Shown here: in pieces, positions 1-49,052 of the stretch
Layout: every line of letters begins with the position of its first letter
Numbering within the stretch: the first letter of the stretch is position 1
Assembly (NCBI RefSeq): GCF_000420345.1
Contig: NZ_ATUT01000016.1
Span: 1-49,052 of the forward strand
DNA from: Faecalicoccus pleomorphus DSM 20574
GTDB taxonomy: Bacteria > Bacillota_I > Bacilli_A > Erysipelotrichales > Erysipelotrichaceae
Direction of reading: 5' to 3'
DNA length: 49,052 bases
Program-made: the position numbers and the translations under genes
Notes under the pieces: model-generated
The model's input: only the letters and a program-made list of their open reading frames with translations
What the model was told of the DNA's origin: nothing
Databases searched by the model: none

Positions 1-312
1 AAAGATACGATCCGACCTAAACCGAACCAAAAAAACTATACAAGTCGGAATGGAAACAGTCTGGGCGAAGTGAATCAGCTGCATCAGGAATTCAAACAAA
101 TGATCAAGCATTATCATGGAGTCTCCATAAGACATCTTCAGCACTATTTGGATTGGCTTGTATTCCGTAAACAGATGAAATACCAAATCAGGGCGGAAGC
201 CAGAAAAACAAAAGCTTATATGTTGGCTATGAAAGGATCTGTTTCCTTTGTGACAAAAGACATATGTTCTTTTGAGTTGCCAATTAATGTGCTTACGCTC
301 TATCAAAATTAA
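1..312 (+). CDS. IS1595/ISXO2-like transposase, C-terminal part (5' end outside window)
   Basis: The reading frame is open from the first base and ends at 312, giving about 103 C-terminal residues. The pattern VNQLHQEF...HGVSIRHLQHYLDWLVF, followed by a basic tail, is the end of the DDE-type domain of IS1595-family (ISXO2-like) transposases, which move DNA by cut-and-paste. The catalytic acidic residues would lie upstream, so activity cannot be judged. No clear terminal inverted repeat is seen between the stop and the tRNA promoter, only a small hairpin near 340-355. The GTG at 70 is internal and should not be used as a start. The family call is from motif recognition only. Confidence 0.7.
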   Translation, partial: KDTIRPKPNQKNYTSRNGNSLGEVNQLHQEFKQMIKHYHGVSIRHLQHYLDWLVFRKQMKYQIRAEARKTKAYMLAMKGSVSFVTKDICSFELPINVLTLYQN

Positions 313-379
313 AAACATCATTTTTAATTCTCTGCATCAACTTTTTAGTTGAACTTAGCGAATTTTTTTGAAAAAATGT

Positions 380-408
380 TTGACACATAGGGTAGCAAAT
401 GCTATTAT
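380..408 (+). promoter_or_regulatory. Promoter of the tRNA-Ile/tRNA-Ala pair
   Basis: A consensus -35 box TTGACA (380-385) and a near-consensus -10 box TATTAT (403-408) are separated by exactly 17 bases and lie 19 bases before tRNA-Ile. This is a strong vegetative promoter, so these tRNAs are not simply read from an rRNA operon at this locus. Confidence 0.85.
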
Positions 409-427
409 TATTGAGCAGTCAGCAAAT

Positions 428-504
<77 letters not shown>

Positions 505-531
505 TTTTGTTTTCTGCAAAACCATTTTTGT

Positions 532-607
532 GGGGTGTTAGCTCAGCTGGGAGAGCACCTGCTTTGCACGCAGGGGGTCAGGAGTTCGATCCTCCTACGC
601 TCCACCA
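532..607 (+). tRNA. tRNA-Ala(TGC)
   Basis: A 76-nt cloverleaf with anticodon TGC, T-loop TTCGATC and encoded CCA. The acceptor stem GGGGTGT pairs with ACGCTCC using two G-U pairs. It is co-transcribed with tRNA-Ile from the promoter at 380-408. Confidence 0.96.
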
Positions 608-617
608 TATGTCAATA

Positions 618-645
618 AGTCCTTTAGATAAAGGACTTTTTTTAT
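618..645 (+). terminator. Rho-independent terminator after tRNA-Ala
   Basis: The stem AGTCCTTT / AAAGGACT (8 bp, loop AGAT) is followed by a run of seven T, ten bases past the tRNA CCA. Confidence 0.9.
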
Positions 646-729
646 TTATATCTTATTATCAAACAAGATCCATAAGATCTTATTCTTCTTTAGAAATCTT
701 TTTCGTTAAGAAATTCAAATCAAACTATC

Positions 730-762
730 AAAAAAGGGAGAGCCCATTCTAATTCTCCCTTT
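730..762 (-). terminator. Terminator of the nad/CPBP operon (minus strand)
   Basis: The inverted repeat AAAGGGAGA / TCTCCCTTT (9 bp, 12-nt loop) is followed on the minus strand by six T. It lies downstream of the CPBP gene stop at 842. Confidence 0.75.
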
Positions 763-841
763 GATATCATCAGCTTTTTAATGCTGTGATCCATTCATAG
801 ATTTTTTATCATTTCTATCTTATAAGATAAGCTTCGTCACC

Positions 842-1726
842 TTACAAGAACATAACAACCCCTACAAAGAAGATTATATACAAGATGGTCGTCCATCTAG
901 TAAAAAACATCTTTCCATATCTGTACGTGCAATATTCCTGTTTAAACAATTCTGAAATTCGATTTCCATATTTATATAATAGATAAACCATTCCGACAAA
1001 GCAGGCAAACATTCCCAATAAACATAAAATTGAAAGAATAGGAACGCTCATCAGTAAGGCAATCAAATTATTTAAGATATGCAAAAGAATGGGAATACGC
1101 ATAGAATTCTCTTTTAAACTTACATACCCCAAAAAACATCCGATAAAAAATGAAGTAATGCCTTGTTGAAGGTTTAAATGCATCATCGCAAACAACATGG
1201 AACTGACCAATATCGCAAACACTCTATGATATTGATCTAAAGTTCTCAGTATGATACCTCTAAATAAGATCTCTTCAAAAAAAGGCCCCAGAAGAACAAT
1301 ATAGAGAAGGATCAAACCATCAAAGAGTATGTTTCCGGTAAAAAAAGTCTGTATTCCACTGCCAACAGAGCCATGTATCATGCCTAGAATCGCATGAATC
1401 AAAGAATATGTGATCGAACAAAAGAAATTCAACCCCAATAAAAAAATCAGATATTTTCCCATTCCTTTTACTTTCTTTGACAATCCATCAAAAGAAGGAC
1501 GCAGCCACACTGCCCCTATCCCGGCCATAAAAGCCGTCAAGAACATCGGAATAAGATAAGCTAATAAAATCGTAATTTGATATCTTCCGTAAAATGAAAG
1601 AGGTAAAAACCGCATCAGAAAAGAAAATACCGCTAAACAAACATATGGTAAGATTCCATGCATCAACATCAAAGCGGAGATATTGCGAAATTCTTTTTTT
1701 GCCCTTGTAAAAAGTTCTATCTGCAT
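842..1726 (-). CDS. CPBP-family intramembrane metalloprotease (CAAX/Abi-like)
   Basis: A 294-residue polytopic membrane protein with several hydrophobic helices. The three CPBP signatures are in order in the C-terminal half: EExxxR (GPFFEEILFR), FxxxH (FAMMH) and HxxxN (HILNN). These Glu and His residues form the intramembrane metal site of the Rce1/CPBP family. Bacterial members are linked to bacteriocin self-immunity or membrane-protein processing, but the substrate here is unknown. It follows niaR by 9 bases at the end of the NAD operon with only a weak Shine-Dalgarno site, so coupled translation is likely. I see no direct functional link to NAD synthesis. Confidence 0.85.
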   Translation of the reverse strand: MQIELFTRAKKEFRNISALMLMHGILPYVCLAVFSFLMRFLPLSFYGRYQITILLAYLIPMFLTAFMAGIGAVWLRPSFDGLSKKVKGMGKYLIFLLGLNFFCSITYSLIHAILGMIHGSVGSGIQTFFTGNILFDGLILLYIVLLGPFFEEILFRGIILRTLDQYHRVFAILVSSMLFAMMHLNLQQGITSFFIGCFLGYVSLKENSMRIPILLHILNNLIALLMSVPILSILCLLGMFACFVGMVYLLYKYGNRISELFKQEYCTYRYGKMFFTRWTTILYIIFFVGVVMFL

Positions 1727-1735
1727 AGGCCCATT

Positions 1736-2236
1736 CTAACAAAGTATGCCCATTTTGTCTAAAGACTTTTTGACCTCATCCAAAATATCTTGCGAACGAG
1801 CGGTAATGGTATGATAATGAATGCCTTGTGTTAAATTGTTCAAAGGCTGGCTTTTTCCCTGCTGAATCTGGTTTAGAAACTCTTTGACATCTCGGCGGCT
1901 GGAAAGAGAAAGTTTGGCTTCCAGTTTTCCGTATGTCGCATGTTCCACAAATACATCATGAACTGTCGCCCCACAATCTACGATCGTTTCAAGCTCCTGC
2001 TGCATCTGCTCCATCGTATGATTGACCTTGACCACCATCGAATATTCCTGATTGGGCAAGATATAGCCTCTGTTTGTGGAAATGATTGGCATGTTCAAAG
2101 CCCTAAGCAAGGCGATATCCTGCACGATGACTTGTCTGGATACATGAAGACTTTTCGCAAGCTTATCTCCAGATAAAGGCTGTGGGCTTTCCTTCAGCTT
2201 CTGCTCCAAAGCTTTTAATCGTTCTTCTTTTTTCAT
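1736..2236 (-). CDS. niaR: NiaR-type niacin-responsive transcriptional repressor
   Basis: A 166-residue protein with an N-terminal HTH_11 winged helix (residues 1-60, including SGDKLAKSLHVSRQVIVQDI) and a C-terminal 3H domain with its spaced histidines (KVNH, VEHATYG, GIHYH). This is the architecture of NiaR/YrxA, which represses NAD synthesis and niacin uptake genes when nicotinate is available. The gene starts 1 base after the nadB-nadC stop, so it is translationally coupled to the pathway it probably controls. A palindrome in the nadA promoter (5296-5306) is a candidate operator, giving autoregulation. The family is firm; ligand and operator are inferred. Confidence 0.88.
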   Translation of the reverse strand: MKKEERLKALEQKLKESPQPLSGDKLAKSLHVSRQVIVQDIALLRALNMPIISTNRGYILPNQEYSMVVKVNHTMEQMQQELETIVDCGATVHDVFVEHATYGKLEAKLSLSSRRDVKEFLNQIQQGKSQPLNNLTQGIHYHTITARSQDILDEVKKSLDKMGILC

Positions 2237-2237
2237 A

Positions 2238-4370
2238 TTACACCGCTTTTAAATTCTTTAAAGAAAGATCAAGGATCTTAGAGGAATGTGTCAAAGCCCC
2301 ACTGGAGATATAATCCACACCGGTAGATGCTAAAGCGGCGATGTTTTCTTTTGTGACATTTCCGCTGCATTCTGTTAAGGCCCTGCCCTGAATATACTGT
2401 ACAGCCTCTTTCATTTGATCAATGCTCATATTATCCAACATGATGATATCCGCACCAGCCTCTACGGCTTCTTTGACCATGTCCATATTTTCAACTTCAA
2501 CTTCGATCTTTCGCACAAAGGAGGCATATTCTTTGGCCAGCTCTACCGCTTGACGAATTCCTCCGGCTGCAGCGATATGATTATCTTTTAAAAGAATTCC
2601 ATCGCTCAAATTATAGCGATGATTATAACCTCCGCCGACTTTTACCGCATATTTTTCAAATACACGCATATTCGGCGTTGTTTTTCTGGTATCCAACAAA
2701 CGAATGCCCGTTCCTTTTAAAAGATCGGCCGTCTGTCTTGTATAGGTCGCAATGCCCGACATTCTCTGTAGATAATTTAAAGCTGTTCTTTCTGCCGTCA
2801 ATAAAGAGCGAATATCCCCATAGATTTCCGCAACGACTTCTCCTTTGTGTACATGATCCCCATCATTGAAAAAGAAAGTCGCTTCTGTCTTAGAATCCAC
2901 CAGTTGGAAAACTCTTTCAAAGACCGGAAGGCCGGCAATGATGCCATCTTCCTTACAAATCAACTGTACACTTCCTGATTGATATCCTTTCATGATCGCA
3001 TTGGTGGTAATATCTTCACTTGTTACATCTTCACGCAATGCCTGTAAGATCAAAGTATCCACATTCATGGACATGGTAATAGAATTCATTTTTCTACCTT
3101 CTTTCTTCTTGTTTATAACCTCTCGTACCATCGATGCATATTTTGTAACATCCAGATCTTTCGTGGTTGTTTGAATCAGATTCTCAAAATTTAAACATAT
3201 TTTCGCTGTTTTGATGCTTAGATCCTTCATAGCTCTTCGGGCAAAGACCAAAGACTCCAGTAAGGAATTGCTGGCTAAACGATTTTCCCCGTGCACGCCA
3301 TTACATGCGGTTTCGCCAATCGCATACAATTGATCCATCGTCGTTCTGGAATACGCATCGACATGAATACCGCCCATAAAATAATGTTGTCCCGGCACAA
3401 CGGGAATCCATTCTTTTGTACAGTCAAAGCCTTCCTGCAGGCAATGTTGATAGATATGCGGAAAGTGAGAAAGGATTTGTTCTTTACCCAACACGGTCAT
3501 ATCCAACCATACAAAGCGCGTATCATCTTTTTTCATCTGCTGATAGATTTTCTGTGTTAAAAGATCTCTTGGCAAAACCTCGTCGGCAAACCGTTTCCCA
3601 TATTTATCATAGAGCTTTGCCCCTTCCCCGCGCACACTTTCACTGATCAGGAAACGTCTTCCTTTTTTCTTGGAATATAGCGTTGTCGGATGGATCTGAA
3701 TATAATCTGGATTCTCCAGTGCGATATGATGACGAAGGCTGATGGCTAACGAATCTCCGGTCAAATGCGGATAATTTGTAGAATTGTTAAAGAGTCCGCC
3801 GATGCCTCCGGTTGCCAAAAGAGTAAAGTCGCTTTGTATCGCAAACAACTCTTCTTCTTTCTTCGCAACTATGCCATAACAAGTATTGTCTTCTTCCAAG
3901 ATATCCAACATCGTAGTATTTTCCATAAATGTCAGATTTTTATGTTTCTTTGCTTCCTTTAATAAATGAGAAGTGATCTCTTTACCTGTAATATCTTCAT
4001 GAAACAAAATGCGAGGATGTGAATGACAGCCTTCTTTGGTATAGACAAAATTTCCCTGCGCATCTTTTGTGAATCGAACACCATAGCTTTCTAGCTCGGC
4101 AATGACATCCGGCGAGGATTGAATCATGATATCCACAGACTGTCTGCGGTTCTTATAATGACCGGCTCTGATCGTATCCTTAAAAAAACTTTCATAATCC
4201 GATGGATCCTTCAGTACACATATACCACCCTGTGCCAAAAACGAATCACTTTCTTCCAAAGTCGTCTTACAGATCAAAAGCACTTTTTTATCCTTGGGCG
4301 CATGTAAAGCCGCAAAGAGTCCACTGCATCCTGTTCCTACGATCAAAATATCTGTTTGAATCACATTCAT
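2238..4370 (-). CDS. nadB-nadC: Fused L-aspartate oxidase / quinolinate phosphoribosyltransferase (NadB-NadC)
   Basis: One 710-residue frame carries two enzymes. Residues 1 to about 427 are NadB: FAD-binding GTGCSG at 12-17, LAQGGI, the HPTTLY segment and the GENRLASNSLLE FAD motif. NadB oxidises L-aspartate to iminoaspartate. From residue 428 (Met encoded at 3087-3089) comes a complete NadC: RMSGIAT, LLDTRKTTPNMR, GGGYNHRYNLSD, KDNHI and the phosphate-binding SSGALTHS. NadC converts quinolinate plus PRPP to nicotinate mononucleotide. The NadB C-terminal helical domain is shortened to about 60 residues before the join. An AGAAGG precedes the internal Met, so a separate NadC could also be made by reinitiation. 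It overlaps nadA by 4 bases. Confidence 0.9.
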   Translation of the reverse strand: MNVIQTDILIVGTGCSGLFAALHAPKDKKVLLICKTTLEESDSFLAQGGICVLKDPSDYESFFKDTIRAGHYKNRRQSVDIMIQSSPDVIAELESYGVRFTKDAQGNFVYTKEGCHSHPRILFHEDITGKEITSHLLKEAKKHKNLTFMENTTMLDILEEDNTCYGIVAKKEEELFAIQSDFTLLATGGIGGLFNNSTNYPHLTGDSLAISLRHHIALENPDYIQIHPTTLYSKKKGRRFLISESVRGEGAKLYDKYGKRFADEVLPRDLLTQKIYQQMKKDDTRFVWLDMTVLGKEQILSHFPHIYQHCLQEGFDCTKEWIPVVPGQHYFMGGIHVDAYSRTTMDQLYAIGETACNGVHGENRLASNSLLESLVFARRAMKDLSIKTAKICLNFENLIQTTTKDLDVTKYASMVREVINKKKEGRKMNSITMSMNVDTLILQALREDVTSEDITTNAIMKGYQSGSVQLICKEDGIIAGLPVFERVFQLVDSKTEATFFFNDGDHVHKGEVVAEIYGDIRSLLTAERTALNYLQRMSGIATYTRQTADLLKGTGIRLLDTRKTTPNMRVFEKYAVKVGGGYNHRYNLSDGILLKDNHIAAAGGIRQAVELAKEYASFVRKIEVEVENMDMVKEAVEAGADIIMLDNMSIDQMKEAVQYIQGRALTECSGNVTKENIAALASTGVDYISSGALTHSSKILDLSLKNLKAV

Positions 4371-5275
4371 GCCTTGGCCATCTCCAACATCGCATCCATG
4401 GACTTTTTAGCTTTAACCATAACTTCTTCATCTAACACAATTTCATTTTTTTCATGCAACAAGACATCATACAATTTATCCAGAGTCACTTTTTTCATAT
4501 TGACACAGACAAGCTTATCGCTCATAATATGAAATTTTTTGTTCGGATTTTGTCTTTTCAGTTCGTAGAGCACACCCATCTCGGTACCGATGATAAATTC
4601 GGTATGCTCACTCTTAGTCGCATACTGTAAAATCCCTGCCGTGCTGCCGGCATAATCGGCCAGCTCAACCACTTCCTTTTTACATTCGGGATGCACTAAG
4701 ACCAATGCCTTTGGATACTTTTCTTTAGCTTTTAAAACATCTTCTTTAGACATGCGATGGTGTGTAATACAATAACCGTCATTTAAGATCACATTCTTTT
4801 CCGGGACCTGCTCTTTTACAAAAGATGCCAAATGCTGATCCGGGATAAAATAAATATTCTTATGCGGTAAGTTCTTGACGATCTTTACCGCATTGGAACT
4901 GGTCACACAGACATCACTCAATGTTTTTAGTTCTGCCGTTGAATTGACGTAACAGACAACCGCAAGATCATCAACTTCTTTTCGCATCTTACGAATATTG
5001 GAAACAACCGCCATATGCGCCATAGGACAATCGGCATTCATATCCGGCATTAGTACCTTTTTGTCTGGATTTAAGATCTTGGCACTCTCTCCCATAAAGC
5101 GAACACCGGCAAAAACGATGATTTGCGCATCGGTTTCCTTTGCCTTTTTTGCCAGCGCAAATGAATCACCGACAAAATCCGCAACATCCTGCACATCTCC
5201 CTCAACATAATAATGAGCTAAAATAATCGCATTCTTCTCTTGTTTTAGCTTTTGTATATCTTCCTTCAATGACAT
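4367..5275 (-). CDS. nadA: Quinolinate synthase NadA
   Basis: A 302-residue protein, the usual length for the short NadA type. It condenses iminoaspartate with dihydroxyacetone phosphate to quinolinate using a [4Fe-4S] cluster. Expected cluster ligands are Cys83 (NADCPMAH), Cys169 (DGYCITHH) and Cys257 (KLVCVNMKK), with spacing like the Thermotoga enzyme. The substrate-contact motifs AHYYVEGDVQDVAD and VHPECKKEV are present. It is the first gene of the operon and feeds directly from the NadB half of the next gene, which it overlaps by an ATGA-type junction. Confidence 0.95.
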   Translation of the reverse strand: MSLKEDIQKLKQEKNAIILAHYYVEGDVQDVADFVGDSFALAKKAKETDAQIIVFAGVRFMGESAKILNPDKKVLMPDMNADCPMAHMAVVSNIRKMRKEVDDLAVVCYVNSTAELKTLSDVCVTSSNAVKIVKNLPHKNIYFIPDQHLASFVKEQVPEKNVILNDGYCITHHRMSKEDVLKAKEKYPKALVLVHPECKKEVVELADYAGSTAGILQYATKSEHTEFIIGTEMGVLYELKRQNPNKKFHIMSDKLVCVNMKKVTLDKLYDVLLHEKNEIVLDEEVMVKAKKSMDAMLEMAKA

Positions 5276-5295
5276 GATGGTATCCTCCTAAAGAT

Positions 5296-5334
5296 TGTCT
5301 AGGACATTATACAATGTGTAAAGTCAACTGACAA
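5296..5334 (-). promoter_or_regulatory. nadA operon promoter with candidate NiaR operator
   Basis: On the minus strand TTGTCA (5329-5334) and TATAAT (5306-5311) are 17 bases apart. The palindrome TGTCTAGGACA (5296-5306) abuts the -10 box just downstream, and a related TGTCTTGTCA covers the -35. A repressor bound there would block initiation. NiaR is the obvious candidate because its gene is in this operon. Confidence 0.65.
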
Positions 5335-5355
5335 GACAGTAAATTTAAAAGAATA

Positions 5356-5373
5356 CTTTGATTCGAATCAAAG
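5356..5373. promoter_or_regulatory. 18-bp perfect palindrome upstream of malY-like gene
   Basis: CTTTGATTCGAATCAAAG is a perfect palindrome 38 bases before the chosen malY start, in the divergent spacer with nadA. It overlaps the region where a -35 box would lie (a TACACT-like -10 is at 5383-5388). It is a likely dimer-binding operator for an unidentified regulator. Confidence 0.5.
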
Positions 5374-5411
5374 AAAACATGATACACTTAATCATAAAGG
5401 GGGAAATGAAA

Positions 5412-6620
5412 ATGAAATATGACTTTACGACGATCCTTGATCGAGAAGGACACGATGCCTTGGCCGTTGACAACTTGCCTATTCCTGATGCGACAGTCAA
5501 AGATGGATTTTCAAAGATTCCGATGTGGGTAGCCGACATGAACTTTCCAGTGCTTCCTGCCATTCAAGAATCCATTTTTTCACGTTTAAATGAACCTCAC
5601 TTTGGTTATTTTACGATTCCGGATGCTTATTATGATGCCATTATCTCCTGGCAGAAATCACAAAATAACCTGCTTGTAAAGAAAGAACATATTGGCTATG
5701 AAAATGGTGTATTAGGCGGTGTCAGCAGTGTTGTTCAAACTTATACCGCTAAAAAGGAACCCGTTTTGGTTCATGCGCCCACCTATATTGGTTTCACCAA
5801 GACCTTAAAGAATTTACATCGAACGATTATTCACTCCGATTTGATTCAGGATGAAAATGGAATTTGGCGTATGGATTATGAAGATATGGATCGTAAGATC
5901 AAAGCCCATCAAATTAAAGTTTGTATCTTTTGTTCACCACACAATCCAACTGGGCGTGTATGGGAAAAAGAAGAAATTGAAAAGGCCATGGAGGTTTATC
6001 GAAACAACCAGTGTATCGTCATCAGTGATGAAATATGGAGTGATTTGATTTTGCCGGGTCATCAACATATCCCAACACAATCGATTTCAAGAGATGCACG
6101 AGGAAGAACGGTTGCCTTATACGCACCATCTAAAACCTTTAACTTGGCTGGTCTTGTAGGCTCTTACCATATTATTTATAATCCTATTATCAAAGAAGAA
6201 GTTTTACGCGTAGAAAACGCATCTCATTATAATTCACCAAACATTCTTTCCATTTATGCATTGTTAGGTGCTTATAGCCAAGAAGGAAAAGAATGGGTAA
6301 AAGAGCTTTGCGAAACGATCCAAAACAATATTGACTATGCACTCGATTATATCCAATCCCACTTTAAAGGAATTAAAGTGGCCAGGCCACAAGGAACCTA
6401 TATGTTGTATCTGGATTGCACAGAATATTTAGAGGAACAGGAAACCAGTCTTGATGAACTGCTCAGAAAAGGAATAGAAGTCGGTGTGTTATGGCAGGAT
6501 GGAAGACCTTTCCAGAAAGAAAATACGATTCGTATGAATCTGGCATTGCCGCTTTCTAAAGTCAAAGAAGCCATGCAGCGATTATCGGATTTCGTGTTCT
6601 TAGAAGAAAATTCTCTATAA
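5412..6620 (+). CDS. MalY/PatB-family PLP-dependent aminotransferase / C-S lyase
   Basis: A fold-type I PLP enzyme of 402 residues. Its N-terminus (DREGHDALAVDNLP, IPMWVADMNFPVLPAI) is typical of MalY/PatB cystathionine beta-lyases, which cleave cystathionine or cysteine conjugates. HNPTGRVW, SDEIWSDL and the PLP lysine in APSKTFNLAGL are present. I chose ATG 5412 because the AAAGGGGG Shine-Dalgarno site at 5396-5403 lies 8 bases upstream; ATG 5406 would be only 2 bases from it. It is a single-gene unit, divergent from nadA, with an operator-like palindrome upstream and a shared terminator downstream. MalY versus plain aminotransferase activity cannot be settled from sequence. Confidence 0.85.
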   Translation: MKYDFTTILDREGHDALAVDNLPIPDATVKDGFSKIPMWVADMNFPVLPAIQESIFSRLNEPHFGYFTIPDAYYDAIISWQKSQNNLLVKKEHIGYENGVLGGVSSVVQTYTAKKEPVLVHAPTYIGFTKTLKNLHRTIIHSDLIQDENGIWRMDYEDMDRKIKAHQIKVCIFCSPHNPTGRVWEKEEIEKAMEVYRNNQCIVISDEIWSDLILPGHQHIPTQSISRDARGRTVALYAPSKTFNLAGLVGSYHIIYNPIIKEEVLRVENASHYNSPNILSIYALLGAYSQEGKEWVKELCETIQNNIDYALDYIQSHFKGIKVARPQGTYMLYLDCTEYLEEQETSLDELLRKGIEVGVLWQDGRPFQKENTIRMNLALPLSKVKEAMQRLSDFVFLEENSL

Positions 6621-6627
6621 GTAAAAG

Positions 6628-6665
6628 AAGAGTATTTGTACAAGTTTTCATACAAATATTCTTTT
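6628..6665. terminator. Bidirectional terminator between malY-like gene and sugar operon
   Basis: A 13-bp stem with one G-U pair (AAGAGTATTTGTA / TACAAATATTCTT, 10-nt loop) sits between the convergent stops at 6620 and 6667. Short T-rich tracts flank both sides. Confidence 0.65.
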
Positions 6666-6666
6666 C

Positions 6667-7173
6667 TCATTGTGCAATTATAGACAGAACACAAGTCCTG
6701 TTTCGCTCTCTGTTAGTGTCCCAATCCACAAAATATATATCTCCAAATTCACCGGTCAACATTTTACCATCTTCAATCGTTACCATAATACTAGAGCCTA
6801 ATAAGGTAGCCTTTAAATGTGCATCAGCATTTAGTAAAATGGCTGGATTTGCTCGATATTCCTCATGTTGCTCATAAGAAAGTTTTCTGTGCTTTGGACC
6901 TGGATATTTATAATCTGCATCGTACAAAAGCTGTTTGGGAAAAATTTTATTTAACCCTCTAATTAAATCATGTTGTAAAAAATCATATCCTAAGCCATCC
7001 AAATCATGTACCATTTCCTCATAAAATACAGAACATGTCGTATGTAGAGATTGTACAAGAAGCATGCCGTCTTTTACACCTGCTTCTTTAATAAAGCTTT
7101 CTATCTGTTCTGTCAAATTCACGAAAGTAACTCGATTCCATTCTGTCTTTAAAGAAATCTTTTTTATAAACAT
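6667..7173 (-). CDS. YjbQ/UPF0047-family protein in sugar operon
   Basis: A 168-residue YjbQ-family protein (annotated elsewhere as secondary thiamine-phosphate synthase). Family marks are QSLHTTCSVFYEE, NADAHLKATLLGSS and the ending DGKMLTGEFGDIYFVDWD. The conserved His and acidic residues suggest a metal-dependent enzyme, but the physiological reaction of the family is not established. It is longer than the usual 130-140 residues because of an insert around KYPGPKHRKLSYEQHEEY. The start at 7173 has an AGAGGAA site and lies 11 bases after the isomerase stop; the in-frame extension to 7212 would overlap that gene. As last gene of the PTS operon it probably acts on a sugar-derived metabolite. 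Confidence 0.8.
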   Translation of the reverse strand: MFIKKISLKTEWNRVTFVNLTEQIESFIKEAGVKDGMLLVQSLHTTCSVFYEEMVHDLDGLGYDFLQHDLIRGLNKIFPKQLLYDADYKYPGPKHRKLSYEQHEEYRANPAILLNADAHLKATLLGSSIMVTIEDGKMLTGEFGDIYFVDWDTNRERNRTCVLSIIAQ

Positions 7174-7184
7174 ATTAAATTCCT

Positions 7185-7856
7185 CTATTCTAATCCTACG
7201 GTGGCTAAACAATCCATCAACTCTTTTAAACGAGCAAAAGGATTCACTGCTTTTATGATTCCAGAAGTTAAGCCTACTCCATCTGCACCATTGACAATTG
7301 CTTTTAAGATATCTTTTTTATCTGTCATACCTGCACCCTGAATAATTCTTGTGTGCGGACTATGTTTGGAGATAATACGTTTAGTTTCTGCCATATATGT
7401 CGCAGATGCAGAAACTTGCTGCCCTATACGATCCTCTGTTTCACAAATCATGATATCCGGACGTAAAGTGGATATCATCTCTACTTCTTCCGGATCCCCA
7501 GCACATATCATTGTTTTTAAATGCAGGCGACGGGTAATCTTTACCGCTTTAACCAATTCAGAAGTTGTCATAGGATTATCCGCATGGTTTAAAACCACAG
7601 CTCTACATCCTACTTCGACAAGTGATTCTGGAAGAATCTTTCCCATGCTTTGTCCTGGCTGAATAGGATCCATTGCTTGTGCAGTAATGATCAAATGTTT
7701 TGTATTTTGCACAAGCTGTTGTATATGGACATAAGGCACTGTAAAGAAAACATCTAAATTTTTCCCTTCGGCTAATTTATCTGCATACAAAGCTAGTTCC
7801 AATAATTCTTCCCCATATAAATAAGATTTTGGATTAATACTAAAGATTCTTCGCAT
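7185..7856 (-). CDS. Triosephosphate isomerase-like TIM-barrel isomerase
   Basis: A 223-residue TpiA paralogue. The catalytic residues of the TIM family are recognisable: Asn8/Lys10 (INPKSY), His91 (VLNHADN) and Glu139 (ICETEDRIG). The phosphate-binding loops GAGMTD and ADGVGLTSG follow. It is about 30 residues shorter than glycolytic TpiA and divergent, so it more likely isomerises another small ketose/aldose phosphate, as TpiA paralogues do in tetritol catabolism (established for LerI/DerI-type enzymes). I chose ATG 7856 for its GGAGGT site; the upstream extension to 7919 would overlap the epimerase gene. The substrate is unknown. Confidence 0.75.
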   Translation of the reverse strand: MRRIFSINPKSYLYGEELLELALYADKLAEGKNLDVFFTVPYVHIQQLVQNTKHLIITAQAMDPIQPGQSMGKILPESLVEVGCRAVVLNHADNPMTTSELVKAVKITRRLHLKTMICAGDPEEVEMISTLRPDIMICETEDRIGQQVSASATYMAETKRIISKHSPHTRIIQGAGMTDKKDILKAIVNGADGVGLTSGIIKAVNPFARLKELMDCLATVGLE

Positions 7857-7890
7857 AATACCTCCAAAAAAAGGAGATCTTACAATCCCC

Positions 7891-8775
7891 TTATTCATCA
7901 ATTTCAATGGAAAAAACATGTGTGTTCGATTTTCGTGGATGTAAAACCGCTATTTCTTCATGTTCATCCCAATCTTTTTGAAATCCTTTAAATTCAGTAT
8001 GTCCGATCCATGGCTCTATACAGATAAATCGAAGATCTTTATCAGGAATATAGGGGGACCAAACAGCTACATTATCAAATCCAGAAAAGTTTACCTTTAT
8101 AAAATGATCATTTTTAATGCTTTTAATCATCAAACTATCTGATGATGGATGAACAAACGCAAGCGCTTCTTTCCGAAAGAGATTCTTGCGGACAAAGAAA
8201 CGATTCTCATGTGCAAAGAACTGTTCTTTCTTATTTAAAAGCTGTCCAGTTTCGCAAACTTCATATATATCCATGTTTTCTTTCTTTTCAAATTCCACAT
8301 AGTAATCGTCACAAGATTCATGATCATATAATGGAACATTGAAACCTGGATGTCCTGCATAAAAATAATGCAAGTCTCCATCACCAGTATTTGTTATTTT
8401 TGCGCGAACAATCAATTTATTTTTTTCAATCTGGTAGCGTAAAAGCATTTGACAAGGAAATGGAAACCGTTTTAAATCTTCTTCGTCCGGTTCATAAACA
8501 AACTCAACAAAATCACTTCCCTGATCTTTTACATCAATCATTTTATATCGAATCAATCCATTCGACTTTAATTCATATTCCTTTCCGCGATAACGATACT
8601 TACCTTCTGTCAACTTTCCAATGACTGGAAAAACAACGGGAGCAGAGCTTTTCCAGTAACTTGGATCTTTTTGCCACAAATATTCCAGCTTATGTTGCTT
8701 ATGATAAATGGAGGATAATTGTGCACCCATTGGATCAATCTGTATTCTTAAAACATCAGATTCAATCGTAATCAT
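7891..8775 (-). CDS. LacX-like aldose 1-epimerase family protein
   Basis: A 294-residue galactose-mutarotase-fold protein similar to LacX: IDPMGAQLSSIYHK at the start, WKSSAPVVFPVIGKL, YFYAGHPGFNVPL and FICIEPWIG near the end. The family interconverts sugar anomers. The usual HGFAR segment reads SNGLIR (within ELKSNGLIRYKM), so a His that normally takes part in binding or catalysis is Asn here. PAGHPGFN and the C-terminal Glu region are kept. It could therefore act on an unusual (phospho)sugar or be a binding-only relative. It lies between the Gfo/Idh and isomerase genes with short spacers. Confidence 0.8.
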   Translation of the reverse strand: MITIESDVLRIQIDPMGAQLSSIYHKQHKLEYLWQKDPSYWKSSAPVVFPVIGKLTEGKYRYRGKEYELKSNGLIRYKMIDVKDQGSDFVEFVYEPDEEDLKRFPFPCQMLLRYQIEKNKLIVRAKITNTGDGDLHYFYAGHPGFNVPLYDHESCDDYYVEFEKKENMDIYEVCETGQLLNKKEQFFAHENRFFVRKNLFRKEALAFVHPSSDSLMIKSIKNDHFIKVNFSGFDNVAVWSPYIPDKDLRFICIEPWIGHTEFKGFQKDWDEHEEIAVLHPRKSNTHVFSIEIDE

Positions 8776-8793
8776 ATTTCTGCTCCCTTTTTA

Positions 8794-9807
8794 TTAATCT
8801 AATGTTACAATTTCACCAGTTTCAGCTGATTGATGTACAGCAGCTGCGATTCTGGAAGCTTGTAATCCATCATAGGCACTGGTTCTAAACTCATTACCAT
8901 CTACAATATCCTGTACAAACTCCTGCATAGGCTCCAATCCAAATCCGCTTGCGGAATTTTCACCAAAGTTCATAAAGATATAATTTGGCAGGCTTTCCTT
9001 CACATCTGTATATTGTTTTACACCTCGATAAGATTCATTCTTGAAATATTTCTTTTCCGTTAAAACAATCAGCTGTCCGTCATTTGATTTAGGGAAGGTA
9101 TTTGGCAAGATCCATCCAGTTTCAACAACCCAGTGACTTCCATCTTCCATAGTCAATGTAGCCTGAATGCTATCCCATGTTTCATAGCCTTTTTCTTTTA
9201 AAACTGTCTTATTGCCTACTGCATAAACCTTTTTTACTTCACTGCCTGTAATGTAACGAATCAAATCGTAGCAATGAACACCTAAGAACCATACCGGTGA
9301 TGATTTATTTGTCCATGTAAACCATTTTTCCGGTACATCGATGATATCATCCAAAGACATGTATCCACGAATGATTCGGTCACCATCTTTTTTAATTTCA
9401 TCACGAATACAATTATAGGCAGGATCCCATCTCTTATGGAAATCAACAGAAATTTTGACATTATTTTCTTTTGCCAGACGAACAATTTCTTCACATTCTT
9501 CAACAGAAGTTGCCAGCGGCTTTTCCACTAAAATATTTTTGATTCCTGCTTCAATAGCATCTTTTAAAGGTTCGAAATGATATGGATCTGGAGTTGCGAT
9601 ACTAATAGCATCCAATTCTTCATTTTGAATCATTTCCTTTACTGTACTGTATCCAGTTACATTATATTTTTCAGCAGTTGCTTTTTTACGTTCTTCATTC
9701 AAATCGCAAAATACAACTTTTTCTACATTTTTATCACATGTATAAGTATGAATATGATAGTTTCCATAAATTCCGGCACCTACAACGCCAATTTTAATTT
9801 TAGACAT
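8794..9807 (-). CDS. Gfo/Idh/MocA-family NAD(P)-dependent oxidoreductase
   Basis: A 337-residue protein with an N-terminal Rossmann fold (KIGVVGAGIYGNYHIHTY) and the family signature VEKPLATSVEECEE. A C-terminal GFO_IDH_MocA domain follows with the catalytic-face pattern WFLGVHCYDLIRYITGS. Members oxidise or epimerise sugars, inositols and their acids or phosphates with tightly bound NAD(P). Its position directly after the EIIC gene suggests it acts on the phosphorylated PTS product, perhaps making a keto sugar for the TIM-type isomerase. The start ATG 9807 gives the correct short N-terminus before the nucleotide loop. Confidence 0.88.
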   Translation of the reverse strand: MSKIKIGVVGAGIYGNYHIHTYTCDKNVEKVVFCDLNEERKKATAEKYNVTGYSTVKEMIQNEELDAISIATPDPYHFEPLKDAIEAGIKNILVEKPLATSVEECEEIVRLAKENNVKISVDFHKRWDPAYNCIRDEIKKDGDRIIRGYMSLDDIIDVPEKWFTWTNKSSPVWFLGVHCYDLIRYITGSEVKKVYAVGNKTVLKEKGYETWDSIQATLTMEDGSHWVVETGWILPNTFPKSNDGQLIVLTEKKYFKNESYRGVKQYTDVKESLPNYIFMNFGENSASGFGLEPMQEFVQDIVDGNEFRTSAYDGLQASRIAAAVHQSAETGEIVTLD

Positions 9808-9822
9808 ACACTCACCCTCTTA

Positions 9823-11229
9823 TTAAGCTGATTCAGTTCCAATTGTTTCTTCAAATTTCTGATCTTCTTTTGCGTAATACTTTTCCAGTTTCTTTCCGCC
9901 AAAAATAGCCAATAGATCGACAACGACAAGAATGATTGGTCCAGCCATCGGAATCTCAGCAAGTAAAGTTGGAATAAAGATAAATAAGTTTCCTAAAGCC
10001 ATAGTTGTAGCCTGCTGTCCTTGAGCAACAAGATTTAAACCTGCATCTGTTGCGAGTTGTGTAAATAATGGAGCGGCCCAACTAGATACTAACAGTACGA
10101 TTGGAATAAAAATCAAACTAGAGATAATCGTACGACGTTTGTTGGCACGATGTACAATTGTTGCGAAACATACATAGAATGCGGCAAATGGAAGTTCTCC
10201 TAATGGCAATGTTGTATTTCCTGGCAAAATAGCCGCAACAATCAAGAATACTGGAATCATTAAGAATCCAACAGAAATTGTAACAGGATGACCAATCGTT
10301 ACTGCGGAATCCAAACCAATATACAATTCACGATCCGGGAAGTGTTTTGTAAAGAATGCTTTTGCTTGATTTGAAATCGGAATCAAACCATTAACCAGCA
10401 TCTTAACAACTGTTGGAAATAATTCCATGATAGCTGCTGTCTTAATTGTTACATCAGCAATTCCCTTGAAATCATATCCAGCAACGATACCAAAAAACAA
10501 CCCCATAATCAAACCTAGATAAATACGGTCACCAAAGATTGCTCCAATGTAGCTTGCAACACTCTTCTTTTCTTCAGTGTCAAAACTATTTTCATCAATT
10601 GGACGATGTGCCAAGAATGGAATATGATCATAAACTTTATCCAACAACAGGAACAAAGGGGCACTGGCTGCGGCAAATCCATGTGGAATTGAAATAGCCT
10701 CAATACCTATGATTTCCTGGGTTCGATGCGCCATGATATCCGCAACTTTTAAGCCAAGGATTGCATGTGAAACACCGGCTAAGATACCTAACCAGAAGCT
10801 TCCTGTCAAAATATTAACGAAACCTGCAGTAATGGCAAAATACCAGAAATTGTAAATATCAACATTTACAGTATTTGTCAGTTTTAAGGCAACCAAAACG
10901 ATATTTGTTACAATGATCAATACAATCAAAGTAGCTGCAATCAATCCACCAAAACCAACAGCTGCTGCTGGAGAACCACCAACATCAATACTAGTTAAGT
11001 GCAAATTTAATCTTTCGATAGCAATATTGATCACTGGTCCTAAAGAATCTGATGTTAATGTAGAAACAATACTGACACCAACCAAACCAATACCAACTGT
11101 TGCACCGGCTTTGATTGCTTTTGGAATTTTTAATCCAAATAAAAGTCCGATTACACACATGAGCATTGGTACGAAAATATAACTGCCTAGATTTACTATA
11201 TAGGCAATAACGTCCATTACGACTTGCAT
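9823..11229 (-). CDS. PTS galactitol-type permease EIIC
   Basis: A 468-residue polytopic membrane protein of the GatC (EIIC-Gat) family: FVPMLMCVIGLLFGLK near the N-terminus, AIERLNLHLTSIDVGGSPAAA, the HGFAAASAP loop and LDSAVTIGHPVT. It forms the translocation channel that imports and phosphorylates the sugar with the EIIA/EIIB subunits encoded just upstream. GGAGGAG precedes ATG 11229. GatC relatives take up polyols and several aldoses, so the family does not identify the substrate. Confidence 0.9.
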   Translation of the reverse strand: MQVVMDVIAYIVNLGSYIFVPMLMCVIGLLFGLKIPKAIKAGATVGIGLVGVSIVSTLTSDSLGPVINIAIERLNLHLTSIDVGGSPAAAVGFGGLIAATLIVLIIVTNIVLVALKLTNTVNVDIYNFWYFAITAGFVNILTGSFWLGILAGVSHAILGLKVADIMAHRTQEIIGIEAISIPHGFAAASAPLFLLLDKVYDHIPFLAHRPIDENSFDTEEKKSVASYIGAIFGDRIYLGLIMGLFFGIVAGYDFKGIADVTIKTAAIMELFPTVVKMLVNGLIPISNQAKAFFTKHFPDRELYIGLDSAVTIGHPVTISVGFLMIPVFLIVAAILPGNTTLPLGELPFAAFYVCFATIVHRANKRRTIISSLIFIPIVLLVSSWAAPLFTQLATDAGLNLVAQGQQATTMALGNLFIFIPTLLAEIPMAGPIILVVVDLLAIFGGKKLEKYYAKEDQKFEETIGTESA

Positions 11230-11241
11230 ATACTCCTCCTA

Positions 11242-11520
11242 TTATGATTTCAATGCATCTACGATTTGTTGTGTTACCTGTTCTTCGTTTACTCCGGATA
11301 GATAAGCACTTCCCGAAATAACAGGTGCTTTAAATTTTTTTCTGACACGCATTGTTGTGATAATTAAATCTGCTTTATCATCATAAGTTTCTACTTCATT
11401 TAGCGTACATTGAATGATGTTTGCAGAAATTCCATTCTTTTTAAAAATATCTTGAATTTTCTGTTTTACCATACTGGAAGTTGCCAATCCAGCGCCACAA
11501 GCTACAATAACAGTTTTCAT
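11242..11520 (-). CDS. PTS EIIB subunit, galactitol type
   Basis: A 92-residue GatB-like EIIB. The phosphorylated cysteine is Cys8 in VIVACGAGLATSSM. It receives phosphate from EIIA and passes it to the sugar crossing EIIC. The start ATG 11520 (MKTVIVACG) follows an AAGGAGA site; the longer frame to 11556 would overlap the EIIA gene. Confidence 0.9.
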   Translation of the reverse strand: MKTVIVACGAGLATSSMVKQKIQDIFKKNGISANIIQCTLNEVETYDDKADLIITTMRVRKKFKAPVISGSAYLSGVNEEQVTQQIVDALKS

Positions 11521-11533
11521 AAGCACTCTCCTT

Positions 11534-12010
11534 TTAAAGCTTTTGTAAAAATGCATTCAATTTTTGACAGATTTCCTCACTGGTCTTGATACTTTTTATC
11601 CCTTCCAGTAATTCCTTATTCTGGAATATCTTCATCAGCACTTGAAGCATAGACATCTGTTCTTTCTTTTCATCAATTGCCAGTAAAAAGACGACTTCAA
11701 CAGGAAGCTCTTCTTCAAAATCTTCCATATTTCGAAAGTGTACCGGCTTTTCAAGGACACCGACGGCTACATAACTGGCATGATTTCTTTTATCGAATGC
11801 ATGAGGCATTGCTATAACTGCACCTGGGGTTCTAAGTCCTGTAGGAAATTCAATTTCCCTTTCTTTTACTAAGTCCGCATACCCCTCTTGCACAGCGCCT
11901 CTTTCTTCCATCTTTTTTGACAAACTGTCAATGACTTCATCCGAATTCTTTGCTTTTAGATTTGTTTGAATCAATTCCGGAATAAAACTAAATTTTTCTA
12001 ACTTTTCCAT
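11534..12010 (-). CDS. PTS EIIA subunit (GatA-like)
   Basis: A 158-residue PTS EIIA type-2 domain. The phosphorylated histidine is His70 in GAVIAMPHAFDK. It relays phosphate from HPr to the EIIB encoded 13 bases downstream. ATG 12010 is preferred because GATGAGGA lies at good distance; the upstream ATG at 12022 lacks one. It is the second of two EIIA genes in the operon, which differ clearly in sequence. Confidence 0.86.
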   Translation of the reverse strand: MEKLEKFSFIPELIQTNLKAKNSDEVIDSLSKKMEERGAVQEGYADLVKEREIEFPTGLRTPGAVIAMPHAFDKRNHASYVAVGVLEKPVHFRNMEDFEEELPVEVVFLLAIDEKKEQMSMLQVLMKIFQNKELLEGIKSIKTSEEICQKLNAFLQKL

Positions 12011-12024
12011 ACATTTCCTCATCA

Positions 12025-12465
12025 TCAGCAATCCGTCAGTTCCATATAAAGCTGTTCTTTTGTATGAGAACTCAAGATTCGTTTTAATTTTTGTTCATTC
12101 ATAAAGATTTCTGATAATGTTTTTAGATAACGCAAATGTGTTTTCGAATCCTGAGCAGCTAATATGACGATAAGACGAATCGGCTCGTTACATTCTCTAT
12201 AATAAAATGACTGTTGCAAGAGTATTATAGATATTCCACTTTTTAAAACTCCTTGTTCAGGCCTAGCGTGGGGCAAAATGATAAAGGGAGACACCATAAA
12301 CTTGCTTCCATATTCTTCGAAATTTCGCAATAAAGCAGCCGAATAACTGCTTTCGGTATAACCATTGTCCAACAACAGTTTTGCCCCTAATTCAATACCT
12401 TCCGATAAGGAATCAATATGATCCATAACTTGAATCGTATTTGAATCAAATAAGCAATCACCCAT
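12025..12465 (-). CDS. PTS EIIA-like subunit, first gene of sugar operon
   Basis: A 146-residue EIIA type-2 domain with the phosphohistidine candidate His66 in FIILPHARPE. Having two single-domain EIIA genes before one EIIB/EIIC is unusual. One may feed transport and the other the EIIA/PRD-containing activator, or this one may be a regulatory EIIA. The start ATG 12465 follows AAGGGG; further in-frame ATGs upstream lack a site. It begins the PTS operon after the hairpin at 12541-12588. Confidence 0.82.
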   Translation of the reverse strand: MGDCLFDSNTIQVMDHIDSLSEGIELGAKLLLDNGYTESSYSAALLRNFEEYGSKFMVSPFIILPHARPEQGVLKSGISIILLQQSFYYRECNEPIRLIVILAAQDSKTHLRYLKTLSEIFMNEQKLKRILSSHTKEQLYMELTDC

Positions 12466-12540
12466 TCTTATCAATCCCCTTCCCATTATTTGTAAAAGAT
12501 GCACCTATTTACAGTCTCTATTCTAACAACCTCTAAAATG

Positions 12541-12588
12541 CAAAAGAAGTCCAAGAGGATTGAACTTAAAAGTGCAATCTCCTGGACT
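12541..12588 (-). terminator. Terminator between activator gene and PTS operon
   Basis: An imperfect 14-15 bp stem (12548-12562 with 12575-12588) is followed on the minus strand by TTCTTTT. It lies just past the activator stop (12604) and before the PTS operon, so it separates the two transcripts or acts as a control point between them. Confidence 0.65.
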
Positions 12589-12603
12589 CTTAAATTTTAT
12601 AAT

Positions 12604-14643
12604 TCACTTCTTTGCAATATCATGATACAACAACTTAATTTTTTCATGTATGAGAGCTGTTGTAGTTTGTTCTAAAATCTCCTGAACGATTTTTTCATCT
12701 TCAGAAAGCTCCATAATATCTCGTAAAAGGCGAAGGTGCTTATTTTGATCTGGGCTTGATAAAACAAACAAAAGCTTTACTTCCAGATATTCAAAAAGAA
12801 CACCTGATTTGTTCACCAAAAGAGACAAGCCTAACATATTAGCCCCTTCATTAGACTTTCCATGAGCTAAAGCTACACCATTTCTTAATACAAAATAAGG
12901 ACCATAATCACAAACCAAATTAATCATTGATGCTATGTAATTAGGTTTAATATATCCATTGTTTAAAAGTGGGCGACTTGCAACCTTAATGCCTTCTTCC
13001 CACCCCATTTGCTTATTTGCCAATACGATGTCATCAACATTCAGCACTTCACAAAGCCTATATTGTGAAATTTCATTGATTTGCAGAAGAGGATTTCCAT
13101 TCTGTAGAAATTGTATAATATCTGTTTTTACATTTTCATGGTCTTTAGGATCTACATAACGATACACAATGTTCAAAAGTTCCTCTATACCATTAGGATT
13201 ATTACTATATGTGTTTTCATTTAATGAAATTAAAGAAGCAATTCTTGATTTATCTTCTCTTGATAAAATGGTATGTACTTTAATACATGGAACTTGAGCC
13301 TGGATATCAACTGTTGAAATAATAAAATCAATATCTTTTACCGTATCCGGTATATCCGCAACGGCAATGGAATCCACAACTTGTATATTTGCAAATGAGT
13401 TCTCAATTTCTTTTCGCAAAAGAACAGAAGTCGATATACCACTTGGGCATACAATTAAAACTCTCATCTTGCGATAAAGATAACTAGATTCGTTTCGAAT
13501 ATGTCCACCAAAATGAATTGTAATATAGACAATTTCACCTTCTGATAAGGGAAAAGGAAATATATCTTCATTTTCTATACATAGTGTATTTACGATTTCA
13601 TAAAGATCTGGATAATTTTTCTTCACGTCTGCCGTAAATGGATTCATTATCTGTATAGAAATTTTATAATAATATAAAGATAGCTTGAAATGAAGATACA
13701 ATGAATTAATCAGTTCATTTTTATCTGAAAAACGTATTCTAGAGACTTTTTCGAACTTCTCCGTTAATACTTGAGCCAGTTCGAATAATTCAATGTCTTT
13801 TTCATCATCTTTGTATGCAACAGTATTTCCAGCTTTCGATCCAAGTAAATAAATAGCAAGATACAATCGTTCATGTACATTGAAATCCTGAAACATCTCA
13901 TCAATTAGATTTAATTCTTTCGTTTTTCCTAAATCTTTTAATTCCAGTAAAGAAAAATCAAATTTTTCATTTGTATGATGTGTAATCGATAACAAACAAG
14001 AAATTGCCAATAAGTAATTATCGCCTTTATATTCATTTCCTAATTGATCTGAAATACTAAGAAGTCTTCTATAGTATAATTCAACTTCTGAAACATTCAA
14101 AAAGAAAATTTCTCGATATGACACTTTTTGTAACAAAATCATGATATAGTGCAAAAATATCGCATGGAAATTAGCCGGAATTCCTTGCAGTTTATATCCT
14201 TCCTTTGGACTATACACCAAATCCAAATGGTATTTTTGAATCTCTGTTTTTAGCTTTTTCAAATCCGAAAACACAGAATTTCTAGAGATTCCAAAGCATT
14301 CCATAATAGTTTCAACATGAATAACTTTGTCCGGATAGAGTAACCAACAAATCAAAAATTGAATACGATCTTCTGCTTTCAAAGAAGATTCAACTAATGA
14401 TTCTGTAAAAAGCGATTGAATTTGTTTCTTTTGTTCATTTTCAATATAATAACCGGCTCCACGCTTATTCTGAATTGGGGCAATTTGATATACGGCTAAA
14501 GTATCATTAATCTTATTGATCAGATAATAAACGGTTCTTTTACTAACCGATAAAGTTTCTTGCAACCATTCTAAAGACACATATTCATCATTTTGACATA
14601 ACAACTGCAAGATTCGCTTCTGTTTTTCATCAATATTGATCAT
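12604..14643 (-). CDS. BglG/MtlR-type PTS-regulated transcriptional activator
   Basis: A 679-residue multidomain regulator. In order: HTH_11 (residues 1-60), a second Mga/HTH-like domain (about 85-165), a PRD region (about 190-390), a GatB-like EIIB domain (VLIVCPSGIS, about 400) and a C-terminal EIIA domain (GVALAHGKSNEGANML, about 595). Such proteins activate PTS operons and are switched by phosphorylation of PRD histidines and of the EIIB/EIIA domains. The galactitol-type EIIB domain matches the EIIB/EIIC pair it precedes, which supports control of this operon. It overlaps the upstream DUF3284 gene by 4 bases. Confidence 0.9.
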   Translation of the reverse strand: MINIDEKQKRILQLLCQNDEYVSLEWLQETLSVSKRTVYYLINKINDTLAVYQIAPIQNKRGAGYYIENEQKKQIQSLFTESLVESSLKAEDRIQFLICWLLYPDKVIHVETIMECFGISRNSVFSDLKKLKTEIQKYHLDLVYSPKEGYKLQGIPANFHAIFLHYIMILLQKVSYREIFFLNVSEVELYYRRLLSISDQLGNEYKGDNYLLAISCLLSITHHTNEKFDFSLLELKDLGKTKELNLIDEMFQDFNVHERLYLAIYLLGSKAGNTVAYKDDEKDIELFELAQVLTEKFEKVSRIRFSDKNELINSLYLHFKLSLYYYKISIQIMNPFTADVKKNYPDLYEIVNTLCIENEDIFPFPLSEGEIVYITIHFGGHIRNESSYLYRKMRVLIVCPSGISTSVLLRKEIENSFANIQVVDSIAVADIPDTVKDIDFIISTVDIQAQVPCIKVHTILSREDKSRIASLISLNENTYSNNPNGIEELLNIVYRYVDPKDHENVKTDIIQFLQNGNPLLQINEISQYRLCEVLNVDDIVLANKQMGWEEGIKVASRPLLNNGYIKPNYIASMINLVCDYGPYFVLRNGVALAHGKSNEGANMLGLSLLVNKSGVLFEYLEVKLLFVLSSPDQNKHLRLLRDIMELSEDEKIVQEILEQTTTALIHEKIKLLYHDIAKK

Positions 14644-15086
14644 ACAGACTCCTGTTGATCATTAAGTATAGTATCTTCTATCTTTTTGAGAAGCTTTAAT
14701 CCTCGTTTCTGAGAACGTTTTTCCATATATCGGCTTTCATCAAACAATCTAGATGTTTTGCGTAACAATCGATATTCTTCTGTATAACGTACTAGAATAC
14801 GATCTGTATCTAAAGAAGAAATTTCATATGTTGTAATCGTCTCATCGATAGAACTGGTAAAGCTGGAGCTATACAAAATATTAGGTTCGCATGCCAAAAT
14901 TTTTACTCTTACCTCAGCATTTGAAGATGGACGGCCTGGTATTTTCTTTTTATAATTGGTTCCTGGCTTTAATTGACTGGCATGTACTTTTTTACCCGTT
15001 TGTCGGCGAATATCTCCTAAGATCGACTTCGTAATCTCATTAAAAAATGCCTCCGCACTGACTTTTAATTCTTTTTCTACAACCAT
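14640..15086 (-). CDS. DUF3284-family protein
   Basis: A 148-residue DUF3284-like protein (VEKELKVSAEAFFNEI..., central TTYEISSLDTDRILVRYTEEY, basic tail). DUF3284 genes occur in Firmicutes sugar/PTS loci beside PRD regulators, but their function is unknown. The fold may be START/SRPBCC-like, which is inference from the short N-terminal pattern. It overlaps the activator start by 4 bases, so the two are coupled. A TATAAT box lies on the minus strand at 15123-15128 about 37 bases upstream of the start. Confidence 0.7.
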   Translation of the reverse strand: MVVEKELKVSAEAFFNEITKSILGDIRRQTGKKVHASQLKPGTNYKKKIPGRPSSNAEVRVKILACEPNILYSSSFTSSIDETITTYEISSLDTDRILVRYTEEYRLLRKTSRLFDESRYMEKRSQKRGLKLLKKIEDTILNDQQESV

Positions 15087-15164
15087 AATTTCCCTCTTTT
15101 CAAACTATTTTTTATTTATCTTATTATAAATTAAATGAAAAAATCGAAAACCTCAACAAAAAGT

Positions 15165-15196
15165 GCAAAAAAAATAAACACTTCCTTAGAAGTGTT
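15165..15196 (-). terminator. Terminator ending the murF...mtnN operon
   Basis: The stem AACACTTC / GAAGTGTT (15177-15184 with 15189-15196) is followed on the minus strand by A then eight T. It begins inside the mtnN stop codon. Confidence 0.85.
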
Positions 15197-15872
15197 AAAT
15201 TTTTTGCACAAATGAGCGTACCATCAGACTCGATTGCCTGCTGGCATGTTTTACATACGTAGAAAACTCCATGGAATTATCATGATGCAGCGCAACATCG
15301 CTTAAAGAGCGTACGATCACAAATGGAACTTGAAAAGAAGTCGCAACCTGCGCCAAGGCCCCTGCCTCCATTTCCGAACAGATGGAATCCGGGAAATTAG
15401 ACATCAACTTATCAAAGTCCTCTTTTCGAGACATGAATAAATCCTGCGATGCGATCGTTCCTATGTGATAACAAATGTTGTTTTCCTTCGCAGCTTCCTG
15501 CGCTTTGACCAATAAATGATCATCTGCATGAAAACGAAGCCCCAAACCTTCCGGTCCATCCAAAGCACTGGTATCAAAATCTGCCTGGAGGACATCCTTG
15601 CTGATGACGATATCCAACACTTTTTGCTGTTCCTTTAGACCGCCGGCGGTTCCAATATTGATAAGGGCATCCAACGAATGATGCAGACAAAGAATCGTAG
15701 TCACCATGGCAGCTCCTACTTTTCCCACTCCACTTTTACATATCACAACATCCTTAGAAGCTAGCTTTCCATAATGAAAAGCTACATTGCCAATCGTTTT
15801 TTCCTGGGTGATCTCACATAGCTCCATGATAGCCTGTACTTCTACATCCATCGCTGCCACAATACCAATCAT
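15195..15872 (-). CDS. mtnN: 5'-methylthioadenosine/S-adenosylhomocysteine nucleosidase
   Basis: A 225-residue MTAN. It hydrolyses MTA and SAH to release adenine in methionine salvage and SAM recycling. Seen: MIGIVAAMDVEV at the start, the INIGTAGGL loop, the purine-binding SEMEAGALAQV (catalytic Glu) and RSLSDVALH with the catalytic Asp. The start ATG 15872 has a strong AGGAGG site. It lies 1 base after yqeM at the end of the long operon; removing SAH would suit the SAM-dependent methyltransferase next to it. Confidence 0.95.
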   Translation of the reverse strand: MIGIVAAMDVEVQAIMELCEITQEKTIGNVAFHYGKLASKDVVICKSGVGKVGAAMVTTILCLHHSLDALINIGTAGGLKEQQKVLDIVISKDVLQADFDTSALDGPEGLGLRFHADDHLLVKAQEAAKENNICYHIGTIASQDLFMSRKEDFDKLMSNFPDSICSEMEAGALAQVATSFQVPFVIVRSLSDVALHHDNSMEFSTYVKHASRQSSLMVRSFVQKI

Positions 15873-15873
15873 T

Positions 15874-16575
15874 TTATTTCCTCCTGCATACAAAAAAATA
15901 CTTTTCTCCCGGTTGTATGCCTTCTAAATCAAAATCAGTCTTGATCGATTCAATGTAAAAGTAGGGATGTAAAGCTTCCTTTAGCCATTCAGGATCATAT
16001 ACTCTTTGCATATGATGCTCCTGTATAACTTCCCCATTTTCTTTATAGAAGGCAAAATCCTGATAGATTATCTCTTCTTCACTGGTAATCGACCATTGGT
16101 AATCCACATCTTCGATATGACCGGTTTCATTGAATTCTTCAGAAAACTCATCCAATCGATCTAACGAATGGCTATCAAAGAAAAAGATGCCCTCTGGTTG
16201 TAAATGGTCATGAACTTCTTTAAAAAAGGAAACTATTTCCTCTTTTTCTAAAATATAGTTAAAGCTGTCACATAGGCACGCAATTGATTCAAAGCTTGTC
16301 AAATTTGATAAATTTCGCATATCCTGACATAAAAACTGAATCTTTTGCTCCTTGTCTTTACGTTTTGCCTGATCGATCATTCCCTGACTGAGATCCAGGG
16401 CCGTCATCTGAAATCCGTGATGGGATAAAACCTGTGTGATCTCGGCACTGCCGCAGGCTAACTCCAACATGGAACATGGCTTTTGAAAGGATTCGATCCA
16501 ATGTACCCATGATAAAGTCGCTTCTTCATCTTTGACCAGAGCATCATAGTACGATGCTAAAGTATCATAGATCAT
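15874..16575 (-). CDS. yqeM: YqeM-like class I SAM-dependent methyltransferase
   Basis: A 233-residue methyltransferase with SAM motif I LELACGSAE, motif II TALDLSQGMI and motif III-like CLCDSFNYI. In Bacillus the gene follows rsfS as yqeM, and the position is the same here; the substrate is unknown. I chose ATG 16575 (MIYDTLASYYD), which overlaps the rsfS stop by 11 bases; the longer upstream frame to 16653 is antisense-like sequence within rsfS. Confidence 0.85.
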   Translation of the reverse strand: MIYDTLASYYDALVKDEEATLSWVHWIESFQKPCSMLELACGSAEITQVLSHHGFQMTALDLSQGMIDQAKRKDKEQKIQFLCQDMRNLSNLTSFESIACLCDSFNYILEKEEIVSFFKEVHDHLQPEGIFFFDSHSLDRLDEFSEEFNETGHIEDVDYQWSITSEEEIIYQDFAFYKENGEVIQEHHMQRVYDPEWLKEALHPYFYIESIKTDFDLEGIQPGEKYFFVCRRK

Positions 16576-16903
16576 AAGTTTCAACCGGAACATCGGCATA
16601 CAGGCGATCCATCTGATACACCTGCCTTTCTTCACGAACAAACAAATGAACAACGATATCCTTCAGGTCGATCAAAAGCCAGCGGGAATCGGCATCACCC
16701 TCGACTTTAAAATCCAGTTTATATCCATTTTCTCTTAAACGATCTTTGATATTTTGACAAATCGAATAATTCTGACGTGTATTGTTGGTGGAGGCAATGA
16801 TCATATGATCCATAAAAGGAGTAAGACTGGTTGTATCATAGTCTTTGATATCATATCCTTTTTTCTCACTGATTGCCTTTAAAATAACTTCTCTGATTTC
16901 CAA
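16565..16903 (-). CDS. rsfS: Ribosome silencing factor RsfS
   Basis: A 112-residue RsfS/YbeB/Iojap protein: DHMIIASTNNTRQ, GDADSRWLLIDLKDIVVHLF and the tail ...REERQVYQMDRLYAD. It binds ribosomal protein uL14 and prevents 30S-50S joining in stationary or starved cells. It begins 1 base after the nadD-yqeK stop, in the standard Firmicutes order. Confidence 0.95.
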   Translation of the reverse strand: MEIREVILKAISEKKGYDIKDYDTTSLTPFMDHMIIASTNNTRQNYSICQNIKDRLRENGYKLDFKVEGDADSRWLLIDLKDIVVHLFVREERQVYQMDRLYADVPVETYDL

Positions 16904-16904
16904 G

Positions 16905-17927
16905 TTAGTTTCCCTTTCCCTTCAAATATTTTCGGTTTTCTTCCTGAACCATTTCAAATCCTTTTGCCAGATCCTGTTTGACACAGGCAATAGAATCTTT
17001 GACCGGATAGCCTCGTAAAGGATCAAGCTTATCTGCACAAAATATGATCATCGCATAGGGATCATGACTCGTGCCTAAGACATGATGGTAGATTGCATGA
17101 CTGATTTGATCATCGTGTATGTAGAAAACACGTTTAATGATCTCACTCCCAACAAACCCATGCCATACCGCAACCGGATATTTTTTGTTTTCCTGACAGA
17201 TACAATCCATCCATGGCTCCATGACCTCTTTGGAAAGATTTTTGGCCACATCATGAAACAGGCCGATATAGTATGCCTTTTGTGTATCCAGACCATGGGC
17301 TTTGGCAAACTCCTCACAGAGATGAGCAACAGAAACACTGTGCGAGAATCGTTTTGGACTCACTCTTTCCTTAATAAAGTCTTTGACATACAAACGATGT
17401 TGATAAATATATCGCAAGACTTCTTCATCCAGGTAATTTAATTTATTTCCTCTTCGTATTTCACTGCTGGAAACCGGCATCGGCTCCATATGAAACTGTT
17501 GAATCGGATATTTTGTTTGGACAAGCTTTCCATCACGATCAAAGCAGACAAAGTGTGCCAGCTGTACTAAACGATCCGGATCCTTCCAAAGATCAAACTG
17601 TTCCAACTGGTCATTACCAATCAGCCAGTAAAATGTATAAGATGGATACTGCTTGTGCAAAGCTTCCAGCGTATCGATCGTATAGCTGGTTCCTTCTCTT
17701 TGCATCTCGATCGGATTGACTTTAAATTGTGGAAAATCGGCTAATGCGATCTTTAACATCGCAAGACGATCCGTATCCGATGTCAAAATACGATCCTTTA
17801 GCGGCGTTTTCTTGGCAGGAATAAACCAAACTTCATCCACCTTTAAGACCTGCACGGCCTCTTTTGCCATTTGCAGATGTCCATAGTGAACCGGGTCAAA
17901 GCTACCGCCTAATAATGCGATTTTCAT
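16905..17927 (-). CDS. nadD-yqeK: Fused nicotinate-nucleotide adenylyltransferase (NadD) and YqeK HD hydrolase
   Basis: A single 340-residue frame. Residues 1 to about 185 are NadD: GGSFDPVHYGHL nucleotidyltransferase motif, EVWFIPAKKTPLK and the SSSEIRRG signature. NadD forms deamido-NAD from nicotinate mononucleotide plus ATP. Residues from about 190 form a YqeK HD domain: HSVSVAHLCEEFA, GLFHDVAKNL, HGFVGSEI and CADKLDP. YqeK hydrolyses Ap4A to two ADP. Elsewhere these are adjacent genes; fused forms are known in Mollicutes and Erysipelotrichia-type genomes. It supplies the step after NadC in NAD synthesis. It overlaps yhbY by 4 bases. Confidence 0.93.
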   Translation of the reverse strand: MKIALLGGSFDPVHYGHLQMAKEAVQVLKVDEVWFIPAKKTPLKDRILTSDTDRLAMLKIALADFPQFKVNPIEMQREGTSYTIDTLEALHKQYPSYTFYWLIGNDQLEQFDLWKDPDRLVQLAHFVCFDRDGKLVQTKYPIQQFHMEPMPVSSSEIRRGNKLNYLDEEVLRYIYQHRLYVKDFIKERVSPKRFSHSVSVAHLCEEFAKAHGLDTQKAYYIGLFHDVAKNLSKEVMEPWMDCICQENKKYPVAVWHGFVGSEIIKRVFYIHDDQISHAIYHHVLGTSHDPYAMIIFCADKLDPLRGYPVKDSIACVKQDLAKGFEMVQEENRKYLKGKGN

Positions 17928-18214
17928 TTCTTTAAACCTAACTTATTTTCTTTGCTTCTGCGATACAGAACAAAAGTACGCCCTACGATATGAATGATCT
18001 CACTGTGTGTTTGCGAAGAACATTCAATTGCTGCCTCTCGAACATCGATTGGACTTGTCTTCAACAAAGAGCATTTGACAAGCTCATGCGCCTCCAGAGA
18101 ATCATTCAGGGATTTGATCATATTATAGCTAAGTCCATCCTTCCCAATTTGAAAAAGTGGACGATACGACATACTTAATTTACGAAGTGTTTTTTTATTT
18201 TGTGCACTGATCAT
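17924..18214 (-). CDS. yhbY: YhbY-family RNA-binding protein (CRM domain)
   Basis: A 96-residue CRS1/YhbY (CRM) domain protein: LRKLSMSYRPLFQIGKDGL, the LVKCSLLK segment and the GRTFVLYRRS ending. YhbY binds pre-50S particles and helps ribosome assembly. It is the yqeI position of the Bacillus string. Its start overlaps the yqeH stop by one base (TAATG) and its end overlaps nadD. Confidence 0.94.
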   Translation of the reverse strand: MISAQNKKTLRKLSMSYRPLFQIGKDGLSYNMIKSLNDSLEAHELVKCSLLKTSPIDVREAAIECSSQTHSEIIHIVGRTFVLYRRSKENKLGLKK

Positions 18215-19293
18215 TAAATCATCGCCTTTCTAAATGTTACTTGAATTCCTTTATGAACACGTACATACACATCTTGTATGGCACCACTGACACAAAACCA
18301 GCCTAAACCATGAATCACCACATCCATTTTTCCGTCCTCTTTCATCGGTGAATGAAAAGTATGCATGGTCAAAAGTGAGGTATCCACACAAGGTACAAGC
18401 ATTTCATTTAAATGTTTCTGCCATAAGGCATCGGCGTTGGAAAGCTTTCCTCGATGAATCGGCAGACTTCTGGAAAAATAGCCGACCACCGTTGCCTTTC
18501 CTTTGACCACAACATCCAATCTAGCCAGGCCGCCTACCGCATAGCTTTGATCTTCAAAGATCTGCGACACCAAAGGACGAATCGGTTTGACCGGTATCAC
18601 GGATTTTAAGTCTTTTGGCTGTAATATAGTCAAAATACTGTGTTTATTTTCAATACCCGGTGAATCATAGATCGTATAATCTTCCTGTACCAGCGGAACC
18701 AGATCCAGTGTCGTCCCCGGATTTCTGGAAATCGTTAGATCTTTTGAAGCCATTAATCGATTTAAGATGGTTGATTTTCCGGCATTGGCCACACCCATAA
18801 AAATTACATCTTTTCCACGCCTGTACTTTTGAATGGCGGTTACGATACGAGAAAGATTTCGTGTACTTTCCTCATCATGTTTTAAAAGATAACCACAGAT
18901 CAGTATCTCCTTGACCTGAATGCCTTCTTCTTTCAAACGCTCCTGTACAAAAGCCAGGATTTTTTCATCACTGAGCGTACTTGGCAATACATCTCTTTTG
19001 GTCAAGATCATGATGATATCCTTGCCAGGAAGCTTTTGATTTAATCGAGAGATCATACTGGCTTCAAAGGTAAACAAATCCACGATCCAGAAAACCGTTC
19101 CCTCAATCTTATTGATCTTTTCCAAGGTCTGATTGGATTCGATTCCCTGCTGCATATTGATCGTGACTTCTCCATAATGGCGAATTTTATAACAACGTTG
19201 ACAAAAATTGGCGTCTAATGTCGGAACATATCCCAACCCGTTTGGATCCTCATTCTGCAGTGCTATACCGCATCCTTTACAGTATTTAGCCAT
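18214..19293 (-). CDS. yqeH: Circularly permuted ribosome-assembly GTPase YqeH
   Basis: A 359-residue YqeH. An N-terminal zinc finger (YCKGCG...FCQRC) is followed by a circularly permuted GTPase: G4 ILTKRDVLP, G5-like ICGYLL, G1 GVANAGKSTILN, G2/switch NPGTTLD and G3 DSPG. It is needed for 30S subunit assembly. ATG 19293 follows GGAG at good spacing and starts MAKYCKGCG; the frame to 19317 is an upstream extension. It overlaps yqeG by 8 bases. The aroE gene found between yqeH and yqeI in Bacillus is absent here. Confidence 0.95.
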   Translation of the reverse strand: MAKYCKGCGIALQNEDPNGLGYVPTLDANFCQRCYKIRHYGEVTINMQQGIESNQTLEKINKIEGTVFWIVDLFTFEASMISRLNQKLPGKDIIMILTKRDVLPSTLSDEKILAFVQERLKEEGIQVKEILICGYLLKHDEESTRNLSRIVTAIQKYRRGKDVIFMGVANAGKSTILNRLMASKDLTISRNPGTTLDLVPLVQEDYTIYDSPGIENKHSILTILQPKDLKSVIPVKPIRPLVSQIFEDQSYAVGGLARLDVVVKGKATVVGYFSRSLPIHRGKLSNADALWQKHLNEMLVPCVDTSLLTMHTFHSPMKEDGKMDVVIHGLGWFCVSGAIQDVYVRVHKGIQVTFRKAMI

Positions 19294-19807
19294 CAAATTC
19301 TCCTTTCCGGAAACCACTTTTTTCTAAATGCTTAAAAACTAAATTTTCAAATTTACGTGTGAATTTGGTCGAAGATCGATCGATTTTAGAGATTGGCGCT
19401 GTCAAGATCGTATAAATTCCGGCCAAATGGCCGCCTAACATATCGGTAAACAGCTGATCACCTAAAATCGCGACTTCTTTTTTGGTATAGCCATGTGCCT
19501 TAATGACCTTCCAGAATTTAAAAGGCAACGGCTTTAAAGACAAATAATAGACTTGTGAAACATGAAGATCCCTGGCAAAGCGAAACGCTCTTTTTTTAGA
19601 AGCATTGGAATACAATGCGACTTCAATGCCATGTGCCTTGATGCGATCGATAAACGCCACCACTTTGGCATTCGGCACTGCTTCATTATAGGCCATCAGC
19701 GTATTATCAATATCGCATAACAACAATCGGATCCCTGCTCTTTTCAATCGATCTATATCCATTGCCTGAAAGCTAGAAATATAGTAATCCGGTTTAAATA
19801 ATGACAT
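19286..19807 (-). CDS. yqeG: YqeG-family HAD phosphatase
   Basis: A 173-residue HAD-IIIA phosphatase of the YqeG/Gep4 family. HAD motif I is LLCDIDNTLM (nucleophile Asp), motif II ALYSNAS, and the motif III/IV region VAILGDQLFTDMLGG. It is related to phosphatidylglycerophosphate phosphatases; the bacterial substrate is not certain. The start ATG 19807 has AAGGAGG upstream. It overlaps yqeH, as usual in Firmicutes. Confidence 0.9.
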   Translation of the reverse strand: MSLFKPDYYISSFQAMDIDRLKRAGIRLLLCDIDNTLMAYNEAVPNAKVVAFIDRIKAHGIEVALYSNASKKRAFRFARDLHVSQVYYLSLKPLPFKFWKVIKAHGYTKKEVAILGDQLFTDMLGGHLAGIYTILTAPISKIDRSSTKFTRKFENLVFKHLEKSGFRKGEFDG

Positions 19808-19832
19808 AGCGCCTCCTTTTTTCTTACCTATT

Positions 19833-21398
19833 TTATAGTGGTTTCGCAAAAGATTCAATCATCTTTTCCGCACATTTGATTCCATCAATGGCACTGGTCA
19901 TGATTCCTCCGGCATAGCCCGATCCTTCTCCACAAGGATAGATACCTTGAATATTAGACTGCAAAGAGGCATCCCTGACAAGTCTTACACTGGAGCTGCT
20001 TCTGGATTCGACAGCACTTAAAACGGCATCCTGCAGGCTGAAGCCCGGCATTCGTTTTTCAAAATATAATAATCCCTCATGTAAAGCGGCATTGACAGCC
20101 GGACTAAACAGCTGATTCAGATCCACAAAAGTCGTCTTTCTTTGATAGGTCGGAAGCACATTTCCAAAACCGGTGGAAATTCGATTAGCCAGATAATCCT
20201 TGCTGAGCTGCACACAGGCTCGATAGTCCTTGGCCATCGCAAAGGCTTTTTTCTCTAATTGCTCCTGATATTCCAGGCCGGCAAACAGATGCGTTCCATA
20301 ATCGGATGCATTGACTTGAACCAACAATGCACTGTTGGCATTTTCACCACTTCGATCAGCATAGCTCATGCCATTGATCACTAATTGTCCGATCGATGAA
20401 GAACTTGGGATCACATAACCGCCCGGACACATACAGAAGGAATAAACACCTTTTTGATTTTGTGCCGTCATAGAAAGCTGATAACGAGCTGGCCGAAAAC
20501 GATCATCTTCGGCCATTTCACGTAAGATAGACCGATCAACAAAGGATTGTTTATGCTCGATACGCACACCGACGGCAAACGGTTTATTTTCGATGATCAT
20601 TCCTCTTTTGGCACACATACGTACCGTATCTGTGGCACTATGGCCTATACATAAGATCAGCTGTTCACAGAGAATTCTTCCTTTTGATGTTTCTATCGCA
20701 TGCAGTTTTCCATCTTCTAAGATCAAATCTTGTAAAGCAGTATCATAATAGAAAGTACCACCCAAAGTTTCGATCGTCTCTTGCAGCTTCTTTAATACTG
20801 GTACGAAGCCATCAGTTCCTATATGTGGATGTGCATCGATCAAAATATCCGGATCAGCACCCATTTCAACCAGTTCTTCCAGCACCTTTCTAGCTCTGGC
20901 ATCTTTTGACCTTGTTGTCAGTTTTCCGTCACTAAAAGCTCCGGCGCCTCCCTGACCAAACTGTACATTGCACTCCGGATCAAGATCATCGCCATTCCAA
21001 AATGCCTGTACGACTTTTTGCCTGCGATCGATCTGACTGCCTCGCTCCAGGACGATTGGCTTATAGCCTTGTCTTGCCAACAGTAAAGCCGCAAACATTC
21101 CGGATGGACCAAAGCCGACCACTACGGGACGATGTTTTAAAGGCATGGTTCCGCAAGGAACATTGACATACGTTTCATCCGGTGTCACACTTACATCCCT
21201 CAGCTTTAAAAAGCGCTCTTCTTTTCGCACACAGGCATCGACAATATACGAAAAAAGGATCTTTTGATGACGAGCATCGATGCTTCTTCGATGAATCTGC
21301 CACGATAAAAGATCTTTTTTTGAAATATGAAGTTTTTTTAAGATCTGTGTCTCAATCTCATTTTCATTCAGACACTTGATTTGAGTAATTCGTATCAT
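19833..21398 (-). CDS. COG2509-type FAD-dependent dehydrogenase
   Basis: A 521-residue flavoprotein. An N-terminal segment of about 90 residues (KKLHISKKDLLSWQIHRRSIDAR) precedes the FAD-binding VVGFGPSGMFAALLLARQGYKPIVLERG. QFGQGGAGAFSDGKLTTR and the C-terminal FAD motif GIYPCGEGSGYAGGI follow. COG2509 proteins are widespread in Firmicutes and annotated as uncharacterised NAD(P)/FAD-dependent dehydrogenases; the reaction is unknown. The gene overlaps the upstream membrane protein by 4 bases and precedes yqeG by 25 bases, so it links the cell-wall genes and the housekeeping string into one operon. Confidence 0.88.
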   Translation of the reverse strand: MIRITQIKCLNENEIETQILKKLHISKKDLLSWQIHRRSIDARHQKILFSYIVDACVRKEERFLKLRDVSVTPDETYVNVPCGTMPLKHRPVVVGFGPSGMFAALLLARQGYKPIVLERGSQIDRRQKVVQAFWNGDDLDPECNVQFGQGGAGAFSDGKLTTRSKDARARKVLEELVEMGADPDILIDAHPHIGTDGFVPVLKKLQETIETLGGTFYYDTALQDLILEDGKLHAIETSKGRILCEQLILCIGHSATDTVRMCAKRGMIIENKPFAVGVRIEHKQSFVDRSILREMAEDDRFRPARYQLSMTAQNQKGVYSFCMCPGGYVIPSSSSIGQLVINGMSYADRSGENANSALLVQVNASDYGTHLFAGLEYQEQLEKKAFAMAKDYRACVQLSKDYLANRISTGFGNVLPTYQRKTTFVDLNQLFSPAVNAALHEGLLYFEKRMPGFSLQDAVLSAVESRSSSSVRLVRDASLQSNIQGIYPCGEGSGYAGGIMTSAIDGIKCAEKMIESFAKPL

Positions 21399-22405
21399 AC
21401 TAAATGCTCTAACAGCGGCACCCTTTCTTTATATCGGATCACTAAAGTCGCAAAGATCTGCGAGCAGGCAATCGTCAGAAAATAGACAACGATATGTGCA
21501 TTTGGTAAAAGCGACAACAACGGCTGGGCAAATAAAATATGCACAGTATAGATCAACAAGGAATCTTCCCGCAAGCTTCGATACGATGGCTTATAGGCGA
21601 TCTTGGATGTCAACAGGCAATTTCCCAAAAAGAAGGTAGCCGGGATCAAGCTTAAATACATGCAGGCCAAATCATGCATCATACCGGTCAAGATATAAAG
21701 GGTCACTTCGATCACCAACAACGCAAAGCTAATCACAAATGCCAACTGTGCCACACGGCATGGAATTCGCCTTGTCTTGGCCAACAACATCCCAATGCCG
21801 ATAAAGATCGGCGCGAAGAAGAAACCGTTTCTTGCGGTCGTCATGGTCTTTGTGAAAAAACTGAATAAAAAACTGATAAACGGAATCTGTTCCCACAAAG
21901 GCGCATAAATATTTAAAAGATAGCCGATTCCATACAATAATAACGCAATCTTCAAGGTAAACAACATACCCTTTTTATGATACAGGTAATACACGATCAA
22001 CGTTCCTGTCATTAAGGCCGGTAAAAACCATAAATGATAATACGAACCGTTTAAAAGAAAATCACGTAAATACGAAAAGATTCCCATCCAGCCCGATTGC
22101 GCCTGTACATAATTGTAGATCGTATAAGGCAAATAGATTACGGTCCAGATCAAATAAATTTTTAATAAGCGAAATAAATACTTTTTTAAAACATCCTTAT
22201 CTTCTTCCTCATTATGAATCTTACGAAATAGAAAATATCCACTGATCATAAAGAAGAAAGGAACGGCCAGACGACAGATCGTCTGGATAAAATACGTATT
22301 CAACATTTCATTGATATCAATGAAAGGAAACGTATGGATACAAACAACTAATAAAGCACTGACATACTTTGCGATATCAACAGCAGCGTACTGCTTCTTC
22401 ACCAT
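21395..22405 (-). CDS. Acyltransferase-3 family membrane protein resembling the VanT N-terminal domain
   Basis: A 336-residue protein with about ten membrane helices. Motifs: DIAKYVSALLVVCIHTFPF, CRLAVPFFFMISGYFLF, LLNGSYYHLWFLPALMTGTL and ARNGFFFAPIFIGIGMLL. These match, by recollection, the membrane domain of VanT serine racemases, where it is fused to the racemase and thought to bring in L-serine. Here it is a separate gene starting 1 base after a racemase gene. General Acyl_transf_3 members (OatA-like) modify cell-wall sugars, so that is the alternative. A GGAGAG site precedes ATG 22405. Confidence 0.8.
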   Translation of the reverse strand: MVKKQYAAVDIAKYVSALLVVCIHTFPFIDINEMLNTYFIQTICRLAVPFFFMISGYFLFRKIHNEEEDKDVLKKYLFRLLKIYLIWTVIYLPYTIYNYVQAQSGWMGIFSYLRDFLLNGSYYHLWFLPALMTGTLIVYYLYHKKGMLFTLKIALLLYGIGYLLNIYAPLWEQIPFISFLFSFFTKTMTTARNGFFFAPIFIGIGMLLAKTRRIPCRVAQLAFVISFALLVIEVTLYILTGMMHDLACMYLSLIPATFFLGNCLLTSKIAYKPSYRSLREDSLLIYTVHILFAQPLLSLLPNAHIVVYFLTIACSQIFATLVIRYKERVPLLEHLV

Positions 22406-22406
22406 T

Positions 22407-23561
22407 TTATTTTTCTCTCCTTCTTAATCGGGGAACTCTTCCGGCAATATCTGACAAAGTTTCATTGTTGATAGAATGCGATTTTCTTGAAATCTCATCA
22501 ATCGTAACTCGATGATCACCTTGCCTACCCACAAGTACGACAACATCCCCCTCTTTCACGTCATCGACCTGTGTCACATCGACCATACACTGATCCATGC
22601 ATACATTGCCGATAATCGGACATTTCTGTCCATGAATCAAAACTTCTAAACCACAATTCGATACTAAACGATGCAGTCCATCGGCATAGCCGACAGAAAC
22701 CGTAGCAACCTTCGTTGGTTTCGTGGCGATAAAATGTCGCCCATAGCTGACACTCTGCCCTTTTTGGATCCACTTGACCAAGCTGACATTGGCATACCAG
22801 CTAAGAATCGGAATAAAATCCGGTTTAGAGGCAATCGGAATCGCATCATCACTTGTAACGCCCATATACAACAACCCCGGACGACAATAATCCATCTTTA
22901 GGTCCCCATAATTCAATATCCCATAGCTATTCTGGATATGACGGATTCCCGGATTGATTCCTTCTTTTCTTAAATTGTCGCACACTTCTTCAAACAGTTC
23001 GATCTGTTTCTTGGTAAATGCGGCACTTTCCTGTCCCAGATCATCACTGACCGGAAAATGCGAGAAAATTCCTTCGACTATAAGGTGCTCCATTCGATAT
23101 TCGGCAAGAATCTGATCCATATTCTTTTCCTGTACCTGATAAATCACACCCGTTCGACACATACCGGTATCCACCTTACAATGACAGCGGATCTTTGTTC
23201 CGGCCTCTTTGGCATAGGCATCCAGCTTTTGTGCATAGTCATACGATACTAACGACTGAATGATGTTTTCTTCTATAAGGTAATGAAAATGCTCCGGCGG
23301 TGTATAGCCAAGGATCAAGATAGAATCATGAATCCCGTTTTGACGTAAATGAAGCGCTTCATCCACACTGCTTACCCCGAAAAAATCAACACCGACCTTT
23401 TGTAGAGCCTTAGCACATTCCACATCACCATGTCCATACGCATTGGCTTTGACGATGCCCATGATCTTTGTATCGCCCACAAGCTTTTGAATTTCTTCGA
23501 CATTGTGTGCAATCGCAGCATAATCAATTTCTGTCCAGCACCGGCTGTAGCTTTCTAACAT
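22407..23561 (-). CDS. Alanine racemase family protein, possibly serine racemase (VanT-like)
   Basis: A 384-residue PLP racemase. The PLP lysine is Lys38 in IMGIVKANAYGHG; SVSYGRHF carries the second catalytic Tyr and CMDQCMVDVT is the standard Alr loop. The stretches ILGYTPPEHFHYL, IIQSLVSYDYA and HIQNSYGILNYGDL recall VanT racemase domains more than housekeeping Alr. The residue before RVPR, a Tyr in Bacillus Alr, is Gly here, though this site varies. It supplies D-Ala and/or D-Ser for the ligase gene it overlaps by 7 bases. Whether it prefers Ala or Ser cannot be read with certainty. Confidence 0.85.
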   Translation of the reverse strand: MLESYSRCWTEIDYAAIAHNVEEIQKLVGDTKIMGIVKANAYGHGDVECAKALQKVGVDFFGVSSVDEALHLRQNGIHDSILILGYTPPEHFHYLIEENIIQSLVSYDYAQKLDAYAKEAGTKIRCHCKVDTGMCRTGVIYQVQEKNMDQILAEYRMEHLIVEGIFSHFPVSDDLGQESAAFTKKQIELFEEVCDNLRKEGINPGIRHIQNSYGILNYGDLKMDYCRPGLLYMGVTSDDAIPIASKPDFIPILSWYANVSLVKWIQKGQSVSYGRHFIATKPTKVATVSVGYADGLHRLVSNCGLEVLIHGQKCPIIGNVCMDQCMVDVTQVDDVKEGDVVVLVGRQGDHRVTIDEISRKSHSINNETLSDIAGRVPRLRRREK

Positions 23562-24610
23562 ACGCCGACCTTCCTTTGCATGGCCAGTTCAATCAAACGG
23601 TCAATCAGATCCGGAAATGCAAGTCCGGCTTCTTTCATCATGGAAGGATAACGACTGGTTGCCGTAAAGCCCGGAATCGTATTCAGTTCGTTTAAGATGA
23701 CTTCACCTTCGGTTGTCAAAAACATATCGACACGAGCCAGACCGGTACAATTCATCGCACGATAGGTACGATACGCAAGCGCCTGTGCTTCCTTAAACTG
23801 TTTTTCATCGATCCTTGCCGGACAGATGATATCGGCGCCTTTATCTTCGTACTTACCTTCAAAATCAAAGATGCTTCCGGCAATCTGTATCTCATCGACA
23901 CTGCCGCAAAAAACTGTTTCATTTCCCATGACAGCACAACCGATTTCAAAGCCTTCAATGGCTTTTTCCACCAGGATCTTTCCTCTGCCATCATAGTAAA
24001 ACGCATCCTGACAAGCATCTTCAAAGTCTTCTTTTTTCTCTACTTTATGCACACCGTAGCTGCTTCCCGCATTACATGGTTTGATGATCCAAGGTAATGG
24101 AATCTTTGCTTCGATTTCTTCAAAGCTGGGATTATCGCCCCATTTTTTCAAACAGACATAGTCTGCACAAGGAATGTTGGCTTCCTTACACAAAATGTGC
24201 ATGATTTCTTTATCCATGCTGATAGCTGAGCTCATCACATCGCAGCCAACATAATGAATGTTCATCAGCTCCAGCAAGCCCTGCATACAGCCATCTTCTC
24301 CGTTTTTTCCATGCAGGATCGGAAAGGCTACATCGATATCTATTTTCTGCTCCGGCTTTTCCAGGCTGATCACACCCTTATGGATAAAAGCACAAGGTGT
24401 ACAAGAACCTTCCTTTTTCCATGTATCATGTTCTATATCTTCAATGCTTCCATCATATAAATAAAAGATTCCATCGGAATCGATCCCAATCAAAATCAAA
24501 TTATAGTTCTCCTGACGAATCTGACGCAAAAAAGAACCTGCCGAATGTAAAGAAACAGAATATTCCGAACTCTGTCCTCCAAATAAAACCGCAAGATTTA
24601 ATTTATTCAT
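23555..24610 (-). CDS. D-alanine-D-X ligase, VanG-like (D-Ala-D-Ala or D-Ala-D-Ser ligase)
   Basis: A 351-residue ATP-grasp ligase. LAVLFGGQSSEYSVSLHSA has EYSVS where Ddl and VanA have EHEVS; VanG-type enzymes have an EYEVS form. Other segments, AFPILHGKNGEDGCMQG, GCDVMSSAISMDK, VDEIQIAGSIFDFEGKY with ICPARID, and NELNTIPGFTATSRYP, align closely with VanG as I remember it. Such enzymes make the depsi/dipeptide ending of the peptidoglycan stem; VanG/VanC types make D-Ala-D-Ser, lowering glycopeptide affinity. ATG 24610 follows AAGGGG. It lies between murF and the racemase. D-Ser specificity is inferred. Confidence 0.85.
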   Translation of the reverse strand: MNKLNLAVLFGGQSSEYSVSLHSAGSFLRQIRQENYNLILIGIDSDGIFYLYDGSIEDIEHDTWKKEGSCTPCAFIHKGVISLEKPEQKIDIDVAFPILHGKNGEDGCMQGLLELMNIHYVGCDVMSSAISMDKEIMHILCKEANIPCADYVCLKKWGDNPSFEEIEAKIPLPWIIKPCNAGSSYGVHKVEKKEDFEDACQDAFYYDGRGKILVEKAIEGFEIGCAVMGNETVFCGSVDEIQIAGSIFDFEGKYEDKGADIICPARIDEKQFKEAQALAYRTYRAMNCTGLARVDMFLTTEGEVILNELNTIPGFTATSRYPSMMKEAGLAFPDLIDRLIELAMQRKVGVC

Positions 24611-24612
24611 TT

Positions 24613-25974
24613 CTATTCCCCTTTCAAGGCACTGACAACTTCGTCCATAGCCATAGCTCTTGAGCCCTTGATTAAAATCGCACAATCTTGATCTTTATAT
24701 TTCCGTAATGCTTCTATCATTTCTTCCTTGGTTTCAAACCAGGCTTTTTCTTTGCCCCGGAAGCCTTCTACCGTAAATTTCGTTAACGGTCCATATCCAT
24801 ACAGCACATCTATATTCTTAATCGAGGCATATTCGCCAATTTGCAGATGGAGATCTTTTTCGGTCGGTCCTAAATCCAGCATATCCGCCAGACAGGCAAT
24901 GCGAAAAGACACCGGCAGACTCTCTAGTGCATCGATTGCGGCTTTGGCACTCTCCGGATTAGATTTATACGAATCATCCAGTATCATATAGCCATTGGCC
25001 TTAACAAGCTGCATACGCATCTTTGTCATTGTTAAATGTTGAAGACCATATAAGATCGACTCTTGTTTCAAACCACAATACAGTCCAATATAAATACACG
25101 GTAACGCATTAGAAGCCTGAATCGCACCTAATGAATGAAGAATCACTTTCTGATCCAAACAAGAGCAGGTAAATTCAATGTGATCTTCCTTAGTTTCAAT
25201 ATCTGATGTCAGGATCACATCACCGCCACATCCAAAAGAAACGATTTTCTTGGAAGGATCGATCTGCATTTCCTGTAAGCATTCATCGATTTCCGGACTT
25301 GTCTTATCATATAAAAACAAACCGTTTGGCTTTAAATTCTCCAGAATTTCCAGCTTTGCCTGGGCAATTTGTTTTTTCCCGCCCAGATTTTCCATATGAG
25401 CACTGCCAATCGTCGTGATCACTGAAATATCCGGTGGAGCAATCGAACATAAAAACTCGATTTCTCCTTTATTTTCCATACCCATTTCCAAAATGGCCAC
25501 TTCAATATCCGCATCAAAATCCAGAACCGTTAAAGGCAAACCGATCTCATTGTTTCGATTTCCCTGGGTCTTCTGTGTTTTCTTCTCCTGTGAAAAAATA
25601 GAATACAACATATCTTTACAGCTTGTCTTCCCGTTCGATCCGGTCACGGCAATCACCTTACACGATAAAGACTGTAAATAGGCTTTGGCCAATTGTTGTA
25701 AAGCCTGTGTTGTATCTTCTACCAGAACCAATGCCATATCTTCAGGATATGGCTTATGATCCTTTTGCCAAAGACTGGCTTTGCATCCAGCTTTGCGAAC
25801 ACTATCCACAAAGCTATGACCATCGACTCTTTGCCCCAATATGGGAATATAAAGATTCTCCGGTCTTACTTCTCTTGAATCTATACAAACACCATGGATC
25901 CTAAAATCGCTCTCATCCTGGATACAAGGTGCATTTAAATACGCTGCAACTTCCTGAATGGTTTTGTTTATCAT
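24613..25974 (-). CDS. murF: UDP-MurNAc-tripeptide:D-alanyl-D-X ligase MurF
   Basis: A 453-residue Mur ligase. The order is the MurF N-terminal domain (GVCIDSREVRPENLYIPI), P-loop VIAVTGSNGKTSCKDML, GNRNNEIGLPLTVL, ILEMGMENKGEIEFL and the C-terminal domain. It adds the terminal dipeptide to UDP-MurNAc-tripeptide in the cytoplasm. The usual YNANP signature reads YKSNP (DDSYKSNPESAKAA), which may be lineage-specific or related to the dipeptide used. It is the first gene of the twelve-gene operon, with an extended -10 promoter just upstream, and ends 2 bases before the ligase gene. Confidence 0.93.
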   Translation of the reverse strand: MINKTIQEVAAYLNAPCIQDESDFRIHGVCIDSREVRPENLYIPILGQRVDGHSFVDSVRKAGCKASLWQKDHKPYPEDMALVLVEDTTQALQQLAKAYLQSLSCKVIAVTGSNGKTSCKDMLYSIFSQEKKTQKTQGNRNNEIGLPLTVLDFDADIEVAILEMGMENKGEIEFLCSIAPPDISVITTIGSAHMENLGGKKQIAQAKLEILENLKPNGLFLYDKTSPEIDECLQEMQIDPSKKIVSFGCGGDVILTSDIETKEDHIEFTCSCLDQKVILHSLGAIQASNALPCIYIGLYCGLKQESILYGLQHLTMTKMRMQLVKANGYMILDDSYKSNPESAKAAIDALESLPVSFRIACLADMLDLGPTEKDLHLQIGEYASIKNIDVLYGYGPLTKFTVEGFRGKEKAWFETKEEMIEALRKYKDQDCAILIKGSRAMAMDEVVSALKGE

Positions 25975-26000
25975 ACAAATATGACCCCCATTTGAAGTTT

Positions 26001-26009
26001 ATTATAGCA
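26001..26009 (-). promoter_or_regulatory. Extended -10 promoter of the murF operon
   Basis: The minus strand reads TGCTATAAT, an extended -10 element 27 bases before the murF start. No good -35 is seen. CGTCTTT (AAAGACG on the minus strand) occurs three times upstream at 26020-26026, 26043-26049 and 26096-26102 and may be a binding site. Confidence 0.6.
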
Positions 26010-26203
26010 TATTCCAAACCGTCTTTGAGGACAGATTTGGTCCGTCTTTACTTTTTTTAAACAATTTCTTTATTTTTCATTTTTTTATGGTCTTTCGTCT
26101 TTAAAATCCACTTGTTTTTGTATGACTCTCCCCACTTAAATACCATTTTAGTTTAATTTCACATATTTTCCCATAATAATCACACATTTTTTGTTTTTAC
26201 CTA

Positions 26204-26212
26204 TGCTATACT
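26204..26212 (+). promoter_or_regulatory. Extended -10 promoter of candidate ncRNA
   Basis: TGCTATACT (TG at 26204-26205, TATACT at 26207-26212) is an extended -10 element. The expected start point is about 26219, just before the first hairpin of the candidate RNA. Confidence 0.55.
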
Positions 26213-26218
26213 TTATGC

Positions 26219-26337
26219 AAGCAAGGAATAGAAGACCTTGCCGGTATGAAATCGTTTTGATATTCATACTAATTTTCTATCCCCTTAATTTTTTTGAAAA
26301 GTCAGGCACCCCCTTAGCCTGACTTTTCACTTTTTTT
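26219..26337 (+). ncRNA. Candidate structured small RNA with H-type pseudoknot
   Basis: About 119 nt lie between an extended -10 promoter and a strong terminator, with no ORF. Hairpin P1 is GCAAGG (26221-26226) with CCTTGC (26236-26241). P2 is GTATGAA (26244-26250) with TTCATAC (26263-26269), with an inner ATC/GAT. Eight of the nine P1 loop bases (26228-26235) can pair with TTTTCTAT at 26273-26280 (one G-U), closing a pseudoknot. The terminator arm follows. I do not recognise the family (not 6S, SRP or a riboswitch I know). It may act as a free RNA or as a metabolite-sensing leader ending before the HIT gene. Confidence 0.5.
26296..26337 (+). terminator. Strong terminator of the candidate ncRNA
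   Basis: A 12-bp perfect stem GAAAAGTCAGGC / GCCTGACTTTTC (26296-26307 with 26317-26328, 9-nt loop) is followed by seven T at 26331-26337. Confidence 0.9.
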
Positions 26338-26347
26338 AGCGTATAAT
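26319..26347 (+). promoter_or_regulatory. Promoter of the HIT-protein gene
   Basis: CTGACT (26319-26324) and TATAAT (26342-26347) are 17 bases apart. The -35 lies within the right arm of the preceding terminator, 27 bases before the HIT start. AAGGAGG supplies the ribosome site. Confidence 0.6.
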
Positions 26348-26373
26348 AAGAACAAATACAAGGAGGTCTTATT

Positions 26374-26763
26374 ATGTGTATTTTCTGCTCTATCGCCAAA
26401 AAAGAAATTCCCAGCCATACCATTTATGAAGATGATCAGGTTCTGGCATTTCTTGATATTAACCCTACGGCCGTTGGCCATACACTAGTGATTCCTAAAG
26501 AACGCTGTGATTCTTTCCTGGATTGTCCCCCAGCTTTACGCGATCACGTATTTGAAGTAGCTCAACAATTAGCTAAAAAACTGGAAACCGCTTTACACTG
26601 TGATGGAATTCATCTTCTTTCCAATATGCATGAAGCAGCCGGACAAAGTGTTCATCATTTTCATGTGCACCTGATCCCTCGCTACAAAGACGATCAGGAA
26701 ATCGTTACTTTCCATGAAACACCCAATGTAGATTTTGAAGACTTAAAGGAGAAACTCCAATAA
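26374..26763 (+). CDS. HIT-family nucleotide hydrolase/transferase
   Basis: A 129-residue HIT protein. The histidine triad is His95-x-His97-x-His99 in HHFHVHLIPRY, and the N-terminal CIFC cysteines are the usual zinc-type pair. HIT proteins hydrolyse AMP-linked compounds such as AMP-NH2 or AMP-lysine in the cytoplasm. AAGGAGG lies 8 bases before ATG 26374. The next gene starts 1 base after its stop, so they form a two-gene operon. Confidence 0.93.
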   Translation: MCIFCSIAKKEIPSHTIYEDDQVLAFLDINPTAVGHTLVIPKERCDSFLDCPPALRDHVFEVAQQLAKKLETALHCDGIHLLSNMHEAAGQSVHHFHVHLIPRYKDDQEIVTFHETPNVDFEDLKEKLQ

Positions 26764-26764
26764 C

Positions 26765-27364
26765 ATGCAGGATTGGTCAATGCGGATGATCCTTGTCTTT
26801 GTCATACTCGCCCTTTTATACATCATCTTTTCCAGTATGTATCGAAAAGTGCATCAGGAAAGATTATTAAAAGAGCTGCAGTCTTTAGACTTTGAAGCAT
26901 TTGATAAAGACATCCGATCCACTTTCACCAAATTATTCTTTCCTTTATATATGGTTGAGTTTATGAAGCTGAATCGCTATATCATGGCCGATGATACAGC
27001 CATGATCAAAGAACAGTTTCAAAAGCTGATCCGAATCGCCCGCAATAAAAAGCAGCGATACGAAATCATCTCCATGGCCTTTGAACATTATGTCTATGAA
27101 GAAGATAAAGAACAATCCAAAAATCTTTTAGATACGATCGATCAGGGAGAAAACCAGGGATTAAAGGATCATGCACATATGTTGTATGATATTTTAATCG
27201 ATCACAAATCCAATCATATTTCTATCATGGAAGAACAGTTTCCGCAGTGTACCGCCCAGGAAAAAGCCATTGTCGGTTATTTATTGGCTAAACAATATCG
27301 CTCCCTCAACAATATAAAAAAAGCAGAATATTATGAAGAATTTGTAAAAAAGGAATCCGCCTAG
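26765..27364 (+). CDS. Hypothetical protein with one N-terminal membrane helix
   Basis: A 199-residue protein I do not recognise. Residues 6-25 (MRMILVFVILALLYIIFSSM) form a single membrane anchor. The remaining 170 residues are charged and helical and look like a degenerate TPR/alpha-solenoid (repeated HMLYDILIDH, IVGYLLAKQY, IKKAEYYEEF helices). The body should face the cytoplasm because basic residues follow the helix. It is co-transcribed with the HIT gene and ends in a bidirectional terminator. A structural or scaffolding role is possible; no function is assigned. Confidence 0.75.
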   Translation: MQDWSMRMILVFVILALLYIIFSSMYRKVHQERLLKELQSLDFEAFDKDIRSTFTKLFFPLYMVEFMKLNRYIMADDTAMIKEQFQKLIRIARNKKQRYEIISMAFEHYVYEEDKEQSKNLLDTIDQGENQGLKDHAHMLYDILIDHKSNHISIMEEQFPQCTAQEKAIVGYLLAKQYRSLNNIKKAEYYEEFVKKESA

Positions 27365-27373
27365 GGATTCCTT
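27350..27373. terminator. Bidirectional terminator between HIT operon and ferritin operon
   Basis: The stem AAGGAATCC / GGATTCCTT (9 bp) spans the stop of the plus-strand gene (27364) and touches the ferritin stop (27373). The minus strand continues into six T, a strong terminator; the plus-strand tract is weaker. Confidence 0.75.
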
Positions 27374-27888
27374 TATTCATTCATGATGGATGGTGCGGTA
27401 TAAGTTCTGCTTTTGTATTCGGCATCCAAATCATATAATGCCTTCGCATCGTTTCCAAACAACTCAAATTTGGTAATCATATCACTGGCGTTCTTTTCTT
27501 CTTCCCCCTGCTCGGAGACAAACCAGTCTAAGAATTTCATCGTTCTGAAATCCTTGTCCTGATAAGCGGCATCATATAAGGTATGAATCAAGCCAGTCAC
27601 ATAACGCTCATGATTCAATGATTCCACCAGAGGTGTCTTGAAATCCTGAATTTTGATAATTGGTTTATCAATGGCCTCTAACACAACCGAACAGTCATTA
27701 TCCTGCAGATACTGCATCATGATCTGCGCATGAGCCACTTCTTCCTGTACCTGAACATTGTACCAGTTGGCAAAGCCATCCAGTCCTCTTTCTTTATAGT
27801 AGTTGGCAAAATCTAAATATAGATATGCCGAATATAATTCTTTATTCACCTGTGTATTCAACAAACCCGCAACCTTTTCACTTAACAT
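27373..27888 (-). CDS. Non-haem bacterial ferritin (FtnA-like)
   Basis: A 171-residue ferritin. The four-helix bundle carries the di-iron ligands: Glu17 (NKELYSAYLYLDFA), the EEVAHAQIMMQYL pair (Glu/His), and the EQGEEEKNASDM helix. It oxidises and stores iron in the cytoplasm. ATG 27888 (MLSEKVAGLL) fits the family N-terminus and the GAGG site; ATGs at 27894 and 27897 are possible. It is the last gene of the cca operon, next to a flavodoxin that may release stored iron by reduction. Confidence 0.94.
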   Translation of the reverse strand: MLSEKVAGLLNTQVNKELYSAYLYLDFANYYKERGLDGFANWYNVQVQEEVAHAQIMMQYLQDNDCSVVLEAIDKPIIKIQDFKTPLVESLNHERYVTGLIHTLYDAAYQDKDFRTMKFLDWFVSEQGEEEKNASDMITKFELFGNDAKALYDLDAEYKSRTYTAPSIMNE

Positions 27889-27902
27889 GTTCATCATCCT
27901 CT

Positions 27903-28394
27903 CTATTCTATACAATCCGATGCATTGGCATACAGCCAGACATTTAAGTCGGCCTCGGTTTCCTCATCGGTCTGTCCCTGAATCATAAACGGTTCGCAAA
28001 TCGTCGCCGACGGACATAAAGCATGCAGATCCTCTTCAATATTTTCAATACCGGCGCCACCATGAGAAAGAAATGGCAAAACTTTCTTATTTGCGAAATC
28101 ATGTTCCTTCAAAAATGTACGTAAAGGCAGAGCCAAGGTTCCTGACCAGTTTGGCGTTCCCACAAAGATCGTATCATAGAATGAAATATCCACCGATACC
28201 GGTTTATATGCAGGATCTACCCCTTTTTGCACCTGTGCATTTACAGTTTTAACTAAACTCGCATAATCTTCAGGATAAGGTTCTAACGCTTCAATACGGC
28301 AAACATCGGCATCAACGGCATTTAAGATCAAGTCTTTTAAGTGCGCTACACTGCTTCCTTGTGAATAATACACAATCAATGCTTTTTTACTCAT
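27903..28394 (-). CDS. Flavodoxin family protein
   Basis: A 163-residue flavodoxin-like protein. LIVYYSQGSS is the FMN-phosphate loop; VGTPNWSGTLALPLRTFL and PFLSHGGAG are the aromatic-flanked FMN-ring loops of the short-chain flavodoxin_4 group. It carries electrons or acts as an FMN-dependent reductase. It overlaps mnmM by 8 bases and precedes ferritin, so ferritin-iron reduction is a reasonable but unproven role. Confidence 0.87.
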   Translation of the reverse strand: MSKKALIVYYSQGSSVAHLKDLILNAVDADVCRIEALEPYPEDYASLVKTVNAQVQKGVDPAYKPVSVDISFYDTIFVGTPNWSGTLALPLRTFLKEHDFANKKVLPFLSHGGAGIENIEEDLHALCPSATICEPFMIQGQTDEETEADLNVWLYANASDCIE

Positions 28395-28932
28395 GGTAAC
28401 CTTCTTTCTTTTCTATACCTATCAGGTAGGGTGAATCTTCTTTATTTAACTGTTTATATTGTACCACTGTATATAAGGAAGCGCTTAAACTTTGTACATA
28501 TTTTTCAATGCATTTTGCCTCTTCTTTTCCGGATGGATGTGGATATAAAACCAAAGCCATACGACCTTTTCGCTTTAATAATTTCAAACCTTTTTGAATA
28601 GCCATAACACTTGTATCGGCTTGTGTACAAATGGATGGATCTTCTTGAGGACAATAACCAAAATTAAAGATCATCGCATCAATAGGTTCAAAGATCAGCG
28701 TATCCATCGTTTCATGCCCCTGACAAAAGGCTTGTACTTTAGGATCCTCTAATTTTTTCATCGTGTTTTGAAGAATGTTTTCTTGAATCTCAAAGGCAAA
28801 AACTTTCTGTACACCTTCCGATAAGAAAAACGCAGTATCTTTACCATGCCCTAAGGTGGCATCCACACAAACGGCATGACGATGTAAGGCTGGCTTTAAA
28901 AACAAATGACTTTCATCGACCATAGAACGCAT
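28387..28932 (-). CDS. mnmM: MnmM (YtqB)-like tRNA methyltransferase
   Basis: A 181-residue class I methyltransferase. VCVDATLGHGKDTAFF is SAM motif I, VFAFEIQENIL motif II, and MIFNFGYCPQED with YPHPSGKEEAKCIEKYV is typical of the YtqB/MnmM family. MnmM methylates the 5-aminomethyl-2-thiouridine wobble base of tRNA to mnm5s2U in Gram-positive bacteria. ATG 28932 has an AGGAA site about 10 bases upstream and overlaps the macrodomain gene by 20 bases; ATG 28923 is an alternative. Confidence 0.8.
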   Translation of the reverse strand: MRSMVDESHLFLKPALHRHAVCVDATLGHGKDTAFFLSEGVQKVFAFEIQENILQNTMKKLEDPKVQAFCQGHETMDTLIFEPIDAMIFNFGYCPQEDPSICTQADTSVMAIQKGLKLLKRKGRMALVLYPHPSGKEEAKCIEKYVQSLSASLYTVVQYKQLNKEDSPYLIGIEKKEGYHE

Positions 28933-29452
28933 ATTTGGCTAGTTCCTCCTTGTAGAGAAGATAATCTTCCTGTTGGTAACAAACAAAGACCACGTTGATC
29001 TTTTTGGCATCAGGATATTCATGCATCAGCTGATAGATCGTATTGACTGCGATCGAACAAGCTTCCTGATGCGGATAGCCATAAATACCGGTGGCAATAC
29101 AGGGAAACGCAATAGAAACAGAATCTAAATGATGTGATCGCATATAATCAAAAGCTAATACCATCGAATTCCAGTAACACGCCTTTAGACTGTATGCCGC
29201 ATTTGAATCCTGATGATAGATCGGACCAACGGTATGAATAATAGCTTTACTGGGAAGATCATAAGCCTCTGTCATAACGGCATCACCGGTTTGACAATAC
29301 CCTATCTTTTGACAAGCAGTTTCTAATTGATGACCGGCCTTTTTAAAGATAGCGCCACATACACCTGAACCTGGAAGCAGATGATTGTTGGCGGCATTGA
29401 CAATAATGTCAAAATCAAGACCTGTAATATCACCCTTTAACGTTGTGATCAT
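28913..29452 (-). CDS. Macrodomain protein (O-acetyl-ADP-ribose deacetylase-like)
   Basis: A 179-residue macrodomain. It binds ADP-ribose through DIIVNAANNHLLPGSGVCGAI and AFPCIATGIYGYP. The family includes YmdB-type enzymes that deacetylate O-acetyl-ADP-ribose and proteins that remove ADP-ribose from targets. The conserved Asn-Ala-Ala-Asn and Gly-rich loops are intact. It overlaps rmuC by 4 bases. Confidence 0.92.
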   Translation of the reverse strand: MITTLKGDITGLDFDIIVNAANNHLLPGSGVCGAIFKKAGHQLETACQKIGYCQTGDAVMTEAYDLPSKAIIHTVGPIYHQDSNAAYSLKACYWNSMVLAFDYMRSHHLDSVSIAFPCIATGIYGYPHQEACSIAVNTIYQLMHEYPDAKKINVVFVCYQQEDYLLYKEELAKYAFYGR

Positions 29453-30399
29453 TCTGGATCCTCCCTTCCTTCGATGATCGTATCCATTCGTTTTGTGATC
29501 TTAGAAGCACTTACCGATATAGAATGGAACTGCTGTACCAGGCTTTCCAAAGACTGTTTTGCCTTTTGGGATCGTTGTTCCAAACGATGGGCATCCTGCT
29601 GCAAAGACAGGATGTTTTTTTCGATCTCTTCGATATGTGCACTGCGATAAAAATCTCTGGTGCTTGCCAAAAGCGTAAAGATCACCCCTACCAGCGTTGT
29701 TGGGGAAGTCATTAATACATGCCTTTCCAAAGCGTAATTCAACGTGTCTGTACACTTACCGCATACAAACTGATAAATGGATTCGCTGGGAATAAATAAG
29801 ATTGCCTGATCCACGGTTTGTTCATTGATATATTTCGATGCGATGTCATCGATATGTTTTTTCATATTCATCTTAAAAAGACGAATAAACTCCTGCTGGT
29901 TCTTTCCTTCTTCGATTCGCAGATAGTTTTCCATAGGAAACTTAGAATCGATACACAATACTTTATCCGATCCGGCTACCCGCAAGATCGCATCCGCCAC
30001 TTTTCCATTCTTTAATCCATACTGCATAGAAAAGATTTCCGGATTTTGCCCTGCATAAATCTCCAATAAAGACTGCAGCTGATATTCACCCCAGTTTCCA
30101 CGCATTTTCGTATTGGTCATGACTTTGTTCATGCTTGATAGATCTGTCTGCATCTTTTGAATGGATTGGGCTCCTAATGCGTTTTCTTTTCGCAAGATTT
30201 GGATTTGCCCATTTAAGTTTTGAAAGGTTTCCCGCATCTGTTTTTGATACAGCTCTTCCCTGGTCTTTTGATCCTGCTGATGTATTTTTGTCATCAGGAT
30301 ACGATCATTCTGTTTTTTGGATTGTGCATAGACTAAGCCAATCAAGATCAACACACAAACGATCAATATCGCCAACAAGATCAATATCAACATTTCCAT
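29449..30399 (-). CDS. rmuC: RmuC-family DNA recombination protein
   Basis: A 316-residue RmuC. An N-terminal membrane helix (residues 3-25) is followed by a coiled coil (about 28-95) and the RmuC nuclease-like core: MRGNWGEYQLQSLLE, VLCIDSKFPMENY and ILFIPSESIYQFV. The PD-(D/E)xK-like IDSKFP motif is present. RmuC limits inversion between short repeats in E. coli. It is shorter than E. coli RmuC, as usual in Firmicutes. It begins directly after the cca stop. Confidence 0.92.
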   Translation of the reverse strand: MEMLILILLAILIVCVLILIGLVYAQSKKQNDRILMTKIHQQDQKTREELYQKQMRETFQNLNGQIQILRKENALGAQSIQKMQTDLSSMNKVMTNTKMRGNWGEYQLQSLLEIYAGQNPEIFSMQYGLKNGKVADAILRVAGSDKVLCIDSKFPMENYLRIEEGKNQQEFIRLFKMNMKKHIDDIASKYINEQTVDQAILFIPSESIYQFVCGKCTDTLNYALERHVLMTSPTTLVGVIFTLLASTRDFYRSAHIEEIEKNILSLQQDAHRLEQRSQKAKQSLESLVQQFHSISVSASKITKRMDTIIEGREDPE

Positions 30400-31713
30400 T
30401 TATATCACCTGCCATCTTTGTATCATTTCAATCAAATGCTCTCTTGTATTCTGTTCTGGATCATAAAATACCAGATCCAAACACCTTTGAAGAACCTTTC
30501 GAACATCTTTTCCTGTAAAAGATGTATGCGTCAACACATCTTTTCCATTGATCTTTAGATCGTGAAAACTCATCGGTCGATTCTTGTTCTTTTCATAAAA
30601 ATCTATAAAAGCTAAAACACTCTGTACGCTTTGTTGGCCTTTTAAAGAATGCGCCTTTAAATCACAAATACGAATCGTAAAAAAATTCTGCATCCAGGCA
30701 TCATCAAACCCCATTTGAATGCGAAAGCGATAAATGGTTCGTAGTCGAAGCGGCAGCTTTTCATCATGATGTTTGACAAGCGAACAAATCAGCTTTCGTT
30801 GATATGTGCTTAATTTTAAAGCCTTACAAATTCTATCAGCGATTTTGGCACTTTCTAAAGAATGACCATAGAAATGATCGATTCCATCCTTTGTAGTTTT
30901 TGTCGCCGGTTTGCCTAAATCATGAAATAAAAGTGCAAGAGCTAAGGTTTCATCAAAGGGGGGCAAAAACGTTATCGCACGTAAAGAATGATGGAGCACG
31001 TTTGTATCGTGCCATGGACTATTTTGTGCACAGCTCTTACACAGCTCTAATTCTGGCATCCATTTTGACAATAATTGTGTCATATTTTCAATTTCATACG
31101 GATCATATCGCAAAATTTCTTTTAATTCTTTATCAATTCGCTCTACGGCAACCCATTGAATCAGCTTGCTGTTTTGATGCAGGGCTTCCTGTGTCGTTTT
31201 ATCCATCGTAAAGCCCAGCTTAGCACAAAAGCGATGTGCGCGGATCATGCGCAGTGCATCTTCCTGAAACCGTTGGTTCGCATCTCCGACACAACGAACG
31301 ATCTTTAAAGAAAGATCTTTTTTTCCGCCAAAGGGATCAATCAATCCGGTATTTGGATGATAAGCCATCGCATTGATCGTAAAATCTCTTCGTCTTAAAT
31401 CTTCGATAATGGAAGATACAAACTCTACACGATCTGGATGACGATGATCTTTATAGGTCGTTTCACTTCGAAAGGTGGTGATTTCTACCGGCTGCGGTGT
31501 CAAGACCGTAATCGTACCATGTTTGATTCCTGTTGGGATCGCATGCGTAAATAAGCTTTGTACCACATTCGGCAAAGCACTGGTACAAACATCATAATCG
31601 GCGCAATCTCTTTTCAACAAGGAATCACGCACACAGCCACCCACGACATAGGCTTCATAACCGGCCTGATTCAAAGTCTTCAAAATTTCAAGAATATTTT
31701 CCGGAAGTACCAT
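30400..31713 (-). CDS. cca: CCA tRNA nucleotidyltransferase with HD domain
   Basis: A 437-residue class II CCA-adding enzyme. The head carries VGGCVRDSLL and the catalytic DYDVCTS; RRDFTINAMAYHP and the EDALRMIRAHRFCAKLG neck follow. A C-terminal HD domain (LALALLFHDLGKPAT, YGHSLESAK) is present. It repairs or adds the 3' CCA of tRNAs, although the tRNAs here encode CCA. ATG 31713 follows a GAGG site; the GTG at 31716 is a poorer start. It is the first gene of the operon ending with ferritin. Confidence 0.95.
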   Translation of the reverse strand: MVLPENILEILKTLNQAGYEAYVVGGCVRDSLLKRDCADYDVCTSALPNVVQSLFTHAIPTGIKHGTITVLTPQPVEITTFRSETTYKDHRHPDRVEFVSSIIEDLRRRDFTINAMAYHPNTGLIDPFGGKKDLSLKIVRCVGDANQRFQEDALRMIRAHRFCAKLGFTMDKTTQEALHQNSKLIQWVAVERIDKELKEILRYDPYEIENMTQLLSKWMPELELCKSCAQNSPWHDTNVLHHSLRAITFLPPFDETLALALLFHDLGKPATKTTKDGIDHFYGHSLESAKIADRICKALKLSTYQRKLICSLVKHHDEKLPLRLRTIYRFRIQMGFDDAWMQNFFTIRICDLKAHSLKGQQSVQSVLAFIDFYEKNKNRPMSFHDLKINGKDVLTHTSFTGKDVRKVLQRCLDLVFYDPEQNTREHLIEMIQRWQVI

Positions 31714-31756
31714 CACAAACCTCTTTTCCTTCTTATTTTATACGATATTTCCCCAC

Positions 31757-31777
31757 AAAAAAAGAGCCTTCCGGCCC
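31757..31777 (-). terminator. Minus-strand terminator upstream of cca
   Basis: The 5-bp stem GGGCC/GGCTC (one G-U pair) with GGAA loop is followed by seven T on the minus strand, 44 bases before the cca start. Confidence 0.6.
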
Positions 31778-31792
31778 ATCAGATATGTGTTG

Positions 31793-31812
31793 TGACGTCG
31801 TCTATGGATATC
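31793..31812 (+). repeat. Inverted repeat R, left copy (20 bp)
   Basis: TGACGTCGTCTATGGATATC. The exact reverse complement is at 40042-40061. The match stops abruptly on both sides. The two copies bracket the foreign island. Confidence 0.85.
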
Positions 31813-31935
31813 ACTAACGCCACTTACTAAAGTATATCATATTATGACATATTTGCGCTAATTTTCATTGTGGGTGATACGGACGACAAATTTTGCACCA
31901 TTTATATAATTGTGACCATCTTACTTAATCACTAC

Positions 31936-32121
31936 CTTCTGCGCGGCGGCTACCTCGACTATAGCTCGCTCTACGCTGCAGGATCAGGCGGTTATTATTG
32001 GTCATCTACTCCGTATTCGTCAAGCTACGCTTATTACTTGAGTCTCTATTCGGGCGGCGTCAGCGCCAGCAATGGGTACCGCTACAGCGGTTACTCTGTC
32101 CGTTGCATGGCTGCTGGGTAG
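31936..32121 (+). pseudogene. Orphan C-terminal tail resembling a DGR variable region (C-type-lectin fold)
   Basis: About 60 codons end in a Tyr/Ser/Gly-rich segment: GGYYWSSTPYSSSYAYYLSL, then a GVSASNGYRYSGYSVRCMA close. This is the C-terminal CLec/FISUMP-type fold used as the variable region of diversity-generating retroelements. Many codons at exposed positions are TAC, TAT, AGC, GGC, the expected products of A-to-N change of AAC/AAT. The upstream part of the gene is missing: before about 31936 the frame runs into unrelated AT-rich sequence. No reverse transcriptase or template repeat is in the window. A hairpin follows the stop. It could instead be a plain FISUMP-domain fragment. Confidence 0.6.
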
Positions 32122-32167
32122 TTGTTGGTGGCTAGGCAGTAGTGATAAATAGACATACTGTCATGCT

Positions 32168-32194
32168 GACGCACCTACGGGTGCGTCCTTTTTT
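32168..32194 (+). terminator. Hairpin terminator after DGR-like tail
   Basis: A perfect 8-bp stem GACGCACC / GGTGCGTC with a four-base TACG loop is followed by six T. DGR variable regions are often followed by a hairpin with 8-bp stem and 4-nt loop that aids homing, so the element may be dual purpose. Confidence 0.8.
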
Positions 32195-32478
32195 ATGAAG
32201 TTGGAGAAAATATCCAACAGATCCAGACTCAAAATCTTCCATTCTGTCTTATATCTAGTAGGGAGAAAAATATCCCCAACCCATTATTCGAGCATTAAAA
32301 TAAAATATTTTCAAGTTTATTCCATCCCACTCGCCTGCAAAATATCAAATTATCCGCCCCTGTTATTCTTTTCGCCCAGGTGTCCGATTGCCCCAAATGC
32401 AGCCTAGAAAAGTCCTTGCCATATCTGTAAATTGTGCTTTAATCAGGGCAGGTTAATTACAGAAAGGAGTGTGTACAT
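32195..32478. other. Non-coding stretch in the island
   Basis: No convincing gene. Short frames here lack ribosome sites. The last 20 bases supply the AGAAAGGAG site of the following small ORF. Confidence 0.6.
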
Positions 32479-32745
32479 ATGGCACAAAATAGCAATATCA
32501 GCATAAGCAGCGCAGCTGCCAGATTTATAAACACGCCTATTGGCAGGAAGAAAAGAGCGGTAAGCAGCAAGAAGCCCGAGACCTACCGCCTGACGCATCG
32601 AGAAGAGAACAAAGCCAAGAAAAGGCCGCAAACTGCGCCGACCGTACGTTCTTTGGAAAACGACTTTCTCCCTGTTTCCAGGGAGTCCACCCCTAACCAG
32701 CGCGCCGGGACGACTTTAAGGGGTGGCCTTTTCCGAACGCCCTGA
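32479..32745 (+). CDS. Small basic hypothetical protein in the island
   Basis: An 88-residue frame with a good AGAAAGGAG site before ATG 32479. It is rich in Arg/Lys/Ser/Thr and has no recognised domain. The 3' part of the frame (about 32685-32730) contains an imperfect hairpin, CCACCCCT paired with AGGGGTGG, so the C-terminal residues may be coding read-through of a structured intergenic element. It lies 23 bases before the HTH/zinc-finger gene. It could be a real accessory peptide or a remnant of a longer gene. Confidence 0.4.
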   Translation: MAQNSNISISSAAARFINTPIGRKKRAVSSKKPETYRLTHREENKAKKRPQTAPTVRSLENDFLPVSRESTPNQRAGTTLRGGLFRTP

Positions 32746-32768
32746 TAAAAGAAAGGAGAATCACAAGT

Positions 32769-33077
32769 ATGAGGAGAACCATGACAGAACAACAGTTAGA
32801 ACAGATTGCCGCACTGCGGCGGGAAAACTACCCCTACAGCTTTATTGGCCGGGAGTTAGGACTATCCCCCAATACGGTAAAGTCCATCTGTCAGCGCAAA
32901 GGGTTTGCGGCCAGTGGGGCGCGGAAGACTAAGGCGGAAAAGCAGAACGCCCCGCTCTGTCGCTATTGCCATAAACCATTGCCGGAAACAAAGCGGCGAG
33001 GAGCGCTCTTTTGCTCAGACTATTGCCGCACCAAATGGTACCGGGAAAACCGGAAAGTTATGGCAATCAGGACTTGA
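32769..33077 (+). CDS. HTH plus zinc-finger protein preceding the recombinases
   Basis: A 102-residue protein. Residues 5-45 (LEQIAALRRENYPYSFIGRELGLSPNTVKSICQR) form a sigma-70 region-4-like/Hin-like helix-turn-helix. Residues 63-90 contain a four-cysteine zinc finger (CRYCHKPLPE...FCSDYC). Such small proteins commonly precede pairs of large serine recombinases in clostridial elements and may control recombination directionality or expression, but this is unproven. AAAGGAG precedes ATG 32769. Confidence 0.75.
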   Translation: MRRTMTEQQLEQIAALRRENYPYSFIGRELGLSPNTVKSICQRKGFAASGARKTKAEKQNAPLCRYCHKPLPETKRRGALFCSDYCRTKWYRENRKVMAIRT

Positions 33078-33123
33078 CTTCTCCGGGCAAGAGAGTGATG
33101 AATGGTGGCAGGAGGTAAAGATT

Positions 33124-34455
33124 ATGCGTATTGAAGAAATACCGGCTAGTCCGAAGAAACCCAAAATCACCCGCGTGGCAGCTTATGCCCGGGTTTCTTC
33201 CGATAAGGATGCCGCCTTCCACTCACTGGAAGCCCAGACGGAATACTACCAGAATTATATTGCGGCGCACCCGAACTGGGAGCTAGTAGCCATCTACTCA
33301 GATAACGGAATCTCCGGCACGACCATCCACCGCCCGGAGTTCCAGCATATGCTGCAGGACTGCCGGGAGGGTAAGATTGATCTTGTGATCACCAAATCGG
33401 TGACCCGTTTTGCCCGGAATACAGTCATCCTGCTGGAGACGATCCGGGAGCTCAAGAAGCTGGGGGTTGACTGCTACTTCGAGAAAGAAGACATGCACAG
33501 TATCAGCCCAGACGGAGAACTGCTTCTGACGCTTCTTGCAATGTACGCCGAGGAGGAAGCCCGGTCAGCCAGTGAGAATCAGAAGTGGCGGATCCAGAAA
33601 CTATACGATCAGGGTAAACCTGCCGGAGGCCACACTTTCGGCTATCGTTTGATGGGTGAGAAGTTTGAGGTCGTGCCGGAAGAAGCAGAGATTGTCAAAG
33701 AGATTTTTCGGCTCTACCTTTCCGGTATGGGCTACAGTAAAATCGCCAGAACGCTAATTGAGCAGCACATCCCAGCCTACTTTGGTAGCACCTGGTCTGT
33801 CGCATCTGTCAGAAACATTTTGCTAAACGAAAAATATGCCGGTGACCTGCTGCTGCAAAAGACCTTCAGTGAGGATTTCCGCACCAAGAGGAAGCGAAAA
33901 AATACCGGAGAGCTCCGTAAGGTATATGTCAGGAACAGCCATGAAGCAATTATCGACAGGCAGACATTTGAGACTGTCCAGCAAGAAATCGCCCGCCGCA
34001 GCGCTCGTCAAAGAGAGATTATGGCGCACAGAAATCCCAACCACGACAATAGTCAAAAGCTATTCTCTGGCCTGATTGTGTGCGGCTGCTGCGGCGCTGC
34101 TTACGTCAGAAAATACACCAACATCAAGAATAGTGACCGGCCAATCTGGATCTGCGGCCAATATACCAAATACGAAAAATCCGTCTGCCACTCGCAACAA
34201 ATACCAGAAACCATACTGATCGAGAAAGTCAAAGAAGTCTTAGGACTACCAGAGATAAACCAAACCATCGTGCAGGAACATATTTCCCGCATCACGGTTC
34301 CAGAACACAACCATCTCATCTACGAACTAAAGAACGGCTCCTCGGTAGACGTATTCTGGAAACATCAGTCCCGCAGGCTGAGCTGGACGGATGAGATGCG
34401 CGAGGCAGCACGGCAAAAAACCTTAAAGCGATACAGGAAGGAGGAAAAATCATAA
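33124..34455 (+). CDS. Large serine recombinase A (intact)
   Basis: A 443-residue large serine recombinase. The resolvase domain (about 17-160) has catalytic Ser25 in AAYARVSSDKD, the SDNGISGTT segment and TKSVTRFARNT with the catalytic Arg. The Recombinase domain (about 175-285; PAGGHTFGYRL, GYSKIARTLIEQ) and a zinc ribbon (CGCCGAAYVRK...CGQY...SVCHS) follow. It cuts and rejoins attachment sites through a phosphoserine link. ATG 33124 is chosen for AGGAGGT 9 bases upstream; the frame open from 32905 is an out-of-phase reading of the preceding gene. Recombinase B starts 2 bases after its stop. Confidence 0.92.
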   Translation: MRIEEIPASPKKPKITRVAAYARVSSDKDAAFHSLEAQTEYYQNYIAAHPNWELVAIYSDNGISGTTIHRPEFQHMLQDCREGKIDLVITKSVTRFARNTVILLETIRELKKLGVDCYFEKEDMHSISPDGELLLTLLAMYAEEEARSASENQKWRIQKLYDQGKPAGGHTFGYRLMGEKFEVVPEEAEIVKEIFRLYLSGMGYSKIARTLIEQHIPAYFGSTWSVASVRNILLNEKYAGDLLLQKTFSEDFRTKRKRKNTGELRKVYVRNSHEAIIDRQTFETVQQEIARRSARQREIMAHRNPNHDNSQKLFSGLIVCGCCGAAYVRKYTNIKNSDRPIWICGQYTKYEKSVCHSQQIPETILIEKVKEVLGLPEINQTIVQEHISRITVPEHNHLIYELKNGSSVDVFWKHQSRRLSWTDEMREAARQKTLKRYRKEEKS

Positions 34456-34457
34456 GT

Positions 34458-35727
34458 ATGCCAGAAATAGAGATCATCGCGGCGACCAAAACACTGCAAC
34501 AGCAGCCGCTATCCGTGGCAGCTCGTAAAAAGCGGGTTGCGCCTATGCTCGGGTTTCTACGGAACAGGACGAGCAGCAATCCAGTTATGAGGCGCAGGTG
34601 GATTTCTATACCCGTCACATTAAAAGCAATCCTGACTGGGAGTTTGTAGAAGTGTTTGCGGATCGCTGTATTACCGGCACCAATACCAAGAACCGGGAAA
34701 ACTTCAACCGGATGATCGATCTGGCTTTGAGGGGCGGCATCGACATTATCCTGACCAAATCCATTTCCCGCTTCGCCCGGAATACAGTGGATACACTTCA
34801 AACCGTACGGGAACTCAAGGCGGTCGGCGTCGAGGTACGTTTTGAGAAAGAGAACTTACATACTTTTGATCCCAAGTGCGAGATGATGCTCACGATCATG
34901 AGCTCTCTTGCTCAGGAAGAAAGCCGCTCCATCAGTGAGAACGTCCGTTGGGGTAAGCAGAAAAGTATGCGGGACGGGAAAGTGTCCCTGGCCTACTCAC
35001 GTTTCCTCGGCTATAAAAAGGGCGCGGATGGCAGGCCGGAGATTGTGGAGGAAGAAGCTGCTATTATCCGCAAAATCTATGACTTATTTCTATCCGGCAA
35101 GACCATCAATGAAATTGCCGCCATCCTGACGAATATGGGCGTCCTAACGCCAGCAGGCAGAACCAAATGGAGCATCAGCACTGTCCGCAGTATTCTCAGT
35201 AACGAGAAATACAAAGGTGAGGCCTTACTCCAGAAAACCTTCACTGTAGACTATCTCACCAAAGAAGTCGGAAAAACAATGGTGAGGTGCCGTCTGTCCG
35301 GGTACGCAATTCTCACGAACCAATTATCGAGCCGGAAGTGTTTGACCGGGTGCAGTCGATGTTGGCGATATCCGCCAAGCGCCGGGCGAAAGTACGCACC
35401 AGACATCCTTTTGCCGGGAAGCTCATCTGTGGCGACTGCGGCTCCTTTTATGGTCACAAAGTCTGGCGGCTGCGCAGTACAGGCGAGCATTACAATGTTT
35501 GGTACTGTAACCACAAGTACGACGGCGACAAGACCTGCGATTCTCCCAGACTCCGGGATGAGGAAGTCAAAGCGGCCTTTGAGAAAATGCTGCAAAAATG
35601 TGACGATCCCAATCCTGTCTATACCGATGAGAGATGGAACGAGTTGGTGGAGTCCGTCAAGGTCTGCCGGGGCGGCCACCTGATCTTCACCTTAACGGAG
35701 GGCAGGGTTGTGAAGGTTACGCTCTAA
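34458..35727 (+). pseudogene. Large serine recombinase B, broken by two 1-base deletions
   Basis: Three frames together give a full-length recombinase: MPEIEIIAATKTLQQ... from 34458; AYARVSTEQDEQ (catalytic Ser) and onward from about 34543; then SVRVRNSHEPIIEPEVFDRV to the zinc ribbon (ICGDCGSF, WYCNHKYDGDKTC) from about 35287. Restoring one base near 34540 (GCGCCT for expected GCGGCCT) and one A in the run at 35272-35276 (five A for six) rejoins everything. Each shift is -1. AGGAGG precedes the ATG. No single frame keeps catalytic and DNA-binding domains together, so it should be inactive unless the indels are sequencing errors. Confidence 0.85.
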
Positions 35728-35830
35728 AGGCATTGATTACATCACGGCTTACAATGCTTATACGCCGTAAAATAACATCAAAAACAATAGATAGCCACTG
35801 CTACCATTCTGTAATCACATTAATTAACGC

Positions 35831-35859
35831 TTGACAGACTCCTGAGACTTCACTACAAT
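35831..35859 (+). promoter_or_regulatory. Consensus promoter before the nitroreductase-MATE operon
   Basis: TTGACA (35831-35836) and TACAAT (35854-35859) are exactly 17 bases apart. The transcript would start near 35866 and meet a terminator before the first gene. Confidence 0.8.
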
Positions 35860-35907
35860 GATAATCGTAAAATTTGAGTGGACTTTTCCGGATTCGGTCA
35901 TCTTTTT

Positions 35908-35945
35908 GCCACACAACTGTTCTGTAATAGTTGTGTGGCTTTTTT
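35908..35945 (+). terminator. Leader terminator/attenuator before nitroreductase gene
   Basis: A perfect 11-bp stem GCCACACAACT / AGTTGTGTGGC (10-nt loop) followed by six T lies between the promoter and the gene start at 35993. It would end the leader after about 75-80 nt unless read-through is induced. Confidence 0.8.
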
Positions 35946-35992
35946 GTTGCCTGTATCTCGGAAATGTTGACAGAATGGAGGATGATTTTTTT

Positions 35993-36514
35993 ATGGAAAA
36001 CAACTTCTTATCTCTGATCAAGACGCGCCGCAGTGTAAGGGCTTATAAATCGGAGCCTGTCCCTTCCGAGGCGCTGGACGCTGTACTGGAAGCGGGGACT
36101 TACGCACCTACTGGCGGAGGACATCAATCTCCCACTATCATTGCAATTACAGACCCCAAATATAGACAGGAGATTGCAAAACTAAATGCAGAAGTGATGG
36201 GAAGCAATGCAGACCCCTATTATGGCGCGCCTGTCGTGATTTTGGTTCTGGCAGATGGCTCCGCAAGCACCTTTGTCGAGGATGGAAGCTGCGTTCTTGA
36301 AAATATGATGCTCGCTGCCCATGCCCTTGGTCTGGGAACCGTATGGGTGCATCGGGAACGTGAGATTTTTGACAGTGAAAAAGGCAAGGCTCTCCTGCGG
36401 GAGTGGAAGCTGCCGGAAACCTTGCGCGGCGTCGGTGCGATTGCATTGGGTTATCCAGCCCAGGAAGCCGGTCAACCCGCAGCACGCAAACAAAACTATA
36501 TTGTTCGGATTTAA
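35993..36514 (+). CDS. Nitroreductase-family FMN oxidoreductase
   Basis: A 173-residue nitroreductase: LIKTRRSVRAYKSEPVPSEA (FMN-phosphate Arg/Ser), AGTYAPTGGGHQSP, and the C-terminal LRGVGAIALGYPAQEAG with FMN contacts. These enzymes reduce nitro compounds, quinones or flavins with NAD(P)H. ATG 35993 follows GGAGG at 11 bases; the frame upstream to 35858 runs through the terminator and should not be used. It is the first cargo gene, followed by a hairpin and a MATE exporter. A detoxification role fits the neighbourhood. Confidence 0.9.
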   Translation: MENNFLSLIKTRRSVRAYKSEPVPSEALDAVLEAGTYAPTGGGHQSPTIIAITDPKYRQEIAKLNAEVMGSNADPYYGAPVVILVLADGSASTFVEDGSCVLENMMLAAHALGLGTVWVHREREIFDSEKGKALLREWKLPETLRGVGAIALGYPAQEAGQPAARKQNYIVRI

Positions 36515-36522
36515 TGTCCTGC

Positions 36523-36551
36523 TGTCCGGCGCAGTTTTCCTGCGCCGGACA
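36523..36551 (+). repeat. Perfect intercistronic hairpin
   Basis: TGTCCGGCGCAG / CTGCGCCGGACA is a 12-bp GC-rich perfect stem with a TTTTC loop between the nitroreductase stop and the MATE start. No T run follows, so it is more likely an mRNA stabiliser or processing site than a terminator. Confidence 0.75.
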
Positions 36552-36574
36552 ATTTGTGGACGAGGAGGTAGAGT

Positions 36575-37936
36575 ATGCAGACGAATAACAAAATGGCGGT
36601 TGCTCCTGTCGGAAAGCTCATCTGGCAAATGTCGCTGCCACCGCTGATCTCCATGTTTCTGCAATATTCCTATAATCTGATAGACAGCGCGTTTGTAGCG
36701 CGTCTGAGTGAGAATGCGTTGACGGCTGTTTCTCTGTCATTCCCGATTACAACCCTGATGAACGCAGCGTCCATCTGGATCGGTGTCGGTGTGAATGTAT
36801 TGATTGCAGGGTATCTTGGGGAGAGAAAGCAAGATGAAGCAAATATCACCGTTACACACGGATTGTTACTGGCCTTTGGAATTGGGGCTTTGCTCAATCT
36901 TCTGTCATTGCTGATTATGAAACCCTACTTTCGGGCATTCACCAATAATGAAGAAATTTATCAGTTGAGCATTGCCTATATGAGCGTATGTTCGTTCATG
37001 CAAATTCCCAATATGGTGCATATCGCCATCCAGAAGATGATACAGGCCACCGGAAATATGGTCGCTCCCATGTGGTTCCAGATTGCGGGCGTGGTGGTCA
37101 ATTTTGCGCTCAATCCCATTCTGATTTTTGGTGTTGGCATTTTCCCCACTATGGGAATCCGTGGCTCTGCGGTGGCTACTGTTGCAGGCTATTTGCTGTC
37201 CATGATTTTGGCATTTGTCTTGCTGCTGGGCAAAAAACAGAAAGTGCGGATAAAGATCAAAGGATTTCGTTTGCAAAAGCGGCTGATCGGCCGCATTTTC
37301 GCCCTTGGACTGCCGTCTTTCATTATGAATGCCCTCAGTTCGTTTATGGTGACGTTCGTCAATCTGTTTCTGGTGGCGTATTCCGATACGGCAATCGCTT
37401 TCTTCGGCGCGTATTTTAAGGTGCAGCAGTTGATCGTTATGACGGTAAACGGCTTGATCCAGGGCTGTTTGCCTGTCATGCGGTTTAACTATGGCGCGGG
37501 CAACAGTGAAAGGCTGCATGCCGCTTTCCGATACGGAACTGCTTTGGTCACTGGCATGATGATACTGGGGACGTTGGCCATCCTCCTCTTTCCAGCGCAG
37601 ATTTTGGAATTATTTACGGCGTCGGAAGCCATGCGCTCCTTTGGAATATCCGCTATGCGGATTATGGCGGCCAGCTACCTGTTTTGCGGCCTCTCTACGA
37701 TGATTTCCACCTATTTTCAGGCTACAGAACAATTAATGCCCAGTATGTTGATTCAACTGTTGCGGCAACTTCTCCTGCTCATTCCATTCATGTGGTGCTT
37801 GGAAAAGCTCCTGAAGATTACCGGGATCTGGCTGTCCTTTCCTGTCGCCGAAGCGACAACATTTGTTCTGGCATTCCTGCTTTTTCAGGCAGGCAAGAGA
37901 AAAGAAGCACTTTGTGGCGATGCAAAGACACAGTAG
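36575..37936 (+). CDS. MATE-family multidrug exporter 1
   Basis: A 453-residue MATE transporter with twelve predicted helices: WQMSLPPLISMFLQYSYNLIDSAFVAR in helix 1, a second half starting LPSFIMNALSSFMVTFVNLF, and the typical MRFNYGAGN loop in the second half. It exports cationic drugs using Na+ or H+ gradients. GAGGAGGT precedes ATG 36575. The gene is island cargo, 21 bases before a GNAT gene. The substrate is unknown. Confidence 0.92.
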   Translation: MQTNNKMAVAPVGKLIWQMSLPPLISMFLQYSYNLIDSAFVARLSENALTAVSLSFPITTLMNAASIWIGVGVNVLIAGYLGERKQDEANITVTHGLLLAFGIGALLNLLSLLIMKPYFRAFTNNEEIYQLSIAYMSVCSFMQIPNMVHIAIQKMIQATGNMVAPMWFQIAGVVVNFALNPILIFGVGIFPTMGIRGSAVATVAGYLLSMILAFVLLLGKKQKVRIKIKGFRLQKRLIGRIFALGLPSFIMNALSSFMVTFVNLFLVAYSDTAIAFFGAYFKVQQLIVMTVNGLIQGCLPVMRFNYGAGNSERLHAAFRYGTALVTGMMILGTLAILLFPAQILELFTASEAMRSFGISAMRIMAASYLFCGLSTMISTYFQATEQLMPSMLIQLLRQLLLLIPFMWCLEKLLKITGIWLSFPVAEATTFVLAFLLFQAGKRKEALCGDAKTQ

Positions 37937-37957
37937 AAATCAGGAAGGAGAGACAAT

Positions 37958-38377
37958 ATGGAGATACAGATTAAAAAGGGGCTTGATTCCCTACAAACAG
38001 AAACAGTACTTCGCCTTCTATCACAGACTGTATGGGCGTGCAGCAGGAGGAAAGAAGCAATTATTGAGTCATGGAAACATTCTGTCTGCTATGGAGCTTA
38101 TACCGCTGACGGAAGACAAATCGGATTTGCGAGAGTTATAACAGACTATGCCACCCAGTACTATATTTGCGATGTTGTTGTGGATGTGGATTTCCGTCAC
38201 AGAGGTGTAGGTACTTCTCTCTTAAAAACGATTACAACAGAAGATACCTACCGTTCCTTGCTGGGCATGCTGATCACAGAAGAGGCTGAACGGTTTTATG
38301 AGCCCTTCGGTTTTCGAAAAGATTCAATCTGTTTTATGACAAGAAAAGGAATACCGGAGGTAGCCACGAATGAATGA
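37958..38377 (+). CDS. GNAT-family N-acetyltransferase
   Basis: A 139-residue GNAT protein. VVVDVDFRHRGVGTSLLKTI contains the acetyl-CoA pyrophosphate-binding R-x-x-G-x-G motif (RHRGVG), and FYEPFGFRKDS is the usual C-terminal motif. It transfers acetyl from acetyl-CoA to an amine, possibly a drug given the MATE neighbours. AAGGAGAG lies upstream of ATG 37958. Its end overlaps the second MATE gene by 8 bases. Confidence 0.88.
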   Translation: MEIQIKKGLDSLQTETVLRLLSQTVWACSRRKEAIIESWKHSVCYGAYTADGRQIGFARVITDYATQYYICDVVVDVDFRHRGVGTSLLKTITTEDTYRSLLGMLITEEAERFYEPFGFRKDSICFMTRKGIPEVATNE

Positions 38378-39702
38378 TACTTTCATGAAAGAGAAGCCGG
38401 TATTGCCGCTGATTTTATCCATGTCATTGCCTATGGTGTTATCCATGCTGGTCAATTCTCTCTACAACATTGTCGACAGCTTTTTTGTCGCGCAGATCAG
38501 CGAGGAAGCGATGACAGCGTTATCCCTGGTTTACCCGGTTCAAAATTTTATCAATGCTGTGGGCATTGGGTTTGGCGTTGGGATCAATGCAGTGATCGCC
38601 TTCCATCTGGGCGCTGGGGATCATGGAAAAGCGGATCAGGCCGCCGCACAGGGACTTGTGCTTGCCGTGATCCACGGCGTTGTTATGACAGTCTGCTGTA
38701 TCGCAATCATGCCGGTTTTTTTTACGAATGTTCACTTCATCCGAAACGGTCATTGAACTTGGCGTCCACTATTCTGTCGTTGCGTTTGCTTTTACACTCA
38801 TCGTTACCGTCAGCATGGCATTTGAGAAACTGTTCCAGGCAGTAGGAAACATGAAAACAACCATGATCAGCCTGATGTACGGGTGTATCACAAACATCAT
38901 CTTAGACCCCGTTCTGATTTTTGGCTATGGCCCATTCCCGGAAATGGGGATCGAAGGCGCTGCGCTGGCAACCGGCATCGGGCAGGCCCTGACGCTGGCG
39001 ATTTATCTGGTCGTCTACTTTGTGCGGCCCATTCGCGTGCATATCCGCAGGCAGTACGTTCTGTCCGGCAAAAAGATGGTAATAAAACTGTACTCTATCG
39101 GCATCCCTGCAGCCTTGAATCTTGCGCTTCCGTCTCTTTTGATTTCGGCACTCAATGGGATTTTAGCGGCATATTCCGAAGTGTATATTCTGGTTTTGGG
39201 AATCTATTACAAATTGCAGACATTCATCTATCTTCCGGCGAATGGCATTGTGCAGGGGATGCGCCCCCTGATCGGCTATAACTACGGTGCGGGCGAGAGC
39301 AAAAGGGTCAGCCAGATTTATCAGATCGTTTTGTGCATGAGTGGTATTATTATGGTGTTTGAAACAGTAATATGCCTACTGATCCCAGGCCAGTTGATGG
39401 GGCTGTTTACCCACACAGAGGCGACGATTCGGGCCGGGGAAACGGCCCTGCGTATCATCGGTGCCGGTTTTATCGTCTCGACGGTTTCTGTTACCTCTTC
39501 CGGCGCATTGGAGGGACTTGGAAAAGGCACCCCGTCCTTACTGATTTCCCTTTGCCGGTATGTAGTAGTTATTATCCCGACTGCGTTTTTACTCAGCAGG
39601 CTTTTCGGAGCGGTTGGCGTCTGGAATGCATTTTGGATCACAGAGGTGATTACTGCGATCATTTCCATTTGTGTTTACCGCAAGGCAATAGCAAGGTCGT
39701 AA
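38370..39702 (+). pseudogene. MATE-family exporter 2, frameshifted in a T8 tract
   Basis: Two frames (38370 to about 38723, and about 38724 to 39702) make one MATE transporter of about 444 residues: ILSMSLPMVLSMLVNSLYNIVDS at the start, IGYNYGAGESKR in the second half. The break is at eight T (38716-38723); seven T would give the expected continuous VFLRMFTSSE. GGAGG precedes ATG 38370. As written the protein stops after 128 residues. A slippery T tract could allow low read-through or phase switching, or the gene may be dead; a sequencing error is also possible. Confidence 0.85.
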
Positions 39703-39982
39703 TCAACTATGCTGTCCGAGGTAAGATTTACCAGTTGTATCAGAGGGAAAAATGGGAGATTTCTTTATGGCGTATCAATAAGCGCCTCAAGTTGCTCCGC
39801 AGTGCTTTTTCTATTGTGCAAAAAACATCCGTGTCACCCCTAAGAAAAAGCGGTGCGGAGAGAATCTTCTGCGTCAGAAGTGGTGTGGCAGACCAATTAT
39901 GAAAATCAGCCTTTTTCCTCTCATTTTCCCCATTGGTGCAATCTGATCTCCAAGCGAAACCTGAAATAATCAAAAAGAGCGT
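39703..39982. other. Tail of the island without a convincing gene
   Basis: 280 bases after the MATE stop. A minus-strand frame (39740-39997) lacks a ribosome site and known domains and runs into the tRNA-Pro terminator. I see nothing else that can be supported; the right end of the island should lie here. Confidence 0.5.
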
Positions 39983-40020
39983 AAAAAAGTGGGACACCCC
40001 CGTTATTTACAGGGGTGTCC
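39983..40020 (-). terminator. Terminator of the tRNA-Pro transcript
   Basis: GGACACCCC / GGGGTGTCC (39992-40000 with 40012-40020, 11-nt loop) is followed on the minus strand by CAC and six T. It ends a tRNA 3' trailer of about 80 nt. Confidence 0.85.
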
Positions 40021-40041
40021 TATAATTCCTCGCCGCTATGC

Positions 40042-40061
40042 GATATCCATAGACGACGTCA
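40042..40061 (-). repeat. Inverted repeat R, right copy (20 bp), in the tRNA-Pro 3' trailer
   Basis: The minus strand reads TGACGTCGTCTATGGATATC, identical to 31793-31812 on the plus strand. It begins 5 bases after the tRNA-Pro CCA end. Confidence 0.85.
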
Positions 40062-40066
40062 TAATC

Positions 40067-40143
40067 TGGTCGGGATGACAGGATTTGAACCTGCGACCCC
40101 TTGCACCCCATGCAAGTGCACTACCAAGCTGTGCTACATCCCG
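40067..40143 (-). tRNA. tRNA-Pro(GGG)
   Basis: A 77-nt cloverleaf on the minus strand: acceptor CGGGATG / CATCCCG, discriminator A, encoded CCA. The anticodon stem CTTGC/GCAAG holds a loop ATGGGGT with anticodon GGG. The TTCAAAT T-loop is present. It is transcribed with a long 3' trailer containing repeat R. Confidence 0.95.
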
Positions 40144-40294
40144 CTATGTTCATTTTACTCCATTTGCAGAGGAAACAAAAGAATAAACCTTATTTTTAAT
40201 ATGTTTTCTAGTTTTTATAAATTCTGTTTTTACTGTACTTGTTATTATATTGCCTATTTCTGCATTTTAAAATTGAAATAAGGAGGCGGTATTG

Positions 40295-40481
40295 ATGAAA
40301 ATAAAAATCCCTAAAAATTTTATGTCAGGGACAAGCTCCAGTGTCTGGCAGATCGAAGGAACAGCAGGTAAAGAGGTTGGACAGGAAAGCTGGGCTGAAA
40401 TGTGATCCTTCGCGGTGGTATGATCAAATTGGTCCCCAAAAAGCCAGTGACTTTTATCACCGATACAAAGAAGATATTGCC
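40295..40481 (+). pseudogene. N-terminal remnant of a GH1 beta-glucosidase / 6-phospho-beta-glucosidase
   Basis: AAGGAGG precedes ATG 40295, followed by KIPKNFMSGTSSSVWQIEG and ESWAEM, then after a frameshift at about 40402 DPSRWYDQIGPQKASDFYHR and YKEDIA. This is the first barrel strand region of glycoside hydrolase family 1. The remaining 400 or so residues are missing: the sequence switches to an antisense aldolase fragment at GATATTGCC (40473-40481). The catalytic acids are lost. It probably once had a promoter of its own after tRNA-Pro. Confidence 0.75.
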
Positions 40482-40568
40482 GGTACAGCCATGGACAAAC
40501 CCTCGCGCAAACAAAGATGCAGCTACCCATAAAACTTCATCCATCTTTACAGCATCATACATATACAT
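40473..40568 (-). pseudogene. N-terminal remnant of a class II aldolase (OtnC-like)
   Basis: On the minus strand about 30 codons give MDEVLWVAASLFARGFVHGC followed by TGNI, the N-terminus of class II aldolase/adducin-fold decarboxylases such as OtnC, which decarboxylate 3-oxo-tetronate 4-phosphate. After GGCAATATC the sequence becomes antisense GH1. The start overlaps the stop of the upstream kinase remnant, as expected for a former operon. Confidence 0.65.
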
Positions 40569-40763
40569 CCTTCAAAGCTCTTACAAAGAAATCTTCTTGT
40601 CCAAAATTTCCGGATTCCAAGAAAAAGACAGGTTTCTTTTCATAGACCGGTACTAAAGCCGGTACTCCCGGGGCCATAGAGCTTTCCACTTTAAAAGTAG
40701 TCATTCCTAAAACATGCAATACCGCACCGGAAGTTTCACCACCACCAATCACCAGTCGATCAA
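40555..40763 (-). pseudogene. C-terminal remnant of a four-carbon acid sugar kinase (DUF1537/OtnK-like)
   Basis: The minus strand encodes VDRLVIGGGETSGAVLHVLG, then APGVPALVPV and FFLESGNFGQEDFFVRAL, the nucleotide-binding C-terminal domain of OtnK-type kinases acting on tetronates (threonate/erythronate). The N-terminal 300 or so residues are missing; upstream of about 40763 lies a HAD gene end in the opposite direction. Together with the aldolase remnant it marks a lost tetronate-degradation operon. Confidence 0.72.
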
Positions 40764-40916
40764 CATGATGATGGATACAAAATCGGACTTTCTGTCGCCA
40801 TGAAAAACGGCAGTGATGCGATCAAGGCAGTTGCCATGTATCAAACTGACTATGACAATAACGAAGATGGAGTTGCTCATTTTATTGAAGATCGTATATT
40901 AAAAACGGATGACTAA
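40764..40916 (+). pseudogene. C-terminal remnant of a Cof-type HAD phosphatase
   Basis: The plus-strand frame gives GYKIGLSVAMKNGSDAIKAV then NNEDGVAHFIEDRIL and stops at 40914-40916. This is the C-terminal end of HAD-IIB sugar phosphatases (AMGNA...NDEDGVA pattern). The catalytic N-terminal part is absent. Its stop lies within a bidirectional terminator and overlaps the sseB stop on the other strand. Confidence 0.7.
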
Positions 40917-40928
40917 GCATCCGTTTTT
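40901..40928. terminator. Bidirectional terminator enclosing two convergent stop codons
   Basis: The perfect 11-bp stem AAAAACGGATG / CATCCGTTTTT has a six-base loop ACTAAG. The stops of the HAD remnant (40914-40916, plus) and sseB (40913-40915, minus) both lie in the loop. Confidence 0.85.
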
Positions 40929-41680
40929 AAATAAATCGGTGTGTTTTTCTCCATGATTTCCTGTGAAAGCTTCATGCTGGCAAACATAAATTCAAACTGT
41001 TTTCCATGGCTGCAGCGAGCACAATAATGCGCCATTTCCTGCAAGTATCGTGGATCTTCCTCTTCTAGATCCACAATGATAAACCAATGTGTCGGTTTAT
41101 CTACCATGATTCGTTCCTTAAAATAGATCGAACGTACATTCGCATGTTCTTTTCCGTATTTGATCAAAGTCTCTTTTAGATCATCCACATTTTTTGGTGT
41201 ACGCAAGGAAACCTTCTCTCCTTTTAAGATTTGTGTTTCCTTTAAACCGGTATGACGAGGATGATCTTTTAATCCCAACAAGAACGGTGTTTGAAACGGT
41301 GTGTTGATACCATAAGGATCGACTACGATACCGGCAATATCCTTCTGTGCCATTTCCACAATTGGAATATACTGATCAAATGTCAACAACAACATCTTAC
41401 CGTTTTTAGAGCCGGCCCATTTTTCACTTTCTTCTTTGGAAGTAAAGAAAGGAAAAAAGCGCTGTTTATCCGTTGTTTGAATGGTCAAGATACTAAAATG
41501 TGTATCCGGTGGAAATGTCATATTTCCATGGTCATCCAGCTGTGGACTCTTATCCCAGGTAGCCGGCACAAACAACTGTGTTGTGATTAAAAGCTCCAGT
41601 ACCTTATTTCGATTCTGCGGTGTGTCCGTTTCCCGCAGATTTTTTAATGCTTCCTGCATTTCCCGATTCACAAAATTCAT
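40913..41680 (-). CDS. SseB-family protein
   Basis: A 255-residue protein with SseB N-terminal (LELLITTQLFVPATWD, PFFTSKEESEKWAG, FDQYIPIVEMAQKDIAGIVVDPYG) and C-terminal (VRSIYFKERIMVDKPTHWFIIVDLE) domains. SseB was named for enhanced serine sensitivity in E. coli; the molecular role is unknown. It is the last gene after tldD and tldE, 4 bases from the tldE stop. Given a possible D-serine system at 21-26 kb, the link to serine is suggestive only. Confidence 0.82.
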   Translation of the reverse strand: MNFVNREMQEALKNLRETDTPQNRNKVLELLITTQLFVPATWDKSPQLDDHGNMTFPPDTHFSILTIQTTDKQRFFPFFTSKEESEKWAGSKNGKMLLLTFDQYIPIVEMAQKDIAGIVVDPYGINTPFQTPFLLGLKDHPRHTGLKETQILKGEKVSLRTPKNVDDLKETLIKYGKEHANVRSIYFKERIMVDKPTHWFIIVDLEEEDPRYLQEMAHYCARCSHGKQFEFMFASMKLSQEIMEKNTPIYLKTDA

Positions 41681-41684
41681 AATT

Positions 41685-43010
41685 TTACTCCCCGCTTACT
41701 GCACATTCTTTAAAATAGATGCTTGGACTCTTTATTTGATGATAGCTCCAGTCCAGATCGCTACCCACTTGTTCTACTTTTTTCATCAGGTCCATGAAAT
41801 TACCGGCAACCGTGATTAAGGTTACGCTGCGATCTCTTTTTCCATCTTTGACAAGATAGCCCGATGCCTGCAAAGAAAAGTTGGTCGTCACAAAATCAAT
41901 TCCCGCATGTAATCCCTGCAGATCAGTAATGACCAGGCCATTCTTCATCGTTTCTTCCAGCTGTTGCAGTGATTTCTCTCCCGGTACGATACAACAGTTC
42001 ATCGGTGATACCCCTATCGTCGAGGCATAGCCGGATTTAAAACCATTTCCGGTACTTTCCGTCTGCATACAGCTTGCCGATTTTGTCGAATGTAATGCCT
42101 GTACAAATACACCGTCTTTGACTAAGACTTTCTTTCTGGTTGGGCAGCCTTCATCATCAAAGTTGGCAATGGTCAAAGCTTCGACATTACGCGGATCATC
42201 TTCAATCGTGATTTTCTCAGAAAAGATCTTTTCATTCCATTTGTCCTTTAAACAAGAGATTCCTTTATACAAAAGTTCTCCATTCCATAAACCGGTAAAA
42301 GCCGAAAACAACGAAGTCATCGCTTCGGTTTCAAAAATCACCGGTAAGGTCTGACTTGTCATTGAAGCCGCATTCAACTTTTCGATGGCTTTATCACAAA
42401 CTTTTTTCACAAACGCATCCAGATCCAGTGTCGATAGATCTTCGACAACTTCCACTTCATAGTTGACCTGCACATCGTTATTTTCGCCGGCTACGACATA
42501 GGCCATGATAATCTGCATGCGCTCTTCATCTTCTACATCCAATCCCAGCGAATTAGTAATCATACGCTTTCCGGAAGCTTCCTGATATCCCAGTTCATTG
42601 ACCTGCAGAATGCGTGGATCATAAGCTTTCAATTTACTTTCCAGTTGTTTTAGTACTTCTTTGACCTGTTCAACATCCGGAACGACCCACTTTGTAGGTT
42701 TATGTACACTTTCAAAAGGTTGCGGTGTGCGTATCTTGTCTTCTTCCTTGGATGAAATCGTTTTTGCCTGTTCAATCAAAGCTTGTAATACAGCATCCAT
42801 CTGATCATCTTCAATCTTTTCAAAGGCCATATTTGCCATTTTCTTTTGATAGACTCCACGAATGGAAGTTCCCAACACCTTACTTGTGGTAAATGTATCC
42901 AGCTTGCCTTCATACCATGTGACAGAGCGCTCCGAAGTCAAAGACTGATAGATTTCAAAACTTTCCAAGCCCAATTCCAAGGCACGATCGATCCATTTTT
43001 GCTTATTCAT
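41685..43010 (-). CDS. tldE: TldE/PmbA-like subunit of the TldD/E protease
   Basis: A 441-residue TldD/PmbA-family protein without the HExxxH zinc motif, as in TldE. Seen: EIYQSLTSERSVTWYEGKLD at the start, ITNSLGLDVEDEERMQ, NFDDEGCPTRKKVLVKDG and TESTGNGFKSGY. TldD and TldE form a heterodimeric metalloprotease that trims unfolded peptides, leader peptides of RiPPs and the CcdA antitoxin. It overlaps tldD by 8 bases. No RiPP precursor is apparent nearby. Confidence 0.9.
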   Translation of the reverse strand: MNKQKWIDRALELGLESFEIYQSLTSERSVTWYEGKLDTFTTSKVLGTSIRGVYQKKMANMAFEKIEDDQMDAVLQALIEQAKTISSKEEDKIRTPQPFESVHKPTKWVVPDVEQVKEVLKQLESKLKAYDPRILQVNELGYQEASGKRMITNSLGLDVEDEERMQIIMAYVVAGENNDVQVNYEVEVVEDLSTLDLDAFVKKVCDKAIEKLNAASMTSQTLPVIFETEAMTSLFSAFTGLWNGELLYKGISCLKDKWNEKIFSEKITIEDDPRNVEALTIANFDDEGCPTRKKVLVKDGVFVQALHSTKSASCMQTESTGNGFKSGYASTIGVSPMNCCIVPGEKSLQQLEETMKNGLVITDLQGLHAGIDFVTTNFSLQASGYLVKDGKRDRSVTLITVAGNFMDLMKKVEQVGSDLDWSYHQIKSPSIYFKECAVSGE

Positions 43011-44391
43011 TTGCCGTACCTCCTACTGTAATACTGGAAACACGAATAGCCGGCTGTCCGACATCGACCGGAATACTACCGGAAGCCGAACCACACATAC
43101 CCTGTGCTCTTTCCAGATTGTTGCTGACTTTATCGATGTTCATCAAAATATCTTTTCCGTTTCCAATTAACGATGCACCCTTTACCGGATACGTGATCTT
43201 TCCGTTTTCGATCATATAGCCTTCATTAACCGCAAAGTTAAACTCCCCGGTTTGTGGATTGACACTGCCGCCCCCCATCTTTTTGGCATACAACCCTTTT
43301 TGAATACCGGCAAACAGATCTTCAAAAGAATCCTTTCCCGGCGCAATATACGTATTCGACATACGAGATGTCGGCTCAAATTTATACGACTGACGACGAC
43401 CGGAACCGGTACTTTCCATATGCATGCGTCTGGCATTTAATCGATCGATCATATAGCTTTGAAGAACACCATCCTTGATCAAGACACGTTTAACCTGTGG
43501 ATTTCCTTCATCATCTATATTTTCACTGCCCCAGGCACCCGGAATCGTACCATCATCAATAGCTGTTACACAATCACTGGCAATCTTTTCATTCAACTTT
43601 CCGGTAAAGACACTCTGGTTTTTCGCAACCGATGTGGCCTCCAAAGAATGACCACAGGCTTCATGGAAAATAACTCCACCAAAGCCATTATCGATGACTA
43701 CCGGCATTTTTCCTGACGGACAGTCCTTTGCCTCTAATAAAACCAATGCTGTGCGCGCAGCCTCTTTTCCAATCGATTCTGGTGTGGTCTGATCAAAGAA
43801 TTCCAATCCCTGACTAGCCCCCGGACTATCGCTTCCGGACTGCATGGAAGAAGCATCCTGCGCAAAAGCCGTGATGGGCATACGCACACGAGTACGTGTG
43901 TCCTTGACAAATTTTCCTTCACTGGTGGAAATCTGTACCTTCTGGCGCACACTGCTTAAAGAGCCGGTCACTTTTACAATGCGATCATCCGCTTCTTTAG
44001 CAGCTTTATACGCTCTTTTCAACAACGCTACCTTTTCCTCTAAAGAGGCTTCGATCGGATTTTTGACGATCGGATGATGATTTTCAATCACCGATTCCGT
44101 TAGACGGATTGTTACTTCCCGATTACTTGTACCCAAAGCGCTCTTTAAATCATCCACCAGCGCAAAAATCGTATTCTGATCCAACTCATTTGTATATCCA
44201 TAAACGGACTGTACACCTTTATACAGACGAATTCCAATGCCCGCACGAACCACACGGTTCATCTCTTCGACATCACCATTTAACATTGAGATTCCTTCAC
44301 TGATCGTATCTTCTTCAAAAAGCTCTGCAAAATCCGCTTCACTTTGCATACAACGCGAAAGAATCACTTCACATTGTTCTTTGGTTAACAT
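43003..44391 (-). CDS. tldD: TldD metalloprotease subunit
   Basis: A 462-residue TldD. The zinc motif HExxxH is GGVIFHEACGHSLEATSV near residue 240. NIDDEGNPQVKRVLIKDGVL, MESTGSGRRQSYK and the C-terminal MCGSASGSIPVDVGQPAIRV are typical. It is the catalytic partner of the TldE encoded next. GGAGGT precedes ATG 44391, and TATAAT on the minus strand (44412-44417) lies just upstream, right after the nanE terminator, so the operon probably starts here. Confidence 0.93.
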   Translation of the reverse strand: MLTKEQCEVILSRCMQSEADFAELFEEDTISEGISMLNGDVEEMNRVVRAGIGIRLYKGVQSVYGYTNELDQNTIFALVDDLKSALGTSNREVTIRLTESVIENHHPIVKNPIEASLEEKVALLKRAYKAAKEADDRIVKVTGSLSSVRQKVQISTSEGKFVKDTRTRVRMPITAFAQDASSMQSGSDSPGASQGLEFFDQTTPESIGKEAARTALVLLEAKDCPSGKMPVVIDNGFGGVIFHEACGHSLEATSVAKNQSVFTGKLNEKIASDCVTAIDDGTIPGAWGSENIDDEGNPQVKRVLIKDGVLQSYMIDRLNARRMHMESTGSGRRQSYKFEPTSRMSNTYIAPGKDSFEDLFAGIQKGLYAKKMGGGSVNPQTGEFNFAVNEGYMIENGKITYPVKGASLIGNGKDILMNIDKVSNNLERAQGMCGSASGSIPVDVGQPAIRVSSITVGGTANE

Positions 44392-44421
44392 ACTGCACCT
44401 CCAATATCCCCATTATAACAA

Positions 44422-44444
44422 AAAAGACCTCTAAAAGGTCTTTT
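44422..44444 (-). terminator. Terminator of nanE
   Basis: AAAAGACCT / AGGTCTTTT (9 bp, loop CTAAA) overlaps the nanE stop and is followed by T on the minus strand. Confidence 0.75.
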
Positions 44445-45126
44445 ATTGAATCGCATCTACAAATCTTTTTGTGATGACCTGAGGACGCGTAATGATGGAA
44501 CCCACAACTACGCTGTAAGAACCGATCTCCAAAACACGTCTTGCCTTTTCCGGTGTATCGATATTTCCTTCGGCAATGATAGGACGATCGATCTTAGAAA
44601 CCAGTTCACGGATGATTTCAAAATCATTGGATTCAATATGCAATCCCTTTGATTCTTCGGTATATCCTACCAAAGTAGTACCGACAAAATCAAATCCTAA
44701 TTCAGCGGCATGCAACATTTCATCCAAGGTTGAACAATCCGCCATCAAAAGCTGTTCCGGATATTTAGCACGAATATCTTTATAGAATTCATCCAAAGTC
44801 TTTCCATCCGGACGTACATGACAAGTCGCATCTAAAGCGATTACTTCCGGACCGGCTTCCATTAACTCATCAATCTCCTTCATTGTCGGTGTGATGTAAA
44901 CCGGATTATCGCCATAGTTGCGCTTAATGATACCAATGACCGGTAAATCTACCTGTTTTTTGATTTCAATGATATCACTCACACTATTGGCACGAATTCC
45001 TTTGGCGCCACCCTGTTTTGCTGCGACGGCCATACGGCCCATAATAAAGGAAGAATGCAGCGGTTCTTCCGGCAAAGCCTGACAGGAAACAATCAGCTTG
45101 CCCTTAACTTGATCCATCTTTTTCAT
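44443..45126 (-). CDS. nanE: N-acetylmannosamine-6-phosphate 2-epimerase
   Basis: A TIM-barrel epimerase of about 227 residues. [16 protein letters not shown] at the start, [17 protein letters not shown] (catalytic Lys), [24 protein letters not shown] and [11 protein letters not shown] (catalytic Glu) are the NanE signatures. It converts ManNAc-6-P to GlcNAc-6-P in sialic acid use. No other nan gene is nearby. The start is uncertain: ATG 45126 or 45117, both with weak ribosome sites. The gene is preceded by a leader with two terminator hairpins, suggesting conditional read-through. Confidence 0.9.
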
Positions 45127-45151
45127 ATCTTTATGATACCACACTCCCTAA

Positions 45152-45204
45152 AAAAATTGGGTATTTCCCAAAGAAAAAACTCGTATAATTTCCATTATAC
45201 GAGT
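45152..45204 (-). terminator. Two tandem terminator hairpins in the nanE leader
   Basis: On the minus strand ACTCGTATAAT / ATTATACGAGT (11 bp, 45179-45204) is followed by six T; then TTGGG / CCCAA (around 45157-45171) is followed by seven T. They lie between the nanE promoter and gene, and also after the MATE stop at 45297. Confidence 0.7.
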
Positions 45205-45247
45205 CAAACAATAGGTCGAATGGTTTCCTATTTATTTTCACAACATC

Positions 45248-45276
45248 ATTATAAGCCTATCAAAACAATATGTAAA
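45248..45276 (-). promoter_or_regulatory. Promoter between MATE 3 and nanE
   Basis: On the minus strand TTTACA (45271-45276) and TATAAT (45248-45253) are 17 bases apart. The -35 overlaps ACAAAACGGTTTACA, which resembles a CcpA cre site with mismatches. The transcript would have a leader of about 115 nt before nanE. Confidence 0.6.
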
Positions 45277-45296
45277 CCGTTTTGTGTTTCGCTGCT

Positions 45297-46658
45297 TTAT
45301 CCTTCTATTTCCAGACGTTTTAAATGCTTCCATTCCCGTAAGACAAAAATCAGGGAAACGACAAAGGCTACGCCATCCGCAACCGGCGCACTATACATAA
45401 TTCCATCTAAACCTAAAAAATGAGGTAGGATCAAGACCAGCGGTATAAAGAACAATACCTGTCTTGTCAAAGATAGCACCATACCTTTTAATGGTTTCCC
45501 AACAGCTGAAAAATAGCCGGAGGAAATAATCTGAATACTGATCACACAGCTTAAAGATAAAAAGATCTTCATGAAATGTGTGGCAAATTCAAAATATAAT
45601 GGATCTCCGGTTCCAAACACGGAAAGGATCGGTGCCGTAAACAACTGAAAACAAGCCCAGCCAATAATCGAAACAGCCAAACCATAGCTTAAAGAAAGCC
45701 GCAAGGTTTGACGTACCCTTTCATACGATTTAGCACCATAGTTAAAACCAACGATGGGCTGTGTTCCTTGTGAAATACCAATAATTACGGCCATCAAGAT
45801 CGAATTGACCTTCATCACGATTCCACAGGCTGCCAACGGAATATCCTGTCCATAGACGGAAAACTGACCATAATATACCAGTGAATTATTTAAAACGATC
45901 TGCACGACAAGAATGGCACACTGATTGATCGATGCACTGATACCGATAGCCGCCGTTTCCAGCGTTTGATGAAGAGAAAAACGGAAGTCTTTTCGTTCCA
46001 GTTGAACATGTTTAAAGTTTTTTAAGTAAATCGCACCAACCACAAACGAACCAACCTGACCGATCACAGTCGCCCAGGCAGCCCCGGCAACACCCATACT
46101 GAAAATAAAGATAAAGATCGGATCCAGGATCGTATTCATAACAGCACCGACCAACATACAAGCCATAGAGTATTTTGGACTACCATCGGCACGAATCATA
46201 TTACTGAGAACATTAGTACCGATCAAAAACGGTGCTCCTAATGTCGTGATCGAAGTATATTGCAACGCATAAGGCAAAATACGATCTGTAGCCCCAAATG
46301 CCCGCATCAAAGGTGTCAGAAACAAGAACACAAGGATCACATAGATCACACTGCTGATCAACATAGCCATGATTCCGTTTCCAATTACGTGTCTTGCCCT
46401 ATCATTTTCTTTAGCACCCAGATATAAAGAAAAACGAGAAGCCGATCCGATTCCAATCAACAACGAGATAGCCAGTGTAATCGTAGTTAAAGGGAACGCA
46501 ACATTGGTGGCCGCATTCCCTAAATAACCAACACCCTGACCGATAAAAATCTGATCGACAATATTATATAATGAGCTTACCAGCATTGAAATGATGCTGG
46601 GAATCGCAAAACTTCTTAACAGCTTTGACGGCTTTTCAATTCCAAGAATATTCTCCAT
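45297..46658 (-). CDS. MATE-family exporter 3 (host copy)
   Basis: A 453-residue MATE transporter with twelve helices: FAIPSIISMLVSSLYNIVDQIFIGQGVG at the start, SRFSLYLGAKENDRARHVIGNG and IVGFNYGAKSYERV. It exports drugs or metabolites by ion antiport. Its codon use matches the AT-rich host, unlike the two island MATE genes. ATG 46658 follows AGGAG at 7 bases; the ATG at 46664 is too close to the site. It stands alone between two terminator/promoter regions. Confidence 0.92.
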   Translation of the reverse strand: MENILGIEKPSKLLRSFAIPSIISMLVSSLYNIVDQIFIGQGVGYLGNAATNVAFPLTTITLAISLLIGIGSASRFSLYLGAKENDRARHVIGNGIMAMLISSVIYVILVFLFLTPLMRAFGATDRILPYALQYTSITTLGAPFLIGTNVLSNMIRADGSPKYSMACMLVGAVMNTILDPIFIFIFSMGVAGAAWATVIGQVGSFVVGAIYLKNFKHVQLERKDFRFSLHQTLETAAIGISASINQCAILVVQIVLNNSLVYYGQFSVYGQDIPLAACGIVMKVNSILMAVIIGISQGTQPIVGFNYGAKSYERVRQTLRLSLSYGLAVSIIGWACFQLFTAPILSVFGTGDPLYFEFATHFMKIFLSLSCVISIQIISSGYFSAVGKPLKGMVLSLTRQVLFFIPLVLILPHFLGLDGIMYSAPVADGVAFVVSLIFVLREWKHLKRLEIEG

Positions 46659-46723
46659 ACACATCTCCTATTTACTTTCCACGAAATGCAGTATAAAGAT
46701 TTCATTAAGATTTTTCAAGTTTT

Positions 46724-48103
46724 TTATTTCTCAATATCGATCTTATCTTCTGCATCTACACGATAGTCTTCGGCATCCTCGATGGCTTCCTGCTCACTAT
46801 CATCCTGTGAATACAAATAAGATACATCCACGCTGATCTTTCCAATTCCATCTTTTGTCGGTTTTAAGCCCGATGCAGTAGCCATATAATACTCTACATG
46901 ATTAACCGTATCACCATCATATGTTGAAGTAATATCTGCTTTATAAATCAGCTTCAAAGAGCCTTCTCCACTTCCCTTTGCATATGTATAGTAAGCTGCG
47001 ATTTGATTCAATGAATTTACGGTAATTGTTTCTTTTCCAAAGTATTGATACGTTGTATCCTTTGCCTTTTTCATTACTTTATCATAGGTTCTGTCTAACA
47101 CCGTTTTGTGATCTTCTTTGGAAAGATCATCCCAGGTGCGATACACCTCTTCTAAGCCTTCTACTTCGATCGTCTTCGAGGCTTTAGTAACATCCAACTT
47201 TAAACTATTGGCCGTTTCCTTAGAATAATTGGCTGTAATTGTAACTTCATCCCCATTTGATAATTCGCCATTATTTTCAACTTCATAGGTCACACCATAA
47301 ATAAATGAAGTAATATCCGCATTAGTATGATCATAATCCGCAGTCCCTTCTACCGTTGCACTTCCCTCGCCATCATAGCCGGAGAAAGTTACCTGGACTT
47401 CGGAAACAAGATCAAGAGGTGTCTTTTTAAACATGTTGTATAAACCAAAGCCTACACATCCTACTAAAACAGCGACACACACAGATACAATAACAATCAA
47501 TGTTTTCTTACCCTTTGGATCTTTGGCAAATGACTGCAGCCTCTTAATTAAATTTTCTGTTCCCTGTTCAAATTTTGTACTATTCACACTTTCCCCTTTT
47601 TTATCCATACGCATAAAGAGGATGGCAACAATCAAATACGAGATATGCGCAAGAAATAAAATAATAAACGGAATTTTCATGGACTCAATGTTTTGAAGAT
47701 TATAGGCAGAAGATAACATACCATCAAAATCCATTCTTGCGACGCTGGAAAGAGCACTGACCGTAGAAACCCCATAGATCTCAAACAATAAAGCTACCAC
47801 ACTAATCACAAAAGGAATCACAGTCATTTCCTTTTTCTCTTTGAAATAGAAAATCTTTAATCCCCAGCCAATGACTAATAAAATCACCAGCAGTAAATCA
47901 ATGTAATACAATATGCAGGCAAAGCTCAAACCACTTAAAGAATTCGATAAGGCTGACGCATAATCCGACCATGAAGATCCACTGTTGGATAAATTTCCCA
48001 CGCCGGAATAACAAATCAGTGCCATCAATATCATCAAACCACCACTTACGATATTCGCAATATACAAATTCTTGTTTGTTAAATACTTTCTTAAACTTTT
48101 CAT
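46724..48103 (-). CDS. Membrane protein with large extracytoplasmic domain, unknown function
   Basis: A 459-residue protein. Four N-terminal membrane helices lie within about residues 12-165, followed by a short charged segment and a fifth helix (KTLIVIVSVCVAVLVGCVGF, about 205-225). About 230 residues outside follow, beginning LVSEVQVTFSGYDGEGSATV and ending in an acidic tail (EQEAIEDAEDYRVDAEDK). The external part looks like two beta-rich modules (a DUF similar to zinc-ribbon membrane-protein ectodomains). No enzyme motif is seen. It is a single gene; a role in envelope sensing or adhesion is only a guess. Confidence 0.75.
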   Translation of the reverse strand: MKSLRKYLTNKNLYIANIVSGGLMILMALICYSGVGNLSNSGSSWSDYASALSNSLSGLSFACILYYIDLLLVILLVIGWGLKIFYFKEKKEMTVIPFVISVVALLFEIYGVSTVSALSSVARMDFDGMLSSAYNLQNIESMKIPFIILFLAHISYLIVAILFMRMDKKGESVNSTKFEQGTENLIKRLQSFAKDPKGKKTLIVIVSVCVAVLVGCVGFGLYNMFKKTPLDLVSEVQVTFSGYDGEGSATVEGTADYDHTNADITSFIYGVTYEVENNGELSNGDEVTITANYSKETANSLKLDVTKASKTIEVEGLEEVYRTWDDLSKEDHKTVLDRTYDKVMKKAKDTTYQYFGKETITVNSLNQIAAYYTYAKGSGEGSLKLIYKADITSTYDGDTVNHVEYYMATASGLKPTKDGIGKISVDVSYLYSQDDSEQEAIEDAEDYRVDAEDKIDIEK

Positions 48104-48167
48104 ATACTTTCTCCTCTTAAATGTTTCATCAATCTATAACAATTTTATAACATAATTATACATATTT

Positions 48168-48683
48168 TACAGATAAAATTTATATGATTTAGTTGTCATT
48201 TCAAATCCAGTACCATCATCATAGTTATAGTAAGGTATTGGTTCATAGCTAATATAATCTTGTCCTTAAGAAAATTATGTAGATTTCATTACCTTCTCTT
48301 CTTTAATTTCGTAATCATCGATTATCAAACGTTCTATATGCTGAGCCCCATATGGGCAGTATCTCTATATATACCAATTCCATCTGGATCTACTTCTAAA
48401 CCCGAATGAGAAGCAGTTGTTTTCCCAATTTCAACTAACTGATTGCTATATGTTAATTGTATAAGCATAATCGGCCTTACATGTTCCACCTTTGATAATC
48501 AGTTCTATTATCCCATCATGATCAATATCATAAAGAGAATACTCTGCGACACTTATCTCGTCTGTTTCTATTTTTCGAGCAAACTTATTAACTTCATCTT
48601 TATAAGCTTTTAATATTTTAGAGTTATCTGCTGTTTTATTTTCTGATTTGTTTTCGATTTTAATATATTTCCATTTTCCATCT
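48168..48683 (-). pseudogene. Decayed gene for a calcium-dyad (DxDxDG) secreted or lipoprotein-like protein
   Basis: On the minus strand, pieces in shifting frames read KAYKDEVNKFARKI...YSLYDIDHDGIIELIIKGG, then NQLVEIGKTTASHSGLEVDP, then HIERLIIDDYEIKEEK, then GQDYISYEPIPYYNYDDGTG, ending TTKSYKFYL. At least two frameshifts and a stop separate them. DIDHDGIIELII is an EF-hand/dockerin-like repeat common in Firmicutes hypothetical lipoproteins. The N-terminus with signal peptide is missing. This fills most of the 628-base gap after 48103. Confidence 0.6.
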
Positions 48684-48731
48684 TTTTAAATATTTAAGGC
48701 TCATCCTTTGCACATAAAGGGTAACAATCCT

Positions 48732-49052
48732 TTATTTATCGTGTCTTTTTGATAAAGCATCTCGATATTTCACCCTTTTTGGTGACATTATCGCCATTTT
48801 GATGAACTTTAGAACTTTATCATATCGGTCTTTAGGCTCATTCATAATAAACCAAAATAAATTCATCCAGTCTTGCAGATTTTCTCTTTCATAACCTCCA
48901 TGTGCTCTCATAAATTTTTTAAGTAACATATGGAGATGATTGACTGGATATAATGGATTCTCTTTATCGTTCAGCTGTTTTATTTCATTAGATAAATATA
49001 CTTCATTTTTTAATCCCAGTTCTTCAACAAGTATGTTATGAGATTTTTCTTC
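48732..49052 (-). CDS. IS1595-like transposase, C-terminal part (5' end outside window)
   Basis: The minus-strand frame is open to the window edge and ends at 48732, giving about 106 residues. VNHLHMLLKKFMRAHGGYER then LQDWMNLFWFIMNEPKDRYD is the C-terminal pattern of IS1595/ISXO2-like transposases, with the same VNxLH...K...H.G...LQ.W/Y spacing as the fragment at 1-312, though the two are not close copies. Whether the upstream catalytic part is intact cannot be seen. Confidence 0.55.
   Translation of the reverse strand, partial: EEKSHNILVEELGLKNEVYLSNEIKQLNDKENPLYPVNHLHMLLKKFMRAHGGYERENLQDWMNLFWFIMNEPKDRYDKVLKFIKMAIMSPKRVKYRDALSKRHDK

Follow-up and report, generated by a model that had tools for sequence, protein, structure and literature searches.

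A single-copy, murF-linked operon of Faecalicoccus pleomorphus encodes a putative housekeeping D-Ala-D-Ser pathway

Glycopeptide drugs act through binding to D-Ala-D-Ala. A run of cell-wall genes in Faecalicoccus pleomorphus DSM 20574, located in the 49,052-nucleotide stretch of contig NZ_ATUT01000016.1 that we analysed as a whole (the window), raises the question of whether this bacterium ends its peptidoglycan precursors mainly in D-Ala-D-Ser, and whether it does so as part of housekeeping metabolism. The original prediction, made from the sequence, had proposed a chromosomal D-Ala-D-Ser pathway comprising a VanG-like ligase and a split, reversed VanT. The four genes concerned are indeed contiguous on the minus strand, their families score far above chance, and the motifs that had been quoted (EYSVS, FDFEGKY/ICPARID, RLAVPFFFMISGYF and YHLWFLPALMTG) were all found. 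Together with the gene that follows them, they are:

24613 to 25974, minus strand: murF, with which the operon begins, encoding a UDP-MurNAc-tripeptide:D-Ala-D-X ligase of 453 aa (TIGR01143, 403.9 bits against a cut-off of 288.6)
23555 to 24610, minus strand: Ddl-family ligase of predicted D-Ala:D-Ser type, 351 aa, ATG start (VanG-type residues, D-X clade, match to 4fu0)
22407 to 23561, minus strand: Alr-family PLP racemase, 384 aa, with VanT-type Asn (N366), a probable dual Ala/Ser racemase
21395 to 22405, minus strand: AT3 (Acyl_transf_3) membrane protein, 336 aa, partner of the racemase and homologous to the N-terminal membrane domain of VanT
19833 to 21398, minus strand: FAD-dependent protein (coordinates of the open reading frame; named by recognition of its translation)

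The operon runs in the order murF, ligase, racemase, AT3 and is tightly packed, with a 7 bp overlap between the ligase and racemase genes and spacings of 1-2 bp at the remaining junctions. Pfam and NCBIfam scans confirmed the MurF family (E 7.8e-121). The AT3 gene overlaps that of the FAD-dependent protein by 4 bp, and the latter is predicted to be translationally coupled to it; the frames beyond are, judging from their translations, what we take to be yqeG-yqeH-yhbY-nadD. Inspection of the reading frames around the operon revealed no vanXY, vanR or vanS, as had been predicted, and no mobile genes were present at the locus, while promoter and terminator scans yielded no more than expected by chance. 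Understood as a cluster that holds vanXY (or vanX/vanY) and vanRS, a van resistance operon does not exist at this site.

For the ligase, the Pfam scan returned Dala_Dala_lig_C (E 1.7e-62) and the top NCBIfam model was VanG (E 8.6e-124), below the curated cut-offs of both NF000091, the VanG-type model (412.8 bits, cut-off 495), and NF000207 (352.5 bits, cut-off 520). We take Asp243, Phe252 and Arg324 of VanG to be the published determinants of D-Ser selectivity. These align exactly to D243, F252 and R324 of the 4fu0 chain (VanG), and all three are conserved in the window ligase as D239, F248 and R320. D, F and R also occupy these positions in VanC1 and in VanA/B; the omega loop of the window ligase carries Lys-Tyr (KY), as in VanC and VanG and unlike VanA/B, and is predicted to be of the D-Ser type. 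Canonical Ddl proteins read G-Y-M (sister family) or E-L-gap (own family) at the three specificity positions. An AlphaFold model of the ligase (pLDDT 91) found VanG 4fu0 as its first structural match, before DdlA and VanA, and identity to VanG and VanC1 is about 43%. The closest ligase of a named relative is that of Faecalicoccus acidiformans, whose strain DSM 26963 carries the operon too (83% identity; 86% for an uncultured Faecalicoccus), and searches of phages and plasmids returned solely van or ordinary Ddl genes, every match being below 60% identity. In the ligase phylogeny that the original prediction had called for, the window ligase did not group with housekeeping Ddl; together with VanA/B/C/G and other D-X ligases it forms one clade (SH-aLRT 98 in one tree, 100/99 in another), outside which the D-Ala:D-Ala ligases fall. 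By grouping and residues, it does not qualify as a canonical D-Ala:D-Ala ligase. The description as VanG-like was borne out for the three residues, the clade and the structural match, but not for the curated VanG threshold.

The racemase gave a comparable picture. It belongs to Ala_racemase_N (E 4.6e-61, Pfam scan), its top PDB match is the serine racemase 4ecl, the catalytic domain of VanTG, and against the vanT-G-Cterm model it reached 426 bits (E 1e-127), under the curated cut-off of 460. The position of Alr Tyr354 and VanTG Asn696 presumably marks alanine versus serine racemases; N366 of the window racemase, within SINNETLSD, sits at exactly this place. Nearly all operon relatives and nearly all VanT proteins have Asn here, while nearly all canonical Alr proteins of the same order have Tyr, and in the racemase tree the operon and VanT racemases constitute one clade with canonical Alr apart (SH-aLRT 98). 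Since it has the VanT-type Asn and is the only racemase of its family in the genome, the enzyme is probably a dual Ala/Ser racemase making both D-Ala and D-Ser. Because the curated VanG and VanT cut-offs were unmet, we do not file the two enzymes as VanG or VanT; judging from their residues, they would nevertheless work like them.

Copy number was determined by whole-genome searches of the source genome (G000; 1.99 Mb, 99.91% complete). A protein search placed Ddl at a single locus, that of the window ligase. The Pfam search for the Ddl C-domain additionally returned weak matches in long ATP-grasp enzymes, which we rejected as a second Ddl: one resembles biotin carboxylase, and a 1074-aa frame whose size suits carbamoyl-phosphate synthase accounts for the rest. 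No Alr besides the window racemase was found either: of two further Ala_racemase_N matches, one is a YggS-like protein of 206 aa and the other resembles a decarboxylase. The genome-wide search proposed for a second ddl/alr pair and vanXY thus returned neither a second ddl nor a second alr, and no VanX (Peptidase_M15) was detected in the genome; three VanY-type carboxypeptidase-like proteins are encoded on contigs other than that of the operon. For D-amino-acid transaminase, an alternative source of D-Ala, the genome contained just a sub-threshold match.

A sole ddl had been named beforehand as counting against a D-Ser pathway, and no second ddl was found in this genome. An alternative reading is that the operon is a housekeeping D-Ala-D-Ala system which merely resembles VanG/VanT, with low cellular D-Ser, mostly D-Ala-D-Ala as the product and a racemase acting mainly on alanine. 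Such a reading fits single-copy enzymes in a housekeeping operon, and it fits the scores, since ligase and racemase passed the general cut-offs (ddl subfamily and alr, respectively) but failed those for VanG and VanT. Furthermore, a characterised D-Ala:D-Ser ligase, VanC2, retains some D-Ala:D-Ala activity (PMC12004154), and by analogy precursors of mixed type are possible in Faecalicoccus. We nonetheless regard a D-Ala-D-Ala system as unlikely, considering how the specificity residues of the two enzymes are distributed among relatives.

The combination of D-F-R and KY was present in 131 of the 166 ligases surveyed. In the order-wide survey, a verified D-F-R ligase was the sole Ddl match in at least 28 Erysipelotrichaceae genomes from 14 genera (genomes at least 90% complete, Ddl matches at E 1e-30), a search that a very divergent Ddl could escape; as it detects canonical Ddl in other genomes, the absence of a second Ddl is informative. 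Genus g58 seems to include genomes of either type, some with a D-Ser-type ligase as sole Ddl and others with canonical Ddl. The three D-Ser determinants of the ligase and the Asn of the racemase are conserved jointly across many genera and are lost jointly elsewhere: in genera g66 and g68 (four sampled genomes), the ligase of the murF-ddl-alr operon reads Y-Y-L, which is close to I-Y-L in DdlB of E. coli, while the neighbouring racemase has Asp or Ser, not Asn. The pairing is not absolute, as in one genome (G012) a D-F-R ligase adjoins a racemase with Tyr. Joint conservation and loss suggest that D-Ser use is under selection, and the joint change of both enzymes is the strongest sign of this in the sequences.

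The order murF-ddl-alr-AT3 is kept in Faecalicoccus and many other Erysipelotrichaceae genera, without vanXY, although variants exist in which AT3 is missing or murF and ddl are fused. In Lachnospiraceae, Paenibacillus, Amphibacillus and others, the ligase family is found mostly in ddl-vanXY-vanT clusters without murF. These distributions also bear on whether an acquired van-type resistance module displaced the native ddl and alr and subsequently lost vanXY and vanRS. The enzyme families are identical to those of van clusters, and four related genomes (G017, G022, G252 and G200) keep a canonical Ddl beside the D-Ser operon, as replacement by an acquired module would allow. However, the operon ligases are not nested within those of van clusters: the latter group with D-Lac ligases (92/87), and the window ligase is placed among the operon ligases of Erysipelotrichaceae; the deepest branching of the operon lineages within the D-X clade is only weakly resolved. 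Gene order is maintained over many genera, murF lies upstream of the operon ligase wherever readable, and the locus is free of mobile genes. We therefore consider an acquired module very improbable; the operon enzymes look like sisters to those of van clusters, not like a captured resistance cluster.

Taken with the residues, phylogeny, structural match, neighbourhood and single copy, all of which support the predicted chromosomal D-Ala-D-Ser-type pathway, we think it probable that the operon provides a constitutive housekeeping route to the last two stem residues, mainly D-Ala-D-Ser, served by one dual Ala/Ser racemase. The substrate choice, product and phenotype of this route we infer from gene content, order, single copy, D-Ser-type residues, joint phylogeny and covariation as described above, using residue-to-specificity rules from the literature. 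In the proposed pathway, the single racemase would supply D-Ala as well as D-Ser, the ligase would couple D-Ala (site 1) with D-Ser (site 2), and MurF would attach the resulting D-Ala-D-Ser dipeptide; low-level vancomycin insensitivity would then be a by-product. vanXY and vanRS would be unnecessary because there would be no D-Ala:D-Ala ligase to silence. With somewhat less confidence, the balance tips towards a broader proposition, in which an Erysipelotrichaceae lineage including Faecalicoccus abandoned D-Ala-D-Ala for an obligate D-Ala-D-Ser wall, so that the van D-Ser enzymes would be cousins and not inventions made under drug pressure.

How does this compare with known systems? VanG and VanC clusters (vanG/vanC, vanXY, vanT, vanRS) share with the Faecalicoccus operon the ligase, racemase and AT3 families, the residues corresponding to D243/F252/R324, the KY loop and the Asn in the racemase. 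They differ in that the Faecalicoccus genes follow murF, lack vanXY, vanR and vanS, and stand in a genome with no second Ddl. The housekeeping Ddl and Alr of other Erysipelotrichales have the same peptidoglycan reactions to serve, and there too Ddl adjoins murF; they carry G-Y-M or E-L-gap and mostly Tyr, however, and fall outside the D-X and VanT clades. For Clostridium innocuum, PMC8888209, citing David et al. 2004, attributes the intrinsic resistance to a pair of chromosomal genes that give precursors ending in serine. Intrinsic D-Ser precursors have their known precedent there, and a chromosomal D-Ser-type ligase and racemase of the same kind are present in Faecalicoccus. Both systems, that of Faecalicoccus being a predicted one, are chromosomal and intrinsic and occur in the same bacterial family. 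In the relatives Longicatena caecimuris and Dielma fastidiosa, the D-Ser-type operon ligase is accompanied by another Ddl match, unlike in Faecalicoccus. The chemistry is thus known, and what is new is its sole, housekeeping form without vanXY and vanRS. A full-text search of the literature outside subscription journals listed no paper combining Erysipelotrichaceae with D-Ala-D-Ser, and no vancomycin MIC for Faecalicoccus was found in the literature; Holdemania massiliensis and Merdibacter have been reported susceptible to vancomycin, and the description of Dielma mentions no vancomycin phenotype. For Erysipelothrix, PMC9637936 gives a vancomycin MIC of 32 mg/L; should that genus carry the operon, its intrinsic resistance, so far without an explanation, could be accounted for in this way.

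If the proposed pathway is correct, a gut bacterial family with a sole D-Ser-type ligase would have intrinsically reduced sensitivity to glycopeptides, its enzymes carrying the annotations 'D-alanine-D-alanine ligase' and 'alanine racemase'. Resistance-gene screens would miss such bacteria, which have no van cluster and score under the curated cut-offs. The D-Ser module would be part of essential metabolism, lineages in which both enzymes are altered would serve as internal natural controls, and the operon would bear on the origin of the van D-Ser enzymes.

The membrane protein matches PF01757 (Acyl_transf_3, E 3.1e-28) and the entire VanT membrane domain (NF033132, positions 4-328, E 1.8e-46; NF000033, E 4e-34), and Foldseek gave no usable match with its model. 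A (K/R)x10H motif, which we take to characterise AT3 acyltransferases, was retained by 88 of 89 homologues, and its His is present in the window protein as in VanT. Because of this conservation, a role in acyl transfer seems no less likely than the uptake of L-Ser that has been assumed; in the proposed pathway, the protein would probably boost D-Ser supply or perform acyl transfer of some kind. For VanT itself, the function of the AT3 domain is unrecognised and its role unsettled (PMC12423673). The racemase and AT3 protein are homologous to the two domains of VanT, but constitute two separate polypeptides with the racemase first, whereas VanT is fused. The split and reversed arrangement that had been predicted is therefore real; descent from a fused VanT is not what the trees suggest, and since they point to a sister lineage with separate racemase and AT3 genes, the unfused state may be the original one. 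Being separate, the AT3 gene of Faecalicoccus could be removed alone, unlike the corresponding domain of the fused VanT.

Among the relatives compared, genus g51 (loci L238-L243 and L278) carries a murF-ddl-alr operon in which the ligase has the D-Ser-type residues D-F-R (at the positions of VanG D243, F252 and R324) and the racemase has the VanT-type Asn (at the position of Alr Tyr354 and VanTG Asn696). The operon ligase is the sole Ddl match there, and AT3, the acyltransferase-3 homologue of the VanT membrane domain, is absent beside the operon at these loci. Genus g51 is a candidate for intrinsic glycopeptide insensitivity. The same murF-ddl-alr operon is found at L244-L247 (genera g66 and g68) with Y-Y-L in the ligase and D or S in the racemase, a natural alteration of the specificity positions in both enzymes. 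Within genus g58 (genomes G236-G244), the D-Ser operon is present in G237 and G240, and the matches in the remaining genomes do not rise above the canonical-Ddl level, an apparent swap of the ligase inside one genus.

Gene fusions also occur. Loci L053, L054, L248 and L252-L254 contain a single fused murF-ddl reading frame of ~770-810 aa, whose ligase part carries residues of the D-Ser type; L254 is truncated before the third of them. A 607-aa ORF following a D-F-R ligase (L249:6235-8058) matches both VanXY and the racemase and is an apparent VanXY-racemase fusion.

Elsewhere in the window, positions 32000-39900 have a G+C content of 0.47-0.52 versus 0.36-0.45 in the surroundings, and the GC skew is reversed across them. 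This stretch, which also includes one ORF resembling a nitroreductase and others resembling MATE transporters, contains or ends close to:

32905-34455, serine-recombinase-like ORF 1 (inside)
34598-35683, serine-recombinase-like ORF 2 (inside)
40067-40143, tRNA-Pro (close to the end)

It looks like an integrated mobile element. Bordering it is a short Tyr/Ser-rich ORF (31870-32121), reading GGYYWSST...YSGYSVRCMAAG, which resembles the terminal part of a surface repeat domain. Separately, a 710-aa ORF (2238-4370) reads like a fusion of L-aspartate oxidase (NadB) and quinolinate phosphoribosyltransferase (NadC), and adjoins:

4367-5275, NadA-like gene
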